This document shows positions 1 to 64,000 of a stretch of DNA of 64,000 nt, one piece after another. Numbering within the stretch: the stretch's first letter is position 1; each line of letters opens with the position of its first letter. Both the position numbers and the translations under genes were made by a program. Source of the DNA: Parapedobacter soli (lineage in GTDB: Bacteria > Bacteroidota > Bacteroidia > Sphingobacteriales > Sphingobacteriaceae); assembly GCF_025460835.1 (NCBI RefSeq), contig NZ_JAMXAY010000030.1, positions 1 through 64,000 of the forward strand. The letters run 5' to 3'. Below the pieces are notes generated by a model, which was not told where the DNA came from, made no database searches, and saw only the letters and a program-made list of their open reading frames with translations.

Positions 1-39
1 CTTCAAAAAAGAAATATTGGGCTTTTTAAGGGTTGACTA

Positions 40-304
40 AATAAGCAGTGTATGCCACTGCTACGGCTGACATCGGTATTACTGCTTGTGTAGCTAACCG
101 GCTCCGCTGCTGGCCGTCGCACCTACTTCGAAATCGGTGGCGCCATAGATTTTCCGTGCCAATCCCGGAAAGTCCAGCGTCCTTGTCGCTGGTGTGATGG
201 TGAGGCTGGCCGTTAGTACCAGTGTTTCGTAATTGCGGCCGCCGATGGATAATAGGGCGATTAGCTGTTAATTTCCCGCATTGACGAAAGCACGTTTACC
301 TCTG
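40..304 (-). pseudogene. Decayed C-terminal remnant of a repeat adhesin (MBG/Ig-like repeat)
   Basis: Read on the minus strand, the frame ending at 94-96 gives a stretch with the pattern of the MBG/YDG-type Ig-like repeats of large Bacteroidota surface proteins: a segment reading TLDFPGLARKIYG, then a short ATASSG motif. The frame is interrupted by an in-frame TAA at 268-270, and at about 101-103 the reading frame slips. Only in a second frame does the expected continuation PVSYTSSNTDV appear, which then runs into unrelated sequence. One stop plus one frameshift within 200 bases means a dead fragment. The 5' part is absent: pdxJ occupies the sequence upstream. The family assignment rests on motif resemblance only. 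Confidence 0.55.
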
Positions 305-1021
305 CTACCGCAACTGTTCGTTGTATCGCCGGATGGTTTCTTCCAACCCAAGGTACAATGCGTCGGCAATCAATGCGTGGCCGATACTCACTTCCAATAA
401 GCCGGGTATATGCTGGGCGAAATATCGAAGGTTATTTAAATCGAGGTCGTGGCCTGCATTGAGCCCCAAGCCGACCTGCTGGGCGACTTTGGCCGCTTCG
501 AGGTAAGGTACCAGGGCTCGCTCGGGGTCGGCCGTATACTCCTGTGCATAGGCTTCGGTATACAGTTCAATACGGTCGGCGCCGGTTTCGGCAGCTGCAG
601 CCACCATTACTGGATCTGGGTCCACGAAAATGGAAACCCGGATACCTTCGCCCTTAAACAACGCACTCATATCCTGCAAATAAGACCGGTGCTTTACGGT
701 ATCCCAACCATGATTGGACGTGATCTGCCCCGGGTCGTCGGGCACCAGCGTGACCTGTGCCGGCTGCGCATCCAACACCAGGCGCACGAATTTCTCCTCG
801 CGGCAATTGCCCTCGATATTCAACTCGGTCCGAATGGCACCCTTCAGGTCGAACACATCGCGGTACCTGATGTGCCGCTCGTCTGGCCGGGGGTGCACCG
901 TGATACCTTGCCCCCCGAAACGTTCGATGGCCAATGCGGCTTCCAGCACGTTGGGATTATTACCGCCCCGCGAATTGCGGAGCGTGGCGATTTTATTGAT
1001 ATTGACAGAAAGTCTAGTCAT
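305..1021 (-). CDS. pdxJ: Pyridoxine 5'-phosphate synthase PdxJ
   Basis: Condenses 1-deoxy-D-xylulose 5-phosphate with 3-amino-2-oxopropyl phosphate to pyridoxine 5'-phosphate, the ring-closing step of DXP-dependent vitamin B6 synthesis, in the cytoplasm. The 238-residue protein has the normal family length and shows the family's N-terminal [16 protein letters not shown], the LNAGHDLDL segment near residue 190 and the C-terminal [11 protein letters not shown] phosphate-binding segment. The gene is divergent from the diadenylate cyclase gene. A consensus -7 hexamer set (TATCTTTG) lies 20 bases before the ATG. Its 3' side abuts a decayed adhesin fragment rather than an operon partner. Confidence 0.96.
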
Positions 1022-1041
1022 GGTCTTTTTTTTTTATCCAA

Positions 1042-1049
1042 CAAAGATA
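1042..1049 (-). promoter_or_regulatory. Putative -7 promoter element for pdxJ
   Basis: TATCTTTG on the minus strand matches the Bacteroidota -7 consensus TAnnTTTG and ends 20 bases before the pdxJ ATG. No good -33 TTTG is seen at 19-base spacing; a TTTG lies only 10 bases upstream. Confidence 0.4.
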
Positions 1050-1108
1050 GAAACTTACTCAAATTGTATGGAGCGCTTTTATAGGGAATTTCTTACCTTG
1101 CCCAGTAT

Positions 1109-1897
1109 ATGGACTTGCAGAGCTTAGACTTCAACTTCCGACTGTTGGATATTGTGGACATCCTCTTGGTGGCTGTCATCCTCTACTATGTATATAGCCT
1201 GATACGGGGTACCATCGCAGTTAATATCCTCTTCGGTCTGGGACTCATCTATATCATCTACATACTTGTTAAGCAGTTCAATATGCATCTGCTTACCGAA
1301 ATTTTTGGAGGCTTCATCAGTGTCGGTTCACTGGCCCTTGTGGTAGTCTTCCAGCAAGAGATACGCCGGTTTCTCATCCACATCGGCAAGAACATCTCGG
1401 TACGGCGGAAAAACTTCCTGTGGTCGATTTTTGTGAGTAAAAAGACCGCTGAGCATGACCACCACGCCCACCTCAAGCCAATTATCGATGCCTGTCGGAG
1501 CCTTTCCAAGTCATACACAGGTGCACTGATTGTTTTCGCCAAGTATTTCGACGAGGAGTATTATCAGACTAGCGGCGAATACCTGGACGCCCATCTATCC
1601 AAGCGTCTGCTGGAGAGTATATTCCAGAAAAACAGCCCGCTGCACGATGGTGCGGTCGTTATTGTCGATTTCAAAATCATGACGGCGAGCTGTGTGCTGC
1701 CGCTCTCTGAGAGCGAAGACCTGCCCCTGCATTTCGGATTGCGACACCGCGCCGCCATCGGCGTTACGGAGGTGAGCGACGCCGTGGCGGTGGTGGTATC
1801 GGAAGAAACCGGCGAAATATCGTTTGCGAAAGACGGCAACGTGAATATGAACATCAGCCACGAAGAGCTGGAGGAGTTGCTGAACGCATCGCTATAA
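1109..1897 (+). CDS. cdaA: Membrane diadenylate cyclase CdaA (DisA_N domain)
   Basis: Makes cyclic di-AMP from two ATP. Residues about 15-95 contain three hydrophobic segments that anchor the enzyme in the inner membrane. The cytoplasmic DisA_N domain follows, with the catalytic LHDGAVVI (DGA) near residue 175 and GLRHRAAIG (RHR) near residue 210, both intact. Length 262 is typical for Bacteroidota CdaA (DacA). The gene ends 12 bases from the convergent DUF2911 gene. In many Bacteroidota this gene sits beside folP (from general knowledge); here folP is about 54 kb away. No c-di-AMP phosphodiesterase gene is visible in the window. Confidence 0.95.
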   Translation: MDLQSLDFNFRLLDIVDILLVAVILYYVYSLIRGTIAVNILFGLGLIYIIYILVKQFNMHLLTEIFGGFISVGSLALVVVFQQEIRRFLIHIGKNISVRRKNFLWSIFVSKKTAEHDHHAHLKPIIDACRSLSKSYTGALIVFAKYFDEEYYQTSGEYLDAHLSKRLLESIFQKNSPLHDGAVVIVDFKIMTASCVLPLSESEDLPLHFGLRHRAAIGVTEVSDAVAVVVSEETGEISFAKDGNVNMNISHEELEELLNASL

Positions 1898-1908
1898 CAA
1901 GAGCCGGA

Positions 1909-2769
1909 CTATTTTTTCTTCGCTTCGCTGATCACTTGGCCGTTGAGTTTCACATACTCGGCGTTATTTTGTTGTTTAGCCAGCTCAACTCCCTGGGTTG
2001 CCGTTGCAATGGCTCCTTCCCTATCGCCTGCCTTTAATTGGATACGGGCTTTCCAATATTTGATATATGTCGCGGGATTCGGCGATTTATCAGCCTCATT
2101 TATCCACTCAACAGCTTTCTGGATGTCTTTGCCGTTGTTGTAGTAATACTGGGCTGCCTGGAAATAAGGCTTCGGCTCCCCTTTCATCGCTTCTGCTATA
2201 GAGGCCATAATCTCTGCATCTTGGTTGACAACCAAATCAAAGCCGACCGCCGTGCGGTCCCATGCAATATTCAGCCGGGAGCGTTGCGGATGCACATCAG
2301 AAAACGATATGGTAAACGACTCCACCGGCTTTTTAAGCCGCTCTGGGGTTACATCGAAACGGAATATATCTTCTTCTTGCTTATAGGTATAGGCTCCCCA
2401 TTGTTCACTGTTTTTACTTAAGATGATGGTCCATTTGCTTTTCCCAGGTATGGTCAGCAGGCCGTACGTACCGGCTTCCAGCTGGTTTCCTGCGATCGTT
2501 ACCGGGCCATCGAAGGTCAACGTAGGGATTCTATTCGCACCGGTACGCCATACTTCATCGAAAGGCACAAGTGCACCGAAAATCTTCCGGCCATTGATGT
2601 TTGGCCTATTGTACTTCAATGTGACGGTACCAATACCTAAACTCTGGGTAACCGTTTGCGAGCTGCTCGCCGGCGGCAATTTCAGCTGGGCTTCTGCCGA
2701 CTGCCAACCCATGGCAATCGTGATGGTGATTAGGGCGGTGATTAATAACTGTTTTCTCATCTTATTCAT
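1909..2769 (-). CDS. Exported DUF2911 protein with TPR-like C-terminus
   Basis: Function unknown. An N-terminal signal peptide (hydrophobic run to about residue 24, cut after SAEA) sends it to the periplasm or beyond. Residues about 35-180 are a DUF2911 domain, recognised from the NRPNINGRKIFGALVPFDEVWR and AGTYGLLTIPG style segments common in Bacteroidota. The last 100 residues read as paired amphipathic helices (AAQYYYNNGKDIQKAVEW), like TPR units. It is monocistronic: convergent with cdaA and separated from the upstream transporter by a stable hairpin. No catalytic residues can be named. Confidence 0.85.
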   Translation of the reverse strand: MNKMRKQLLITALITITIAMGWQSAEAQLKLPPASSSQTVTQSLGIGTVTLKYNRPNINGRKIFGALVPFDEVWRTGANRIPTLTFDGPVTIAGNQLEAGTYGLLTIPGKSKWTIILSKNSEQWGAYTYKQEEDIFRFDVTPERLKKPVESFTISFSDVHPQRSRLNIAWDRTAVGFDLVVNQDAEIMASIAEAMKGEPKPYFQAAQYYYNNGKDIQKAVEWINEADKSPNPATYIKYWKARIQLKAGDREGAIATATQGVELAKQQNNAEYVKLNGQVISEAKKK

Positions 2770-2903
2770 TGTTAGTTACAAGACCTCGAATCTAAACATA
2801 TTAACCAAGCATCCATCCAACATTACGGAAATATTACAATTCTTGAATAATAGTAGAACAGCACGCCGCGTTATTAGGGTACTATTTATTTCACCAAGTC
2901 CTG

Positions 2904-2938
2904 TTTTCCTGCACCATCATCACACCGGTGCAGGAAAA
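2904..2938. repeat. 12-bp perfect inverted repeat in the spacer after the sugar transporter
   Basis: TTTTCCTGCACC at 2904-2915 pairs with GGTGCAGGAAAA at 2927-2938 around an 11-base loop. On both strands the T run precedes the stem and the A run follows it, so this is not a canonical intrinsic terminator. It sits 20 bases past the transporter stop codon and may act as a 3'-end stabiliser. Confidence 0.6.
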
Positions 2939-2957
2939 TCAGGCACAACAGCCACTA

Positions 2958-4235
2958 CTAACCATTTGCCTTGGCTTTTCCTACCTTGTGGCCACTTAGC
3001 GCGTAATATAGAATGAATAAATAACAGGGAATGGTAATCCAATACGCTTGGTGTGGGCTAAAATGGTCAGCCAGTGCTCCGTATGCCAGCGGGATGATCG
3101 CACCGCCTGCAATCCCCATAATCAACAATGATGACGCCGCCTTGGTAAATCGGCCTACACCGGCAAGAGCCAGTGGCCAGATGGCGGGCCACATCAGCGA
3201 GTTCGCCAATCCGAGCAACGATATAAATGCAACTGACGTTACACCCGAGGTAGCCAGCGCTCCGAACGAAAATACCAACCCCAGCAGTGCACAAATAACG
3301 AACGCTCGTTCTTGCTTTATGTATTTAGGGATGGTAATGATCCCTATGATGTAGCCCACAATCATCGACACCATAGTGGCCGTCGTGAAAAACTTGGCTT
3401 GCGTGAGCGACACGCCCTCGCTAGCTGCGTAGCTCACCACAGTATCGCCAGCAATAACTTCCACACCAACATATAGGAAAAGGGTCAATACACCTAACAG
3501 CACATGCGGGAATTCGAACACGCTCTTCTTACCCGTATTCGATGCCGCCACTTCCTCGTCTTCAGCATCGGTATCCACCTCCGGTAATGCCGATTTGAAA
3601 ATAACAAAAGCCAATACCACTAAGACCCCAACGATGCCCAAATAAGGGACAATAACCTTCGCCGCCAGTGCATCCAGCTCGGCAGCACGCTGTACCTCCG
3701 ATAGCGCTTCAATCCGCTCGGTCAGCCCATCGGTATCGCTCAGCAGGAAAAAGCCCAGCACCACCGGTGCCAATGCACCGGCAAATTTATTGCAGATGCC
3801 CATAATACTGATGCGCTGTGCGGCACTTTCGGGCGGGCCAATGATGGTAATATAAGGGTTCGAAGCTGTTTGAAGGATGGCCAAGCCACCGCCCTGCACA
3901 AACAACCCGACAAGAAACAGCAAGTAGGTCCGGCTCATTGCTGCGGGAATAAACAACAGGGCACCAACGGCCATCACAACAAGGCCAACGGCCATCCCGT
4001 TTTTAAATCCGAAATACCGGAGCGTTAACGTGGATACGGGCGCCATGAGCAGATAAGCAATATAAAACGCAAATGTTACGAGGTACGATTGGAAATGGTT
4101 AAGCTCACAAGCTATCTTCAGATAGGGAATCAGCACTGAATTCAACCAAGTGACAAATCCGAAAATAAAAAAAAGGGCTCCGATGATAATCATTGGACCC
4201 AAAGTAGACCGTTGGGATGTGGAATTTACGCTCAT
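2958..4235 (-). CDS. FucP-type sugar:proton symporter (MFS)
   Basis: A 425-residue inner-membrane protein with about 12 hydrophobic segments. It follows the FucP/GluP branch of the major facilitator superfamily, which imports fucose, glucose, galactose or N-acetylglucosamine with protons. Family marks include FGFVTWLNSVLIPYLK in the first helix and LNHFQSYLVTFAFYIAYL in the second, then GGLAILQTASNPYIT. A charged, acidic linker (TDAEDEEVAAS) lies between the two six-helix halves near residues 220-240. No sugar-catabolic gene is adjacent, so the substrate cannot be told. The start is the first ATG; a 300-base spacer lies upstream. Confidence 0.88.
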   Translation of the reverse strand: MSVNSTSQRSTLGPMIIIGALFFIFGFVTWLNSVLIPYLKIACELNHFQSYLVTFAFYIAYLLMAPVSTLTLRYFGFKNGMAVGLVVMAVGALLFIPAAMSRTYLLFLVGLFVQGGGLAILQTASNPYITIIGPPESAAQRISIMGICNKFAGALAPVVLGFFLLSDTDGLTERIEALSEVQRAAELDALAAKVIVPYLGIVGVLVVLAFVIFKSALPEVDTDAEDEEVAASNTGKKSVFEFPHVLLGVLTLFLYVGVEVIAGDTVVSYAASEGVSLTQAKFFTTATMVSMIVGYIIGIITIPKYIKQERAFVICALLGLVFSFGALATSGVTSVAFISLLGLANSLMWPAIWPLALAGVGRFTKAASSLLIMGIAGGAIIPLAYGALADHFSPHQAYWITIPCYLFILYYALSGHKVGKAKANG

Positions 4236-4538
4236 TGTTGATTAGTTAGTATACTTTTAATTTCACGCACTGCAAGACTATAAAATAAAATTAACATTTG
4301 AAACAAAAAAGATGATGCAAACGGTTGTTCTCTTTTCTCGGGCTAGGAAATGGCAAGTTAGGAGCGTGCTTAAAAATAGGAAACGTCCCGACTAATCGGG
4401 ACATTTCCTACACCTAAACCGTATCATAAAACCATGGAAATGGTTTCGTAGATACTATAACTACAAAATGAATTGAAAAAGGTTTTCCATTCACTGTTTT
4501 TTTATTTCTGCACGAAACATGAATCAATCGCCCGCGGC
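4236..4538. other. Intergenic spacer with one hairpin
   Basis: A 303-base AT-rich stretch upstream of the sugar transporter and downstream of the DinB-like gene. No ORF is convincing. It holds the hairpin at 4385-4402 and a weak minus-strand -7 candidate, TAGTCTTG at 4273-4280, 38 bases from the transporter start, without a clear -33 partner. Confidence 0.5.
4385..4402. repeat. GTCCCGA-CTAA-TCGGGAC hairpin
   Basis: A 7-bp perfect stem with a 4-base loop, not followed by a T tract. The same arms recur at 59824-59840 with a different 3-base loop, so this may be a dispersed palindrome or a shared protein-binding site. Confidence 0.55.
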
Positions 4539-5054
4539 TCATTGGTCGCCTAAATATCGCTCCCGGATGATATTTTTATGGTGGTTGAGGTGCCCTGCGA
4601 TAATATACATAAAGGCGCGCACACTGGTTAAGCGCCCGGAGGCGATGCCCTTACGTGCGAGTTCGTGGTCATTGAAGTGTTTGAAAAGTTCGAGATTCGA
4701 TTTTCTCACGAGTACAAACTCGTCCGCAAAACTTGCCAACGACCGTTCGTTGAATCGCGCATTGGCCACGAAGTCTTCCTGCTCGAAGCCAATCAGCTCC
4801 TTGGTGTCGTTTCGGCCAAACCGGAGAGCTCTGTAAGCCATCACCCGCTCGGTATCGATAATGTGTCCTACCACCTCCTTGATGGTCCACTTACCTTCGG
4901 CATATGCGAATTCTGATTTACCGGGAGGTATATTGGACAAAAACTCAGGAAACGAGGCAATCTGCTCCCGGAGCAATTCCACCACATCTCCAGTAACAGT
5001 TTCAATATAAGGAGCGTACACTGCTGGGTATTCATCAGATTTGAGCGGGTTCAT
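4539..5054 (-). CDS. DinB-superfamily putative metalloprotein
   Basis: A 171-residue four-helix-bundle protein of the DinB/YfiT superfamily, cytoplasmic, of unknown substrate. Members often catalyse thiol-dependent transfers. The expected metal-binding histidines are present: one in VVGHIIDTERV near residue 75 and two in AGHLNHHKNII near residue 155. The start was set at 5054 (MNPLKSDEYP) because relatives begin with a similar N-terminus and because a longer version would extend 65 bases into the kinase gene. With this start the overlap with the upstream kinase gene is 20 bases, indicating translational coupling. Confidence 0.8.
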   Translation of the reverse strand: MNPLKSDEYPAVYAPYIETVTGDVVELLREQIASFPEFLSNIPPGKSEFAYAEGKWTIKEVVGHIIDTERVMAYRALRFGRNDTKELIGFEQEDFVANARFNERSLASFADEFVLVRKSNLELFKHFNDHELARKGIASGRLTSVRAFMYIIAGHLNHHKNIIRERYLGDQ

Positions 5055-6258
5055 AAGTTTGGCTACTTGGTAATACGATTCTAAATGTGGTTCCTTTATC
5101 AATTTCCGACTCTTTGACGAAGACCTGGCCCTTGTGGTATTCGATCATGCGCTGGGTAAGCGTAAGCCCCAACCCCCAACCGCGCTTTCTAGTAGTGAAT
5201 CCCGGCTGAAAGACCGCGTCAAACTGGCTCCGAGGTATCCCTTTCCCGGTATCGCTAATATCCACAAAAATTTGCTCTTTGGCAATATTTTCTGAAATAA
5301 CAATATCAATCCTGCCTGCTGACTCGATGGCATTCGCCGCATTCTTTAACAAGTTTTCGAGCACCCAGTCAAACAGTGGCACATTGAGCATCGCCTCCGC
5401 CTTGGTTTCACCCGAAACATTGAAAATAATCTTGTCGCTTGTCCGTACTTTGAAATAGTTGACAAAATCGACTACCGTCTTGTAGACTGCTTGACTTTTC
5501 AACACCGGGGCGGATCCGATCTTGGAGAAGCGATCAGCCACGACTTCCAGCCGCTTCACATCGCTTTCCATTTCATTGAGTAGCGGGTCATTCTCGGCAT
5601 CGAACTTTGCCCGCACCAGTTCCAGCCACGCCATCAGCGATGATATGGGTGTCCCCAATTGATGGGCTGCTTCTTTGGCCAGGCCTACCCACACGAGGTT
5701 CTGCTCGGACTTGCGGATAGAATTGAATACGGTATAAGCAATACCCAGAAAAATGGCAATAAGCGTAAGCTGTACGTAAGGGAAAAACCGTAGCTGGTTA
5801 AGCAACAGCGAATCTTTATAGTAGACAAACCACTGCCCACCATTCGGTAGATTATCGATGACGATTGGGGCGTGGCTCTTCTTCATGATGGCCAACTGGC
5901 GCTCAAAATACGCTGGGTCGTAAGCCACGTCTGATTCGATATCGCCTGCAAGGATATTGGTTTTGGTCGAGTCCAGATCCCGCCAGTAAATGATGCTGTC
6001 CCGTTCGTCGGCAATAATGGCCGGCAACGACAGGCTATCGCGGACAGCATAAATGAACGTAATCATCTCGTCATCCACATCGGGCATGGTGATGATGCTC
6101 CGCGTACTCATTGCCCACACTTCGGCTTTGGTACGCTCAGACTTCGAAAGGTTCCTTACCAGGAAATTGGTGTAAAGCAACGACGCTGCCGCAATGAGTG
6201 CCGCGAAGATCAATAAGGCAAATTTCCACCGTTGCTGATTGTACTGATAAGGGTTCAT
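5035..6258 (-). CDS. Orphan membrane sensor histidine kinase
   Basis: A 407-residue two-component kinase. One transmembrane segment lies at about residues 13-33 and a second at about 160-180, enclosing a periplasmic sensor domain of about 125 residues. There is no HAMP-type linker. The H-box reads EAAHQLGTPISSL near residue 200, followed by the ATPase boxes: N-box NLLKNAANAIE, G1 DTGKGI and G2 GWGLGL. All catalytic residues are present. No response regulator lies beside it; its only operon partner is the DinB-like gene downstream. The signal sensed and the partner are unknown. PorX is encoded in the window but 16 kb away. Confidence 0.9.
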   Translation of the reverse strand: MNPYQYNQQRWKFALLIFAALIAAASLLYTNFLVRNLSKSERTKAEVWAMSTRSIITMPDVDDEMITFIYAVRDSLSLPAIIADERDSIIYWRDLDSTKTNILAGDIESDVAYDPAYFERQLAIMKKSHAPIVIDNLPNGGQWFVYYKDSLLLNQLRFFPYVQLTLIAIFLGIAYTVFNSIRKSEQNLVWVGLAKEAAHQLGTPISSLMAWLELVRAKFDAENDPLLNEMESDVKRLEVVADRFSKIGSAPVLKSQAVYKTVVDFVNYFKVRTSDKIIFNVSGETKAEAMLNVPLFDWVLENLLKNAANAIESAGRIDIVISENIAKEQIFVDISDTGKGIPRSQFDAVFQPGFTTRKRGWGLGLTLTQRMIEYHKGQVFVKESEIDKGTTFRIVLPSSQTYEPAQI

Positions 6259-6402
6259 CTACGCTATTATGTAAAGCAAATTTCTGCCAAAATACATATT
6301 TCCCTTTGGATGGTATTTCCACGGGTGCATTTTTTCCAGTTCTATTGAAAAAACAACCAGCCAAAGGCGAGGCGAGTACCGGCGAATCCAGAGAAATTTA
6401 TC

Positions 6403-6410
6403 TAAGTTTG
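6403..6410 (+). promoter_or_regulatory. Putative -7 element placing the gltX transcript start at its ATG
   Basis: TAAGTTTG fits TAnnTTTG exactly and ends 4 bases before the gltX ATG at 6415. If the transcription start lies about 4 bases past the element, the mRNA begins at the start codon. No -33 TTTG is obvious. Confidence 0.45.
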
Positions 6411-6414
6411 CCCC

Positions 6415-7947
6415 ATGGATGAAAACAGAAAGGTAAGGGTCCGTTTCGCTCCCAGCCCCACCGGCGGGCTACACTTGGGCGGCGTGCGCACAGCATTATT
6501 CAACTATTTGTTTGCCCGCCAGCACAATGGCTCGTTCGTGCTCCGGATCGAAGATACCGACCAGACCCGCTTCGTACCGGGTGCGGAGACCTATATCCAG
6601 GAGTGCCTCGCCTGGTGCGGCATTCAGCCCGACGAAAGCCCTGAGCACGGTGGTGATTATGGACCCTACCGCCAGAGCGACCGCAAATCCAATTATCGCC
6701 AATATGCTGAACAGCTCGTTGCTAATGGGCACGCATACTACGCATTCGATACAGCTGAAGAGCTGGAAGCACAGCGTAAGGCACATCCCAATTTCAGGTA
6801 CAGCCATGAAAACAGGACGCAATTGCACAATTCGCTCAATCTCGATCCTGCTGAAACTCGGCACCTGCTCGAGTCGGGACATCCCCATGTCATCCGTATT
6901 AAAATGCCCGTCGATGAAACCATCAGCTTTGACGACCTGATACGGGGCCACGTAAGTTTCGATTCTTCGCTGGTAGATGACAAAGTACTACTTAAAGCTG
7001 ATGGCATGCCCACCTACCACCTTGCCGTGGTAGTCGACGATTACCATATGGCAATCAGCCACGTGTTCCGTGGCGAGGAATGGCTGCCCTCCGCACCGGT
7101 GCATATCCTGCTGTGGGAATACCTCGGCTGGCGCGACTCCATGCCACAGTGGGCGCATCTGCCGCTTATCCTCAAGCCTGATGGCAACGGCAAACTAAGT
7201 AAAAGGGATGGCGACCGACTGGGCTTTCCGGTGTATGCCATGAACTGGAAAGATCCAAAAACGGAAACCGTCACCAAAGGCTTCCGTGAAATGGGCTTCC
7301 TCCCTGAAGCGTTCGTCAACCTGCTGGCAACGCTGGGCTGGAACGATGGGTCTGAGCAAGAGCTCTTCACAATCGCCGAATTAATCGAACGGTTTTCCCT
7401 GGAACGGATCAGCAAAGCCGGCGCTAAGTTCGATTTTGAAAAAGCCAAATGGTTCAACCACGAATGGATAAAACGGAGCGATGACCGTACCCTTGTACCT
7501 TACCTGACTTCATTATTAGCCGACCATGGGGTTTACGGGGTGGACCGACAGTACCTTTCCAGCGTGCTGGAACTGGTCAAGGACCGGCTCACATTGCTCA
7601 CCGACTTTTGGGAGCAGGCATCTTTCTTTTTCAAACGGCCCGATAACTACGATCTAGCTGCTGTCCGGCCACGCTGGAATCCGGAAAAGACCGCATTCTT
7701 CGTTGATATGACCGCTAAGCTGGCAAACTTCGATCCTTGGCACAGTGCGGAGCTCGAGAGCCTCTATAAGCTCGCCATCCAAGCATCAGGGATGAAAGTG
7801 GGCGAGTTGATGCTCCCGTTCCGTATCATGCTGGTAGGTGGCAAATTTGGACCTCACGTGTTTGATATCGCTGCCCTCTTGGGCCGGGAAGAAACGGTAG
7901 CACGCATGAAGGCCGGCCTGCAGGCATTTAACCAAGCAGCTCACTGA
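6415..7947 (+). CDS. gltX: Glutamyl-tRNA synthetase
   Basis: Charges tRNA-Glu with glutamate in the cytoplasm. The class I HIGH signature appears as SPTGGLHLGGVRTALF at about residues 13-28, and the KMSKS loop as KLSKRDGDR near residue 262. The 510-residue length is normal for Bacteroidota GltX. The cognate tRNA-Glu(TTC) gene is at 59487 in this window, and the tRNA-Asp-directed paralogue GluQRS is at 46428. The coding end overlaps the convergent SNF2 gene by 20 bases. The ATG at 6415 is supported by the -7 element just upstream. Confidence 0.97.
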   Translation: MDENRKVRVRFAPSPTGGLHLGGVRTALFNYLFARQHNGSFVLRIEDTDQTRFVPGAETYIQECLAWCGIQPDESPEHGGDYGPYRQSDRKSNYRQYAEQLVANGHAYYAFDTAEELEAQRKAHPNFRYSHENRTQLHNSLNLDPAETRHLLESGHPHVIRIKMPVDETISFDDLIRGHVSFDSSLVDDKVLLKADGMPTYHLAVVVDDYHMAISHVFRGEEWLPSAPVHILLWEYLGWRDSMPQWAHLPLILKPDGNGKLSKRDGDRLGFPVYAMNWKDPKTETVTKGFREMGFLPEAFVNLLATLGWNDGSEQELFTIAELIERFSLERISKAGAKFDFEKAKWFNHEWIKRSDDRTLVPYLTSLLADHGVYGVDRQYLSSVLELVKDRLTLLTDFWEQASFFFKRPDNYDLAAVRPRWNPEKTAFFVDMTAKLANFDPWHSAELESLYKLAIQASGMKVGELMLPFRIMLVGGKFGPHVFDIAALLGREETVARMKAGLQAFNQAAH

Positions 7948-10813
7948 TATCTTCCCTCGAAAGTGACTTGATAAAGCTTTCTTCGGTGGTGATGAGGGTA
8001 TCGGCAATGGTCTTCTTGCGGTTTTGCAATGCCAGTATCTTTTCCTCCACGGTACCCTTGGTAATGAATTTGTAGATAAACACATTACGCGTTTGGCCGA
8101 TTCGGTGTGTGCGGTCAATGGCCTGCTGCTCTACGGCAGGATTCCACCATGGGTCGAGGATAAATACATAATCGGCTTCCACCAGGTTGAGCCCCACGCC
8201 GCCAGCCTTAATCGAAATGAGGAACAAGCGGGTCTCTTTATTTTCGCGGAATTGACGCACCACCTCACTCCTGTTCTTGGTGGCGCCATCCAGGTATGCA
8301 TACCCGATACCATGCTTGTCGAAATACTGCCTAAACAACACCAGTTGTTTCACGAACTGTGAAAACACCAGTACCTTATTACCCCGTTGCAATACGGTCT
8401 CCAATGTGTGGATGGCACTCTCGAACTTGCCGGACTCGCCGCTGAACCCGGCGTCGACCATGGCAGGATGGTTGGCAAGCTGGCGCAGCTTGGTGAGCCC
8501 CTGTAACAAGGCAATCTGCGGCGGCTTCACTTTCTCGTCGCCGATATTTTCCAATATGGCATTCCGGTACTCCGACTTCACGCGCTCATAGTATTCAGCT
8601 TGCTCTTCACCCATCGTACAGTAAAATACCTGTTCCGATTTGGGTGGGAGCTCCGTAGCCACTTGGTCCTTGGTGCGCCGCAGCACAAAGGGCTTGATCA
8701 TGGCTTGCAGGCGTTGGGCCTTTTCATCGTCCTTTTTCTTTTCGATGGGCTGTACGAACTCTTGCTGGAAGTAGCGGTAGCTACCTAACAAGCCGGGGTT
8801 TAAGAATGCCATCTGTGCCCACAGATCTGCTACCGAATTTTCAACCGGTGTACCGCTCAGCACCAGCCGATGCTTCGCCTTTAGCCCCTTCACCGCCTTG
8901 AACGATTTGGAAGAGGGGTTTTTTATCAGCTGGCTTTCATCGAGGATGATGTAATTGAAATAGAACGAGCTCAACAACTCTTCATCGATACGAGCGATGC
9001 CGTAGGTGGTGATTACCAAATCGTATGGCTCAAATAGAGCAGCGTCCTTGGCCCGGCCTATACCGGTGTGGATGAGGATTTTCAAGTCGGGCACGAACTT
9101 CATCGCCTCATTTTCCCAGTTGTATATCAATGAGGTAGGCATGATGATAAGCGACGTAGATGGCCCTCCCCTCTTTCCTGCCCCCTCCTTCTGCTTCTGG
9201 AGCAGTGCCAGTGTCTGGATGGTTTTACCCAAGCCCATGTCGTCTGCTAAGCAGCCACCGAAATGGTATTCCTGCAGGAAATGGAACCAGTTGTACCCCG
9301 CTTGCTGGTAGGGCCGCAGCTCGCCCATAAACCGTTGCGGCTTTTCAACATTTTCAATTGCATCAAAATCGGCCAATCGTGCTATTTTACGATCCATCGT
9401 CAGTGCGACATGCTCGGAGATGTCATTGAGCAGCCCCACATGGTATTTTCCCAACCGGATATCTTTCTTATTTTGCGAGAACTGGAAGAGGTGGTTGTAC
9501 CGGGCAAACCACTCTTCGGGTATCACGGCCACCTCTCCATTAGGCAAAACAAACTCCTTCGTATTCGTAAGGATATGGTTACGCAACTGGCTAAAGGGAA
9601 TTTCGTACTCACCGAAACGGGCAATGGCACGTACGTCAAACCAGTCGTTATGCTCCTCAACGGATAGATTAAGTTCGGTGCGCCCGAAGAAGAACCGCTT
9701 GTTCGGGTCGTCTTGCATAATTTCATAACCGCGCCGGCGGAGCTCGTCGTTCCGGTCGCGGAGCCAGTCCATTGCCGATGTGGCATCTGTTCCATTGGCC
9801 TTCGGCTCGAGATTGCTGAACAGCTCGGCGGGCCTGTGGAGGCCCATATCCAGCAATTCCCGCATCCGGGTCTCTTCCCATTGCAACGACCGTTTGATGC
9901 GGTGGAAAGTGTAATGGTCTGCTCCCTCGTCATACTGCATCTGCACCGTTACCCTATTCTGGCCTCCGGATGCAAACAGGTAAGGGCCATAACGGAAGTG
10001 CAGTTGCAGTTGGGAAACGCCGTTCTCCACGTAGAGGAGCTTAATCACCGGTATAGCATTGTGCTGGTGCGTTTCGATATCGAATCCCTCCGCGTATACG
10101 TGATGCTTTTCGATGAGCGACCGCACGAAGGTTGCGAAATATTTACGTTCCGTAGCATGCGCCACGGCAATATAGCGCCTTTGCAAAAAGGGCGACAGCT
10201 TTTTCCCTTCCAACGACTGGTCAAAATGGTAAAGTACGTTCTCCAATAGTAGCCATGCCTGTTGGTTGACCACCACCTGGGCGTTTTTATACATAAATTC
10301 GATGCGCTGCCCATCGTATTTGATGGTGGGGAAGTAACGTGTCTCCTCACTGTTGCGCCTGAAGTGAAACAGCACCGAAGCAGGTTGCGGCGCAATAGTT
10401 AGCCGTTGGTCTGCCGCGTACCCATCTTTGCTCATGAGAAACAACGGCTTGTCGCTCAGCAATTCGAGCGCCTGCAGCAGGCGGGCCTCAATTTTAGGCC
10501 GTATATATTCGAAGAATTGCTCGTTAAAATGTTTTGCAAAAAAATCTACCGGGCGTATCGGTTTCTTATAATAGCGTTTGATGATATTCGTTTGCTCTAC
10601 CTCTTCCAGTAACTTGATCAGCTTACGGTCCGTCTCATCCAATATGGGTGCATAGTCTACCGCCGTATGACTGAACACGCGGCGGTGGGTCAGCGAATAA
10701 CCACCATTGGGATTGAGCTGCACCACATGCGGCTCTATTAAATAACCCAGGTATGGATGTTCGCAAAGCGAGTAAATCAATTCATAAGGTTGCGTAGTAT
10801 CAACTTGCTGCAT
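7928..10813 (-). CDS. SNF2-family DEAD/DEAH helicase-like ATPase
   Basis: A 961-residue cytoplasmic Swi2/Snf2-type double-stranded DNA translocase. The first 480 residues are the bacterial SNF2-associated region. The ATPase core starts with Walker A ADDMGLGKTIQT near residue 523, then DESQ (the DEAx box) near residue 620. The C-terminal helicase lobe has LDGATKNRSEVV and the motif VI segment DRTHRIGQ. It lacks an obvious zinc finger. The DNA transaction is unknown; relatives include the RapA and HepA groups. A PIF1-like helicase gene lies 46 bases upstream on the same strand, suggesting co-transcription. Confidence 0.9.
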   Translation of the reverse strand: MQQVDTTQPYELIYSLCEHPYLGYLIEPHVVQLNPNGGYSLTHRRVFSHTAVDYAPILDETDRKLIKLLEEVEQTNIIKRYYKKPIRPVDFFAKHFNEQFFEYIRPKIEARLLQALELLSDKPLFLMSKDGYAADQRLTIAPQPASVLFHFRRNSEETRYFPTIKYDGQRIEFMYKNAQVVVNQQAWLLLENVLYHFDQSLEGKKLSPFLQRRYIAVAHATERKYFATFVRSLIEKHHVYAEGFDIETHQHNAIPVIKLLYVENGVSQLQLHFRYGPYLFASGGQNRVTVQMQYDEGADHYTFHRIKRSLQWEETRMRELLDMGLHRPAELFSNLEPKANGTDATSAMDWLRDRNDELRRRGYEIMQDDPNKRFFFGRTELNLSVEEHNDWFDVRAIARFGEYEIPFSQLRNHILTNTKEFVLPNGEVAVIPEEWFARYNHLFQFSQNKKDIRLGKYHVGLLNDISEHVALTMDRKIARLADFDAIENVEKPQRFMGELRPYQQAGYNWFHFLQEYHFGGCLADDMGLGKTIQTLALLQKQKEGAGKRGGPSTSLIIMPTSLIYNWENEAMKFVPDLKILIHTGIGRAKDAALFEPYDLVITTYGIARIDEELLSSFYFNYIILDESQLIKNPSSKSFKAVKGLKAKHRLVLSGTPVENSVADLWAQMAFLNPGLLGSYRYFQQEFVQPIEKKKDDEKAQRLQAMIKPFVLRRTKDQVATELPPKSEQVFYCTMGEEQAEYYERVKSEYRNAILENIGDEKVKPPQIALLQGLTKLRQLANHPAMVDAGFSGESGKFESAIHTLETVLQRGNKVLVFSQFVKQLVLFRQYFDKHGIGYAYLDGATKNRSEVVRQFRENKETRLFLISIKAGGVGLNLVEADYVFILDPWWNPAVEQQAIDRTHRIGQTRNVFIYKFITKGTVEEKILALQNRKKTIADTLITTEESFIKSLSREDISELLG

Positions 10814-10859
10814 TTAACAACGGTAGTATCTAAAAATAAAAACAGTAAAGATATACAAA

Positions 10860-13076
10860 CTAGTGGACAATGGATGCTTTGGCGATACGAATCTCGTAGT
10901 ATTCCACCTGATTGGCCAGTAGCGCACGGACCGCAGATGAAGGCATGTCGGGATTTTGCCGCAATACGCGCTGAATCGACGCGAGCTTCGTTGCATCCAT
11001 CAACTGGGTAGCTACCACGCCCTTGCCGATAAAGTCAATGAGGTGGCCGATGACAGTGGCCTTGGTTAAACCGCGTTCGGCCGATATTTCGTCGATGGTT
11101 TTGCCCGACTGGAACAGATCGAAACTGATGCGTTTGGTCGTGCCTTTGGGGCTCTTTGGTTTTGAGGTATTGGGTAGTTCATCGGCATCGATGGCGACAG
11201 TTGCCAGATCGACTGACTTGACCATGAGTTCTTGCAGTGGCTCCCCTTTTGCCAACGCCTCGGTGATAGCCACACATTGCCGAAGTTGTTCCCGTTTCCG
11301 CTTAAGGTCTATCAATAACTCCTTCAATTCAGAAACATACTTCTTTGTCCGTTTTTTGATGGCCCAATCGCCAATATGCATCTCGAGAGGAGCGATCAGG
11401 GAAGCTTCTAACCGCGGCAAGAACCATTCCGTGGCTTTGACAATACGGTCATGAACAAGAGCGTAATCCACCACGTCGTTTTTATTAAGTAATCTATTCA
11501 GCTGATTTCGGAATTTATTGGCCACCTCCATCAGCATTTCGCAAGCTACACTTATCGTGCCGACAAATTGCATTGCCTTCTCTTGGTCTGCAATGTTACG
11601 GGTTGCCATATCATCCTGTTGTGTCTGCGCGGTTTCGACGATACGGTCCCATCTAAACGCCTGCAGAAGCAGTTGCCCGATATAACTACGTTGCGATGCT
11701 TCCAACAAAGGGGCAATTTCGTTTTCTGACACCGTATTCTGTGAAAAATCGGTCACCTGTATGTCCGTACGGATACTGGAGGGCGGTATATACGAGTGGA
11801 GCACAAGCCCATCTAACGTGCGTAAACGACTCAACGCAACATACACTTGGCCGGCTGCAAAAGAGGCGCCCGCATCAATGATAGCCCGATCGAAGGTAAG
11901 CCCCTGGCTTTTGTGGATGGTAATGGCCCAGGCCAACCGCAGCGGGAACTGAGCGAAGGTCCCCAGCACCTCCTCTTCTATCTTATCACTCGATTTGTCG
12001 TAATTGTACCGGATGTTCTCCCATTCTTCCCGCTTTACTTCCACCGCGTCACTACCGTCTTTAAATTCCACGAGTAAGCTATTGCCTGCGGAGTCGATAT
12101 GTTTCACGTAACCGATTTTTCCATTGTAGTAACGCCGTTCGTCGCCACTATCGTTACGGATAAACATCACCTGTGCTCCCACTTTCAGTGTCAGCTCTTT
12201 TTCTGCGGGATACATGTTTTCTGGAAAATCGTTCGCCACTTTAGCCTCTAGCACCACCGCGTTACCGGGAAGGGTAGACAGTTCTTGCCTGTTGATGGTA
12301 TCCGCACGGTTATTATGGGTGGTAAGCGTGATATAGGGTGTTGCGGGTGGAGGCACAAAATCCGGCTTATAATAACTGTTGAGCTCTTCCAATTGCTGTA
12401 ACGTACAGCAGTTGTTTCGGATGTCGTTGAGGATATCGATAAATGCCTGCTCACTTTGGCGATAGATTTTCTTCAGTTCGAGAAGAATGGGGGGCTGTTC
12501 ACGCAACACCTTGGCATCGAAAAAAAACGGGCTGGGATAGTACTTTGCCATAACCGTCCTTTCGTGCTCTTTGACCACGGGCGGCAGTTGGTACATATCG
12601 CCGATAAAAAGTACCTGCACCCCACCAAATGGCCGGGCATCGCGCCGTACATTTTTCAAGATTGCATCAATGGCGTCCAGCGTATCCGCCCGCAACATCG
12701 ATACCTCATCGATGACCAACAACTCGATTTCCTGCAATAGTGCACGCCGCTGCTTGGTAAGCTTCACCTTGCCGAAAAGTCGGCGGCGGTTGTAAATATG
12801 GTTATCGTCCTCATTCCACGCCAGCTCGTAGTCTTCGATGTAGAGACCAAATGGCAACCAAAACAGGGAATGCAAGGTTGTGCCCCCCGCGTTCATCGCC
12901 GCCACCCCCGTGGGTGCGGCCACAGCCATCTTCTTGTAGCTATGCTGCCTAATATACTTCAAAAACGTGGTTTTCCCCGTACCGGCCTTCCCCGTTAGAA
13001 AAATATTGCGATTGGTATGGTTTACAAAAGATACCGCCTGCACGAAAGCCGTATTTTGAGCATCTAATACTGTCAT
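10860..13076 (-). CDS. PIF1-family DNA helicase with C-terminal HTH domain
   Basis: A 738-residue superfamily 1B helicase. Walker A is LTGKAGTGKTTF near residue 30, Walker B LLVIDEVSM near residue 130, and the C-terminal motif AITIHKSQGLTFDRAI near residue 385 marks the PIF1/RecD2 group. Residues about 480-620 are helical and lysine-rich. Residues about 645-715 form a helix-turn-helix (SGKTIDEISAERGLTKATV) of the HTH_40 type otherwise seen at RecQ C-termini. It probably unwinds 5'-3' at replication obstacles, but that is inferred from the family. It is divergent from feoA and upstream of the SNF2 gene. Confidence 0.88.
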   Translation of the reverse strand: MTVLDAQNTAFVQAVSFVNHTNRNIFLTGKAGTGKTTFLKYIRQHSYKKMAVAAPTGVAAMNAGGTTLHSLFWLPFGLYIEDYELAWNEDDNHIYNRRRLFGKVKLTKQRRALLQEIELLVIDEVSMLRADTLDAIDAILKNVRRDARPFGGVQVLFIGDMYQLPPVVKEHERTVMAKYYPSPFFFDAKVLREQPPILLELKKIYRQSEQAFIDILNDIRNNCCTLQQLEELNSYYKPDFVPPPATPYITLTTHNNRADTINRQELSTLPGNAVVLEAKVANDFPENMYPAEKELTLKVGAQVMFIRNDSGDERRYYNGKIGYVKHIDSAGNSLLVEFKDGSDAVEVKREEWENIRYNYDKSSDKIEEEVLGTFAQFPLRLAWAITIHKSQGLTFDRAIIDAGASFAAGQVYVALSRLRTLDGLVLHSYIPPSSIRTDIQVTDFSQNTVSENEIAPLLEASQRSYIGQLLLQAFRWDRIVETAQTQQDDMATRNIADQEKAMQFVGTISVACEMLMEVANKFRNQLNRLLNKNDVVDYALVHDRIVKATEWFLPRLEASLIAPLEMHIGDWAIKKRTKKYVSELKELLIDLKRKREQLRQCVAITEALAKGEPLQELMVKSVDLATVAIDADELPNTSKPKSPKGTTKRISFDLFQSGKTIDEISAERGLTKATVIGHLIDFIGKGVVATQLMDATKLASIQRVLRQNPDMPSSAVRALLANQVEYYEIRIAKASIVH

Positions 13077-13202
13077 TTCCAGACACCGGATTTAGTATGG
13101 CTTCCAAAGGTAGCAAAAAAGACTGAACGGCCACACTGGCCGATATATACCGGTAACTGGGAACAAATTGACAACTGGACGTTTAGATTTATTATAAATT
13201 AG

Positions 13203-13210
13203 TACATTTG
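13203..13210 (+). promoter_or_regulatory. Putative -7 element of the feo operon
   Basis: TACATTTG fits TAnnTTTG and ends 14 bases before the feoA ATG. The -33 region is weak. No clear Fur-box palindrome was recognised in the 148-base spacer shared with the helicase gene. Confidence 0.45.
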
Positions 13211-13224
13211 AACCGTATTTCATT

Positions 13225-13476
13225 ATGCGTACCACAATCCAAAATAAATCCATAAGCCACTTACGAAAGGGCGAGACAGCCACTATCGTGGGGTATGCTC
13301 CCGGTGAAGTTCCCCTTAAAATCTACGAAATGGGGCTGCTACCGGGAGTAGTATTCTCGTTAAAGCAGCGTTTACCTCTGAACGGCCCCATTTGCCTGCA
13401 GATCAAAGGCAATCCGAATGGCGTCGCATTACGGAGGGCTGAGGCGGATTTCATCCTCATCGAACCTTTATCGTAA
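13225..13476 (+). CDS. feoA: Ferrous iron transport protein A
   Basis: An 83-residue cytoplasmic SH3-like protein that assists FeoB. The pattern LRKGETATIVGY, then YEMGLLPGVVFSLKQRLPL, then GVALRRAEADFILIEP is that of FeoA. It is a stand-alone protein here, not fused to FeoB as in some Bacteroidota. The gene is 3 bases upstream of feoB, so the two must be co-translated. The upstream spacer is shared with a divergent helicase gene. Confidence 0.93.
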   Translation: MRTTIQNKSISHLRKGETATIVGYAPGEVPLKIYEMGLLPGVVFSLKQRLPLNGPICLQIKGNPNGVALRRAEADFILIEPLS

Positions 13477-13479
13477 GCT

Positions 13480-15564
13480 ATGACGGAAATAAATATCGCG
13501 TTGGTAGGGAATCCCAACGTCGGCAAATCCACCTTGTTCAACAAACTGACCGGCTTACGCCAGAAAGCCGGCAACTACCCCGGCATCACTGTAGAGAAAA
13601 AAACAGGTAGTTTTACCAATGGGGATACCAAGTACCACGTTGTCGACTTACCCGGCGCTTATGGCATACACCCGTCGTCGTTGGACGAAGAAGTTGTGTA
13701 TAACGTATTGGCCGACAAGACCAACCCGAACCACCCGGACCTGGCCGTAGTGGTCGGCAATCCATTTAACCTCAAGCGAGCAGTTTTCCTGTACCAGCAG
13801 ATCCGCGACATCGGTGTTCCGGCTATTTTTGTAATCAACATGGCCGATGAGGCCGATCACGCTGGGCTCTCTATCGATACCGGAAAACTGGAACGCCTAC
13901 TGGCCACCAGGGTTGTCCTGACCGATGCACGTTCCGGCAGGGGTATCGACGCACTGAAGGCAGCCCTTTCTTTCAAGCCCTCCACAACGGCGCCGTTGTT
14001 CCCGGTCCCTACCGAATATCACCATGTAATACAAGAAGTTAAGAACCAGACTGGAGAGACCAACGATTACCGGGCATGGTTAGCACTTTCCCATAAGCAT
14101 AATGCTGCTTCGCACGCCACGCTACCCACTGCTGTCGAGGCGATCCGGAATACTCACGGGCTCAACCCCTACCGGCTGCAGATCCAAGAGACCATGGCCA
14201 GGCACGATAAGCTGGACCGCGACTTGGCAGACATCATCAAAGACCCCACAAAAAAACGCGAGCATTTTACCGAGCGCCTGGATAAGTTGATGATACATGC
14301 CGTCTGGGGATACGTGATTTTCTTCGGGTTGCTCCTACTCATCTTCCAAGCCATCTACACGTGGTCAGGCCCTTTTATGGATGCCATCGACAACGGGTTT
14401 ACCTGGCTCGCAAGCAGTACGGCAAATTGGCTGCCCGAAGGCCCCCTCAACGGGCTGCTTACAGACGGCATCATTGCCGGTATAGGGGGTATTGTCATCT
14501 TCATTCCCCAGATTGCCATCCTGTTTGTATTCATCGCACTGATGGAGGAGTCTGGCTACATGAGCCGGGTTGTCTATCTGATGGACCGATGGCTCAAGCC
14601 TTTCGGGCTAAGTGGTAAGAGTGCTGTTCCATTGATGTCTGGTGCTGCATGTGCCATCCCGGCAGTCATGTCTGCCCGTACGATCGAAAACGATAAAGAA
14701 CGCCTGATTACCATATTGGTCACTCCGTTTATGACCTGTTCTGCGCGGTTACCGATTTACATCGTCATTATCGGCTTGGTCATCCCACAAGGACGGGTGC
14801 TTGGCATGGAGTTACAAGCGTTGGTCTTATTTGGCATGTACGCCTTGGGCGTACTGGCGGCCCTGGGAAGTGCCTGGTTGCTCAAACTTTTCCTGAAATC
14901 GGACTACAAGAGCTTCCTGATCCTGGAAATGCCCACCTACCGGCTGCCAGTACTTCGGAACGTTGCGGTACACGTATGGGAAAAGACCATGGGGTTTGTA
15001 TGGGGTGCTGGTAAAATCATTTTGGCCATTAGCGTCATTCTGTGGGTACTTGGCTCATTCGGCGTAGGTGAACGGTTTACCGACGCCGAGCGGATCGTCC
15101 AACTGGAAAACCAGGGACTGTCGGCAGAAGAACTGGAAAACGAGGTACAGTCGCAAAAGCTGGAATATTCGTTTTTAGGCACATTAGGGCGCTTTATCGA
15201 GCCAGCTATCGAGCCGTTGGGCTACGACTGGAAAATGGGTATCGGACTTATTGCATCGTTTGCTGCACGCGAAGTATTCGTAAGCACAATGGCTACCGTG
15301 TACAGCCTCGGCAGCACCGATGATGAATTGACCATCCGCGAGCGTATGGCGAGTGAAATCAACCCGAATACCCGACGGCCAGCTTACAACTTCGCATCGG
15401 GTATTTCGTTGCTTTTGTTTTACGCTTTCGCCATGCAATGCATGAGTACCATTGCCATTGTACGCAAAGAAACAAACTCATGGAAATGGACCATTATCCA
15501 GTTGGTATTTATGACTGGATTTGCGTACCTTGCCGCACTAGTGGCATACCAACTACTAAAATAA
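13480..15564 (+). CDS. feoB: Ferrous iron transporter B (GTPase permease)
   Basis: A 694-residue inner-membrane Fe(II) transporter. The N-terminal G domain has G1 GNPNVGKST near residue 10, the switch segment YPGITVEKK and DLPGAYGI. The next 100 residues are the guanine-dissociation-inhibitor-like helical domain. The membrane part has two Gate repeats separated by the FeoB C domain; the pore cysteine segment MTCSARLP lies near residue 420. Length is somewhat shorter than E. coli FeoB (773). The feoA-feoB-small protein order is complete. Iron control is expected, but no binding site is evident. Confidence 0.97.
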   Translation: MTEINIALVGNPNVGKSTLFNKLTGLRQKAGNYPGITVEKKTGSFTNGDTKYHVVDLPGAYGIHPSSLDEEVVYNVLADKTNPNHPDLAVVVGNPFNLKRAVFLYQQIRDIGVPAIFVINMADEADHAGLSIDTGKLERLLATRVVLTDARSGRGIDALKAALSFKPSTTAPLFPVPTEYHHVIQEVKNQTGETNDYRAWLALSHKHNAASHATLPTAVEAIRNTHGLNPYRLQIQETMARHDKLDRDLADIIKDPTKKREHFTERLDKLMIHAVWGYVIFFGLLLLIFQAIYTWSGPFMDAIDNGFTWLASSTANWLPEGPLNGLLTDGIIAGIGGIVIFIPQIAILFVFIALMEESGYMSRVVYLMDRWLKPFGLSGKSAVPLMSGAACAIPAVMSARTIENDKERLITILVTPFMTCSARLPIYIVIIGLVIPQGRVLGMELQALVLFGMYALGVLAALGSAWLLKLFLKSDYKSFLILEMPTYRLPVLRNVAVHVWEKTMGFVWGAGKIILAISVILWVLGSFGVGERFTDAERIVQLENQGLSAEELENEVQSQKLEYSFLGTLGRFIEPAIEPLGYDWKMGIGLIASFAAREVFVSTMATVYSLGSTDDELTIRERMASEINPNTRRPAYNFASGISLLLFYAFAMQCMSTIAIVRKETNSWKWTIIQLVFMTGFAYLAALVAYQLLK

Positions 15565-15570
15565 CATGAC

Positions 15571-15732
15571 ATGGATGCAATCGCTATACAGTACATCGTT
15601 ATCAGCGCCCTGTTTGTGGCAGCTGTAGTTTTTTTGGTCCGGCGGACCAAAAAGTCACTTAGGGGGAAACAATCGTGCTCGAAAGGGTGCGGCTGCGAAT
15701 TCACCGAACCATCCAAAAAGACATCGTATTAA
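15571..15732 (+). CDS. FeoB-associated cysteine-rich membrane protein
   Basis: A 53-residue protein starting 6 bases after feoB. It has one N-terminal transmembrane helix (residues 4-22, YIVISALFVAAVVFLV), a basic patch, and the cysteine cluster CSKGCGCE at residues 40-47. This is the layout of the FeoB-associated family (Pfam FeoB_associated), small proteins found only next to feoB and thought to aid Fe(II) transfer or FeoB assembly. The start at 15571 is chosen over the out-of-frame ATG at 15566, which ends after 20 codons. Confidence 0.85.
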   Translation: MDAIAIQYIVISALFVAAVVFLVRRTKKSLRGKQSCSKGCGCEFTEPSKKTSY

Positions 15733-15754
15733 CTTAATCGCGTAACAGATAACC

Positions 15755-16255
15755 ATGACTTACCAAACAAAGGAAGCACTCTTCAACGAAATCGAAGCCG
15801 TATTGACTGGACAAGGCTTTCAAGTGGTACAACAAGACCAGACCCGGCCGTGGGGCGGCTTTTTCGTGATTGAAGAGTCGCAAGCGCAGCAATTTGCCAA
15901 TACCTATTTCAACGGAATCGACGTACAGGAGCTCAAGATTTCGGGCAAGCTAAGCCCGAAGATACTTGTTGTTGCACCGGGCAAGCGCCTTTCGTGGCAA
16001 TACCACCACCGCCGTGCGGAAATCTGGCAAGTGGTAAGGGGTGACGTTGGTGTGGTGACCAGTGATACCGATGAGGAACACGAATTGAAATTACTGCATC
16101 CGGGGGATGTGATCCGGCTTAACCAAGGTGAGCGCCATCGGCTTGTGGGCCTGGACGGATGGGGTGTACTGGCCGAAATCTGGCAACACACGGATGCCGA
16201 CAACCCATCGGATGAAGACGACATCGTGCGGGTGCAAGATGATTTCGGGAGGTAG
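15755..16255 (+). CDS. Cupin-type mannose-6-phosphate isomerase-like protein
   Basis: A 166-residue single-domain cupin. It resembles the C-terminal cupin of type II phosphomannose isomerases: RPWGGFFVIEES near residue 30, then APGKRLSWQYHHRRAEIW with metal-binding histidines and glutamate near residues 80-92, then the second cupin motif HPGDVIRLNQGERHRLVG near residues 115-132. It probably binds a divalent metal. The sugar isomerase role is inferred; the nucleotidyltransferase domain of full-length type II enzymes is absent. Stop codons of this gene and the convergent GH76 gene abut as TAGCTA. Confidence 0.8.
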   Translation: MTYQTKEALFNEIEAVLTGQGFQVVQQDQTRPWGGFFVIEESQAQQFANTYFNGIDVQELKISGKLSPKILVVAPGKRLSWQYHHRRAEIWQVVRGDVGVVTSDTDEEHELKLLHPGDVIRLNQGERHRLVGLDGWGVLAEIWQHTDADNPSDEDDIVRVQDDFGR

Positions 16256-17488
16256 CTAATCAACTGCCATAAAACCAGCTATTCCAGCTATCCGCGCGTA
16301 CATCTCGATCATCGCGGCTTGGTCAAGCAGCCATTTTCGCGATTCTTGGTTTACACTATCCCAGCTTTTGCCAAATAGACCATTATCGTCGCGCGTATGG
16401 TTCCATGCGTAATCCAGGTTTTTTGCAAATGCCTCTAAATACCGGCGATCGCCATCTTCGCGGTACAGTTCAACATAACCCCGCATCATCACAGCGATAA
16501 ACCAGTTATTGCTCCGCTTTAACAGACGGAACGATTGCGCGCCGGGCGATGTAAACGGTTCAAAAAAATATGCGTACCCGCTCGCCGCGATACGCTGGGC
16601 TTCTTTCAGATAGCCGGCATCCCCCGTAAACCGATACAGTAACGCGGCACTTTGGAGCATCTGCCCGCTGTTATACGGGTATTTCCGTTTGTCTACCTTA
16701 CTTTTAAGGTTTACGTTATCCCAATACAGTCCATCTTCCGGATCCTGTAAATGGCGCTTGGTCCAATCGTACCACCTCTTCCCGGCATAGAAATAAAGGC
16801 TATCCCGCGTTGCTTCAAACATCCGGAATGCAAATACCGCAGCCGGAGCGTTAGAGCAGGTGTTTTTGGAAGTCCTTTTTTGTTCGCACCAATAGATACC
16901 GCCACCGAGAAGATCATCTTCACCGCTTTTCACGAATTTCCAAATCTCTTCGGCCATGTCCAGGTACCGATCTTCACCGGAGGCCAGGTAAAGCTCGGCA
17001 AAATCAATCCCCAACCAAATGTTATCATCGTAGAACCGATCGGATTGCTCCGCGTCATTCACGTATGAAGCAAAGCCGGCCGGAGCCCTGTTGTCGTCAT
17101 AATAACGCATCAAACCGGGCAACACACGGTCGTCTACCATCCGTAAGTAACGTTTATCGCCCGTTGTTTCAAAGAGTGCATTGGATGCTGAAAGCATACC
17201 CGAAAATGGCCATAGGTATGAATAGGGATTGGGCGCACTATCGGTGCCCTCTGCAAGATAGTCCGCTCGGTAGGCCTGGTCGTGCGGATAGTTTTCACGA
17301 AGCAACGGTGTACCCTCTACCGCGTAACGCTCATAAACCAGCGTGGTCAACTCGCCAGCCCAAGCCAGCGGGGAATTCTTTTGAGACACACTATCGATAC
17401 CTACTGCGCAGAACCCGTGGCCATACATTAAGCCCGGTAGTACGATTGTCAAAGCAATGCCGAAAAGGTTACGTTTATTTACAGCCAC
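16256..17488 (-). CDS. Secreted glycoside hydrolase, family GH76-like
   Basis: A 410-residue (alpha/alpha)6-barrel enzyme with an N-terminal signal peptide. It resembles GH76 alpha-1,6-mannanases: the paired catalytic aspartates are in FYDDNIWLGIDF near residue 155, followed by GGIYWCEQ, SNAPAAVFAFRM and YNSGQMLQSAALLY. GH76 enzymes cleave the alpha-1,6-mannan backbone of fungal cell walls. It is not in a PUL: no susC/susD is near. It lies 4 bases downstream of an ABC ATPase gene at the end of the lipid A gene string, an unusual place for a glycanase. Confidence 0.82.
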   Translation of the reverse strand: MAVNKRNLFGIALTIVLPGLMYGHGFCAVGIDSVSQKNSPLAWAGELTTLVYERYAVEGTPLLRENYPHDQAYRADYLAEGTDSAPNPYSYLWPFSGMLSASNALFETTGDKRYLRMVDDRVLPGLMRYYDDNRAPAGFASYVNDAEQSDRFYDDNIWLGIDFAELYLASGEDRYLDMAEEIWKFVKSGEDDLLGGGIYWCEQKRTSKNTCSNAPAAVFAFRMFEATRDSLYFYAGKRWYDWTKRHLQDPEDGLYWDNVNLKSKVDKRKYPYNSGQMLQSAALLYRFTGDAGYLKEAQRIAASGYAYFFEPFTSPGAQSFRLLKRSNNWFIAVMMRGYVELYREDGDRRYLEAFAKNLDYAWNHTRDDNGLFGKSWDSVNQESRKWLLDQAAMIEMYARIAGIAGFMAVD

Positions 17489-17492
17489 GTCG

Positions 17493-18113
17493 TTATAATT
17501 TGTAGTCGGTAATTTTTATCGTATGTTCACAAAATCCATACTCTCGTGCCTGATTGGAGCACACTAGAAACAGCCTGTTTGCACTGGTACCCGCCACCAA
17601 CTGCAGGTACCAATCTACACCTTCCTCGTCTAAATTGGAAGTGGGTTCATCCAGCAGTACGATTGGCACATCGGCATAGCATGCCAAGCCCAATTTGACC
17701 CGCTGTTTCATACCTGAGGAAAAATAGCGAATTTGTTTGTCCTGAGCGTGGGTAAGCCCAAGACGTTCTATCAGGAGCTTTTCGTCGAAGCCCCCGAGGA
17801 ACCGTTTATGGGCGAAATGAAACCGGATTTGCTCGCTAAGTGTGAACTCTTCGATCAACTCAAGATAAGGTGCCGCTATCGATAGGTATTGGTAAATATC
17901 GTCGGGCGCGATAATTTGGCCTTGGTCACGGTACTCAATCCGGCCGGCAGATGGCATCAGTGCCGAAGAGACAACCTGCAACAAGGTGGACTTGCCAGAA
18001 CCGTTGGGCCCCAAGACGGCATAGCGCGCGCCCGTGGTAAAGCGGTAGTTCAAATGCTGAAAGACCCAATCCCGGTTAAACCGTCTGCCAATGTCTTCCA
18101 GAATAACTTCCAT
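17493..18113 (-). CDS. ABC transporter ATP-binding protein, lone subunit
   Basis: A 206-residue ATPase. Walker A is GPNGSGKSTL near residue 38, the signature is YFSSGMKQRVKLG near residue 132, and Walker B plus D-loop is VLLDEPTSNLD near residue 155. No permease gene is adjacent. It follows lpxA by 3 bases, where the ATG at 18113 sits just after an in-frame GTG that touches the lpxA stop codon. The link with lpxA suggests an envelope role, but the cargo is unknown. The fold resembles CcmA or daunorubicin-type exporters. Confidence 0.88.
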   Translation of the reverse strand: MEVILEDIGRRFNRDWVFQHLNYRFTTGARYAVLGPNGSGKSTLLQVVSSALMPSAGRIEYRDQGQIIAPDDIYQYLSIAAPYLELIEEFTLSEQIRFHFAHKRFLGGFDEKLLIERLGLTHAQDKQIRYFSSGMKQRVKLGLACYADVPIVLLDEPTSNLDEEGVDWYLQLVAGTSANRLFLVCSNQAREYGFCEHTIKITDYKL

Positions 18114-18116
18114 CAC

Positions 18117-18911
18117 CTAAAGTACGCCCTTGCTTTGGCCGAAGCCCTTCATTACCCCACGGTTGGAATTGCGGATGAAATCGAGTATCTCGTCACGTAT
18201 CTCGGTGGGTTTGTATTCTGCTTCAATGATATCCATTGCTTTGGTTAGGTTGTTGTTCTTGACAAACAATACACGGTAGATATCTTGGATTTCGTTGATC
18301 TGGTTGGATGAGAACCCCCGCCGCCGCAGTCCTACCGAATTGATACCCACATAGGCAAGTGGTTCGCGCGCCGCCTTCACAAATGGGGGTACATCTTTGC
18401 GCACCAGCGAGCCACCCGCAATGAATGCATGTGAGCCCACATGGCAAAACTGATGCACAGCAACCATGCCCGCCAGCACTACAAAATCACCGACTATGAT
18501 ATGCCCTGCCAACGTACTGTTATTTGAGAAAATACAGTTGTCGCCCACAATACAGTCGTGTGCAATGTGGCTATATGCTTGGATCAAACAGTTCTTTCCG
18601 ATAACAGTTTTCCATTTATCTTTCGTCCCACGATTTACTGTCACACATTCGCGGATAGTGGTATTGTCGCCGATTTCGGCCGTGGTTTCTTCGCCGTCAA
18701 ATTTCAGATCTTGGGGAATACCCGAAATAACCGCACCGGGGAAAATACGGCAGTTCTTACCGATACGAGCCCCATCCATAATGGTGACATTGGAGCCGAT
18801 CCACGTACCATCTTCGATTACAACGTCTTTATGGATGGTCACAAATGGCTCGATCACCACATTCCCAGCGATCTTTGCCTGGGGATGTATGTATGCTAAC
18901 GGTTGTATCAT
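18117..18911 (-). CDS. lpxA: Acyl-ACP:UDP-N-acetylglucosamine O-acyltransferase
   Basis: First step of lipid A synthesis: transfers a 3-hydroxyacyl chain from ACP to the 3-hydroxyl of UDP-GlcNAc. The 264-residue protein is a left-handed beta helix of hexapeptide repeats over residues 1-190, with the catalytic histidine in MVAVHQFCHVG near residue 125 and a C-terminal helical domain. Its start overlaps the lpxC-fabZ stop by 4 bases, so it is translationally coupled to it. Length and order match other Bacteroidota. Confidence 0.97.
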   Translation of the reverse strand: MIQPLAYIHPQAKIAGNVVIEPFVTIHKDVVIEDGTWIGSNVTIMDGARIGKNCRIFPGAVISGIPQDLKFDGEETTAEIGDNTTIRECVTVNRGTKDKWKTVIGKNCLIQAYSHIAHDCIVGDNCIFSNNSTLAGHIIVGDFVVLAGMVAVHQFCHVGSHAFIAGGSLVRKDVPPFVKAAREPLAYVGINSVGLRRRGFSSNQINEIQDIYRVLFVKNNNLTKAMDIIEAEYKPTEIRDEILDFIRNSNRGVMKGFGQSKGVL

Positions 18912-20317
18912 GATGCTTGGCTCTCTTTTACTTTTACAATCTGGGCCATCAACTCGGCCTCTACTACCACTTTCTCGCCAACCATCCCTACACCTTTCAT
19001 CTGGGCAATCCCCCTACGGATCGGCTCCAACAAATCGCAGCGGAAGATGATGGTGTCACCGGGGTTCACCTGCGCTTTAAACCGGGCGTTTTCTATTTTC
19101 AGGAATAATGTAAGATAATTCTCAGGATCGGGCACTGTGCTTAGTACCAACACCCCACCGGTTTGCGCCATTGCTTCTATCTGCAGCACCCCGGGAAAAA
19201 CGGGTGCCCCCGGGAAATGGCCCAAGAACAAATCCTCATTCATGGTTACATTTTTCAGTCCAACCACATGTGATTTGGTCAGTTCCAGTATCTTATCGAT
19301 CATCAAGAACGGCTGCCTGTGCGGCAGGATGTTCATGATCTGGACAGTATCATACAGTGGCGGCATATTGGGGTCATATACCTTAGCATACTTGCGTCCT
19401 TTTTCCTTTTTTATCTGCGCTTTTATCTTTTTGGCAAACGCTACGTTGGCCGCGTGGCCGGGCCGTGCGGCCATAATATGGCCTTTGATAGGCCGCCCTA
19501 CCAACGCCAAATCACCAATCATATCCAGCAATTTATGCCGGGCTGGCTCATTCTGGTGGCGGAGTTCAATATTATCCAATATACCTTCTTTTGCCACGTC
19601 GATATCTTCCCGGTTGAACAGCTTGGCCAGGTGCCGCAGCTCGTTTTTGCTCACTTCCCTGTCGACCACCACAATCGCATTATTCAAATCGCCTCCTTTG
19701 ATGAGGTTGTTCTTGAGCAACATCTCCAGCTCATGGAGAAAGCAGAACGTACGCGATGACGCGATGTCTTTGGAAAATTCGTCGATACTGCTGATGGAGG
19801 CATGCTGGCTGCCCAACACAGGCGAATTGAAATCGATCATACAGGTAAAGCGGTACCCATCAAGCGGCATCGCAACCATCTCAACTTTGCGGTCGGGCTC
19901 GGTATGGTGTAGATTATGTGGTATCTCATAATAGTCACGATCTGCTGCCTGGTCTACATAACCGGTTTCTTCGATTGCTTTAACGAATGGTGCTGAACTG
20001 CCATCCATGATGGGAACCTCCGGCCCGTCGATATCAATAAGTACATTATCGATCTGAAGGCCCACCAATGCCGCCATCAAGTGCTCGATAGTGCTTACAC
20101 GTGCCCCATTTTGTGATATCGTCGTTCCGCGTGAAGTATCCGACACATTCTCAGCATCGACAAGTACTACCGGCTGGTTTTCGAGGTCGATACGCCTAAA
20201 TTTATACCAATGATGTTCCGGGGCTGGTTTTAGGGTCATGGTCACGGGCTTCCCGGTATGCAGCCCTACCCCAGAAATGACAATGTCTGATTTGATCGTG
20301 CGTTGTTTTACGTTCAT
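18908..20317 (-). CDS. lpxC-fabZ: Bifunctional LpxC-FabZ (deacetylase / 3-hydroxyacyl-ACP dehydratase)
   Basis: One 469-residue protein joining two enzymes that compete for the same acyl pool. Residues 1-305 are LpxC, the zinc-dependent UDP-3-O-acyl-GlcNAc deacetylase: IEHLMAALVG carries one zinc histidine and the GRPIKGHIMAARPGH segment carries further active-site residues. Residues about 320-465 are FabZ, the fatty-acid elongation dehydratase: LPHRQPFLMID and the catalytic HFPGAPVFPGVLQIEAMAQ. This fusion is standard in Bacteroidota. It lies 43 bases downstream of lpxD and overlaps lpxA by 4. Confidence 0.97.
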   Translation of the reverse strand: MNVKQRTIKSDIVISGVGLHTGKPVTMTLKPAPEHHWYKFRRIDLENQPVVLVDAENVSDTSRGTTISQNGARVSTIEHLMAALVGLQIDNVLIDIDGPEVPIMDGSSAPFVKAIEETGYVDQAADRDYYEIPHNLHHTEPDRKVEMVAMPLDGYRFTCMIDFNSPVLGSQHASISSIDEFSKDIASSRTFCFLHELEMLLKNNLIKGGDLNNAIVVVDREVSKNELRHLAKLFNREDIDVAKEGILDNIELRHQNEPARHKLLDMIGDLALVGRPIKGHIMAARPGHAANVAFAKKIKAQIKKEKGRKYAKVYDPNMPPLYDTVQIMNILPHRQPFLMIDKILELTKSHVVGLKNVTMNEDLFLGHFPGAPVFPGVLQIEAMAQTGGVLVLSTVPDPENYLTLFLKIENARFKAQVNPGDTIIFRCDLLEPIRRGIAQMKGVGMVGEKVVVEAELMAQIVKVKESQAS

Positions 20318-20360
20318 CTTTAATTATGCTTATCCGCAAGCAGACGGATTTAAAGCTGTT

Positions 20361-21401
20361 TTATTTCGACAATTCTTTTGTTAATAATAGCTGTTCCAAC
20401 TCCTCAATGCGGCGCTCAAGCTCCGGCAAGCGTGCGTACACGACCTGCGAACGCATTTGTGCGTTGTAGGGAGCCGCAGGTGTACCCGACCATTTCTTCC
20501 CTTCTTCCAAAATTGTCCGGTTAATGCCCGACTGCGCCTGTATCTGGCTACCGTTGGCTATGCTGATATGGCCCACAGCACCCACCTGCCCACCGATTAC
20601 GACATACTCGCCGATTTTGGTACTTCCGGATATCCCCGATTGGGCTGCAATCACAGTATGTTTTCCTATCTCCACGTTATGTGCAATTTGGATCAAATTA
20701 TCCAGTTTCACACCTTTTCTTATAATGGTCGATCCCATTGTCGCCCGGTCGATCACCGAATTGGCGCCAATCTCCACATCATCTTCGATAATCACGTTCC
20801 CTATCTGGCTGATCTTGTTGTAAGTTCCATCATCCTGGGGTGCGAAGCCAAAACCATCACTACCCACAACCGTTCCCGAATGGATAATGACGTGTTTTCC
20901 GATAATACAATCAAAATAAACCGATACCCCTGGAAACAATGTAGTATCATCACCGATTTTGACGTTCTCACCGATATAAACATGGGGATAAATCTTACAT
21001 CGATCACCTATAATAGCCCCGCGATCAATATACGCAAATGCACCAATATATACGTCGTTTCCGACCTTGGCGTTTGCATCGATAACTGCCCGGTCTTCAA
21101 TACCGGTTTTATCCAATCGCATTTTGTTATATAGTTCCAGCAGGGTGGAAAAAGCCGAGTATGCATTTTTAACCCGCACAATCGTGGCCTGTACTGGATG
21201 GTCTAATTTCAGATCATCATTGACGATGATTACCGATGCTTTGGTTGTATAGAGGTATTGCTCATACTTCGGGTTAGACAGAAAAGAGAGCGAACCCGTC
21301 GACGCCTCCTCGATCTTGGCCAATTGCCTCACCACCACATCCGGATCCCCCTCAAGGGTGCCGTTAACGAGCGTTGCTATTTGATGTGCGGAAAATTGCA
21401 T
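20361..21401 (-). CDS. lpxD: UDP-3-O-(3-hydroxyacyl)glucosamine N-acyltransferase
   Basis: Third lipid A step: adds the second hydroxyacyl chain to the glucosamine amine. The 346-residue protein has the N-terminal uridine-binding domain (residues 1-100), a hexapeptide left-handed beta helix (105-310) with the catalytic histidine in QIAHNVEIG near residue 240, and a C-terminal helix rich in Glu/Leu. The start is ATG 21401: an in-frame TTG two codons earlier lies inside the -7 element. It is the first of the lipid A genes and is 31 bases downstream of the HD phosphohydrolase gene. Confidence 0.95.
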
Positions 21402-21404
21402 CTG

Positions 21405-21412
21405 CAAATGTA
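21405..21412 (-). promoter_or_regulatory. Putative -7 element directly before lpxD
   Basis: TACATTTG on the minus strand fits TAnnTTTG and is followed by CAG and then the lpxD ATG. A transcript starting about 4 bases downstream would begin at the ATG, so a leaderless mRNA is possible. The -33 box is not evident. Confidence 0.4.
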
Positions 21413-21432
21413 TAAGTTTAAACGGTAATAAT

Positions 21433-22695
21433 TTAAATTTTACTGACTCTATCTGTTGAGAGCGGCGTATGCGTCAACTCTTTCGGAAAGGAAACCGCAA
21501 ACTTTTGGACTTTCCGTGATAATGTCTCCAAATTAGACAAATCGGAAGCCTCAGCAATGTCTTGTATACTGCCATCTTTCATTAAAATTTTGATGGTACC
21601 ATTTTTAGGTTCATACGCACTGTTTTCTATAGATTGCAACCACACATAATAATCCACATCGGCCACATCAATATCAAAATAATCCACGGCTTCCGCTTTC
21701 AACTGTTCAATCAATCCTTCCGGAGGGCGTATAGCATGCAACTCCGTGTGATATAACGACCGCGATATCAGCCGTGAGCACAACATACGCAAAATAGGGT
21801 CGCTGTGATATGCCCAAGTCTTCACGGCAGACCAAATGTCCGTATCATCAAGACGCGAAAAATGCACTAAATGTAGGGCATCTTCGGTAAAATTCTGCCG
21901 GGTTACCTTAGTGCGCAAAAAATGTTCCAAGGATGGCGAAGCGAAGAGTAAAGTACCCGTTCCGCAAAGCTCTTTGGCACGCTTCAGGATTTTAAGCAGC
22001 ATCTGCTCTGCACTGATTACCGTCTTATGCAGGTACACCTGCCAATACATCAACCGCCTGGCGATGAGAAATTTCTCCACCGAATAAATACCTTTCTGCT
22101 CAACAACAAGTTCGTTCTCAACAACATTAAGCATTTTAATGATACGGTCGAAACTGATAACGCCCTCGGCTACACCCGTAAAAAAACTATCGCGGCTGAG
22201 GTAATCCATCCGGTCCGTATCGAGCTGGCCGGCCACCAACTGGTGCAGAAATTTCTTTGGGTACTGGTTGTTGAAAATTGCAATGGCTAAGTCCAGACGC
22301 CCCGCCACCATCTCATTCAGTTCATTCATCATGAGCGAGGAGAGCAGTTCGTGCGAAACGCCTTCTACCAAGGTGTGTTCCAATGAGTGTGAAAACGGCC
22401 CGTGGCCAATATCATGCAGCAAAATAGCAGCCAGTGCCGCCTCTTCCTCTTCTTCTGAAATGGCAACACCCTTGCCCCGCAAGGTTTCCAACGAAAGCCC
22501 CATGAGGTGCATCGCACCAAGCGCATGCTGGAAACGAGTATGTAGTGCACCGGGATATACCAGATGTGTCATACTCACCTGCTTGATGTACCGCAAACGC
22601 TGGAAATAGGGGTGTTGAATCAGGTCATAAATGAAACCGGACGGAATGGATATAAATCCATATACAGGATCGTTGATTATTTTCTTTTTGTTCAA
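21433..22695 (-). CDS. HD-domain phosphohydrolase (dNTPase-like)
   Basis: A 420-residue cytoplasmic protein of the HD/SAMHD1-like group. Metal-binding residues are in [12 protein letters not shown] near residue 55, [12 protein letters not shown] near residue 95 and LDTDRMDYL near residue 160. Relatives include dGTP triphosphohydrolases and uncharacterised HD proteins widespread in Bacteroidota; the true substrate is unknown. It is divergent from porX across 172 bases and is followed by lpxD. Confidence 0.88.
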
Positions 22696-22867
22696 CCGCT
22701 ATTTTCATTGCGGAGAGACGTAATCGCCGACCGCATTTATATGCGGCAAAGATACGTTACCGCGCTGTTAATTTATGTTAAAATTGTCAATAGCGGCAAA
22801 CTTTTCACTAAGTTCGCCTCTTATCTGGCGGCTCGCATCGGGCGAGACAACACATTGGAGAATCAAC

Positions 22868-24421
22868 ATGCAGGAAACAAATATACTATGGGCAGACGAT
22901 GAAATTGATTTACTGAAGCCACATATCATGCTTCTAAACGAAAGAGGGTATGCTGTAAAAACGGTAACCAACGGCAATGATGCGGTGGATGCCTTCAAAA
23001 AAGGCTTCTATGATCTGGTTTTTTTGGATGAGAATATGCCTGGACTGACCGGGCTGGAAACACTTTCCGAACTTAAAAACATCAATCCCGCCGTACCGAT
23101 GGTATTGGTTACCAAAAACGAAGAAGAACATCTCATGGAAGATGCGATCGGCTCCAAAATCGACGACTACCTTATCAAGCCCGTAAATCCGAAGCAAATC
23201 CTGCTCACCATTAAGAAGCTCACCGAAAACAAGCGGCTAATCAGTGAGAAAACATCGATGGCTTATCAGCAGGATTTCCGGAACCTCGGTATGATTCTCA
23301 ATGACAATCTCGACTACGAACAGTGGGCGGATGTGTACAAAAAACTGATATATTGGGAGCTATCACTCGAGAAATTGGAAGATGCGGGTATGCATGAGGT
23401 ACTTACCTTGCAAAAGGCGGAAGCCAACATGCAATTTTTCAAGTTTATCGAAAAAAAATACCTCCAATGGATAAAGGAGCCCGAAACCGGGCCGACCATG
23501 TCGCACCAGCTCTTCCGCAAAAAGGTATTCCCTACGCTTCAGGAAGCCAGGCCGACTTTCTTTTTCCTGATCGACAACCTTCGGTACGACCAGTGGCGTA
23601 TTATCAACGAGGTCATCACCAACTACTTCCGGCTCGAAGAGGAAGATAGCTACTATAGTATCTTACCCACCGCTACCCAGTATGCCCGCAATGCAATCTT
23701 CAGCGGTTTGATGCCGCTCGACATGGAGCGCCAGTACCCCGGGGTTTGGCAGAACGACGAAGATGAGGGCGGTAAAAACCTCCATGAAGGCAAATTCCTG
23801 ACCGATCAGATCAAACGTTTGTACCGCAAAGAATGTAGACATTCATACACAAAAGTACTTACCCTGGAACAGGGTCGCGACGTGACGGACAACCTTAGCA
23901 ACCTCATGGGAAACGACCTCAACGTGTTGGTGTACAATTTTGTAGACATGCTCTCCCATGCCCGTACAGACATGGCCATGATCCGTGAGCTGGCCAATGA
24001 TGAGGCCGCTTACCGATCGCTTACCCTCTCTTGGTTTGAACATTCACCGCTGCTCGATGCATTAAGGTGGCTCTCGCAGAAACCCGTCCGCGTGATTATC
24101 ACAACAGACCACGGCACCATCCGCGTAAAACATGCCAGCAAGGTCATCGGCGACCGGAATACCAACACCAATTTGCGTTATAAGCAGGGGAAAAACCTGA
24201 ATTTCATTGCCAAAGACGTGTTCCACGTAAAAAACCCACACGATGCCATGCTGCCGAAATTGCATGTTAGCTCAAGTTTCATCTTCGCACGCGAAGACAC
24301 ATATTTTGTGTACCCCAATAATTACAACCACTTCGTCAACTACTTCAACGAAACGTTCCAACACGGTGGCATATCGCTCGAAGAGATGATCATTCCATTT
24401 GCAACATACACCACAAAATAG
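22868..24421 (+). CDS. porX: PorX, response regulator with PglZ phosphatase domain
   Basis: Regulator of the type IX secretion system and gliding. Residues 1-120 are a CheY-like receiver: the acidic pair in WADDEID, the phosphoacceptor Asp in LVFLDENMPGL near residue 54, and the conserved Lys in LIKPVNP near 103. Residues about 200-515 are an alkaline-phosphatase-superfamily PglZ domain; TATQYARN holds the catalytic Thr and TTDHGTI is a metal site. PorX is known to cleave cyclic or linear oligonucleotides. The start at 22868 (MQETNILWADDE) is where the receiver domain begins. The partner kinase PorY is not beside it. tsaE follows. Confidence 0.95.
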   Translation: MQETNILWADDEIDLLKPHIMLLNERGYAVKTVTNGNDAVDAFKKGFYDLVFLDENMPGLTGLETLSELKNINPAVPMVLVTKNEEEHLMEDAIGSKIDDYLIKPVNPKQILLTIKKLTENKRLISEKTSMAYQQDFRNLGMILNDNLDYEQWADVYKKLIYWELSLEKLEDAGMHEVLTLQKAEANMQFFKFIEKKYLQWIKEPETGPTMSHQLFRKKVFPTLQEARPTFFFLIDNLRYDQWRIINEVITNYFRLEEEDSYYSILPTATQYARNAIFSGLMPLDMERQYPGVWQNDEDEGGKNLHEGKFLTDQIKRLYRKECRHSYTKVLTLEQGRDVTDNLSNLMGNDLNVLVYNFVDMLSHARTDMAMIRELANDEAAYRSLTLSWFEHSPLLDALRWLSQKPVRVIITTDHGTIRVKHASKVIGDRNTNTNLRYKQGKNLNFIAKDVFHVKNPHDAMLPKLHVSSSFIFAREDTYFVYPNNYNHFVNYFNETFQHGGISLEEMIIPFATYTTK

Positions 24422-24430
24422 CAAAAAGCG

Positions 24431-24438
24431 TATTTTTG
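24431..24438 (+). promoter_or_regulatory. Putative -7 element of tsaE
   Basis: TATTTTTG matches TAnnTTTG and ends 5 bases before the tsaE ATG at 24444, so a nearly leaderless transcript is implied. It lies 10 bases past the porX stop codon. AGGA between the box and ATG could serve as a minimal Shine-Dalgarno site in read-through mRNA. Confidence 0.4.
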
Positions 24439-24443
24439 CAGGA

Positions 24444-24866
24444 ATGATCATCAACGTTGTAAATCTGCAGGGGTTGCCCGATGCCGCAAACCGGCTATTG
24501 GCCGCGGTGGGCACCCGCCGCATTTTACTGTTCTACGGTGAAATGGGTGTCGGCAAAACAACACTCATCAGTGCCATCTGTCGCCAATTGGGCGTGGCTG
24601 ACACCCCTTCCAGCCCCACGTTTGCAATCGTCAACGAGTACCACAGCACACAGGGACCGTTATATCACTTCGATTTCTATCGTATCAAGTCTGAACAAGA
24701 AGCCTTTGACTTAGGCTACGAAGATTACTTTTACTCCGGCTCGTATTGCTTCGTTGAGTGGCCCGAGAAAATAGAGGGGCTGCTTCCAGCCGATGCAGCA
24801 CACATCCGTATCGCGGTAACTGGCGACGGTACCCGACGCATCACGGTAGGTACCGAGTCTCAGTAA
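24444..24866 (+). CDS. tsaE: tRNA threonylcarbamoyladenosine biosynthesis ATPase TsaE
   Basis: Essential ATPase partner of TsaB and TsaD in making t6A37 on tRNAs that read ANN codons. The 140-residue protein has Walker A GEMGVGKTTL near residue 36, SSPTFAIVNEY near residue 60 and the LYHFDFYRI and FVEWPEKI segments typical of TsaE. The ATG at 24444 is preferred because the receiver gene ends 22 bases upstream and a -7 element lies directly before it. TsaC, the enzyme making the threonylcarbamoyl donor, is encoded at 55192. Confidence 0.94.
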   Translation: MIINVVNLQGLPDAANRLLAAVGTRRILLFYGEMGVGKTTLISAICRQLGVADTPSSPTFAIVNEYHSTQGPLYHFDFYRIKSEQEAFDLGYEDYFYSGSYCFVEWPEKIEGLLPADAAHIRIAVTGDGTRRITVGTESQ

Positions 24867-24917
24867 CATACTTTTCACTTCTTGTCCTAGGTTAATGTGG
24901 CAGAACAACTGCTGCCG

Positions 24918-24948
24918 TATCTTTGTATTATAATAAAAAAACAAGGAG
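24918..24948 (+). promoter_or_regulatory. Promoter -7 element and strong Shine-Dalgarno for the dioxygenase gene
   Basis: TATCTTTG at 24918-24925 matches TAnnTTTG, and AAGGAG at 24943-24948 lies 7 bases before the ATG. The strong Shine-Dalgarno site is uncommon among genes of this window and suggests high translation. Confidence 0.5.
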
Positions 24949-24955
24949 TATAATC

Positions 24956-25894
24956 ATGGACAACAACATCTTAGGCATTCACCACATCACCGCTATCGCG
25001 GGGGATGCCAAACGCAACTACGATTTTTATACCCGGATACTAGGTCTACGTTTGGTAAAGAAAACGGTCAACTTCGACGACCCGCAGACCTACCACTTCT
25101 ATTTCGGCGACGAAGTAGGCACACCGGGTTCGATCCTTACGTTCTTTCCTTGGGGCGACCGTGTAAAACCGGGTCGCCGTGGCACGAAGCAGGTCACCGA
25201 AATTGGTTATTCCGTACCGGCGGGGAGCCTCGACTTCTGGAAGAACCGATTTGAGGCAAATGGCATTATCTATAACAATCCTGCTGAGAAATTTGGCGAA
25301 AAATACCTCACTTTCCTCGATCCCGACGGCCTTAAATTTGAATTGACCGTAGCGAAAGAGATAGATACCCGTACGCCGTGGACAACAGACGAGGTGGGCA
25401 GCGAACACGCTACGCGCGGGTTCCATCATGTGACTATCACCACAGAAAAGATGGATGCCACCGCACGCATACTCACCGATATTTTCGGGTACCGGCTGCT
25501 GCAGGAGGAAGTGAATCGCTACCGATTCATCACTGACTCCACCCCTTACGCAAACTTGGTAGATCTGGTGGAGGCGCCGGGCGAGGCCGAAGGGCTTGTT
25601 GCCGGAGGCTCGGTACACCATGTAGCATTCAGCGTTCCGGATGAAGCCACACTGATGCATTTCAGGGAAAAAATAATTGCACAGGGACTGCACATCACCG
25701 AGAAAATTGACCGCAATTATTTCTATTCACTCTATTTCCGTGAACCCGGTGGGGTGCTGTTTGAAATTGCCACCAATAACCCAGGTTTTGCCGTAGACGA
25801 GCCTGTGGCAGAATTGGGCAGCGGATTGAAATTGCCGTCCCAATACGAAACCCATCGGGAACATCTGGAAAAGGTTTTACCACAATTGGATTAA
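24956..25894 (+). CDS. VOC-family ring-cleaving dioxygenase (MhqO-like)
   Basis: A 312-residue cytoplasmic extradiol dioxygenase of the vicinal oxygen chelate fold. Two VOC modules are seen: residues about 5-130 starting GIHHITAIAG, and 150-290 with GFHHVTITT and SVHHVAFSV. Metal ligands are likely histidines in these segments plus the glutamate in LFEIATN near residue 275. Length and layout match Bacillus MhqO, which degrades hydroquinones during quinone stress. The carboxylesterase gene 3 bases downstream parallels MhqD. The substrate here is inferred. Confidence 0.85.
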   Translation: MDNNILGIHHITAIAGDAKRNYDFYTRILGLRLVKKTVNFDDPQTYHFYFGDEVGTPGSILTFFPWGDRVKPGRRGTKQVTEIGYSVPAGSLDFWKNRFEANGIIYNNPAEKFGEKYLTFLDPDGLKFELTVAKEIDTRTPWTTDEVGSEHATRGFHHVTITTEKMDATARILTDIFGYRLLQEEVNRYRFITDSTPYANLVDLVEAPGEAEGLVAGGSVHHVAFSVPDEATLMHFREKIIAQGLHITEKIDRNYFYSLYFREPGGVLFEIATNNPGFAVDEPVAELGSGLKLPSQYETHREHLEKVLPQLD

Positions 25895-25897
25895 ACT

Positions 25898-26521
25898 ATG
25901 TACATACACGAAAAGCAACTTATACAAGCTGGCAAATTGGCTGCACACGCCAAAAAGGCTGTGGTACTGCTCCATGGGCGGGGCAGTTCCGCTTCGGGCA
26001 TCCTTTCACTAAGCCACCACCTTCAGTTGGATGATGCGCTACTGCTTGCACCGCAGGCCACCAACAACTCTTGGTATCCATACAGCTTTCTGGCACCCGT
26101 GGCAAACAACCAACCGGCGCTGGATTCAGCATTGGGGCTGGTGGGCGAAGCGGAGGCTAAAGCGGCGCAATTGGGGGTCGCCCCAAATGCGCTGTACTTC
26201 GTGGGATTCTCGCAAGGGGCCTGCCTAGTCCTGGAGTACGTAGGGCGGAATGCCAAACCCTATGGTGGCGTCATCGCTTTCACCGGGGGGTTAATCGGTG
26301 AATCGCTGACGCTTAGTAATTACACCGGCGATTTTGGGGGCACGCCCATACTGATTACTTCGGGCGACAACGACCCGCATGTACCGCTATACCGGATTGA
26401 GGAAAGTGCATCGGTATTGCGTGGACTCGGTGCAAAGGTGACCCTTGAGATCTATCCCGGCAAGCCCCATAGCATCAGTCCCGATGAGACCCTGCTGGCC
26501 AACAAGGTGGTGTTGTCATAA
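25898..26521 (+). CDS. Carboxylesterase/phospholipase-type alpha/beta hydrolase (MhqD-like)
   Basis: A 207-residue cytoplasmic serine hydrolase. The oxyanion segment LLHGRGSSASG lies near residue 25, the nucleophile serine in FVGFSQGACL near residue 110, the acid in TSGDNDPHVP near residue 155 and the histidine in YPGKPHSIS near residue 188. This is the carboxylesterase 2/phospholipase group. It is translationally linked to the dioxygenase gene (3-base gap), so the two likely act in one pathway, cleaving and hydrolysing aromatic or quinone-derived products. It ends 3 bases from the convergent GH3 gene. Confidence 0.85.
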   Translation: MYIHEKQLIQAGKLAAHAKKAVVLLHGRGSSASGILSLSHHLQLDDALLLAPQATNNSWYPYSFLAPVANNQPALDSALGLVGEAEAKAAQLGVAPNALYFVGFSQGACLVLEYVGRNAKPYGGVIAFTGGLIGESLTLSNYTGDFGGTPILITSGDNDPHVPLYRIEESASVLRGLGAKVTLEIYPGKPHSISPDETLLANKVVLS

Positions 26522-26524
26522 CCA

Positions 26525-28828
26525 TCAGTCGACCAGCACGAACCGACCGCCCTGCACATCGCGCGAATTTGTGCCGACAAACACGGCAAATTCGCCGGGC
26601 TCGGCCACATAATCTAAATCGGCGTCGTAGAACTTGAGGTCTTCAGCTGTCAGCTCGAAGGTCACGTGCTGTGATTGGCCGGGGTCTAGCCATATCTTTC
26701 GGAAGCCCTTGAGTTCCTTGACGGGGCGCGTAACTGACCCTACCACATCCTGGACATAGAGCTGCACCACCTCTTCGCCGCCGCAGTCGCCCACGTTGCG
26801 AACGTCCACGCTTATCTCCAGTTTGCCTCCCGCCACTAAGGTATCGGCACTCAGCATAACCTCACTATAGGCAAAGGTGGTGTAGCTCAGGCCATAGCCA
26901 AAGGGGTAAAGCGGCTCATTCGCTACGTCTAGGTAGTTGGAGCGGAATTTTTGGAACCATTGTCCTTCGGCAAGTGGTCGCCCTGTATTCTTATGGTTGT
27001 AGTAAAGCGGTATCTGACCCACATTTTGTGGGAATGTTGCCGGTAGCTTGCCCGACGGATTGACGTCGCCAAACAGCACATCGGCCACGGCTTTGCCCGT
27101 TTCGGTACCCCCAAACCATACGTTGAGTATGGCAGGCACATGCTCGTTTTCCCAACTCAGCGTTAGCGGTCTGCCGGTGAACAGTACCAGCACCACGGGC
27201 TTACCCGTCTTCAGTAGTTCGGCCAGCAGACGTTGCTGGATATCGGGGATACCTATGTCTGTGCGGCTCGATGATTCGCCGCTCATCTCGGAGCTTTCGC
27301 CCAGTGCCGCAACAATCACATCAGCCTGCTGCGCGGTGGCCACCGCCTCGGCTAGGATTTCGGCCTCCGCCCGGTCATCACGTGGGATGGTACGGCCAAA
27401 CATCGTGGCCCGCTCTTGGTATGCCGCATCTTCCAGCAGGTTAGACCCATGGTGGCACACCAGTTTCACCTCGTTGCCCAAAACTGCCCGCATCCCTTCC
27501 AGCAAGGAGGGGGTGTGCTCCAGATCGGCACTTACACTCCACGTACCGGGCATATTACTCCCCGTATTGGCAAGCGGGCCGATTAAGGCTACGGTACCTG
27601 TTTTCTTCAGCGGCAGCAATTGGCTCTCATTTTTCAGGAGTACAAACGATTTCCCTGCGGTTTCGCGTGCCTTGGCCAAGTGAGTGGGATTGAGAATGGC
27701 CTGCTCGGCCCTTTCGTCGTTACAATAACGGAACGGATCATCAAAAAGACCCAGTTTATATTTGGCTTCCAATATCCTCCGGCAGGCGAGGTTGATGTCC
27801 GCCTCGCTCACCTTGCCCTCATCCAGTGATTTCTTCAGCGTACTGAGGAACCCCTCACCTACCATATCCATATCCACGCCTGCTTTGAGCGACCGTGCCG
27901 ACACTTCCTGCAAATCACCCAAGCCGTGGTCTATCAACTCGTTGATAGCTGTGTAGTCTGTTACCACAAAACCGTCGAAGCCCCATTGGCTACGAAGTAC
28001 ATCGGTCATGAGCCATCTGTTGGCCGTAGCAGGTACGCCATTGATGTCGTTGAAGGAGGTCATCACACTCCCGGCGCCGGCATCGATGGCGGCTTTATAG
28101 GGTGGTAAGTATTCATTATACATCCGGTGCAGGCTCATGTCGGTGGTGTTATAGTCGCGCCCTGCCTCGGCTGCGCCATATAGCGCAAAGTGTTTCACAC
28201 AGGCCATGAGCGTATTATATGCTGCCAAATCGTCGCCCTGATAGCCATGCACCATGGCCTCGGCGATCCGAGCGGTTAGGTAAGTATCTTCACCTGATCC
28301 TTCAGATATACGGCCCCAACGGGGGTCTCTTGAAATGTCGACCATGGGCGAAAACGTCCAGTTCAGCCCATCGGCGGAAGCTTCCACGGCTGCTATCCGT
28401 GCCGACTCTTCGATTAACCTGAGATCCCACGTAGCCGCCAGCCCCAACGGGATGGGAAATATGGTCTTATAGCCGTGGATAACGTCTAAGCCAAAGATAA
28501 GCGGTATCTTCAGGCGTGATTGGGTAACAGCCAGCTCCTGGGCGGCACGGATGCGTGCCACGCTGGTCATACTGAAGATACCGCCGATATTTCCAGCTTT
28601 GATCTTACCTTCCACATCGGTACTTACCACGGCCCCGGTGGTCGCCTCACCAGCGGTAACCAAGTTGAGCTGACCGATTTTCTCTTCGATGGTCATCTGT
28701 TGCATCAGTCCATCGATAAAACGATCCATTTTGGCTTTGCCCTGTCCGTATACTTGCTGGCTTACTGGACCTGTCAATAGGAATGCACCCAAAATGAGCA
28801 CGTACCATACTACATTCACTTTTCCCAT
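26525..28828 (-). CDS. GH3 beta-glucosidase (BglX type) of the PUL
   Basis: A 767-residue secreted exo-beta-glucosidase with an N-terminal signal peptide ending near residue 29. The GH3 N-terminal barrel contains LIFGLDVIHGYKTIFP near residue 113 and the nucleophile aspartate in GFVVTDYTAIN near residue 290. The alpha/beta sandwich domain spans 390-620 and the fibronectin-III-like domain is C-terminal. In this locus it would finish digestion by releasing glucose from sophoro-oligosaccharides produced by the GH144 enzymes; that linkage preference is inferred from context. It is the last gene of the PUL, 9 bases after the GH43 gene. Confidence 0.92.
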   Translation of the reverse strand: MGKVNVVWYVLILGAFLLTGPVSQQVYGQGKAKMDRFIDGLMQQMTIEEKIGQLNLVTAGEATTGAVVSTDVEGKIKAGNIGGIFSMTSVARIRAAQELAVTQSRLKIPLIFGLDVIHGYKTIFPIPLGLAATWDLRLIEESARIAAVEASADGLNWTFSPMVDISRDPRWGRISEGSGEDTYLTARIAEAMVHGYQGDDLAAYNTLMACVKHFALYGAAEAGRDYNTTDMSLHRMYNEYLPPYKAAIDAGAGSVMTSFNDINGVPATANRWLMTDVLRSQWGFDGFVVTDYTAINELIDHGLGDLQEVSARSLKAGVDMDMVGEGFLSTLKKSLDEGKVSEADINLACRRILEAKYKLGLFDDPFRYCNDERAEQAILNPTHLAKARETAGKSFVLLKNESQLLPLKKTGTVALIGPLANTGSNMPGTWSVSADLEHTPSLLEGMRAVLGNEVKLVCHHGSNLLEDAAYQERATMFGRTIPRDDRAEAEILAEAVATAQQADVIVAALGESSEMSGESSSRTDIGIPDIQQRLLAELLKTGKPVVLVLFTGRPLTLSWENEHVPAILNVWFGGTETGKAVADVLFGDVNPSGKLPATFPQNVGQIPLYYNHKNTGRPLAEGQWFQKFRSNYLDVANEPLYPFGYGLSYTTFAYSEVMLSADTLVAGGKLEISVDVRNVGDCGGEEVVQLYVQDVVGSVTRPVKELKGFRKIWLDPGQSQHVTFELTAEDLKFYDADLDYVAEPGEFAVFVGTNSRDVQGGRFVLVD

Positions 28829-28837
28829 AATTGTTGT

Positions 28838-30559
28838 TTATTCGGCCTTTGTGACCGTTGTGCGCTCGGATATCCCGTTTTCATTAAATGCTTCGACCGT
28901 GAAGAAATATTCTTGGTCCACATTAAGCCCCCTAAGCTCTAGCTCGCACTGGTCGTATACCAGCCATGAGCTGTACAGCTTATCGGGCGCAATACCCCAC
29001 CGCACATTGAAACCCTGTGTATTGCCGGGATCGGACCATGTGAGCAACGCCTCTCTCCGATCGGCGCCGCGTCTTATTTCAAGGTTATCTACCGATGTGG
29101 GCACATCACCTTCACCCACGCCGAACACCCTTATTTCCGAAATGGAAAGGTAAGGTGTCGGCACCTGGATGTTGCGGTACCGGATATAGCGGACCCGCTC
29201 GGGCGCACCCAATTCGACGTAATCATTGGGCACCTCCCGATAGTTCTGGCTCCTATCAACCAAAATGCGCCAATCTTTGCCATCCAACGATCCTTCAATC
29301 AGGTAACGGTGGTACAGTCCACCGGGTTTACCATACAGATCAGACTTGTAGTCGTTATAGTTCACTTGGAAGGCATGGACTGTCCCGGTGTTTTCGAGGT
29401 CTATTTCGAGCCATTGCTGGCTGTCGTTTTGCTCGGCCACCCAAAACGTTTTGATATGTTCGTCGGTGATGCTGGCCGCCGGATGATCACGGATGTATGA
29501 CGAGGCTTTCACGGGCTTGCGGTACGAGAGCAGCATCCAGCCGGTGAACTCGCCCATCTTTCCGGGTACATCCGGCGCATAGTGGGGGTAGTCGCCATAG
29601 GCGGTATTCGAATACATCAACCCATCCGCATCGAAGTAGGTCGGGAACATACCTATACGCCGTTCCCAGCCTATGTTCACGTCGACAGCCATGGTAGCAA
29701 AATGCCAATGGATGTTGGCGGGCCCTTTTACGGTGCTCCCGTGCCCTGCCCCGTTGATGAATCCACCCGGCTTGTAGCAAAATGGATTGTTGGGCGCATA
29801 TTCATACGGCCCTAACGGCGTGCTGCCGACATATACCCCATCGCCATAAACATTGAACTCCGTACCTGGAGCCGCATATTGCAGGTAATACTTGCCGCCG
29901 TGCTTCACCATGGACGGCCCTTCGATATAGCCCCGCAGTACCGTATCGCTGTGGTTTTCGCCAAATCGCTCCCAGCCATGTTTTTCGCCGTCGAGGTTGA
30001 ACAGTTCGATGGTACCCGAAGAAGGAATGAAACGGTTGGTGCGGTCGAGTGTCTTCACCCGGATGGGGAACTTGTTGGAGGAACCCCAAAACATATAAGC
30101 TTGGCCGTCGTCATCGATAAAAAGATCCGGATCCTGCAAATCGGCCAGCACGGAGGGCACCGCCTTCCAATCGCCTTTCTTCGGGTTATCGGTATAGAGG
30201 ATAGCCATCGATCCTGAGGGATTTCCCGTAACGTATAGCACGGAGTCTTTGTAGTTGTGTGCGGTAGGTGCGTTTGACCCTTCAAAATACCATTTCTCGG
30301 GGCGGACGAAGGACCACGTATGGAGGTCTGGCGAATGCCAATAGCCCATAGACCGGGTGACGAACATATAGTATTCGCCCCGGAACCCCACCACAGTGGG
30401 GTCGGCACCCGAGCGGTACGATAGGCTGTCAAACCGTGTGGCATAGGCATAATCCAGGTTGAGTGGATTGCAGTAGGTCTGCTGCCGGAGCGCCTGACCA
30501 TAGCTTTCAAGTGCTATTAACGTCAATAGGATGAGTATAATTTCTTTGGAATGTCTCAT
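28838..30559 (-). CDS. GH43-family glycosidase with discoidin and FN3-like domains
   Basis: A 573-residue secreted protein. After the signal peptide (to about residue 23) comes a five-bladed GH43 catalytic domain: base Asp in SGADPTVV near residue 45, the second Asp in LQDPDLFIDDD near 145, and the acid Glu in GYIEGPSMV near 215. Residues about 345-490 are an F5/8 type C (discoidin) carbohydrate-binding domain, and the last 85 are fibronectin-III-like. GH43 enzymes mostly remove arabinose or xylose, some galactose; the specificity is not readable. ATG 30559 is chosen since upstream ATGs would lie inside the sulfatase gene and lack a signal peptide. Confidence 0.86.
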   Translation of the reverse strand: MRHSKEIILILLTLIALESYGQALRQQTYCNPLNLDYAYATRFDSLSYRSGADPTVVGFRGEYYMFVTRSMGYWHSPDLHTWSFVRPEKWYFEGSNAPTAHNYKDSVLYVTGNPSGSMAILYTDNPKKGDWKAVPSVLADLQDPDLFIDDDGQAYMFWGSSNKFPIRVKTLDRTNRFIPSSGTIELFNLDGEKHGWERFGENHSDTVLRGYIEGPSMVKHGGKYYLQYAAPGTEFNVYGDGVYVGSTPLGPYEYAPNNPFCYKPGGFINGAGHGSTVKGPANIHWHFATMAVDVNIGWERRIGMFPTYFDADGLMYSNTAYGDYPHYAPDVPGKMGEFTGWMLLSYRKPVKASSYIRDHPAASITDEHIKTFWVAEQNDSQQWLEIDLENTGTVHAFQVNYNDYKSDLYGKPGGLYHRYLIEGSLDGKDWRILVDRSQNYREVPNDYVELGAPERVRYIRYRNIQVPTPYLSISEIRVFGVGEGDVPTSVDNLEIRRGADRREALLTWSDPGNTQGFNVRWGIAPDKLYSSWLVYDQCELELRGLNVDQEYFFTVEAFNENGISERTTVTKAE

Positions 30560-30582
30560 CCTACGAATTTTTTCCGGGAGCG

Positions 30583-32076
30583 TCAATAGGTGCCCCGATA
30601 AAGGTGATCGATGCGTTTCTGGTAAATTTTCTTGAGCGGTATCTGCAACCCATCGGTAGACTCCAGCCAGTCCCACAGTTCCCGTTTAAGCTGGCCCGCA
30701 ACGTCTTGCGACTCAGGGTCGCGGATGAGATTGTTCATTTCATGCGGATCTGTTTGCAAGTCGTACAGCTCGTTGGTATCCCATAGCCCGTGGTTGAAGA
30801 TGTATTTATAACGGTCTGTCCGAATGGCGAACACGGTGGGGGTTTGCGGAAAGGCCCATTCCCAATAGTATTCGTAGAAAACTCGATCGCGCCACCCGGC
30901 GATGGGTTTACCCTCCAATAGGGGCAGGAACGAATGGCCTTGCATCTGAGCCGGGGTGCCAATCCCCGCTATATCCAAGATTGTCGGTCCGATATCCACA
31001 TTCATTACCATCTGCTTCACCTGGGTATTCGGCTCTATCAGGCCGGGTGCCCACGCTAGCAACGGTACGCGCATGGAGGCCTCATAAGCATTTCGCTTAT
31101 CGATAAGCCCTTGCTCACCGAACAAAAAACCATTATCACCCATGTAGAAGACCAATGTATTTTCAGCTAGTCCGTGCTGTTCGAGCCAAGCGAGAACAGA
31201 GCCGATGCTTTCGTCCACGCTGCGCAGAGTTTCGCAGTACTGGCGGTAAAAATCGGCAAATGCAATCTGCCCATCGTACATATGGTCTACCCCATGCCAG
31301 CTGTACCGCTGTTTACGCACCCAATCGGGGATGCCATCGAGGTTGACGGGGCCGTCGTACGGTGTTTCGACACCCACATGCATGCTGCTATCGGTAGCGG
31401 TGAGGTACATGGATGGCGGACAAATGATGGGCATGTCTTGGTAGGTGCCCCGGTGCCGCTCTGCCGGATTGAACTCGGCATGCACCCCTTTGTGCGAGAG
31501 GTAGAGAAAAAAGGGCTGGCCGCCTTCGAGCGTATTCAGCCAGTCGATCGCGTAATCGGTGAGTAGGTCGGTGGTATAGCTGCCTTCGGGCTGTTTGACC
31601 TCCATGCCGTTGATATTGAAAGTAGGCGAGTAATACACCCCCTGGTCGCGGAAGCTCACCCATTGGTCGAAACCCGGCTGCGGGCTGCCGTCCATATTCC
31701 CCATATGCCACTTGCCGAAGAAGCCCGTTTTATAGCCTTCGGCCTGCATGTATTGGGGAAAAAACGTAAGCCCCTCGGGTAAGGGAGCACTGTTATCCAC
31801 GATGGTATGCGTGTGGGCATACTGCCCGGTAAGGATGGAAGCGCGGCTGGGCGAACACAGCGCAGTGGATACAAAGGCATTCTGCAGGTGTGCACCCTCC
31901 CTGGCCATTCGGTCCATAAACGGTGTTTCCAATCCAGGCACCTTGTTCATAAAGCCCATGAAATCAAATCGGTGATCATCGCTTAAGATGAACACCACGT
32001 TATAGGGCTTATCGGGTGCCTGGGCGAATGCGCCCAGGCACCAGTAGCATGCTACCAAAAAACAGATCGTTCTCAT
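30583..32076 (-). CDS. Secreted S1-type sulfatase
   Basis: A 497-residue formylglycine-dependent sulfatase with a signal peptide (to GAFA, near residue 18). The maturation motif C-x-P-S-R occurs in TALCSPSRASILTG near residue 75, and metal ligands in ILSDDHRFD near residue 30 and MGDNGFLFGE near 310. It removes sulfate esters from a glycan. The start is ATG 32076; an upstream TTG would add four residues. The gene is inside a PUL otherwise predicted to attack beta-1,2-glucan, so either the natural substrate is sulfated or the enzyme targets a related ester. The activating enzyme anSME is not in the window. Confidence 0.9.
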   Translation of the reverse strand: MRTICFLVACYWCLGAFAQAPDKPYNVVFILSDDHRFDFMGFMNKVPGLETPFMDRMAREGAHLQNAFVSTALCSPSRASILTGQYAHTHTIVDNSAPLPEGLTFFPQYMQAEGYKTGFFGKWHMGNMDGSPQPGFDQWVSFRDQGVYYSPTFNINGMEVKQPEGSYTTDLLTDYAIDWLNTLEGGQPFFLYLSHKGVHAEFNPAERHRGTYQDMPIICPPSMYLTATDSSMHVGVETPYDGPVNLDGIPDWVRKQRYSWHGVDHMYDGQIAFADFYRQYCETLRSVDESIGSVLAWLEQHGLAENTLVFYMGDNGFLFGEQGLIDKRNAYEASMRVPLLAWAPGLIEPNTQVKQMVMNVDIGPTILDIAGIGTPAQMQGHSFLPLLEGKPIAGWRDRVFYEYYWEWAFPQTPTVFAIRTDRYKYIFNHGLWDTNELYDLQTDPHEMNNLIRDPESQDVAGQLKRELWDWLESTDGLQIPLKKIYQKRIDHLYRGTY

Positions 32077-32093
32077 CTTACTCGTCAATAAAT

Positions 32094-33464
32094 CTACATT
32101 TTCGGGCTTTCAAATCCGAGTTTTCTTAATCCTTCCTGAATTTCCGGTGCTGCCATAAACAATTCCCAAAGCAGCCCGGTGTGGTAATTCTCGATCATCA
32201 CCGGAATGGGCCCTTGATCTATGGCCAAGTAGCGCTGCGGATACCAGTTTTCCGTTTCGCTATACGCATCGTAGAAACCATATTTCCCCCACATTTTATC
32301 GCCTAGCTGTTCATACAGGTAACGCATCATCGCTATACTTTGTTCGGGTGTATAGGGAATTGACGACAGCGCTGCCGTTGGCGAAATTACACCCCGGTCG
32401 TTGTCAGGGTTGTGCGCCGAATAGCCGTCTACGGAATAGCTGGCGGTAAATCCCCACCCGCCATCGGGCGGTCCATACCCCTTGTATCCCATTGGGTTTT
32501 CCACAGCATAGTCGTACTGGACGAGGGCATGGTTGCGGTTCAGCACCCAATAATCCGCATACCGGTCTTTCAGGCCACGTGGGTCTAAACCGAGGTACGA
32601 ATAATGCGACCAGAACAGGGGTCCTACGCCGTTGCTATCCGGCACGTTGTGCTTGAGGATAAGTGGGTGGCCATAACGCTCGGCATCGGTGGTGATGGCA
32701 CCTCCACGTGCCCACCCTTGGTGGTACACTTCGGCAGGCACGCCGTGCGTCGGCGATGAGGCTGCCAGCACATAGGTAATGAGGCACTCATCATACCCCC
32801 GAATGGGGTGGTTGGCGGCCCACCCGGCGGTAGGGCTCCAGTGCCAATAAAGCACATCCTGCCCCCCTTGGCGGTACCAATCCCATTCAATGCTTTTCCA
32901 GAGGGCGTCCGCGCGTGCAGCCAATTGCTTCTCTTGTTCATTGCCCTGCTGGAAGTATTCCCTAATGCATATCAATGCTTGTGCCATGAACGCGGTTTCT
33001 ACCAGATCACCACCATTATCGTTCTTACTAAACGGCTTGGCCTTACCCGTGGGGCCATCCAGCCAATGCGGCCATGCCCCGTGGAAACGGTCAGCTTTTC
33101 CCAGGTAATCAATCACCTGCTCAAAACGGTCCACGCCGGCTTGCCGCGTTATGAATCCGCGTTCAATACCGACGATGATTGCCATCAGCCCAAAACCACT
33201 GCCTCCAATGGTGACGACCTGCTGATCATTCTGCGGGTACTCGCCATCGATGTGGATACGTTCGCGCGCTAACCCCGATATAGGTTCCGCGCCATCCCAG
33301 AAATATTGGAAAGTCTGCCGTTGGACGAGCGTCATCAGGGAGTCGTCCGACAGCGTGGCTCCATCGTCGCCGGCAGCCTTTTGCGACGCGCCTGTGCATC
33401 CGGTTACGGCCACTAGGGCTATCAGTATGATATTTATTATTTTACTCATGATTTGTTTTAACAT
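32094..33464 (-). CDS. GH144-type endo-beta-1,2-glucanase, short paralogue
   Basis: A 456-residue lipoprotein: signal peptide with lipobox ending VTGC near residue 22. The rest is one (alpha/alpha)6 domain of the Glycoamylase Pfam family that founded CAZy GH144, whose studied members hydrolyse linear beta-1,2-glucan to sophorose and longer oligomers. Marks are QRQTFQYFWDGAEP, GGSGFGLMAI, FSKNDNGGDLVETAF, DVLYWHWSPTAGW and LAIDQGPIPVMIENYHTGL. It is a tandem paralogue of the gene before it. The ATG overlaps the preceding stop as TAATG, so translation is coupled. Confidence 0.87.
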   Translation of the reverse strand: MLKQIMSKIINIILIALVAVTGCTGASQKAAGDDGATLSDDSLMTLVQRQTFQYFWDGAEPISGLARERIHIDGEYPQNDQQVVTIGGSGFGLMAIIVGIERGFITRQAGVDRFEQVIDYLGKADRFHGAWPHWLDGPTGKAKPFSKNDNGGDLVETAFMAQALICIREYFQQGNEQEKQLAARADALWKSIEWDWYRQGGQDVLYWHWSPTAGWAANHPIRGYDECLITYVLAASSPTHGVPAEVYHQGWARGGAITTDAERYGHPLILKHNVPDSNGVGPLFWSHYSYLGLDPRGLKDRYADYWVLNRNHALVQYDYAVENPMGYKGYGPPDGGWGFTASYSVDGYSAHNPDNDRGVISPTAALSSIPYTPEQSIAMMRYLYEQLGDKMWGKYGFYDAYSETENWYPQRYLAIDQGPIPVMIENYHTGLLWELFMAAPEIQEGLRKLGFESPKM

Positions 33465-35452
33465 TATAATTTCGGACTGTCGAAGCCCAGTTTACGCAAT
33501 GCGGCCTGCACCTCGGGCGCGCTCATGAAGAGGTCCCAAAGGAGGCCGGTACGGTAGTTTTCAATCATCGCAATAATTGGCCCCTGATCAATCGCTAGGT
33601 ACGAGCCGGCTACCCACTGCTCGGTAAGGTTAAAGGCATCGTAAAACCCATACGTACCCCAAAGGCGGTCGCCCAACGTATAATAGAAAAACTTCAATGC
33701 GGCCATTGACTCTTCCGGGGTATACGGGAATGCCGACAGGGCAGCCGACGGGGTGATCACGCCTAGGTCATTAGTGGGTGAATGTGCCGAGTAACCATCG
33801 TGGTTATCACTGGCGGTAAGTCCCCAACCCCCGGCTGACGGGCCGTAGCCTACATACATACGCGGATTGCGCATGCAATAACGGTAGTTGATCAAGGTGT
33901 GGTTCATGTTTTGAATCCAATAGTCGGCGTAATCATCGCTCAGTCCACGGGGGTCGATACCCAAAAATGAATACTGGCTGAAAAAGAGGGGGCCGCCCGA
34001 TGGTGGACCGAGTGGTAGTTCCACTCCTTCGTATGTCCCGCCATTTTGCATAGCGCCATCCCGCGCCCAGCCGCTGTGGTATACGTCTGCGTCAATACTA
34101 TGCGTAGGTGAGGCTGCCGCCAGCACATAGGTAATGAGGCTTTCGTTCCATCCCCGTATCGGCAGGTTCATGGCCCACTCCTTGTCCGGCGACCAATGCC
34201 AATAGAGCACATCCTGGCCATCGCGCCGGTACCAATCCCACTCTACGGACTTCCATAGGTCGTCGATGCGATCGATAAGCTGCTTTTCGGCTGGCGTGCC
34301 GGCTGAAAGATACTGTCGCATGGCAATCAGCCCTTGCATCAATAGCGCTGTTTCTACCAGGTCGCCGCCATTATCGTTGGTACTGAAGGGTATGGCTGCA
34401 CCTGTGCTGCCATTGATCCAATGTGACCACGCTCCGTGGAACCGATCGGCCGTCTCTAAAAACGACAGTATCGTTGCCAGCCGGGTTAGCCCCTCGTCCC
34501 TCGTAATGAAACCGCGCTCTATACCCACGATAAGTGCCATCACACCAAACCCGGAGCCACCACTGGTGACGAGATCACCTGACGTGTTGCGTTCGCGCGC
34601 CATCCCGCTAGCGGGATGCGCGAAGTCCCAGAAGTACTTGAACGTTTGCCGTTGCACCAAGGTGAGCAGCTCTTCGTCTGATATAACAGGGAATTTCGGC
34701 TCGGGGGCCGCCGTGGTGTATATGGTTTTTTCCAATCCTTTGAACCTTTCCCCCCCTGCACCAACCAATGCATCCGAAATCTGCAATTCGTATTTCGTGA
34801 AGTCAAGCAGCGGTGTGTTGCTGGTTATACTTAGCGATTGGCCATCGGTGGCAAGCGCCACGTTGAGGGCAACCGCACCGGCGGCGCCCACCAAAGCAAC
34901 GGCCTGTTGTGCTGTAGCGGCATCCAACGGACCTGAAAAGCGGATGGTTATCCCCAAATCAAGCGGCACATCGAATAAGATGGTCGATTGGCCGGCGGGC
35001 TCACCTTGTATTTCGATGGCGGTAACCGCCAAGTTGTCCATCACTGTCTTAAACCGTACCTTGTATGCTTGGCCACCACTACCGTCACTACCTTTCAACT
35101 GCTCGGAAACATCGATTGTGTACACCGTATTGCTTAACAAAGGACCAGCGGGATGCACCACCACGGTAGCTCCATTTGAAAGGAAGCTCAAATTTATTGG
35201 CGTTGTTCCGCCATCATGTGAGAGCGTAATCGCTGTATTGGCCAAAGAGGTGTTCACGGGCCCCGAGAACTCCAGGGTGATGCTCCGGTCAGTAGGCAAA
35301 TCGGACACTACACTATCGAATGTCAGTTCCACGTCGCCAATCATCACACGTTGCAGCGCAAGCATGCCGATACGGTCCTTTTTACATTGTACCACCAACA
35401 AGGCGAGGCATAATGAACATATAATCCGTATCGGCATTCCTGCGTTTACCAT
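33464..35452 (-). CDS. GH144-type glucanase with two N-terminal Ig-like domains
   Basis: A 662-residue lipoprotein. The lipobox cysteine ends LALLVVQC near residue 20. Residues about 45-145 and 150-250 are two repeats in the style of bacterial Ig-like domain 5 (ITLEFSGPVNTSLAN and ITIRFSGPLDAATAQ). The GH144 domain fills the remaining 400 residues and aligns along its whole length with the next gene. The Ig-like domains probably hold the catalytic part away from the cell surface. The start at 35452 avoids overlap with the upstream gene; longer and shorter ATGs are possible. Confidence 0.87.
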   Translation of the reverse strand: MVNAGMPIRIICSLCLALLVVQCKKDRIGMLALQRVMIGDVELTFDSVVSDLPTDRSITLEFSGPVNTSLANTAITLSHDGGTTPINLSFLSNGATVVVHPAGPLLSNTVYTIDVSEQLKGSDGSGGQAYKVRFKTVMDNLAVTAIEIQGEPAGQSTILFDVPLDLGITIRFSGPLDAATAQQAVALVGAAGAVALNVALATDGQSLSITSNTPLLDFTKYELQISDALVGAGGERFKGLEKTIYTTAAPEPKFPVISDEELLTLVQRQTFKYFWDFAHPASGMARERNTSGDLVTSGGSGFGVMALIVGIERGFITRDEGLTRLATILSFLETADRFHGAWSHWINGSTGAAIPFSTNDNGGDLVETALLMQGLIAMRQYLSAGTPAEKQLIDRIDDLWKSVEWDWYRRDGQDVLYWHWSPDKEWAMNLPIRGWNESLITYVLAAASPTHSIDADVYHSGWARDGAMQNGGTYEGVELPLGPPSGGPLFFSQYSFLGIDPRGLSDDYADYWIQNMNHTLINYRYCMRNPRMYVGYGPSAGGWGLTASDNHDGYSAHSPTNDLGVITPSAALSAFPYTPEESMAALKFFYYTLGDRLWGTYGFYDAFNLTEQWVAGSYLAIDQGPIIAMIENYRTGLLWDLFMSAPEVQAALRKLGFDSPKL

Positions 35453-35459
35453 CCTATCG

Positions 35460-36536
35460 CTAGTTATCTTCAAAAATGGTTTTCACTTCTTCTTGGGTCA
35501 GTGACTTATCGAAAATCCGCAGTTCGTCGATGAGACTCAGGTCGGATAAGTGATTCCATTCGGTAAAGTTGGGTGCTCCGGAACCGATGGTCAACCCATC
35601 GCAATCTGCCCAGCTGATACCGGGATAGGTACCTTGGCTTACTACATTTCCATTAATATATACTGCACATTGGTCGCCGGCGATGGTAAACGCCACATGT
35701 ACCCAATCACTGGTCGCATCGATATCCGCTGCAGCCCCGCCATCAAACCAATTATCTGCTGTACCGTTACCCACGTTCAACTTGATACGCTGCTTCCCGC
35801 CCGCATTTTCCCGGAATAACCGGAAACCGCTCGTCCGATTGTTATTCGTAGGTCCCGGTGGGCTTATGGTCAGGATACCCGCCCGGTCGGGGGTTGCATT
35901 AACTTTGTACCAAAACGACGCACTGAATTCGTTGTTGATCACATCGGCAGCGGGCAACGAAATATAGCTGCCCGTAGTGTTGGCGTAGGCACGGCCCGAT
36001 TTGCCTGCTGCGAAGCCGGGGTTACCGACTTTGGTGGCTGTGATATTTTCCAGCAAATCGAGGTATATATCCCCCTCGAACGGCATGTAAAAAATCTCAC
36101 CGTCATACTTTGCCTGGTATATGTTACTGATTTCAAATGCGAAACTCTTCGTTGTCGATTTCCCAGACACATCGGTAGCCGTCACGTCGACCGTATAATC
36201 GCCAACGGGCAGGGTCTCGCTAAGATGCGAGGCTGCAATACGCCGGTAATCTTTGAAATCAGTCAACGTTTCCAACGTAGTTCCATTGAGCGCCAGGGTT
36301 ACCGAGGCAATCTCGATATCGTCTGTTACCTCAAACTCAAAGTTCACCTGCGTCGACTCATCCGTAAACGGGATCAGCAGTGTTGCGTTAGTCGGATAGC
36401 CGATAGTTACCTGCGGCGGCGCCTCATCCGCCCCTGGTTGTACAGCCGTAATATCATCGATATAGCCATCTTGGCATGCAGTGGTAGCAACAACTGCCAC
36501 TACAGCTACAGCCAACATTTTATAGATCTTTTTCAT
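35460..36536 (-). CDS. LamG-domain surface glycan-binding lipoprotein
   Basis: A 358-residue lipoprotein (lipobox ATTAC near residue 20) in the position that surface glycan-binding proteins occupy after susD. Residues about 40-140 are an Ig/PKD-like fold (NFEFEVTDDIEIASVTL, VTATDVSGKS). Residues about 150-355 are a concanavalin-like LamG jelly roll (ASFWYKVNATPDRAG, WVHVAFTIAGDQCAVYING, LIDELRIFDKSLT). It probably holds the polysaccharide at the cell surface. An ATG two codons earlier at 36542 is also possible. No enzyme motif is seen. Confidence 0.82.
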   Translation of the reverse strand: MKKIYKMLAVAVVAVVATTACQDGYIDDITAVQPGADEAPPQVTIGYPTNATLLIPFTDESTQVNFEFEVTDDIEIASVTLALNGTTLETLTDFKDYRRIAASHLSETLPVGDYTVDVTATDVSGKSTTKSFAFEISNIYQAKYDGEIFYMPFEGDIYLDLLENITATKVGNPGFAAGKSGRAYANTTGSYISLPAADVINNEFSASFWYKVNATPDRAGILTISPPGPTNNNRTSGFRLFRENAGGKQRIKLNVGNGTADNWFDGGAAADIDATSDWVHVAFTIAGDQCAVYINGNVVSQGTYPGISWADCDGLTIGSGAPNFTEWNHLSDLSLIDELRIFDKSLTQEEVKTIFEDN

Positions 36537-36566
36537 CTCCATATTTCATTTAAATCCCTAACTGGT

Positions 36567-38102
36567 TTACTGATTCTGGTCCCTCAACTGGGGTAAAATG
36601 TCTTGTTGCTGCAATGGGTAGGGGTAAAACCTATCCGTAGCCGCGTCATACGTACGTCCGCCGTATGAGAGTTCGGCCGTACGGCCGTTCCGTACGAGGT
36701 CATAAAATCGGATACCCCATTCGCCGGCAAATTCGGCAAGCTTCTCGTCTAGCACTTGGTCTAGCGTAACGCTGCTGAGTGGGCCAAGCCCTACGCGGCC
36801 ACGTACTTCGTTCACCGCGGCATCGGCCGTCATCGCCGAACTCGTAGCTCCATTCACCAATGCCTCTGCGTGTATCAGCAACACCTCCGCGTAGCGTATG
36901 CAGGTGAAATTTTTGTTTTCACCGTAAGCGGTACGGCCTTGGGTAAGCATGGTTGACGGCCAATAATGTTTACCACTGTAGAACTTGGTCCTCACGCTGT
37001 TGTTGAACTGATCGCCGTCGGCCGTCACATTTGATATCCAGCTTGGCGCACCGGGATAGGCATTGCGTAACTCAGTGATGCCGTCGGGGGTAAATATCAC
37101 GGTGGCTTCCAACCGCTCGCGCTCGCCGCGGTCGAGCATGAATTGGATATATTTCATGCTGGGTTCCCAGAAGCCCCATCCACCGCTTGATCCGCTACGG
37201 GCGGGGGTCCAGCTTGTAGGGCCGAAGAAATCCCACAGGTATTTATTTGACGTACCGGTAGGGGTGCCGTAATCTGAATATTGCAGCTCCAGCAGGTTTT
37301 CGTTATTGAGTTTGCCCTGCAGCTTGAACAGGTGGTAGAAATCGGGCTCCAGACTAAACAATCCACTGCTGATGATCTGCCCAGTTGCTTCGGCCACCGC
37401 CGGGTAATTTTTCAATTCGAGGTTGGCCAATGCTTTCACCGCATACGCCGTATAGCGGGTGATGCCTCCGGGTATGTCCGTCCGCTGGTTAGGGCGCACG
37501 GTTGGCAGCAGCGGGATTGCCTCATCCATCAGTGCAGAAACGTGCTGCATCACCTGTTCGAAACTCGACAGCTCGGCGTTGAACAGCTGGCTGGGCTGTG
37601 AGGTGGTAGGAATTAATATACTGCCCCACATACGTGCCAGTTGGAGGAATTCAAACCCTTGCATCACTTTGATTTCGGCGATGTATTGCTGTGCGGTACC
37701 CTGGTTTGCACCTGCTTCCTGGTATTTCTGGATCTCTTCAATGGCTCCCTGCCAGTAGATCAGATCGCTATAAAGGCTTGTCCATGCATTATTCAAAGCC
37801 CAGAAGTTACGGTCGTACCTGAAGCTGTCTGCTTCTGCAAACAGTGGTTGGTCGCCCCGACCACCGATATCGATATCGTCACCCCGTACACTGATGGTTG
37901 GGTAAACCTCCCACCCCATATCATACAATTGGTTGTATGCGCCATATAGCATCAACACCATATTCTGGGTTTGCGTATAATCGGTCCCTTCAGCAATCTG
38001 CTGGTTTTCCAACGGTTCATCCAATAAACCGCTACACGATGTGCCTAGCAATAGTCCAATGGAAACCATTGCCACAAATTGGATATTTCGTATCGCTTTC
38101 AT
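36567..38102 (-). CDS. SusD/RagB-family glycan-binding lipoprotein
   Basis: A 511-residue outer-membrane lipoprotein that forms the lid of the SusC transporter. The lipobox is LLGTSC near residue 23. The body shows the TPR-like helical core of SusD, with IAEIKVMQGFEFLQLARMWG near residue 145 and the C-terminal segment FTCIRYAEVLLIHAEAL near residue 390, then LAEFAGEWGIRFYDLVRNG. It follows susC by 23 bases. Ligand specificity cannot be read, but the downstream enzymes suggest a beta-1,2-linked glucan. Confidence 0.95.
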   Translation of the reverse strand: MKAIRNIQFVAMVSIGLLLGTSCSGLLDEPLENQQIAEGTDYTQTQNMVLMLYGAYNQLYDMGWEVYPTISVRGDDIDIGGRGDQPLFAEADSFRYDRNFWALNNAWTSLYSDLIYWQGAIEEIQKYQEAGANQGTAQQYIAEIKVMQGFEFLQLARMWGSILIPTTSQPSQLFNAELSSFEQVMQHVSALMDEAIPLLPTVRPNQRTDIPGGITRYTAYAVKALANLELKNYPAVAEATGQIISSGLFSLEPDFYHLFKLQGKLNNENLLELQYSDYGTPTGTSNKYLWDFFGPTSWTPARSGSSGGWGFWEPSMKYIQFMLDRGERERLEATVIFTPDGITELRNAYPGAPSWISNVTADGDQFNNSVRTKFYSGKHYWPSTMLTQGRTAYGENKNFTCIRYAEVLLIHAEALVNGATSSAMTADAAVNEVRGRVGLGPLSSVTLDQVLDEKLAEFAGEWGIRFYDLVRNGRTAELSYGGRTYDAATDRFYPYPLQQQDILPQLRDQNQ

Positions 38103-38125
38103 AATAATCTCTTCTCCTTAATGGT

Positions 38126-41100
38126 TTAAAGTTTAATTGTTACGCCCAAGGTATAGATGGCCGGTATCGGATATACCTCGCGATCCACGCCGCTGGCCAC
38201 CTCTGGATTGAATCCATTGTATTTGAATACGGTAAGGGGGCGGTCGGCAGTTAGCGTAACCCTCGTTTCGGGCCACGTTACACCGTTGATTTCCCTACCC
38301 AGGAATGAATAAGAAAGGCGGACGTTCTGCAACCTGAAATACGACCCAGGTTCTACGAAATAGCTGCTCATCACCTGGTTCCACGACCTACGGAGCCCAG
38401 ACGCCGATGGGTAATTCTTCGGGGAGCCCCCTTCTTCGGTCCAGAAGTTGGTGGCCAGGTCGGCATCGATGTTGGTATCGTTGGTAAAAATCATTTCACC
38501 GCGTTTTCTATTGAGGATGTGGTATCCGGTTTGCCCTTGCAGCAACGCTGCAAATTCCAGCTTCTTATAGCGGAACCCAAGATTGGCACCCCAGGTGAAA
38601 TCGGGCAGGTACGAGCCCAATATTACGCGGTCTTGGTCGTCGATGAGGCCGTCGCCGTTTTGGTCTTTGAAGATCAGGTCACCGGGTACGAGGCTCTTTT
38701 CTGCTGCGAAATCTGCATTATACGTGCTTTGGATTTGCTGGTCGGTATCGAATACACCCGTTACCTCATAGCCGTAAAATGCCTGGTACGGCTGGCCTAT
38801 GATGGAACGCTGGCGGAACTCTGCTGAGCCGGCATTCAGGCCGTCGGCACCACCCAACCCCAATACTTTGTTCTTGAGCGTGGCGATGTTTCCACCAATG
38901 TTATAGGAGAAATCTTCCGACAGGTGATCGCGCCAATTGAGGTTGAGCTCCAGCCCCTGGTTCCGGATTTCACCTACACTGCGGCGCTCGGCCGACGCGA
39001 ATACCGGTGGCACGATGGTAACCGCTAGGTTTCTCGTATCGCGGATGAAATAGTCGGCTTCCAACGACAAACGGCTGTTGAGGAACTGTGCATCCACTCC
39101 GAAGTTTTTCTCTACCGTGGTTTCCCATTGCGTAATGAGGTCGAACGTTGGGTTAAGGCGTCTACCGATAACCCGGGTACCGTCAATGGCGCCGTTGTTT
39201 TCCTGCAATGTAGGCAGTCCGACCGACGGGCTGATGGCGTCGTTGCCCAACTGCCCCCATGATGCACGGAACTTCAGGAAATCGATACCGGGAACATCAA
39301 AAAATTCTTCTTGTGAGAGCACCCACCCGGCGCCCACCGTGGCGAAATTACCCCACGTCTTCTGGAACTTATTGTTCCCATCGCGCCTGAAAGTGGTATA
39401 CAGCAGGTAGCGATCATCGTAATTGTAAGCCGCACGGCCGAAAAACGAGAGGAACTGCAGGTTAGCATTCAAGGTGCCCCCGTCCGCGTCCCCAATGTTA
39501 TTTAAATCAAAGTCGGTCGCATTCGTCAGGTACCAATATTGTTCGGCCGCCCGCGACGGTGCAGGGCTGATGGCCGTACCCCGTGCGAACAGCAGTTCGC
39601 TGTATTCGCTGCGGTAGGATTGACCCAACACCACGTTCAGGTTGTGTTTACCGAAATCATCATCGTACGTCACGAAGTTATCCCACACTTGATCGTAGTC
39701 CGATGTATTCTGCCTTCGGATAGCCGATTGATGCTGCGTTACACCATCGTGGTATTCGAAGTCCACACGCCGTGTATTTACGAAGCTCAGCCCGTAGTTA
39801 TACTGTGTTCGGAACTTCAACTTCTGTTCCCACAAGGCCACCTCGGCGTGGAAGTTACCCGCCAGTTTAGCCACATGGTTGCGGTTATCGATGTATTCCA
39901 GTGGGAAGAATGGATTCTGGACACCCCGATATCCAAGCTTTTGCGCGTTGGCATATTTCACGGGCGACGCATCGGTGTTGTCTTCATCATAGACCGGTAA
40001 AATCGGTACGGAAAAATACGCCCGGAACCAAGCGGTATTTTCACCGTTGTATTGGCGGGCCGTGCTGACGTTAAAATTACCACCTACGTTTAACCAATCT
40101 TTCACCTTGCTATCCACTTTTACACGGAAATTCAACCGCCGGTAATCGTTGCGTTGCAAATCCAGCAGTCCTTCCTGATTGAAATAGCTGGCACCGATAG
40201 AATAACGGGTGCTTTCACCGCCGCCACTGAAGGAAAGGTTGTGGTTTTGGATTGGAGCGGGAGTCATGATCTCGTTGTACCAATCCGTATTGACATTCGG
40301 CAGATTAGGATCCAGCCGGCTGCGGCCATACCGCTGCATCGCGTTCGCTATCAAACTAATGTCGGCTTGGCTCCCTGTTGCGTTGATGTACCGCACGAAT
40401 TGCTGGGTATTTGCCATCTTCAACACATTCTGTGGATTCTGTATGCCATAGTAAGCATCGTAGACAATCTCTCCCGGTTTGTTGTATGCACCTGATTTTG
40501 TTTCGATAAGTACCACACCGTTGCCCGCCCGCACACCGTAAATGGCCGACGCCGACGCATCTTTCAACACCGATATCGTTGCAATGTCGTTGGGATTCAA
40601 GAAGTCGATGTTATCGAAAAACATTCCGTCTACCACATACAGTGGGGCTGAGTTCCCTTCAAATGACCCGATCCCCCGCAGCCGGACCGTCGGAGAGGCA
40701 CCCGGAGCCCCGTTGCTCACGATTTGGACACCGGCCACGCGCCCTTGCAATGACTGCATGGCCTGCGCATTAGGCGTCTTCGCAATGTCGTCGGCCCTTA
40801 TTGTAGCAACAGCTGTGGTAAGGTCACGCTGCCGTTGGGTACCATACCCAATCACTACGACCTCTTCCAACTCTGTCCCTTCACCTTCCAGTACCACATC
40901 GATGCTTGTTTGGTTAGCAATGGGTACCTCTTGCATGGCGTACCCCAATGAGCGGAAGACTAAGGTATCTGCTGCATTCGCATCGATGGTATAATTACCC
41001 GTCGCGTTGGTCTGTGTGGCCGTCACCGCGCCTTTCACCATTACGGTAACACCGGGTATCCCGCCCGCCGTCAATGCATCAGTTACCCGGCCGCTTACCC

Positions 41101-41167
41101 TGTGTTGTGCCTCCGCAAAAGCGGGAAGCATACACAGCAAAAAGAAGCATGTAAATAAATTCCTCAT
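38126..41167 (-). CDS. SusC/RagA TonB-dependent glycan transporter
   Basis: A 1013-residue outer-membrane receptor. A signal peptide (to about residue 20) precedes a carboxypeptidase-D regulatory-like domain (HRVSGRVTDALTAGGIPGV, residues 22-110), the TonB plug (TTAVATIRADDIAK and AMQSLQGRVAGVQI, about 110-230) and a 22-strand barrel ending in a typical aromatic-hydrophobic C-terminus (TLGVTIKL). It lacks the extra STN domain that would signal sigma/anti-sigma control, and no such regulator is nearby. It is the first gene of the PUL and likely carries its promoter in the 540-base spacer upstream. Confidence 0.96.
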   Translation of the reverse strand: MRNLFTCFFLLCMLPAFAEAQHRVSGRVTDALTAGGIPGVTVMVKGAVTATQTNATGNYTIDANAADTLVFRSLGYAMQEVPIANQTSIDVVLEGEGTELEEVVVIGYGTQRQRDLTTAVATIRADDIAKTPNAQAMQSLQGRVAGVQIVSNGAPGASPTVRLRGIGSFEGNSAPLYVVDGMFFDNIDFLNPNDIATISVLKDASASAIYGVRAGNGVVLIETKSGAYNKPGEIVYDAYYGIQNPQNVLKMANTQQFVRYINATGSQADISLIANAMQRYGRSRLDPNLPNVNTDWYNEIMTPAPIQNHNLSFSGGGESTRYSIGASYFNQEGLLDLQRNDYRRLNFRVKVDSKVKDWLNVGGNFNVSTARQYNGENTAWFRAYFSVPILPVYDEDNTDASPVKYANAQKLGYRGVQNPFFPLEYIDNRNHVAKLAGNFHAEVALWEQKLKFRTQYNYGLSFVNTRRVDFEYHDGVTQHQSAIRRQNTSDYDQVWDNFVTYDDDFGKHNLNVVLGQSYRSEYSELLFARGTAISPAPSRAAEQYWYLTNATDFDLNNIGDADGGTLNANLQFLSFFGRAAYNYDDRYLLYTTFRRDGNNKFQKTWGNFATVGAGWVLSQEEFFDVPGIDFLKFRASWGQLGNDAISPSVGLPTLQENNGAIDGTRVIGRRLNPTFDLITQWETTVEKNFGVDAQFLNSRLSLEADYFIRDTRNLAVTIVPPVFASAERRSVGEIRNQGLELNLNWRDHLSEDFSYNIGGNIATLKNKVLGLGGADGLNAGSAEFRQRSIIGQPYQAFYGYEVTGVFDTDQQIQSTYNADFAAEKSLVPGDLIFKDQNGDGLIDDQDRVILGSYLPDFTWGANLGFRYKKLEFAALLQGQTGYHILNRKRGEMIFTNDTNIDADLATNFWTEEGGSPKNYPSASGLRRSWNQVMSSYFVEPGSYFRLQNVRLSYSFLGREINGVTWPETRVTLTADRPLTVFKYNGFNPEVASGVDREVYPIPAIYTLGVTIKL

Positions 41168-41279
41168 GTTGTCTCAGATTAGTTGGTTTATCAATCTTTC
41201 TTTTAATTCACGCCCCACCCTACTTGTGGGATTGACTAGCTTTTCTTAACCATACAGCTGTATTCGCCATATTGTTTTA

Positions 41280-41311
41280 CAAAATTGTGATGTATAGTGA
41301 GAGGCACCAAA
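41280..41311 (-). promoter_or_regulatory. Candidate promoter of the PUL (susC)
   Basis: On the minus strand a perfect TTTG (41308-41311) is followed after 20 bases by CAATTTTG (41280-41287), one mismatch from TAnnTTTG. The weak -7 element is what one would expect of an activator-dependent promoter, but that is inference. Confidence 0.4.
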
Positions 41312-41594
41312 TAAAAGGCTTGCACATCCCTACATCATGAACAGAAAAACTTCTCAACCCTATTGCTATTAATCTAATAAAACACTGATAATAAACAACT
41401 TAAAGCTACACACAGGCTGCTCAAAATAGTCTCAAGTGTGTACAACATACACTCTTCAGGATGAGAGGTAATGATGTAGTAAGTTCGATAAATCGGGAAG
41501 TACTTGGATAGTTTTTAACGAAGCCATGACGGCGGCTATCTCATCTGGAATACACAGGACTCTCTCGGACCCGCTTCGGAGCCACGTCTATACG

Positions 41595-41659
41595 TATACT
41601 ATACTCGTATTAGCCGTTACACACTGAGGTATGTCCGAGACCAATACGAGTATAGTATA
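41595..41659. repeat. 17-bp perfect inverted repeat near the protease 3' end
   Basis: TATACTATACTCGTATT at 41595-41611 pairs perfectly with AATACGAGTATAGTATA at 41643-41659 around a 31-base loop, and after one mismatch four further outer pairs (41590-41593 with 41661-41664) form. It has no T tract on either strand. Confidence 0.7.
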
Positions 41660-41705
41660 AGTATTATAATCCGAGTTCCCGAAGCCGAGTTCGAAGGTCG
41701 CCTTG

Positions 41706-43832
41706 TTACTTCTTCGCTAGCGACACGTAATCGGCCATCACAGCGAGGCTTTCTTCTTGGATAAAATCCAACCCTTCGTCGACGCTCGTAGCTGCGCCGC
41801 CCAATGGCATATTGATATTCATCTCTTGGAGGGCATCCGTACGGCTTTTCCGTTTCAACCGGCTCTCTTCGCGCTCCTTCCGGAGTTTTTCCTCCATCAG
41901 GCTAACGCTCGTTTCGGTTTCCTGCTTCTTCATGGTTTCGATATCTTCAAGCAGAAATCCATAGGCGGGAGAGTTGTCCATACGGTGTTGATGCTTCATA
42001 GCCAATTGCCCGACTACCGAACTTAAGTCGGCAACCGGTGCAAAGTCGGTGGCTGAGATCTGATCCCAAGGCAATGCGGAGGGCTCCGAACTTTCCCCAT
42101 ACTTATCGGCAGCATACATCGACGGGAATTCGATATCCGGTTCCACCCCTTTATGCTGGGTACTGCTGCCCGTAATGCGGTAGAACTTAGCCAGTGTAAT
42201 GTTGATCTGGCCGAACTGCGGTGCTCCGGTCGGTAACCCATCGGCATCATTCGATCGTGCTTTGAGCAGCAGGCGGTCTGTGGGGCTGATTACACGCCCC
42301 ATATCGATGGCTGATTGCACCGTGCCCTTACCGTAAGACTGGGAGCCTAAAATAATCCCCCGTCCATAATCCTGTATGGCGGCAGCAAATATTTCGGAGG
42401 CAGAGGCGCTAAACCTATTGATAATAACGCCTAACGGCCCATCCCAAGCCACCCCTTCCTCACGGTCGCTATTCACTTCGATGCGGTCGCGTGTGTCGCG
42501 CACCTGCACCACCGGCCCTTTATCGATAAACAACCCCGTCAGCTCAATCGATTCCTGTAACGAGCCGCCACCGTTGAACCTCAGATCCATCACCACCGCA
42601 TCCACATTGTCTTGCTTAAGCGAATCCAGCAGCAGGCGCACATCGCGGGTTGTACTTTTATAGTTGGGATCGTTCTTACGGTACGCTTCAAAATCGATAT
42701 AGAATTTCGGGAGGCTGATGATACCCACCCGATAGGTTTTCCCGTCTTCTCCTACCACTTCCTTGATTTCACGCTTGGCGGACTCGTCTTCAATCACCAC
42801 GCGGTCTCGGGTAAGCGATACGATTTTCGGTTCGGCGGTAAGCTCCTGCCCTGCCGGAATCACTTTCAAGCGTACGATGGTGCCCTTGGGTCCTTTAATT
42901 TTAGTAACGGCGTGGTCCAGCTTCCAGCCGATGATATCTTCGAATTCACCGTCGGCGCCTTGGGCTACACCAATAATACGGTCATCGATCTGCAATGCTT
43001 TCTCCCGGTATACCGGCCCGCCAACAATGACGTCGGCCACTCTCACTACTTCGTTCTCGATGGTCAGCCGGGCGCCGATGCCTTCGAAGGTATTGGCCAT
43101 TTCCTCGTTGAACCGCTGTGCGAAATATGGGTTAAAGTAACTGGTATGTGGGTCGATGGCGTCAGTAAGTGCTGCCATGATAATCTGGAAGGCCTCATTA
43201 TTATCGGTCTTTTTGGCCATTGAAATCAGGTTTTGATATCGGCTTGTCAGCGTTTCTTTCTGTTTGGCCGCCGTTGAGTCGCTACCATCGCCACTGATGC
43301 GCAGGTTGAGCAGGTCGTATTTAACCCGCTTGCGCCATTGCTCATCTGCTTCGGCCTCCGAAGCAAACCAATTTGCTCCTTCCCGGTTGTAGACATACAC
43401 CTCATCGACCGTAAAGTCGTGCGGTTCTCCCACTTGGCCAAGCGCATAATCCAACCGATCGAGATACCGTTCCAGATACACGTTAAATATATGATATGCC
43501 GCGCTCAGGTCGCCATCACGGAAGTCTTGTGCGAGCGTATTGCGGTACTGCTCAAACTCATCGATATCCGATTGCATCAGGTAGTTCTTCCCTTGGTCCA
43601 CCGCTTTGATCAGGTTATCGAAGACGATGGAGGAAATGGAATCGTTGAATGGGACTTTCTTGTAGCTCACCGATTCAAATAACCCTACGACATCTTTTGC
43701 AATCACGGCATGCTGAGCCGTGGGTTGCAATGCCCCGACCTCTGCATCGAGATTGACTCTCGGTTTAGACCCGCATGCCGCTATGGCAACTACAAATAAA
43801 GCAAAAAAAACTTTCTTCAACATATTCTCCAT
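41706..43832 (-). CDS. prc: Tail-specific (C-terminal processing) protease Prc, lipoprotein
   Basis: A 708-residue S41 peptidase that degrades or trims periplasmic proteins from their C-termini. The N-terminus is a lipoprotein signal (VVAIAAC near residue 20). A helical region leads into a PDZ domain at about residues 245-330 and the S41 catalytic domain, with the serine in INRFSASASEIF near residue 460 and the lysine in QSYGKGTVQ near residue 485. The lysine/glutamate-rich C-terminus (about 620-700) fits the DUF3340 tail. A second ATG three codons on (43823) is equally good. It is transcribed alone. Confidence 0.93.
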   Translation of the reverse strand: MENMLKKVFFALFVVAIAACGSKPRVNLDAEVGALQPTAQHAVIAKDVVGLFESVSYKKVPFNDSISSIVFDNLIKAVDQGKNYLMQSDIDEFEQYRNTLAQDFRDGDLSAAYHIFNVYLERYLDRLDYALGQVGEPHDFTVDEVYVYNREGANWFASEAEADEQWRKRVKYDLLNLRISGDGSDSTAAKQKETLTSRYQNLISMAKKTDNNEAFQIIMAALTDAIDPHTSYFNPYFAQRFNEEMANTFEGIGARLTIENEVVRVADVIVGGPVYREKALQIDDRIIGVAQGADGEFEDIIGWKLDHAVTKIKGPKGTIVRLKVIPAGQELTAEPKIVSLTRDRVVIEDESAKREIKEVVGEDGKTYRVGIISLPKFYIDFEAYRKNDPNYKSTTRDVRLLLDSLKQDNVDAVVMDLRFNGGGSLQESIELTGLFIDKGPVVQVRDTRDRIEVNSDREEGVAWDGPLGVIINRFSASASEIFAAAIQDYGRGIILGSQSYGKGTVQSAIDMGRVISPTDRLLLKARSNDADGLPTGAPQFGQINITLAKFYRITGSSTQHKGVEPDIEFPSMYAADKYGESSEPSALPWDQISATDFAPVADLSSVVGQLAMKHQHRMDNSPAYGFLLEDIETMKKQETETSVSLMEEKLRKEREESRLKRKSRTDALQEMNINMPLGGAATSVDEGLDFIQEESLAVMADYVSLAKK

Positions 43833-43956
43833 ACTGGTAATTCTATCCCTTTATCCCGATTGCGACAAGCCACAATCCAGCGTTATTCAAGTTGCTAAAT
43901 GTAATTAAAAATCCGATTATCTTTATTAGCTATTTGTCATCTGTTCAGGCCAGTGA

Positions 43957-45093
43957 TTAATTGTCGACCGGCGCCACCCCTTTGAACAACATGTTTTTCA
44001 GTATGTCGTATTGATTCAGCGCAAGCGCCGCACCATCGTAATCACCTGCCTCGTGGTATAGGTTGCCCAGTGCATCTTGGATGGCGAGCTGCATGCCTAT
44101 TCGATGGTCTTTCTTGGCGAGGTCACTAGCCACCTTGTATTCCTCAATGGCTACCCGCGGATTGCCTGCATACTTCTTTGTTTCGGCAAGATTGAAAATA
44201 ATTTCCGGCAGTTGGTCGCTGATTCCTTCCCGGTCGACAATCGTTTTTGCTTGCACTAAAAACCACTGTGCTTCGGGGTACTTCTGTTGGAGCGTGTAGA
44301 TGGTTGCCAAGGTGCTGTATGCCGAAGCCCGGCCGGCTTCATCCCGTAACCGGCGGAACAGCGGTACCACCTTCCGGATGATATCACGCTCAGCTTCGTC
44401 CCACCCGCCCCGCTTCGCTTTAATCAGGGCCAGCTCCATCAGTGCATTTGCCTGATCGCGATTATTATGGTTCTTAACGGCTTGTTCATACAGTTGCTGC
44501 CGGAGTGCATAGGCCTTATCCAATTGCCCGAGGTACTCGTAGGTTACGGCAAGGTTTTGGGTAATGGTCTCCCAATCAGACTGATTACCCACCGCCTTTT
44601 TGGCTTGCACGGCCTTCTCGAAAAACTCCACCGCAAAGTCCAGTGTCCCGATTGCGACATACTCCATAGCCAGTCTGTTTTGGACGTCGGCCAGTGCATT
44701 GAGGTTATGGCTGGCAACATTATATACTACCGCCATCAGCAACTTGCCTTCCACACTGGATGTCTGCGACTCGCGGATAGGCACATACTTTTCGGCCACG
44801 TCGCCATTCCCGGTCATCTCCAACCGGTGGTAATATTGCATTCGTTTTACATATTCCTCTACCAATGCAGAGTCTATTTCTTTCTCCGCATACCGGTCGT
44901 CCAACAATTCTGCACTTGTTTTGGGTGGTGGGAGAAAATAAACCTTGGGTCCGATCCCCGAAAAAGTACTGTCATATTTGGTTATGACGCCGGAAAAGTC
45001 AATGTTTTCCTGACCGAAGCCACTCATTAAACCACCCCATAGCAAGAGGCAAAAGCACCCTGAAAATCGCCATAGTGGCTGTTTCACCTTCAT
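43957..45093 (-). CDS. Exported tetratricopeptide-repeat protein
   Basis: A 378-residue protein with a signal peptide (hydrophobic run to about residue 27, cut after SGFG). From about residue 115 it is a row of TPR-like helical pairs, for example AMEYVAIGTLDFAVEFFEKA, TYEYLGQLDKAYALRQQLY and LYHEAGDYDGAALALNQYD. TPR proteins scaffold complexes; no enzyme domain is present. The N-terminal 100 residues match nothing I know. It is divergent from rarA across 89 bases. Function unknown. Confidence 0.82.
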   Translation of the reverse strand: MKVKQPLWRFSGCFCLLLWGGLMSGFGQENIDFSGVITKYDSTFSGIGPKVYFLPPPKTSAELLDDRYAEKEIDSALVEEYVKRMQYYHRLEMTGNGDVAEKYVPIRESQTSSVEGKLLMAVVYNVASHNLNALADVQNRLAMEYVAIGTLDFAVEFFEKAVQAKKAVGNQSDWETITQNLAVTYEYLGQLDKAYALRQQLYEQAVKNHNNRDQANALMELALIKAKRGGWDEAERDIIRKVVPLFRRLRDEAGRASAYSTLATIYTLQQKYPEAQWFLVQAKTIVDREGISDQLPEIIFNLAETKKYAGNPRVAIEEYKVASDLAKKDHRIGMQLAIQDALGNLYHEAGDYDGAALALNQYDILKNMLFKGVAPVDN

Positions 45094-45141
45094 ATATTAT
45101 TCCAATCAGCGCACCAAGATACAAAAATTGTTCCTGAATTG

Positions 45142-45173
45142 TTCGCTGCGTATTATAATTCCCATTACTTTTG
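45142..45173 (+). promoter_or_regulatory. Promoter of rarA
   Basis: TTCG (45142-45145), 20 bases, then TACTTTTG (45166-45173), an exact TAnnTTTG. The -7 element ends 9 bases before the chosen ATG at 45183, so the leader would be only a few bases, and this argues against using the ATG at 45171 inside the promoter. Confidence 0.6.
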
Positions 45174-45182
45174 CTAAGAATC

Positions 45183-46463
45183 ATGGTAACGAAAATCCCA
45201 TTAGCAGAACGCATGCGCCCCACGACAATTATCGATTACGTGGGGCAGCAGCACATCATCGGTGAAGGAGCCGTATTATACCGGGCCATCCATCAACAAA
45301 ACATCCCCTCTATGATTTTATGGGGGCCGCCAGGGGTGGGTAAGACTACCCTTGCCTCGATTATTTCCAAGCAGCTGAACCGTCCTTTTTTTAGCTTGAG
45401 TGCTATCAACTCAGGTGTGAAAGACGTGCGCGAAGTTATAGAGAAAGCCACCCAACTACGTGATTTCCAACAGGAGCTACCTATTCTCTTCATCGACGAA
45501 ATCCACCGCTTTTCGAAGTCGCAACAGGACTCACTCCTAGGTGCCGTGGAGCGCGGGCTGGTAACGCTGATTGGGGCCACCACTGAAAACCCATCGTTTG
45601 AGGTTATTTCCGCCCTACTTTCACGCTGCCAGGTGTATGTGTTAAAACACCTTAGTGAGGATGAATTGATCAGTATCATCGATAAGGCCCTGAAAGAAGA
45701 TGAGCACTTACGAGACTTGCCCGTCACCGTGAAGGAGCACGGTGCACTGCTCCGCCTCTCGGGCGGCGATGCCCGCAAGCTATTGAACGTGCTCGAGTTG
45801 GTGGTCAATGCTGGGGGCGGAGAACCCCTGGAGATCACCAATGATTTCGTGCTTAAACAGGTACAGCAGAATATGGCTCGCTATGACAAAACGGGCGAAC
45901 AACATTACGACATCATATCTGCTTTCATCAAGTCGATCCGCGGCAGCGACCCGAACGCCGCGGTATACTGGCTGGCGCGCATGATAGAGGGCGGCGAAGA
46001 CCCCTCGTTTATTGCCCGCCGGCTGCTCATCCTTGCTTCGGAAGACATCGGCAATGCAAATCCCAATGCACTATTGCTGGCCAACAACTGCTTTCAGGCC
46101 GTAAATGTGATCGGCTGGCCCGAATCGCGGATCATCCTTTCCCAAACTGTCACGTACCTGGCCTCATCCGCCAAAAGCAACGCAGCCTACGAGGCAATCA
46201 ATAAAGCGCAGGCACTGGTGCGGCAAACGGGCGACCTGCCGGTACCTCTGCCGATACGGAACGCGCCCACCAAATTGATGAAACAACTGGAATATGGGAA
46301 GGACTATCAGTATGCCCATGCGTACGAGGGCAATTTTGTTGATCAGGAGTTCATGCCCGATGACCTAGCCGGCACAAAGCTCTATGACCCCGGTAAAAAC
46401 CCCGCTGAAGAGAAGCTACGGGAAAAGCTACGGTTTAACTGGAAGGATAAATACGGATATTAA
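45183..46463 (+). CDS. rarA: Replication-associated recombination protein A (RarA/MgsA)
   Basis: A 426-residue AAA+ ATPase of the clamp-loader clade that acts at stalled replication forks. Walker A is GPPGVGKTTL near residue 52, Walker B LFIDEIHRFS near residue 100 and sensor 1 GATTENPSFEV near 130. The C-terminal MgsA domain contains GSDPNAAVYWLARMIEGGEDP and the lysine-tyrosine-rich end. The start is ATG 45183 because the earlier ATG lies within the promoter. Its 3' end overlaps the convergent gluQRS gene by 36 bases. Confidence 0.95.
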   Translation: MVTKIPLAERMRPTTIIDYVGQQHIIGEGAVLYRAIHQQNIPSMILWGPPGVGKTTLASIISKQLNRPFFSLSAINSGVKDVREVIEKATQLRDFQQELPILFIDEIHRFSKSQQDSLLGAVERGLVTLIGATTENPSFEVISALLSRCQVYVLKHLSEDELISIIDKALKEDEHLRDLPVTVKEHGALLRLSGGDARKLLNVLELVVNAGGGEPLEITNDFVLKQVQQNMARYDKTGEQHYDIISAFIKSIRGSDPNAAVYWLARMIEGGEDPSFIARRLLILASEDIGNANPNALLLANNCFQAVNVIGWPESRIILSQTVTYLASSAKSNAAYEAINKAQALVRQTGDLPVPLPIRNAPTKLMKQLEYGKDYQYAHAYEGNFVDQEFMPDDLAGTKLYDPGKNPAEEKLREKLRFNWKDKYGY

Positions 46464-47285
46464 AGGTATCAAATCTTCCCACCCGGAAATCGGCGTGGGC
46501 AAACCCGCCATTTTGCCGATCTCGCGGTAGATGGCTGACTTGGAACTCCCTGCACTACGCAGGGAACGGATGGCTGTGGCCCCGGCCGATTTGGATAACT
46601 TCTCACCGTTGGCGGCTTGCAACAATTTGTGATGCACCACGGTAGCATCGCCGAACCGGCGGTGGCCTAACGTCTGGGCCAAAAATAACTGCGCAGCGGT
46701 TGAGTCGTGTAAATCCTGCCCCCGCACAATGAGGTCGACACCGAAATGCACGTCGTCTATCAACGATGTCAATTGGTATGCCGGCATACCGTCTTTCTTT
46801 CTTACAATGAAGTAATGCATGCTCGGCGGCAGGTCCGCTTCGTCGGTATCGATACGCCAACAATAGCCGTTGCCATCCAATGGTAAGCCGCGATGCTTGC
46901 ACCTTCCGGTATAAACACCGACCGGATGGTTGTGCTGCAACGTGGTCCGTGAACAATCACATGCGAAGACCTTACCCTGCGCACGCAGCTGTCGCAACGC
47001 CGCTTGATACAGCCCTAGCCTATGAACCTGCGAATAGGTTGCCCGATACGCATCATAATCCATAGGACCTTCGTCCCAAGGTATCCCGAGGTATGCCAGC
47101 GTATCGAACACATCGGCAACGTATGCGGGCCGCACACGCGGTTGGTCGAGATCGTCGATGCGCAACAGGGTCTTAGCCCCGGATTGCCGGGCCAGTACGG
47201 CGGTGATTGCGAAAGAAAGCGCATTACCCAAGTGTAGGTAGCCGCTCGGGGTTGGAGCAATACGGGTACGTACAGACTGCTGCAT
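46428..47285 (-). CDS. gluQ: Glutamyl-Q tRNA(Asp) synthetase
   Basis: A 285-residue catalytic fragment homologous to glutamyl-tRNA synthetase, lacking its anticodon-binding domain. It attaches glutamate to queuosine at position 34 of tRNA-Asp. The HIGH motif is SGYLHLGNAL near residue 14 and the KMSKS motif KLSKSAG near residue 235. Cysteines in FACDCSR and the YTGRC segment near residue 123 form the zinc site typical of this enzyme. It is the last of three minus-strand genes (ald, esterase, gluQ) with gaps of 10 and 18 bases. Confidence 0.92.
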   Translation of the reverse strand: MQQSVRTRIAPTPSGYLHLGNALSFAITAVLARQSGAKTLLRIDDLDQPRVRPAYVADVFDTLAYLGIPWDEGPMDYDAYRATYSQVHRLGLYQAALRQLRAQGKVFACDCSRTTLQHNHPVGVYTGRCKHRGLPLDGNGYCWRIDTDEADLPPSMHYFIVRKKDGMPAYQLTSLIDDVHFGVDLIVRGQDLHDSTAAQLFLAQTLGHRRFGDATVVHHKLLQAANGEKLSKSAGATAIRSLRSAGSSKSAIYREIGKMAGLPTPISGWEDLIPLISVFILPVKP

Positions 47286-47303
47286 AACGTACGAAAGCAG
47301 GAA

Positions 47304-48218
47304 TCAATGTTTGGTTAGCCAACTCAAAAAGTGGTCGAACCACTTATCTTGCGTGGTTTTATTATTGAGGCCAAATCCGTGCCCACCTTCGGGGTACGTG
47401 ATAAGTTCAGCGTCGATGCCGTGCTGCTTGAGCGCCGCTGCATAAGCTTCACTGTTGGCGATAGGCACTGCGGTATCATCTTCGGCATGGACCAAGAAAG
47501 CCGGCGGCGTGTCTGCCGTAACCTGCAATTCGTTTGAAAACCGGTTTATATCGTCTACACTCGGATCACTGCCCAGCAAGTTTGTTCTCGATCCGCCATG
47601 GGTCATCTCCTTTTTTAAGCTGATTACGGGATATACCAGCAGGGAAAAGTCAGGGCGCAACGACGTGTGTTTTGGATTGGCGATAACTGGATCTTTATAA
47701 TGGGTTGATAGCGTGGCTGCCAGGTGCCCCCCGGCGGAAAACCCCGCAATCCCGATCTCGTTCTGGGAAATACCCCACTCAGGAGCTTTCTCACGCACCA
47801 GTTGGATGGCCCGCTGGGCATCCTGGAGCGGCCCGATGCGTTTATCCTGCATGATTTCGTCTTTCGGCAGCCTATATTTCAACACGAAGGCGCTGATACC
47901 ATTCGCGGCAAGCAGTTTGGCCACATCGTGTCCCTCGTGGGTGATGGCCAATATGGCGTAGCCGCCACCGGGGCAAATAACGACCGCCTTTCCGGTATTT
48001 GCAACCCCCTCCGGCGGAAAGTATGCTGTCAACGTAGGAATAGTGACGCCGGTAACACGGGTAATGCCGTTGTCATCGGTGGTTTGCACCTCTTCCAGTG
48101 GAAATGGTTTGCTATTGGGCACTTCCGTGCCGTACAGTGCTATCTCTTCCTGACTACTAGCTGTCAATGTGCCCATCGTTAACATGGCTACACAACAAAT
48201 ACCTTTTAAATATTGCAT
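47304..48218 (-). CDS. Secreted alpha/beta-hydrolase esterase (acetyl-xylan-esterase-like)
   Basis: A 304-residue serine esterase of the dienelactone/BD-FAE-like group common in Bacteroidota. A signal peptide runs to about residue 22. The oxyanion segment is VICPGGGYAILA near residue 85, the nucleophile in GIAGFSAGGHLA near residue 160, the acid in VHAEDDTAVPI near 250 and the histidine in PEGGHGFG near 282. Such enzymes remove acetyl or feruloyl groups from plant glycans. It lies between ald and gluQ rather than in the PUL, so a role in glycan use is only possible. Confidence 0.85.
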   Translation of the reverse strand: MQYLKGICCVAMLTMGTLTASSQEEIALYGTEVPNSKPFPLEEVQTTDDNGITRVTGVTIPTLTAYFPPEGVANTGKAVVICPGGGYAILAITHEGHDVAKLLAANGISAFVLKYRLPKDEIMQDKRIGPLQDAQRAIQLVREKAPEWGISQNEIGIAGFSAGGHLAATLSTHYKDPVIANPKHTSLRPDFSLLVYPVISLKKEMTHGGSRTNLLGSDPSVDDINRFSNELQVTADTPPAFLVHAEDDTAVPIANSEAYAAALKQHGIDAELITYPEGGHGFGLNNKTTQDKWFDHFLSWLTKH

Positions 48219-48228
48219 TAGCTTTCAT

Positions 48229-49440
48229 TTAGTGGTTGGATACGACCAGCAGGTCCAGATCTTTGGGCGTCAAGTTAAACTTGTGCGCCATGTCCTTGTT
48301 CGTAAGATGCCCTTGATATAAGTAAATGGCTGTCCGCACGCCAGGGCGGGCCCAAATGAGGTTCATGATACCTCCCATCTCTCCGATATCTATCAGTATG
48401 GGCGTGAAGATATTGGTGAGTGCGTACGTTGCGGTACGTGCCACGCGCGATGCGATATTGGGCACACAGTAGTGGATCACATCGTATTTACGGAATATCG
48501 GCGACTCGTGGTTGGTGATTTCGGATGTCTCGAAACACCCACCCTGGTCGATACTGACGTCAATCAATACCGAATTGGGTTTCATCCGCGATACGGTCTC
48601 TTCACTGATGATGCATGGGCTACGACCATGGGTTGCGCGGATGGCACCAATCACCACATCGCAGCCGATTACTGCTTTACGGAGTACTATCGGTTGGATT
48701 ACCGAAGTAAATACACGGCTTCCCACATTGTTTTGCAAGCGGCGCAAGCGATAAACCGAGCTGTCGAACACCTTCACCTGTGCTCCCAATGCAATGGCTG
48801 TACGTGCCGCAAACTCACCCACGGTACCTGCGCCAATAATCACCATCTCTGTCGGCGGCACTCCTGTTACTCCGCCCAGCATCAGCCCCTTCCCATCGAA
48901 CACATTGCTCAGGTATTCCGCAGCGATAAGCACAGAGGTGGCTCCGACGATTTCGCTCATGGCTCGCACCACCGTCAATGTATTCCCCTCATCGCGCAGA
49001 TATTCATAAGAAAGTGCCGTTACCTTCTTTTTCATAAGGGCCTGCAGCAGTTCGATGCTCATCAACGATGGCTGCTGCGACGAGAGTAGGACCTGCCCCG
49101 TCTGCATCATTGTCACTTCTTCAAGCGTGGGCGGGGATATCTTAATGATGATATCCGCTTTGTATACTTCGGCCTTATCATGCACGATACATGCACCCTG
49201 TTCGCTGTAATGGTGGTCTAGGAAATTAGCGGCATCGCCGGCCCCACTTTCCAAAACGACCTCGTGTCCGTATTCTACAAGCAGTGCAACGGAAAGCGGT
49301 GTCAACGGAACGCGGTTTTCCTGGAAACTGATTTCTTTGGGTATGCCTATGTAAAGGCTGTTCTTTTTCTTCCCTGTCTCAAGCAACGCTTCCTGCGGCT
49401 GCAGCAATGCTTGACGCGCCAACTTCGATAGCTCATTCAT
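48229..49440 (-). CDS. ald: Alanine dehydrogenase-type protein (AlaDH/PNT family)
   Basis: A 403-residue cytoplasmic NAD-dependent enzyme that interconverts alanine and pyruvate plus ammonia. The N-terminal domain shows IGIPKEISFQENRVPLTP near residue 33, with the substrate-binding arginine and lysine, and the Rossmann part holds VIIGAGTVGEFAARTAIALG near residue 200. RMKPNSVLIDVSIDQGGCFE near 285 is the family's conserved loop. Bacteroidota members are longer than the 370-residue Bacillus enzyme at both ends, as here. It is the first gene of an ald-esterase-gluQ group. Confidence 0.88.
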   Translation of the reverse strand: MNELSKLARQALLQPQEALLETGKKKNSLYIGIPKEISFQENRVPLTPLSVALLVEYGHEVVLESGAGDAANFLDHHYSEQGACIVHDKAEVYKADIIIKISPPTLEEVTMMQTGQVLLSSQQPSLMSIELLQALMKKKVTALSYEYLRDEGNTLTVVRAMSEIVGATSVLIAAEYLSNVFDGKGLMLGGVTGVPPTEMVIIGAGTVGEFAARTAIALGAQVKVFDSSVYRLRRLQNNVGSRVFTSVIQPIVLRKAVIGCDVVIGAIRATHGRSPCIISEETVSRMKPNSVLIDVSIDQGGCFETSEITNHESPIFRKYDVIHYCVPNIASRVARTATYALTNIFTPILIDIGEMGGIMNLIWARPGVRTAIYLYQGHLTNKDMAHKFNLTPKDLDLLVVSNH

Positions 49441-49558
49441 GATGCGCTCACTTTATCAAACAATTAGGGTTCATCGTGCGAAAATAATCAAACTTTTAAT
49501 AAAATCGGTGCTGGCCGGCTCAACTTGCTTGACTAGAACCATTTAAAATATAATTAAT

Positions 49559-49589
49559 CTTGTTTAGTAATAGAAAATACCTATATTTG
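49559..49589 (+). promoter_or_regulatory. Promoter of the nucleotide-sugar dehydratase gene
   Basis: CTTG (49559-49562), exactly 19 bases, then TATATTTG (49582-49589), a full TAnnTTTG. The spacing is the consensus one. The leader to the ATG at 49643 would be about 50 bases. Confidence 0.65.
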
Positions 49590-49642
49590 AAACGCATTTA
49601 CAATATGGTGACATAAGTAATGCTGCATGTTAACCCCACTGG

Positions 49643-51574
49643 ATGTTTGATAGATTCAATATCGTCCCCCGCTGGATTATCTTCACGCTAGACTTGGGCT
49701 GCAGTGCGATAGCTCTATTCTGTGCTTATCTATTATTAAACCGCTTCGCCTACGAAGCCATTAACTCCACTGATTTCAGCAGAAAGTTGCTCGTGGTACT
49801 CGCGGTAAGTGCGCTCGTTTTTTATTGGTTGAAAATGTATGCCGGCATTGTGCGGTATACCAGCGCGCTTGATTCGGTACGCATTCTCTCATCCGTATCG
49901 CTGAGCATTGCTGGCTTATTCCTGATCAATACCGTGCTGATTGCAATCAACCGGCCGCCGCTGATGTCGAATAGCCTGCTCATTGCCTATGGCTTGATGA
50001 GTTTTCTGTTGTTGATTACCTACCGCTCTACGGTAAAATTGTTTTTCCTTTATATCAAGAACCTCAAATCTACGCGGAAGCGGACCGTAATATATGGTGC
50101 GGGCGATTTAGGCATTGCTGCCAAACGGACACTTGACCACGATCATCACGCGGAAAACGTGGTTATCGGTTTTATCGACGACAATCTGCAAAAGGTCGGC
50201 AAAATCATCGACGGCATACATATTTACCACACTGACTATTTCGAGCAGCTTATTATTCAGGGTAAGGTGGATGAGCTTATCATTTCCACCCACAACATCC
50301 CGGTGGAGAAGAAAGCAAACATCGTTGACCTCTGCTTGGAGCGCAACATCAATGTACTGACGATGCCTCCGGTACACCGGCTGATCAACGGCGAGCTAAC
50401 CGCGAACCAGATACAGAAATTGCGTATCGAAGATTTGCTTGAGCGTGAGCCCATCAGAATCAACAACCAGTCTATCCAACAGCAGCTTACCGGCAAGCGG
50501 ATATTGGTGACGGGAGCGGCGGGGTCCATTGGTAGTGAAATAGCAAGGCAACTGGGTAAATACAATCCCCAGATGATTATCCTCAACGATCAAGCAGAAA
50601 CCCCGTTGCACGAATTGCAGATGGAGCTAGAAGACCTGCAGAAAAACCAAGTATATCATGCGTTCATCGGAGATATCCGCGACGAGGACCGAATGCTAGC
50701 GCTTTTCAAGACCTTCAAGCCCCATTATGTTTACCACGCGGCCGCATACAAGCATGTACCCATGATGGAGAACCACCCGGTAGAAGCGGTCAGGACCAAT
50801 ATTATGGGTACCCGTTTACTTGCGCGTTTGGCGGTAACCTACGGAGTGGAAAACTTCGTCATGATATCTACGGACAAAGCGGTCAACCCTACGAATGTGA
50901 TGGGTGCATCCAAGCGCATTGCTGAAATCTATGTTCAAACATATTTCAACCATCTCTCGCAGCGGCGCACACTCTTCAATGGTGATGCTCAAGGTCCGCA
51001 AACCCGGTTTATCACTACGCGATTTGGGAATGTACTGGGCTCCAACGGTTCGGTGATACCCCGGTTTAAGGCCCAGATTGAAAGAGGAGGACCCGTTACG
51101 GTTACCCACCCGGAAATCACTAGGTATTTCATGACTATCCCCGAGGCGTGCCAATTGGTACTGGAGGCAGGCTCTATGGGCAAAGGCGGGGAGATTTACG
51201 TGTTCGACATGGGCAAGTCGGTGAAGATAGTGGAGTTGGCAACGAAAATGATCAAACTATCCGGGCTCATACCTAATAAGGACATTTCCATAGAGTACTC
51301 CGGGTTGCGGCCGGGCGAGAAATTATACGAGGAACTACTCAACGACTTGGAAAATACTTTACCCACCCACCATCATAAAATCATGGTTGCTAAAGTACGG
51401 GAATATGACTTCGAACAGGTGGAAGCACAGGTCAGCACGTTGATTAACATAACCAAAAACCAGAACGAGCGGGAGATTGTATTGAAAATGAAAGAGCTAG
51501 TCCCTGAATTCAAAAGCAACAATTCCGTTTATGAAGAACTCGACCAAAAACATAAAAATGGGATCAACGTTTGA
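49643..51574 (+). CDS. Membrane-bound nucleotide-sugar 4,6-dehydratase/epimerase (WbpM/CapD type)
   Basis: A 643-residue inner-membrane SDR enzyme of the FlaA1/WbpM/PglF group, which converts UDP-GlcNAc-type sugars to 4-keto-6-deoxy forms for surface polysaccharide or glycoprotein synthesis. Four transmembrane segments fill residues about 10-125. A Rossmann-like domain follows (VIYGAGDLGIAAKR near 150). The SDR domain starts with VTGAAGSIGSEIA near 290; STDKAVNPTNVMGASKR near 410 holds the active-site Thr/Asp/Lys and Met/Lys positions. No other polysaccharide gene is nearby. Confidence 0.9.
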   Translation: MFDRFNIVPRWIIFTLDLGCSAIALFCAYLLLNRFAYEAINSTDFSRKLLVVLAVSALVFYWLKMYAGIVRYTSALDSVRILSSVSLSIAGLFLINTVLIAINRPPLMSNSLLIAYGLMSFLLLITYRSTVKLFFLYIKNLKSTRKRTVIYGAGDLGIAAKRTLDHDHHAENVVIGFIDDNLQKVGKIIDGIHIYHTDYFEQLIIQGKVDELIISTHNIPVEKKANIVDLCLERNINVLTMPPVHRLINGELTANQIQKLRIEDLLEREPIRINNQSIQQQLTGKRILVTGAAGSIGSEIARQLGKYNPQMIILNDQAETPLHELQMELEDLQKNQVYHAFIGDIRDEDRMLALFKTFKPHYVYHAAAYKHVPMMENHPVEAVRTNIMGTRLLARLAVTYGVENFVMISTDKAVNPTNVMGASKRIAEIYVQTYFNHLSQRRTLFNGDAQGPQTRFITTRFGNVLGSNGSVIPRFKAQIERGGPVTVTHPEITRYFMTIPEACQLVLEAGSMGKGGEIYVFDMGKSVKIVELATKMIKLSGLIPNKDISIEYSGLRPGEKLYEELLNDLENTLPTHHHKIMVAKVREYDFEQVEAQVSTLINITKNQNEREIVLKMKELVPEFKSNNSVYEELDQKHKNGINV

Positions 51575-51593
51575 CGTACCCATGTAAAAAGCA

Positions 51594-51624
51594 CTTGGAT
51601 ATAAGTTGTAAAAGTGTATTTTTG
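51594..51624 (+). promoter_or_regulatory. Promoter of the membrane-anchored TPR gene
   Basis: CTTG (51594-51597), exactly 19 bases, then TATTTTTG (51617-51624), a full TAnnTTTG. The ATG at 51647 follows 22 bases later. The upstream gene ends only 20 bases before the -33 box. Confidence 0.65.
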
Positions 51625-51646
51625 CAGTCCGAATTCAGAAACAGAA

Positions 51647-52330
51647 ATGTCAAACAATCAAAAACATAAGGCGAAGGTATCAACCGGCGCCAAGCGTACA
51701 ACAAACAGCAGTTTTATTCTGGAAAACCAAAAGAGTTTGGTATTCATCGTTGGTGGCATAGTCGTATTGGTATTGCTTTACATTGGCTACCAACGCTTTT
51801 ACCTCGCACCACGTGCCGAAACGGCCGCCAATCAGCTTTTCAAGGCAGAAACGTATGCTACTATCGATACCCTGCAGCAACGCGCCATTGATGGCGATGG
51901 ATCTTATCCGGGCTTCAAGGAAATAGCTGCCGAATACGAAAACACCAAATCGGCCAATATCGCTAACGCGTATCTGGGCGGCCTATACCTCCGCCAAGGC
52001 AACTACCAAGAAGCTATTGAAGCGCTTGAAAAATACACCAATACAGGCAGTGTTATACTCGATCCACTGGTTATCGGCCTTTTGGGCGATGCGTACTCCG
52101 AGCTCAAAGACTATAAAAAAGCGGCCTCTTACTATAAAAAAGCAGCCGATAAAAATACGAATGCGTTCACATCCCCCCTACTGCTGAAGAAGTTGGGCTT
52201 GGTATACGAAGCGCAGAACGATTTCGAAAACGCAGTATCGGCTTACAAGCGTATCCAATCTGACTTCCCCGAAAGCCACGAAGCCACTTCTATCGAAAGT
52301 TACATAGCAAGGGCGGCGGCGCAGCTGTAA
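51647..52330 (+). CDS. Single-pass membrane TPR protein (YfgM-like)
   Basis: A 227-residue protein. A basic, cytoplasmic N-terminus of 30 residues (lysine-rich) precedes one transmembrane helix at about residues 36-54 (VFIVGGIVVLVLLYIGY) and a periplasmic TPR domain: YLGGLYLRQGNYQEAIEALE, LLGDAYSELKDYKKAASYY and LGLVYEAQNDFENAVSAYK. The layout is that of YfgM-type envelope chaperone partners. The ATG at 51647 is preferred over 51614 because the latter lies inside the promoter. It is followed by ribH. Confidence 0.85.
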   Translation: MSNNQKHKAKVSTGAKRTTNSSFILENQKSLVFIVGGIVVLVLLYIGYQRFYLAPRAETAANQLFKAETYATIDTLQQRAIDGDGSYPGFKEIAAEYENTKSANIANAYLGGLYLRQGNYQEAIEALEKYTNTGSVILDPLVIGLLGDAYSELKDYKKAASYYKKAADKNTNAFTSPLLLKKLGLVYEAQNDFENAVSAYKRIQSDFPESHEATSIESYIARAAAQL

Positions 52331-52347
52331 CCTTTATTTTACCGCCC

Positions 52348-52851
52348 ATGGCAAGTCACCACAAAAATCTTTCGGATTTCTCCCATATCGACGTTGCTTC
52401 TGCCTCGCCCTACCGCTTTGGGATTGTGGTTTCGCAATGGAATGCTGAGGTGACGGGTGCACTCTTGGATGGTGCTTATCAGGCATTGATAAAACACGGT
52501 GCCTCCGACGATAATATCCAGGTGGTACAGGTACCGGGCAGCTATGAGCTCACCGGCGGTGCAGACATCCTCCTCCGCGACCGGGGATTGGATGTCGTGA
52601 TATGCCTCGGCTGCGTGATTCAAGGGGAAACCAGGCATTTCGATTTTATCTGCAGTGCTGTTGCCCATGGCATCACCCATGTTTCGTTGAAACACAATAA
52701 ACCTGTTATCTTCGGCGTTCTAACAACTGATAACTTGCAGCAAGCGCTGGACAGGGCCGGCGGGAAACATGGCAATAAGGGAGAAGAGGCTGCCATCACC
52801 GCCATTCAGATGGCAGAACTGAGTGCTCGCGAGCCCAACGAGGACAGTTAA
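52348..52851 (+). CDS. ribH: 6,7-dimethyl-8-ribityllumazine synthase
   Basis: Penultimate step of riboflavin synthesis: joins 5-amino-6-ribitylamino-uracil and 3,4-dihydroxy-2-butanone 4-phosphate. The 167-residue subunit has the family marks GIVVSQWNAEVTGALLDGA near residue 25, VPGSYELT near 63, CLGCVIQGETRHFDFI near 85 with the catalytic histidine, and KPVIFGVLTTDN near 115. It probably assembles into a large capsid-like particle. No other rib gene is nearby and no FMN riboswitch is seen upstream. Confidence 0.96.
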   Translation: MASHHKNLSDFSHIDVASASPYRFGIVVSQWNAEVTGALLDGAYQALIKHGASDDNIQVVQVPGSYELTGGADILLRDRGLDVVICLGCVIQGETRHFDFICSAVAHGITHVSLKHNKPVIFGVLTTDNLQQALDRAGGKHGNKGEEAAITAIQMAELSAREPNEDS

Positions 52852-52862
52852 ACCATTAGAGC

Positions 52863-52988
52863 ATGAAAAAAAAGACAGTCATTATCGGCATGGCATTATT
52901 TACAGTCGTTTTGCTGTCATTGCAATCCTGTTCGCCCAAAACCTGCCCAGCCTACAATACGTATCCGAAAACAAAACGGCTCCGGTAA
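52863..52988 (+). CDS. Very small lipoprotein of unknown function
   Basis: A 41-residue peptide starting ATGAAAAAAAAG just 11 bases after ribH. It has a textbook lipoprotein signal: three lysines, a hydrophobic run (TVIIGMALFTVVLLSL) and a lipobox LQSC, so the mature lipid-anchored peptide is only 19 residues with a CPAY segment and a basic C-terminus. Tiny CPAY-containing lipoproteins are familiar in Sphingobacteria, but I know no function. It is too short for most gene finders. Confidence 0.6.
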   Translation: MKKKTVIIGMALFTVVLLSLQSCSPKTCPAYNTYPKTKRLR

Positions 52989-53086
52989 TTGTTATCATCG
53001 GTCAGATAAACAACGCTTTTTTGCGGTCATTAATACTTTCCGCGTTTTCAGCCCCTCACGTGATAAGTTGTGCTGAAAAATCAAGA

Positions 53087-53857
53087 ATGATAAAGATGAT
53101 GCAACGTTCTGTCAAACTCAAGCTAAACCTGGCGATTGCCTTATGGTACTGCGCAATGGCAGTGGCGAACGGACAGGTCGATTCGCCCAACACGGAAGTA
53201 AAACTGGAAAAGAAACTTTGGGAGGCCATAGGGGGGCAGGAGAACTGGCAAAATGCCCGTTACTTTATGTTCAGCTGTGTTGGGGGCCGCCATTCTTTCG
53301 TACAAGGTGAGCGCAGATACCTTTGGGACAAACAAACGGGGAATTGCCGTTTCGATGGCGTTACCACCGACGATGAGGCGGTAACTGCCCTGTTTAATAT
53401 CAGGACCGGCAAGGGGGCGGCCTATATCAATGATACGGAGCTCGATAATCCCCGCACCACAGCGGATATCGTTGCCGAAATCACCGAAGAGTTCACTAAA
53501 GACGCCCTTCTTCTCTTTTTACCGACAATTTTGGATGACAATCACGTTTCTTATAGCATCTCCGGGGAAAAGCTGATCGGCTCCCAGCGTATTACGGTAG
53601 TTGATATAGAAAATAAGCATACGAATACCGATGTTGCCATAGTAGGTCAATTATATATCGACTCACAAACTGGGCGGATACGAGAATGGCGACCCAGCCA
53701 CGAGGGCTCCGGCTTTTCCGTGGGTGGTTATAAAGCAATCGGGAGCGGGCTGATGTTGCCCACGCGCTTCACCAACAGTGATAGTGCAGCAAGTGTTACT
53801 TTTCCGATCGCCGCGGCATTGGTACATATCGAGGGTCAGAAATTCAACAAGCCTTAA
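53087..53857 (+). CDS. Exported protein of unknown function
   Basis: About 256 residues with an N-terminal signal peptide (LNLAIALWYCAMAVANG, cut after about residue 27). Not recognised with certainty. The body is mostly beta strands, with segments such as EKKLWEAIGGQENWQNARYF, RYLWDKQTGNCRF and GQLYIDSQTGRIREWRPS. This pattern recalls periplasmic beta-sheet proteins related to LolA-type lipid carriers (inference). The start may be ATG 53087, 53096 or 53099. Its stop codon shares the palindrome TTAA (53854-53857) with the stop of the convergent S4-domain gene. Confidence 0.75.
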   Translation: MIKMMQRSVKLKLNLAIALWYCAMAVANGQVDSPNTEVKLEKKLWEAIGGQENWQNARYFMFSCVGGRHSFVQGERRYLWDKQTGNCRFDGVTTDDEAVTALFNIRTGKGAAYINDTELDNPRTTADIVAEITEEFTKDALLLFLPTILDDNHVSYSISGEKLIGSQRITVVDIENKHTNTDVAIVGQLYIDSQTGRIREWRPSHEGSGFSVGGYKAIGSGLMLPTRFTNSDSAASVTFPIAAALVHIEGQKFNKP

Positions 53858-54252
53858 TCCTCGTCCCACCAGTCGTTTTGCAGGTTATCAATCTCCCGGC
53901 GCTCCTTTTTGGTGGGCCGCCCAGTACCGCGATCGCGCGTCGGAACGGATGCCCGGTACATCGATTTGTAACCGTAGGTATCTTCCACAGGGGTAAGGTC
54001 TTTATAAAATGTGACGGCTGTTTTGGCGTCGACGCGCCTATCCAATAAACCCGTCACTTCCAATACTTTCTTTTCCATCCCTTTTTGGACGTGGTAGGCA
54101 TCGCCGACCTTCACCAACGCCGAGGGCTTAACGCTGCGCCCGTCGAGTTTCACCCGCCCGGCACGGCATGCCTCCGTTGCCAAGCTACGCGTCTTGAATA
54201 CGCGAATAGCCCATAAATATTTATCTACACGTAGTTTTTCAACTTCAGCCAT
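53854..54252 (-). CDS. S4-domain RNA-binding protein (HslR-like)
   Basis: A 132-residue protein matching heat-shock protein 15 (HslR) in length and layout. The S4 RNA-binding domain spans residues about 5-65 (LRVDKYLWAIRVFKTRSLA and GRVKLDGRSVKPS), followed by a basic tail ending in acidic residues (KKERREIDNLQNDWWDED). HslR binds stalled 50S subunits that carry peptidyl-tRNA. The start is ATG 54252; the preceding codon (54255) is also ATG. A promoter ends only a few bases before these, so a leaderless mRNA is likely. Confidence 0.88.
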   Translation of the reverse strand: MAEVEKLRVDKYLWAIRVFKTRSLATEACRAGRVKLDGRSVKPSALVKVGDAYHVQKGMEKKVLEVTGLLDRRVDAKTAVTFYKDLTPVEDTYGYKSMYRASVPTRDRGTGRPTKKERREIDNLQNDWWDED

Positions 54253-54257
54253 CATGG

Positions 54258-54288
54258 CAAACTTAGCCAAAATGTAGATGATAGCGAA
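54258..54288 (-). promoter_or_regulatory. Promoter of the S4-domain gene
   Basis: On the minus strand TTCG (54285-54288), exactly 19 bases, then TAAGTTTG (54258-54265), a full TAnnTTTG. The box ends 2 bases before the ATG at 54255 and 5 before that at 54252. Confidence 0.6.
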
Positions 54289-54369
54289 AAGTTTTCTACC
54301 TCCCCAGCGAGCGTAAGTCGGAAGAAATTGCGTTATTTGTGTGAACAACTTTCGATACACGACTCAAAT

Positions 54370-55188
54370 ATGATTAAAGAATTAGAAGGACTTGTGGAAG
54401 ACGCTTGGGAAAACCGGCAGTTTTTGGAGTATAAAGAATACAGGGAAGCGATTGAGACGGTAATTCAACGATTGGATAGCGGCGAACTACGGGTAGCCGA
54501 GCCCATCGGCTCCCGCTGGCATGTGAACGAATGGATTAAAAAGGCCGTCATCCTGTATTTCCCCATCCGCCAAATGGTAGAAGTAGCGGCCGGGCCGTTC
54601 GTATTTCACGACAAAATGAAGTTAAAAACTAACTTTAAAGAGTCGGGTGTGCGCGTAGTCCCCCACGGTATTGCGCGTTACGGGGCCTATTTAGGGCGGG
54701 GCGTCATCATGATGCCGTCGTACGTCAACATCGGCGCATACGTAGATGAAGGCACCATGATCGATACCTGGGCCACCGTAGGGTCGTGTGCACAAATCGG
54801 CAGGCATGTGCACCTTAGTGGCGGCGTGGGTATAGGCGGTGTGTTGGAGCCGATACAGGCTGCTCCTGTAATCATTGAAGACAATGTTTTCGTCGGTTCG
54901 CGGTCTATCGTGGTAGAAGGGGTCCACGTGGGTGCAGAGGCCGTTCTAGGGGCCAATGTGGTACTTACCGGATCGACCAAAATCATCGATGTCAGTGGCC
55001 CGGAACCGATTGAATACAAGGGTGTGGTGCCCGAAAGGTCCGTGGTTATCCCGGGGTCCTATACCAAAACGTTTCCAGCCGGCGCATACCAAGTAAACTG
55101 TGCCTTGATTGTCGGTAAGCGTAAGGAATCGACCGATAAGAAAACATCGCTCAACGATGCGTTGCGCGAGCACAGTGTGGCGGTGTAA
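54370..55188 (+). CDS. dapD: 2,3,4,5-tetrahydropyridine-2,6-dicarboxylate N-succinyltransferase
   Basis: Succinyl-CoA-dependent step of lysine and diaminopimelate synthesis. The 272-residue protein matches DapD in length. Residues 1-100 are the helical N-terminal domain (PIGSRWHVNEWIKKAVILYF) and 105-230 the left-handed beta helix, with GAYVDEGTMIDTWATVGSCA and HLSGGVGIGGVLEP typical of DapD. The ATG at 54370 (MIKELEGLVEDAW) is the family start. It is followed by tsaC after 3 bases, so the two are co-transcribed. Other dap genes are not in the window. Confidence 0.95.
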   Translation: MIKELEGLVEDAWENRQFLEYKEYREAIETVIQRLDSGELRVAEPIGSRWHVNEWIKKAVILYFPIRQMVEVAAGPFVFHDKMKLKTNFKESGVRVVPHGIARYGAYLGRGVIMMPSYVNIGAYVDEGTMIDTWATVGSCAQIGRHVHLSGGVGIGGVLEPIQAAPVIIEDNVFVGSRSIVVEGVHVGAEAVLGANVVLTGSTKIIDVSGPEPIEYKGVVPERSVVIPGSYTKTFPAGAYQVNCALIVGKRKESTDKKTSLNDALREHSVAV

Positions 55189-55191
55189 CAC

Positions 55192-55770
55192 ATGGCTAGC
55201 GAGGTAAAACCCACGGATACCCGCGAGGCGCTCGAAACGCTACGCGCGGGTGGCCTTATCCTCTACCCCACTGATACGATATGGGGCATTGGTTGTGATG
55301 CTACAAACCCTGATGCTGTGGAGCGTGTATTCCGGCTCAAGGGACGTGACCAGGCGAAGAGCCTCATCATTTTGCTCGATAACGAAAACAAGTTGGACGG
55401 TTATGTACGGGAAGTCCCCGATATTGCCTACCAGCTTATTGAATATGCAGAGCGACCACTTACCATCGTTTACTCGGGAGCCAAAAACCTGGCCCCCAAC
55501 CTGCTCGCAGAAGACGGGAGCATCGGTATCCGTATCGTGCGACATCCATTTTGTTCGGTACTGCTCCAGCGGTTCCGCAAGCCTATTGTTTCCACGTCGG
55601 CCAACGTAAGTGGCCTTCCGGCACCGGCCAGCTTCAGTGAGATCGACCCTGCCATATTCGAGGGAGTGGACTACGTGGTGAACTATGGCCAAGATGACCC
55701 GCAGGGAGGGACGGCGTCTACAGTAATGAAGCTCGAACCTAATGGTAGGTTTTCATTTATACGCAGATAA
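55192..55770 (+). CDS. tsaC: Threonylcarbamoyl-AMP synthase (TsaC/YrdC)
   Basis: Makes threonylcarbamoyl-AMP from threonine, bicarbonate and ATP for the tRNA modification t6A. The 192-residue single YrdC domain shows GGLILYPTDTIWGIGCDA near residue 20, the K-R-x(2)-KS-type loop LKGRDQAKSLIILL near 50, and the PIVSTSANVSGLPAP segment near 135. The extra C-terminal Sua5 domain is absent. The partner ATPase TsaE is encoded at 24444. Start ATG 55192 lies 3 bases after dapD. Confidence 0.94.
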   Translation: MASEVKPTDTREALETLRAGGLILYPTDTIWGIGCDATNPDAVERVFRLKGRDQAKSLIILLDNENKLDGYVREVPDIAYQLIEYAERPLTIVYSGAKNLAPNLLAEDGSIGIRIVRHPFCSVLLQRFRKPIVSTSANVSGLPAPASFSEIDPAIFEGVDYVVNYGQDDPQGGTASTVMKLEPNGRFSFIRR

Positions 55771-55806
55771 GACACTAGGAAAGCAATTTATGACAACGAA
55801 TTCAGC

Positions 55807-55814
55807 TAAATTTG
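55807..55814 (+). promoter_or_regulatory. Putative -7 element of the DUF4920-folP pair
   Basis: TAAATTTG fits TAnnTTTG, 32 bases before the ATG at 55847. No clear -33 TTTG at 19 bases. Confidence 0.4.
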
Positions 55815-55846
55815 CCCATCGAGAAGAACTAAAAAAATAGTATGCC

Positions 55847-56326
55847 ATGAAAAAGATAACATCCCTATTTGCCCTGCTTTTTTGCTTCGCTACGGCGGTA
55901 ATGGCTCAAAGCGAAATCCCCCCTGCACTGCCGGGCACGCAATACGGCCAAGCCATTTCCAAAGACGGTTCCATCAGCGTGCAGCAGCTGGAAATTAAAT
56001 TGAATACAGACTCCACCTACAGCGGGAAGATTGAGGGCGAGGTGGTTGAAGTGTGTAAAAAGAAAGGTTGCTTCATCCGTGTAGCCCGGGGTGGCGAAGG
56101 CGACCCGATTTTGGTACGGTTTAAGGATTACGGCTTTTTCATGCCGCAGGATATCGTAGGCAAAACGGTAGTATTGGAGGGCCAGGCGAAAGTGCGGGAG
56201 GTTTCTGTAGCACAGCAACAGCATTTTGCCGAAGATGCCGGTAAAAACGCAGAAGAGGTCGCCAAAATCACCGAGCCCAAATTAGCTATCAACATCATCG
56301 CCGATGGTGTAGTTGTGGTACGATAA
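55847..56326 (+). CDS. Exported DUF4920 protein
   Basis: A 159-residue protein with a signal peptide cleaved after VMAQ (residue about 21). The mature part is a compact OB-like beta domain of the DUF4920 family: YSGKIEGEVVEVCKKKGCFI, VRFKDYGFFMPQDIVGKTVV, LEGQAKVREVS. A pair of cysteines in CKKKGC suggests redox or metal chemistry, but no role is established. The stop overlaps the folP upstream region by one base spacing, so the two form an operon. Confidence 0.85.
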   Translation: MKKITSLFALLFCFATAVMAQSEIPPALPGTQYGQAISKDGSISVQQLEIKLNTDSTYSGKIEGEVVEVCKKKGCFIRVARGGEGDPILVRFKDYGFFMPQDIVGKTVVLEGQAKVREVSVAQQQHFAEDAGKNAEEVAKITEPKLAINIIADGVVVVR

Positions 56327-56327
56327 A

Positions 56328-57134
56328 ATGAATGTACGCGGCCGATTAATCGATCTTTCTGAGCCAAAAGTGATGGGCATATTGAACATCACACCAGATT
56401 CGTTTTACGATGGCGGCCGCCACAACACAGTATCTGCCGCATTGGCACAAGCTGAAAAACTGCTCACTGCGGGGGCCGACATACTCGATATCGGGGCATA
56501 CTCTTCCCGGCCCGGGGCCGCAGATGTGAGTGCAGCAGAAGAGTCCGCCCGATTGCTACCCGTAATCGAGGCGATTACCACCCGATTTCCCGAAGCCGTT
56601 CTTTCTATCGATACATTCAGAGCCGATGTAGCACGCGCCTGCATGGCTGCCGGGGCACACATCGTCAACGATATTTCCGGAGGCACCCTCGACAGTGGGA
56701 TGTTCGCCACCGTCGCCGAGCTGCAGGTACCTTATATCCTCATGCATATGCGAGGCACCCCCGACACGATGCAGCAACTGACGGATTACGACGACATCAT
56801 CAACGATGTGAGCACATTTTTTGGCAAACAAGTGGCAGCGCTACGCCAATTGGGCGTACGAGATATCATCCTCGACCCTGGGTTTGGGTTTGCCAAAACG
56901 TTGGAGCAGAATTACGAGCTGCTACATGGGCTAGAAGCATTGCATGTGCACGGGTTACCTATACTCGGCGCCATCTCCCGCAAATCTATGATTTACAGGA
57001 AGCTGGGCATCAAACCGGATACTGCCTTAAACGGCACTACGGTACTCAACACCGTACTGCTGATGAAAGGGGTGCAGCTCCTGCGGGTGCACGACGTGGA
57101 AGCCGCCAAGGAGGCCATCGCTTTGCTCCGGTAG
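56328..57134 (+). CDS. folP: Dihydropteroate synthase
   Basis: Joins dihydropterin pyrophosphate and p-aminobenzoate in folate synthesis; the target of sulfonamides. The 268-residue TIM barrel has VMGILNITPDSFYDGG near residue 16, DIGAYSSRPGA near 52, the pterin-binding IVNDISGGTLD near 105 and IILDPGFGFAKT near 184. ATG 56328 directly follows the upstream stop codon. It is convergent with metG, 35 bases away. In many Bacteroidota folP neighbours cdaA; here cdaA is at 1109. Confidence 0.95.
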   Translation: MNVRGRLIDLSEPKVMGILNITPDSFYDGGRHNTVSAALAQAEKLLTAGADILDIGAYSSRPGAADVSAAEESARLLPVIEAITTRFPEAVLSIDTFRADVARACMAAGAHIVNDISGGTLDSGMFATVAELQVPYILMHMRGTPDTMQQLTDYDDIINDVSTFFGKQVAALRQLGVRDIILDPGFGFAKTLEQNYELLHGLEALHVHGLPILGAISRKSMIYRKLGIKPDTALNGTTVLNTVLLMKGVQLLRVHDVEAAKEAIALLR

Positions 57135-57137
57135 GCC

Positions 57138-57165
57138 ACTATTGCCCAATAGGTATCGTGCCCAA
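57138..57165. repeat. Short direct repeat between folP and metG
   Basis: GCCCAATAGG occurs twice, 16 bases apart, in the 35-base spacer between the two convergent stop codons. The meaning is unclear; no hairpin terminator is seen there. Confidence 0.4.
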
Positions 57166-57169
57166 TAGG

Positions 57170-59245
57170 CTATCGGATTACGCTACCCGTCCGCATAGCC
57201 GATTGCGGCGACACAAATTCGAGCCGACCGTCCGGGGCCTCGGCCATCAGAATCATTCCCTGAGATACGATTCCCTTGATTTTACGGGGCTCCAAGTTGA
57301 CCAGAATAGCCACCTGTTTACCTATGATTTCTTCCGGGGCAAAGAATTCGGCAATACCGGATACAACAGTTCGCTGGTCGATACCGGTGTCTATGCTAAG
57401 CTTGAGCAATTTCTTGGTTTTCGCCACCTTTTCCGCTGCCAGGATTTCACCTGTCCGGATATCCATTTTCACGAAATCCTCAAACTCGATCGGGTCCTTT
57501 GCATCGACCAATTCGACTGTGGGTTCTTTGCTATCGATTACAGCTGTCGACAATTTGGCGAGCTGGGCCGTTATCTGGTCATCAGTAATCTTTTCAAAAA
57601 GCAGCTGTGCTTCTCCGAGCTGGTGGCCTGCCGGCAGCAATGTACTATTACCTGCCTGTTCCCAGTCGCACTTATCCAAGCGCAGCATTTCCGTCATTTT
57701 ACGAGCCGTAAACGGAAGGAACGGCTGCGCAAGCACCGCTAAGTTGGCCGCAATCTGCAAGCCGACATTCAGCACCGTCTTCACGCGCTCTTCATCTGTT
57801 TTGATTACTTTCCAAGGCTCGGCATCGGCCAGGTACTTATTGCCCAGTCTCGCTACGTTCATGAATTGTGCCAGTGCCTCGCGGAAGCGGAAGTGGGTGA
57901 TCGATGCAGCAATATGTTTCGGGTATCGCTCCAGTTCGGAAAAAATAAAACGGTCTGTATCGGTCAACCCCCCGGCGGGCATCACTTTTCCTTCGAAATA
58001 TTTGTGGGAAAGCACCAATACACGGTTGATGAAATTCCCAAAAATGGCAACGAGTTCATTATTTACGCGGGCCTGGAAGTCGCGCCATGTAAATTCGCTG
58101 TCCGATGTCTCGGGCAGTATAGACGTGAGTACATACCGCAGCTCGTCCTGTTTACCCGGAAACTCCTCGAGGTATTCATGCAACCAGACAGCATGGTTGC
58201 GTGAGGTGGACAACTTATCCCCTTCGAGGTTAAGGAACTCATTGGCCGGGACATTCTCCGGCAGGATGTATTCGCCATGCGCATGGAGGATGCTTGGGAA
58301 CGTGATGCAGTGGAATACGATATTGTCTTTGCCGATAAAGTGGATCAGGCATGAGTCATCAGCAGGGTCGGCCTGCTTTTTCCAGTACTTTTCCCAGTCG
58401 TTCCCCGTATCCAGTGCCCATTGTTTGGTTGCCGAGATGTAGCCGATGGGTGCATCCAGCCATACGTAAAGCTTCTTGCCCTTTGCCTCTTCGAGGGGCA
58501 CATCTACTCCCCAATCCAGATCGCGCGTCATCGACCGGGGCTGCAAGCCAGATTTGAGCCACGAGCGGCACTGCCCGTAAACATTGGGTTTTAGTACGTC
58601 TTTCTTCCCCTCAAGCAGCCATTTCTCCAGCCATGGCTGGTATTTGTCTAATGGCAAATACCAGTGCTTAGTTTCACGGAGTACCGGTGGTTTCCTACTT
58701 AGCGTAGACACCGGATTGATCAGGTCGGTAGGATTGAGCGAGGTGCCGCACTTCTCACACTGGTCGCCATAGGCCCCTTCATTCTTGCAATTAGGGCATA
58801 TACCTGTGATATATCTATCCGCCAAGAATTGGTGGTATTCCTCGTCATAATACTGCTCGGTCACCTGTTCGACGAATTCTCCCTTTTCGTATAAATTGAG
58901 GAAAAACTCTTGCGAAAGTTCGTGGTGTATCCGCTCAGACGTTCGGTGGTATATATCGAACGAGATACCGAACTGCGCGAAGCTTTCCTTAATTTGCGCG
59001 TGGTACCGATCAATGATTGCTTGGGGTGTCGTGCCGTCTTTTTTCGCCTTGATGGTGATGGCTGCGCCATGTTCGTCTGACCCTCCCACATATACCACGT
59101 CTCGATTATTGAGCCGAAGGAAACGCACGTAAATATCAGCGGGAACATAGGCACCAGCCAAGTGCCCGATATGCAGTGGGCCGTTTGCGTAGGGAAGCGC
59201 CGACGTAATTGTATAACGTTTAAAAGGTAAGTCTATATTACTCAA
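57170..59245 (-). CDS. metG: Methionyl-tRNA synthetase with C-terminal tRNA-binding domain
   Basis: A 691-residue class I synthetase. HIGH motif [14 protein letters not shown] near residue 20; one zinc knuckle [17 protein letters not shown] at about 150-166; KMSKS equivalent DKLSTSRN near residue 335, the Bacteroidota variant. Anticodon-binding helices span about 400-550. The last 105 residues are an OB-fold Trbp111-like tRNA-binding domain ([26 protein letters not shown]), which dimerises the enzyme. Start ATG 59245; the tRNA-Glu gene is divergent. Confidence 0.97.
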
Positions 59246-59317
59246 TGTATATCAGTTATTTAGCAGGGAAGAAATTCGATTTCACCGAAATATAAACCCC
59301 AATGTTTGCAATTAGGG

Positions 59318-59325
59318 CAAAGATA
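59318..59325 (-). promoter_or_regulatory. Putative -7 element of metG
   Basis: TATCTTTG on the minus strand matches TAnnTTTG, 72 bases before the ATG. The best -33 at 19 bases is TGTT, a weak match. Confidence 0.4.
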
Positions 59326-59414
59326 AATGAAATTGCGCGGAATTAACAGCGGGTTAGGCAAAATCGCGAATCAAAAAATGGCTACACAAATCGACACTAA
59401 TTTTCTATATTTTT

Positions 59415-59445
59415 TTTGGAACGAATAGAAATACTTCTATCTTTG
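59415..59445 (+). promoter_or_regulatory. Consensus promoter of tRNA-Glu
   Basis: TTTG (59415-59418), exactly 19 bases, then TATCTTTG (59438-59445). Both boxes and spacing fit the Bacteroidota housekeeping consensus. It is the best promoter in the window, 41 bases before the mature tRNA. Confidence 0.8.
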
Positions 59446-59486
59446 CAGACCGAAAAACAGTAATATGTTTTTCAAAATTAAAAAAA

Positions 59487-59558
59487 GGCCCGTTCGTCTA
59501 GGGGTTAGGACGCAAGATTTTCATTCTTGAAACAGGGGTTCGATTCCCCTACGGGCTA
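59487..59558 (+). tRNA. tRNA-Glu (anticodon TTC)
   Basis: A 72-base tRNA in full cloverleaf. The acceptor arms GGCCCGT and ACGGGCT pair with a terminal G-U. The anticodon arm is CAAGA-TTTTCAT-TCTTG, with TTC at loop positions 34-36. The T arm holds GGTTCGATTCC. The discriminator base is A, and CCA is not encoded (ACA follows). The matching synthetase gltX is at 6415. A tyrosine recombinase gene lies 314 bases downstream, so the 3' end of this tRNA is the likely integration site. Confidence 0.95.
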
Positions 59559-59581
59559 CACATCTTGAAGTCAAAACATAC

Positions 59582-59618
59582 AAAAGCCTGCAAATTAAAC
59601 GTTTGCAGGCTTTTTGTT
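59582..59618 (+). terminator. Intrinsic terminator after tRNA-Glu
   Basis: AAAAGCCTGCAAA (59582-59594) pairs with TTTGCAGGCTTTT (59602-59614) around a 7-base loop, followed by TGTTTTTT. A 13-bp stem with a T tract is a canonical terminator. Confidence 0.85.
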
Positions 59619-59658
59619 TTTTACAGCATCCTGATTCATTCAATTATTCACATAAAAA

Positions 59659-59705
59659 CAGTGAGTAATTCAGTGAGTCAATTCCCCGCATACCTTTACT
59701 CACTG
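59659..59705. repeat. Repeated octamer CAGTGAGT, possible integrase arm sites
   Basis: Two direct copies 12 bases apart (59659-59666, 59671-59678) and one inverted copy (59698-59705). Their position between the tRNA and the integrase fits arm-type recombinase binding sites, but this is inference. Confidence 0.4.
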
Positions 59706-59735
59706 AAAACGTTGTAAATAATTGTAAAACAACGT

Positions 59736-59750
59736 GTTCAATCATTGAAC
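59736..59750. repeat. GTTCAAT-C-ATTGAAC palindrome
   Basis: A perfect 7-bp dyad with a single central base, 123 bases before the integrase ATG. The form suits a dimeric repressor or excision factor. Confidence 0.45.
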
Positions 59751-59823
59751 ATCTTGACTGCCGTACGCTGCAAGGCTAATTTGCACCACTTAAATTTTGC
59801 CTTTCAGTGGCGGTGCAGAGCTC

Positions 59824-59840
59824 GTCCCGAAGCTCGGGAC
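59824..59840. repeat. GTCCCGA-AGC-TCGGGAC hairpin before the integrase
   Basis: A 7-bp stem with a 3-base loop, followed by TTGGTTTTGTTT. It could terminate read-through from the chromosome into the integrase gene. The arms equal those at 4385-4402. Confidence 0.5.
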
Positions 59841-59872
59841 TTGGTTTTGTTTCACTTAAATGATGTGTTATC

Positions 59873-61090
59873 ATGAGTACGAATTATTCCTTGCTCTTCT
59901 ACTTGAAGAAACCAAAAAACTATGCTGTTGGTGCAAAACCCATTTACATGCGTATCACCGTGGCCGGTGAACCCAAGGAAATATCCACTGGCCGCGAATG
60001 CGACCCCGTACGCTGGAATGCCAAGGCCAACCGTGCCAAGGGCACCAAAGAGGACATCCGTGGCCTGAACGCCTACCTCGACATGCTGGAGCGAAAGGTG
60101 GCTGATGCCCACCTCCAACTCTTAAAGGACGGCGCGGAAATCACCGCCGAATCGCTGAAACTGAAATTCCTCGGCAAGGACGTGCAACGACGGTATTTGA
60201 TGGAAACGTTTACCGAACACAACCGGAAGATGGAAGCGTTGCTTGGGAAAGGCTTTAAACCCAACACGCTGAAAGGCTACAATACATCTGTTGCACACCT
60301 GACCTCCTATTTGGAAAAATGCCATGGTGAAACGGACATCGACATCCGGCGCATCGACCATGCGTTCATCATAGGCTATGAGTTTTTCCTCCGCTCTGAC
60401 ATGGGATGTAGTGCGGTGTCGGCGGCCAAGTACATGAAGCACCTGCGTAAAATCATAAACCAGTGTCTTGCACACCGATGGATTACGGAAAACCCCTTTG
60501 CGTTCTACAAAACGAAAGCCAAGCCAAGGGAAAAGGAATTCCTAACACCGGATGAATTGGACAGGATAGCCATTAGGGAATTCAGAATACCAAGGCTGGC
60601 ACATGTGCGTGATATCTTCGTGTTCTGCTGCTATACGGGGCTGTCATACGCCGATGTAAGGAAACTGCAAAAGACGGACATTGCAAAGGGAATTGACGGT
60701 AGACTGTGGGTGTTGACCAGCCGGGAGAAAACGGAAACTCCCTCCAACATCCCGCTGCTGCCACAGGCCTTGGAAATCATCGGGGGCTATGCGGACTATC
60801 CCCCATGCGTGGCAAAGGGGCTGGTACTTCCGGTGTTGAGCAACCAAAAGATGAACAGCTACCTGAAAGAGATTGCCGACCTGTGCGGCATCACCAAAAA
60901 GCTGACATTCCACATGGCACGGCACACATTCGCCACCACGGTGACATTGGCCAACAGCGTGCCTATCGAAACGGTTTCCAAAATGCTGGGACATACCAAT
61001 ATCAAAACTACCCAGCACTATGCCAAGCTACTGGACACGCGGATTGGCAGCGATATGGAGGCCTTACAGAAGCGGCTGGCCGGAATGTGA
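59873..61090 (+). CDS. Tyrosine recombinase (integrase) of an integrative element
   Basis: A 405-residue integrase of the Bacteroidota conjugative-transposon type. The N-terminal arm-binding domain covers residues about 1-90 (YSLLFYLKKPKN), the SAM-like core-binding domain 100-205, and the catalytic domain 215-400. Catalytic residues: HxxR in HMARHTFATT near residue 345, His in MLGHTNI and Tyr in TTQHYAKL near residue 383. The first catalytic Arg is replaced by Ser in YTGLSYAD, as in the CTnDOT integrase. It directs integration next to tRNA-Glu. Confidence 0.93.
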   Translation: MSTNYSLLFYLKKPKNYAVGAKPIYMRITVAGEPKEISTGRECDPVRWNAKANRAKGTKEDIRGLNAYLDMLERKVADAHLQLLKDGAEITAESLKLKFLGKDVQRRYLMETFTEHNRKMEALLGKGFKPNTLKGYNTSVAHLTSYLEKCHGETDIDIRRIDHAFIIGYEFFLRSDMGCSAVSAAKYMKHLRKIINQCLAHRWITENPFAFYKTKAKPREKEFLTPDELDRIAIREFRIPRLAHVRDIFVFCCYTGLSYADVRKLQKTDIAKGIDGRLWVLTSREKTETPSNIPLLPQALEIIGGYADYPPCVAKGLVLPVLSNQKMNSYLKEIADLCGITKKLTFHMARHTFATTVTLANSVPIETVSKMLGHTNIKTTQHYAKLLDTRIGSDMEALQKRLAGM

Positions 61091-61134
61091 TTGGTAACGG
61101 CACCCATTGATTTAACAACGTTTGACTAAAACAG

Positions 61135-61142
61135 TATATTTG
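61135..61142 (+). promoter_or_regulatory. Putative -7 element of the nuclease gene
   Basis: TATATTTG fits TAnnTTTG and is followed by ACC and the ATG at 61146, so a leaderless transcript is implied. The -33 box is not evident at 19 bases. Confidence 0.4.
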
Positions 61143-61145
61143 ACC

Positions 61146-62033
61146 ATGGCAAAAACAGAAAAACCTACCGTAAAGAAGTACATAGACCCGTTGACCGACT
61201 TCGGTTTCAAAAGGCTCTTTGGGAGCGAACCCAACAAGGATTTGCTGATTGACTTCCTCAATGGTGTGTTCCGCGGACGGAAACACATCGCGGATCTGGT
61301 ATACAACAAAAACGAGCATCCCGGCGAAACGGTAAATGAGGGTGGTGCCATATTCGACCTTACCTGTACCGGAAATGACGGGGAACAATTCATCATCGAG
61401 GTGCAACGGGGAAAACAGGGTAACTTCAAGCAGCGGGCAATCTTCTATACCAGTCGCCTGGTCACCGAACAGGCTCCCAAAGGAAAGCGTTCGGAATGGG
61501 CGTATAACGTGAAAGAAGTGTACCTTATCGCGCTCTTGGAAGATTTCTCGCTGGATAATATTGAAAGTGATGGTGGTTTTCTGCATGATATTTGCCTGAG
61601 CAACAGGGAGACAGGCAAAGTTTTTTATGAGGGGCTGGGGTATATATTCATTGAATTGATTAAATTTGTAAAAACGGAAGCGGAACTGGATACCGACCTT
61701 GACAAATGGCTCTATGTTTTGAAGAACATGAGCAGCATGAATAAGATTCCGGTATATCTGCGCAAACCGATTTTTGAAAAACTGTTTAACATTGCTGAAT
61801 ACAGCAATCTGACAAAGGAGGAAAAGACCATGTACGATACAAGTCTGAAACGCAAATGGGATAACAAAGCTGTGTTGGACTATGCAGTAAATGAGGCGGC
61901 AAAGGAAGCAGCAAAGGAGGCCAAACAAGAAGAAAAAATGGAAATTGCCCGTGAAATGAAAATGGACGGCATTTCCGTTGAGCAGATTGCCAAATTTACC
62001 AAGCTGTCCATCGAGAAAATCGAAAAGCTTTAA
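61146..62033 (+). CDS. Rpn-family PD-(D/E)XK nuclease (putative transposase-like)
   Basis: A 295-residue protein of the recombination-promoting nuclease/PD-(D/E)XK transposase-like family. It starts with the family mark YIDPLTDFGFKRLFG at residues 12-26. The nuclease core has the Asp in AIFDLTCTG near residue 70 and the Glu-x-Gln in FIIEVQRG near residue 82. The C-terminal 60 residues are a charged helix (EAAKEAAKEAKQEEK) and an HTH-like end (GISVEQIAKFTKLS). Start ATG 61146; a longer version would begin at a TTG. It is likely cargo of the element. GC content is lower than that of the flanking mobilisation genes. Confidence 0.85.
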   Translation: MAKTEKPTVKKYIDPLTDFGFKRLFGSEPNKDLLIDFLNGVFRGRKHIADLVYNKNEHPGETVNEGGAIFDLTCTGNDGEQFIIEVQRGKQGNFKQRAIFYTSRLVTEQAPKGKRSEWAYNVKEVYLIALLEDFSLDNIESDGGFLHDICLSNRETGKVFYEGLGYIFIELIKFVKTEAELDTDLDKWLYVLKNMSSMNKIPVYLRKPIFEKLFNIAEYSNLTKEEKTMYDTSLKRKWDNKAVLDYAVNEAAKEAAKEAKQEEKMEIAREMKMDGISVEQIAKFTKLSIEKIEKL

Positions 62034-62056
62034 CAGAACGCTCACCATTATAGAGT

Positions 62057-62084
62057 AAGCCATCCCAAAACGGATGGCTTTTTT
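62057..62084 (+). terminator. Intrinsic terminator after the nuclease gene
   Basis: AAGCCATCC (62057-62065) pairs with GGATGGCTT (62072-62080) around a 6-base loop and is followed by TTTT. The stop codon is 24 bases upstream. Confidence 0.85.
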
Positions 62085-62143
62085 CGTATCCCCCCACCCC
62101 TTGTACGCACCAAGGCATTTTCACCGCTTAGGCCACCGAACGC

Positions 62144-62229
62144 ACGGCGGGGGAATCGGGTCAAGGGCGCCGGAGGGCAAAGGCCTGCGGGAGGGGGCGT
62201 TTATATACCCTTGACCTTTCCCCCGCCGT
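62144..62229. repeat. GC-rich 21-bp imperfect inverted repeat, candidate transfer-origin structure
   Basis: ACGGCGGGGGAA (62144-62155) pairs with TTCCCCCGCCGT (62218-62229), and GGTCAAGGG (62159-62167) pairs with CCCTTGACC (62208-62216). The two stems are separated by a small asymmetric bulge, with a 40-base loop. A direct repeat GCAAAGGCC is at 62177 and 62251. Its place between the nuclease and the mobilisation genes fits an oriT or a structured mobile site. No terminator T tract is present. Confidence 0.6.
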
Positions 62230-62283
62230 GGGTAATTTTGGCCGGGCGGTGCAAAGGCCGGATGTTTTCACCCATCGGTAAAC

Positions 62284-63273
62284 TCACCGCCTGATACCCC
62301 GTGACTGCGCTTTCTTTTTCCGTTTGCGCCGCTTCTCCTCCTCCTCGATGGGGCTTTGCTGCTCACCCGCTCCCTCCACCGGAGCCATCAGTAATCCCAA
62401 TAGGTCGGCAGCCATACTGCCCGTGGTGGCCAGCATTTCGCCCACACTTTCGAACATGCCTTGGGTAACATCATGCGCCAGTTCCATTGCCAACCGTTGA
62501 CTCTGCGGATGCCGCCTCGTCAATTCCGTGAGCGTGTGCATCTGTGCCTTTTGCCGTGCTGTACCGTTCTTCATCGTATTGGCATATTGCAGGCTGTCTT
62601 TCAGGTTACGCTCGAAGTCGAACAGCTCATCGAACAGCGTCTCGCCCGATTGCTTGAACGCGGTGCGGTCGAACTGCCCCAGCTTTTGCGAATGGGCTTT
62701 GTTTTTGCCACGTGACGTATTCTGCGGGCTTAGCTTGATACGGTTCGTGATGTCCTTACGGCTCACGATGATCTGGACGTGCATCTGCCGCCCTTCCTTG
62801 CGCGCACCTTTTTTCTTTTGCCCGTTTTTCACCTCTTTGTCGTTGTGGCTGTAATAGCGGTAGCTTTCCAGCTTGCCGAACCAAAGCAAATCCCGATGGT
62901 TGTTTATGCCGAGGCGTTTGAAGTTACGGGCGTATTCGTCCATTACCCTCATGGCAAATTCCTTTAGGTTTTCTTTTGCGCCGTCCTCGCCGTATTGCGA
63001 CACAAGGTGCGCCAGTTCCTTTTGGCTGGGGCGATGTTGATGAGGAAGAATTTGCTATCTTCCCTACCCAGCTTCGCCACGTTGCGGTCGATACCCATCC
63101 GCACCTCGTGGGGTTTGATGTCTCTGGCCATTCCGTTGAACCAATGTTCCGGTTTATTTTCATTCATTTGCGTTTTCCGGCTTCATCCGGTTTTCCTTTT
63201 CGAGGTAATGCACCAATGCTCCGCTACTGCCCTTGTTATCTCCCGTTTCCGATTTGGTAATGTTGATGTACAT
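62284..63273 (-). pseudogene. Frameshifted DUF5712/MobB-type relaxase-like mobilisation gene
   Basis: Three consecutive minus-strand frames together give one protein of about 330 residues resembling the DUF5712 mobilisation proteins of Bacteroidota elements. Frame one (63273-63160) starts MYINITKSETGDN and ends at a TGA in ATGAATGA. Frame two (from 63167) continues with EHWFNGMARDIKP to INIAP. Frame three carries QKELAHLVSQYGEDG to the end at 62284. Removing one ATGA restores the first join. The second break lies in a run of four G (63028-63031) that needs one more base. The C-terminus is basic (KRRKRKKKAQS). Both sites could also be sequencing errors; if real, the protein is not made intact. 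Confidence 0.75.
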
Positions 63274-63276
63274 ACG

Positions 63277-63831
63277 TTACAGATTATCCAGTGATTGCCT
63301 CGCATGCTTGGCCAGTTCCTCTTTCTTGGCTGCCGATACGGGCCAGCCGAGGGCTTCCCGCTGGGTGATGTAATAATCGAGTATCTGCCGGAACCTGGAC
63401 TTCAATGCTTCCTTTTCCCGAATGTTGCCGAGTATCTTTTTCAGTGTACCGTCGACCAGTTTCAGGTAGCCGATGGTTTCCCTGCCCATGATGATTGCCT
63501 CCGACTGTCTTTTGCCGATGTCTTTCAAAAGCGGGCTTTGTGCTTTTGCGATGGCCATGAGTTCGTCCATTGCCGAATACATCGGCACCAGCATATCACC
63601 CTCCTGTTTGCGGATGAACGAGAGGATGCGGCTGATACCGCTTGACAGTTCCTTTTTCAGCACCTCATCGTTCAGGTCGGCGGGGTCTTTCTTGCTCTTG
63701 TAGAAATAATCCACCATCTGCATGACCACCTCCCGCTTGGTGCGGCCAAGTTTCCGTGCAAGCAGGGTGAGCCGTTCGTCCACCGCCTCGGGGAAACGGA
63801 CGGATTTCGTGTTCTCGTCAATCCTGACCAT
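63277..63831 (-). CDS. BfmA/BtgA-family mobilisation protein
   Basis: A 184-residue DNA-binding accessory protein for conjugal mobilisation, ending 3 bases before the relaxase-like gene. Residues about 1-45 form a ribbon-helix-helix-like unit (KSVRFPEAVDERLTLLARKLGRTKREVVMQ in outline), then a long helical region with a tail rich in lysine. Such proteins bind near oriT and help the relaxase. It overlaps the upstream partial gene by 14 bases, so the mobilisation genes form an operon. GC content is high for the window. Confidence 0.8.
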   Translation of the reverse strand: MVRIDENTKSVRFPEAVDERLTLLARKLGRTKREVVMQMVDYFYKSKKDPADLNDEVLKKELSSGISRILSFIRKQEGDMLVPMYSAMDELMAIAKAQSPLLKDIGKRQSEAIIMGRETIGYLKLVDGTLKKILGNIREKEALKSRFRQILDYYITQREALGWPVSAAKKEELAKHARQSLDNL

Positions 63832-64000
63832 TTACCCCTCCTTCCCCGTGGATGTTGAACCTGAACCTGCTCCCCTTGGCCGGATGCCACGAGGGGCGGT
63901 ACTCCACGTAACCGTAGGCCACCAGTTCCGAAAGGCACTTATGGTAGGTGGCGATGGAACGTATCCGCGAGAAGCGCATGAGCTTCCTGCGGCTGGCGTG
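63818..64000 (-). CDS. Partial gene: C-terminal end of an HTH-like element protein
   Basis: The last 60 codons of a gene entering from the right edge, ending TGA at 63818-63820. The end reads SRIRSIATYHKCLSELVAYG and then EYRPSWHPAKGSRFRF, a winged-helix-like pattern familiar from small proteins upstream of mobilisation genes in Bacteroidota elements. It overlaps the mobilisation gene start by 14 bases. Start and full length are outside the window. Confidence 0.6.
   Translation of the reverse strand, partial: HASRRKLMRFSRIRSIATYHKCLSELVAYGYVEYRPSWHPAKGSRFRFNIHGEGGVNGQD

Follow-up and report, generated by a model that had tools for sequence, protein, structure and literature searches.

Organization of the operon

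The window analysed here, a stretch of 64,000 nucleotides from Parapedobacter soli, contains an operon of eight minus-strand genes at positions 26525-41167. The sequence-only reading had described eight minus-strand genes with small gaps or overlaps, and both this arrangement and its span were borne out by the coordinates and by Pfam, which recovered the susCD pair, the LamG protein, the GH144 pair, the sulfatase, the GH43 and the GH3. The genes are as follows.

38126..41167, minus strand: susC, TonB-dependent transporter, 1013 aa (TIGR04056 767.6 bits, cut-off 368.25; Plug and CarbopepD_reg_2)
36567..38102, minus strand: susD, surface glycan-binding lipoprotein, 511 aa (SusD_RagB, PF07980 E 1.2e-21)
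35460..36542, minus strand: LamG lipoprotein, probable surface glycan-binding protein, 360 aa (Laminin_G_3, PF13385 E 8.2e-23; N-terminal Cys followed by acidic residues)
33464..35473, minus strand: GH144b, endo-β-1,2-glucanase-type, with two N-terminal Big_5 Ig-like stretches, 669 aa (PF10091 and Big_5)
32094..33464, minus strand: GH144a, endo-β-1,2-glucanase-type, probable lipoprotein, 456 aa (PF10091 272.7 bits)
30583..32088, minus strand: S1-type sulfatase with a CSPSR formylglycine motif, 501 aa (PF00884 E 3.9e-59 and SGSH_C)
28838..30559, minus strand: GH43 that also has discoidin (F5/8 type C) and fn3 domains, 573 aa counted from the ATG (PF04616 E 7.2e-27, PF00754, PF00041)
26525..28828, minus strand: GH3 BglX-type β-glucosidase, 767 aa (NF011678 BglX 939.4 bits, cut-off 666; Glyco_hydro_3 N and C, Fn3-like)

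Distances between consecutive genes range from −14 to +24 bases when the GH43 start is set at the ATG at 30559. The next gene upstream of susC is 538 bases away, and at the far end of the operon 3 bases lie between the GH3 gene and a convergently transcribed one. A chance run of open reading frames was ruled out because related genomes show a comparable gene order. The susC and susD genes are adjacent and lie together with glycan-degrading genes, which is how a polysaccharide utilization locus (PUL) is recognized in Bacteroidota. The α/β-hydrolase gene at 25898-26521 was considered as a PUL esterase and left out, since it lies on the opposite strand and adjoins a glyoxalase-family gene. No local regulator (HTCS, SusR or ECF/anti-sigma) was found in the eight operon genes or in four nearby genes, which encode an S41 protease, the glyoxalase, the α/β-hydrolase and a receiver-PglZ protein; some PUL definitions need no regulator. 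The Bacteroidota-type promoter pattern matched twice in the window, against 1.56 matches expected by chance, and none of these lay near susC.

The GH144 pair and its GH3 partner

The identification of the tandem pair as GH144 enzymes proved solid. The PF10091 family scored 252 bits in GH144b and 272.7 bits in GH144a, far above the curated cut-off of 27 (E-values for the two proteins, 6e-75 and 2.8e-81). GH144a is close to the catalytic domain of CpSGL, the GH144 endo-β-1,2-glucanase of Chitinophaga pinensis (5gzh, 5gzk), matching 5gzh with an E-value of 1.4e-199 across residues 29-455. Six CpSGL residues, D135, D139, E142, E211, F268 and Y330, are conserved in both operon proteins, the positions being counted by hand on the GH144a-CpSGL alignment. 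In CpSGL, E211 is the general acid, D135, D139 and E142 are critical for activity, and F268 and Y330 are clan residues; PMC12102758 regards the six variously as catalytic, as candidates or as defining the clan. GH144b differs from CpSGL by its two additional Ig-like stretches. Its AF2 model (mean pLDDT 87.0) gave TM scores, by target length, of 0.95 to 4gl3 and 0.92 to CpSGL 5gzk.

We take Parabacteroides distasonis BDI_3064 (5z06), another GH144 protein, to belong to the exolytic GH144 type. That type is described, though not under the name BDI_3064, in PMC8861115. GH144b matched BDI_3064 less well than 4gl3 or CpSGL; it is therefore probably not of the BDI_3064 type, and this assignment was set aside. 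A third, distant GH144 is encoded elsewhere in the same genome; its residues 32-721 match BDI_3064 (5z06) with an E-value of 2.2e-109.

The sequence-only reading had proposed that the two paralogues are surface and periplasmic forms. Read by the lipobox and export-signal rules, the N-terminus of GH144b has a Cys followed by KKD, and that of GH144a a Cys with no acidic residues nearby, so that a surface location for GH144b and a periplasmic one for GH144a are plausible. A single GH144, with no GH144b, is present in three of the seven other Parapedobacter loci compared.

The GH3 enzyme matched 3u48 and 5xxl, the latter presumably BT_3567, with E-values of 0. Taken with this GH3 partner, the GH144 pair points to a β-1,2-glucan backbone, an assignment that is well supported at the level of enzyme families.

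The sulfatase

The sulfatase carries CSPSR at residues 78-82, and D37, D38, C78, R82, K126, H128, H203, D318, N319 and K331, which we take, with their roles, to make up the sulfate site, are all present. Its best solved relatives are 9s03 and 7p24. The P. soli genome holds six FGE-domain matches over the cut-off, a class in which not all proteins are true FGEs. Membership of the S1_11 subfamily is doubtful. In S1_11 the recognition triad uses His for O3 and Asp/Arg for O4 (PMC10154612). In an alignment with S1_11-like sequences, Asp330 and Arg332 of the operon sulfatase have counterparts. The three His in the C-terminal stretch of those sequences, however, are matched by no His in sulfatases of the operon's own type, hereafter the window type. 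Another sulfatase type, represented by a set of nine from Sphingobacterium, Prolixibacteraceae and others, strongly matches S1_11-like solved structures, 5g2v and 7p24 being taken as S1_11.

Scoring up to three candidates per genome, we found at least 27 further window-type sulfatases with 55-66% identity, one of them a 63% copy elsewhere in the P. soli genome. Only six of these 27 are located at, or no more than 8 kb away from, a GH144 gene known to us, and the group is thus not confined to GH144 loci. An FGE-type maturase gene comes directly after the sulfatase gene in the two Pontibacter loci that have a sulfatase of the window type (detected in L071 by Pfam, and in L071 and L129 by profile).

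S1-fold formylglycine enzymes also include phosphonate and phosphate ester hydrolases. The target might be a β-1,2-glucan of the ordinary osmoregulated or cyclic kind bearing phosphoglycerol or phosphoethanolamine, the S1-type enzyme a phosphoesterase, and no sulfated glucan would be involved. Known substituents of β-1,2-glucan include succinyl, acetyl, phosphoglycerol and phosphoethanolamine (PMC11842490, PMC10514313), and esterases and phosphoesterases would accordingly fit GH144 loci. Neither of these two papers speaks of a sulfated β-1,2-glucan: 'sulfat' is absent from both, and 'arabino' from the one searched for it. Metallophosphoesterase or EEP genes do occur in some GH144 loci, including those of P. 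tibetensis (by Pfam) and P. composti (by profile), which also keep a sulfatase. Moreover, the NCBIfam PehA model matches the operon sulfatase, although its 154.8 bits are far below the cut-off of 900. Against this, among solved relatives for which an activity is stated, the best are the carbohydrate sulfatases 7p24, 5g2v and 7lha. The FGE-type neighbour in the Pontibacter loci fits a formylglycine enzyme of either kind, sulfate and phosphate not being discriminated by it. We consider the phosphoesterase alternative unlikely, and sulfatase activity remains our preferred reading of this gene.

The GH43 enzyme

D54, D144 and E214 of the GH43 (574-residue numbering), which we take to be the Asp, Asp, Glu triad with its usual roles, are invariant in 18 sequences. 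Pfam also revealed an fn3 domain that had not been part of the earlier description of this protein. The AF2 model (mean pLDDT 87.7) found 4qqs as its top match in VIA-align (Z 29.5, rmsd 2.6, 278 residues), with several kinds of GH43 close behind. The best Foldseek match was BT_3662, over 487 alignment columns; this protein was not among the 50 matches listed by VIA-align. BT_3662, described as an arabinofuranosidase active against a plant glycan, belongs with BT_3675 and others to the GH43_34 arabinofuranosidases and galactofuranosidases (PMC8939339), to which the operon GH43 is related at only 19-20% identity. Subfamily assignment was weak by sequence (best E 1.4e-9, or 1.2e-17 by profile) and likewise by fold. 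A quick tree, with duplicate genomes dropped and long branches meeting, was used only for grouping.

The resemblance to a plant-glycan enzyme would suit a locus directed at something other than β-1,2-glucan, the GH144 pair acting on another 1,2-linked or a mixed polymer. A precedent of this kind is the GH144 locus of Bacteroides xylanisolvens, whose GH35 is a β-1,2-galactosidase inactive on β-1,2-gluco-oligosaccharides (PMC11739564). However, Pfam detects no GH35 among the eight operon genes, the GH3 is BglX-type, and GH144a is very near CpSGL with the CpSGL residues conserved. Such a polymer seems to us quite improbable as the target, and we retain β-1,2-glucan as the backbone.

Distribution of the accessory genes

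According to the sequence-only reading, a sulfatase and a GH43 are not part of the known simple β-1,2-glucan loci. This did not hold: sulfatases in marine GH144 loci have been published (PMC6499787, PMC8072126), and GH43s are frequent, as detailed below, so neither gene is an oddity of the P. soli locus. Of 64 loci with a GH43 more than 50% identical to that of the operon, 46 hold a GH144; a stricter same-operon count gave 45/64 for GH144 and 24/64 for sulfatase. Among the 18 lacking a local GH144, 13 come from genomes with GH144 elsewhere and five from genomes with none, all five being MAGs. The main counts record presence anywhere in a locus; the gene caller missed genes in some loci, some end at contig ends, and possibly mis-binned MAG contigs (labelled Margulisbacteria, Williamsia, Thalassovita and Sedimentisphaerales) are included. 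Loci L034-L036 and L039-L041 derive from the same genomes as L067-L069, L119, L077 and L075, and the sets were never mixed in counts. As a control, GH144 was absent from all 14 loci in which the GH43 scan had turned up a less closely related GH43 (14 of 15 such loci, as L142 had no GH43 match in its ORF set), several of these loci being short or having a partial domain match. In 20 of the 64 loci a sulfatase gene immediately precedes the GH43 gene on its 5' side; three of these sulfatases, all from Parapedobacter, are of the window type and 17 are of other types.

For a sample across the phylum, we also took one region each from 89 of the 105 genomes in which PF10091 was matched, omitting the window's genome, four whose GH43 loci were already covered and eleven with weak or unlisted matches, and defined clusters as same-strand genes at most 4 kb apart. 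At least one accessory match was present in 41 of 51 SusCD-GH144 loci and none in 10: α/β-hydrolase in 28 (the model is broad), GH43 in 20, sulfatase in 8, GDSL in 5, EEP phosphatase in 5 and metallophosphoesterase in 1. GH43 is rather undercounted here, since the region of one genome (G021) was chosen without its GH43. The 20 GH43s are 36-67% identical to that of the operon (four above 50%, seven at 40-50% and nine at 36-39%); as few exceed 50%, they may differ in specificity. GH144 loci of named soil- and gut-type genera likewise contain sulfatases, which fall into at least two unlike types; the carriers include Sphingobacterium, Prevotella and Bacteroides muris.

Across Parapedobacter, GH144a and GH3 are constant, whereas the GH43, the sulfatase, the second GH144 and SusCD vary. 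In two genomes of the genus (G003 and G006) the sulfatase is absent and the other genes are kept in kind, as might be expected if the sulfatase and GH43 were passengers in the operon that act on another substrate. The presence of window-type sulfatases in other contexts, and of two Sphingobacterium loci with sulfatase and GH43 and no GH144 beside them, points the same way. On the other hand, sulfatases of unlike types accompany GH144 in several families, often directly 5' of the GH43, and the distant GH43s of the control had no GH144 partner at all. We therefore regard a passenger role as very unlikely, and favour enzymes that act on the glucan itself.

Discussion

The closest published GH144 loci with a sulfatase are marine. 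Lapébie et al. (2019) reported marine GH144 PULs with an added sulfatase and proposed a sulfated counterpart of a terrestrial polysaccharide (PMC6499787). The P. soli locus shares the GH144 PUL with sulfatase, but its host and the Sphingobacterium, Prevotella and Bacteroides muris carriers differ from the marine organisms of that report, the relevant part of which makes no tie between GH43 and GH144. Similarly, a cluster of Maribacter dokdonensis 62-1 shares GH3, two GH144, susCD and a sulfatase with the P. soli locus, yet its host is marine and no GH43 is named in the corresponding passage (PMC8072126, 2021). What is new here is the occurrence of sulfatases in GH144 loci of non-marine type and the split between core and variable genes within Parapedobacter.

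We propose, with a probability of roughly 0.6, that the operon is a PUL for a substituted β-1,2-glucan. The decorated target suggested by the sequence-only reading thus stands at family level for its backbone, by virtue of the GH144 pair and GH3, and is plausible for its decoration: the sulfatase and GH43 suggest sulfate and sugar decorations, chemically undescribed so far, with sulfate and furanosyl or pentosyl groups as the prediction. At the cell surface, the LamG lipoprotein and SusD would capture the glucan, and GH144b, an Ig-spaced lipoprotein, would cut it. SusC would bring the fragments in, and in the periplasm GH144a would shorten them, the sulfatase would take off the sulfate ester and the GH43 a terminal furanosyl or pentosyl group. 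GH3 would then free glucose from the bared β-1,2-gluco-oligosaccharides. The direct basis of this scheme is the gene families, the intact catalytic residues and the conserved neighbourhood, from which we infer where the proteins reside in the cell, in what order they act and which chemical groups decorate the glucan.

More tentatively, one could imagine that non-marine Bacteroidota of soil and gut genera feed on a naturally sulfated, furanosyl- or pentosyl-bearing β-1,2-glucan, a glycan never isolated, and that close relatives adapt a shared GH144/GH3 core to differently decorated forms through exchange of their GH43, sulfatase and SusCD modules. Should the sulfatase and GH43 indeed act on β-1,2-glucan, natural β-1,2-glucans would bear decorations that PMC11842490 and PMC10514313 do not report, and a marine-only view of β-1,2-glucan sulfation would be too narrow. 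With a conserved core in common and tailoring genes that differ between them, the Parapedobacter loci would provide matched enzymes for identifying these decorations.

Organisation of the operon and its surroundings

The eight minus-strand genes that the sequence-only reading had grouped together proved to form one operon, in the order susC, susD, LamG lipoprotein, GH144b, GH144a, sulfatase, GH43 and GH3, with intergenic distances from susC to GH3 of 23, 24, −14, −1, 5, 23 and 9 bases. A domain search found no regulator gene among the eight. The window is part of contig C102 in a 5.17-Mb assembly, and carries the following features.

26525-41167, minus strand: the operon
33464-35473, minus strand: GH144b, the longer enzyme, with two Big_5 Ig-like stretches
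32094-33464, minus strand: GH144a, the shorter enzyme
24923-26521, plus strand: glyoxalase-family gene, then Abhydrolase_2 esterase
22775-24421: PglZ domain fused to a response regulator
16256-17488, minus strand: GH76-like gene

The plus-strand pair and the GH3 gene end 3 bases apart, and similar-sized ORFs occupy the matching position in other Parapedobacter genomes. The response regulator-PglZ layout is the one that PorX has in the type IX secretion system. The minus-strand ORF run at about 16256-20317, which includes the GH76-like gene, is possibly a second glycan locus.

Backbone enzymes

The GH144 assignment held for both tandem enzymes. GH144a matched CpSGL, the Chitinophaga pinensis endo-β-1,2-glucanase, with an E-value of about 1e-199, and the best matches of GH144b were 4gl3 and CpSGL, that to BDI_3064 being weaker. 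The two proteins are identical at 272 of 441 aligned residues, and in the alignment both keep the equivalents of CpSGL D135, D139, E142, E211, F268 and Y330, residues treated in PMC12102758. The AF2 model of GH144b (mean pLDDT 87.0) gave TM-scores by target length of 0.95 to 4gl3 and 0.92 to CpSGL 5gzk. Elsewhere in the genome, contig C120 carries a third GH144 (locus L066, 12867-15044), a 726-residue open frame with a near-full-length BDI_3064 match. The GH3 scored above the BglX model cut-off; its nearest solved structures, 3u48 and 5xxl, obtained almost equal scores, so that this enzyme alone cannot separate β-1,2 from other β-glucosides.

Accessory genes of GH144 loci

PF10091 was found in 105 of the 296 genomes of a phylum sample, and one region per genome was read in 89 of these. 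SusC, SusD and GH144 occurred together in 51 loci, accompanied by GH3 (43 loci), GH43 (20), sulfatase (8), α/β-hydrolase (28), GDSL (5), EEP (5) or metallophosphoesterase (1), examples being checked by Pfam; 41 loci had at least one accessory match and 10 had none. The substituents known on β-1,2-glucans are succinyl, acetyl, phosphoglycerol and phosphoethanolamine (PMC11842490, PMC10514313). The esterases and phosphoesterases of GH144 loci suit these groups; neither the sulfatase nor the GH43 matches any of the four. It follows that there are decorations yet to be described, that the sulfatase is a phosphoesterase, or that both genes serve something else.

The GH43 and its partners

The GH43 has an intact catalytic triad together with discoidin and fn3 domains. 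No close solved relative was found (best E-value 1.2e-17, with a profile built from 18 sequences). Its predicted model (mean pLDDT 87.7) had BT_3662 as best Foldseek match; VIA-align placed 4qqs first (Z 29.5, 278 residues), BT_3662 not being among the matches listed. According to PMC8939339, BT_3662 is a GH43_34 arabinofuranosidase, and that subfamily also includes galactofuranosidases. We would therefore venture only as a weak guess that the enzyme releases a furanosyl group. The 20 sample GH43s are 36-67% identical to it (4 above 50%, 7 at 40-50%, 9 below 40%), a spread for which one common specificity should not be assumed.

Scanning GTDB genomes with this GH43 gave 64 loci holding a protein more than 50% identical (group alpha), with GH144 in 46, GH3 in 48, SusC and SusD in 44 and a sulfatase in 25; a stricter same-operon rule left GH144 in 45 and sulfatase in 24. 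The sulfatase lay immediately 5' of the GH43 in 20 loci, being window-type in 3 and of other types in 17. Thirteen of the 18 alpha loci without GH144 belong to genomes with GH144 elsewhere, and the remaining five are MAGs. More distant GH43s of the same scan had GH144 in 0 of 14 loci. Such a GH43 is carried by 31 of 100 relatives of the window genome, where GH144 accompanied all 14 alpha loci read and 12 of 17 loci of the second group, beta (about 40-46% identical).

In four loci (L081, L086, L088 and L102) this GH43 is on contigs of MAGs assigned to other phyla. The GH43s of L081 and L085 group on very short branches of the GH43 tree, so that L081 has probably been mis-binned. Two Sphingobacterium loci (L093 and L113) have a sulfatase-GH43 pair without adjoining GH144, and both genomes have GH144 elsewhere.

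The sulfatase

That the sulfatase is actually a phosphoesterase is a less favoured reading. The CSPSR motif and sulfate site are both intact in its sequence, and its profile matched several S1 sulfatases about equally. An Asp-Lys-Arg stretch of the enzyme aligns with S1_11-like sequences, but it has none of the three histidines found in the C-terminal stretch of those sequences. Window-type sulfatases (69-87% identical) occur in Parapedobacter and in two Pontibacter loci, both with an FGE-family gene directly after the sulfatase. Five more GH144 loci of the phylum sample (L152, L165, L167, L203, L211) have window-type sulfatases at a lower identity, 51-58%, and no GH43. Other type(s), 31-37% identical, were found in Sphingobacterium, Litoribacter, Prevotella, Bacteroides muris, Cerina and others, and a set of nine gave strong matches to 9s03, 7p24 and 5g2v.

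The sulfatase and GH43 may also serve something other than β-1,2-glucan, which we again favour less. A scan of 395 genomes, scoring at most 3 candidates per genome, gave at least 27 window-type relatives besides the operon's own, in 26 genomes including this one. Only 6 of the 27 listed are known to be in a GH144 locus or no more than 8 kb from a GH144 gene, a point against the specificity of this sulfatase for GH144 loci. The window genome has 28 PF00884 matches, fragments among them; one sulfatase on contig C1 (L267, 201516-202961) is 63% identical to the operon's and adjoins another sulfatase match.

Variation within Parapedobacter and relation to earlier work

Among eight Parapedobacter genomes, the window's included, GH144a (75-83% identical) and GH3 (80-84%) were present in all, the sulfatase in six and the second GH144 in five. 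SusC/SusD were window-type in five and dissimilar (23-36%) in three. Two genomes had just an alpha GH43, four just a beta one and two had both; the sulfatase was present in all four alpha-bearing genomes, compared with two of the four beta-only ones. A ninth genome, G001, had no match to the window GH43. Such a pattern is expected if related species face one backbone with differing decorations; drift and gene exchange would also produce it.

Lapébie et al. describe marine GH144 loci with an extra sulfatase and propose that the terrestrial glucan has a sulfated counterpart (PMC6499787). In Maribacter, one cluster combines GH3, two GH144, susCD and a sulfatase (PMC8072126). The present locus is therefore a variation on a published theme. 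No paper linking GH43 to GH144 loci was found in a search of open PMC text, and the combination may well already stand in the Lapébie supplementary tables. What may be new is the presence of sulfatases in GH144 loci from non-marine genera, the GH43 group as a frequent partner, and the variation of the locus inside one genus. Over both alternatives, we favour, with a probability of about 0.6, the view that natural β-1,2-glucans bear decorations beyond those described.
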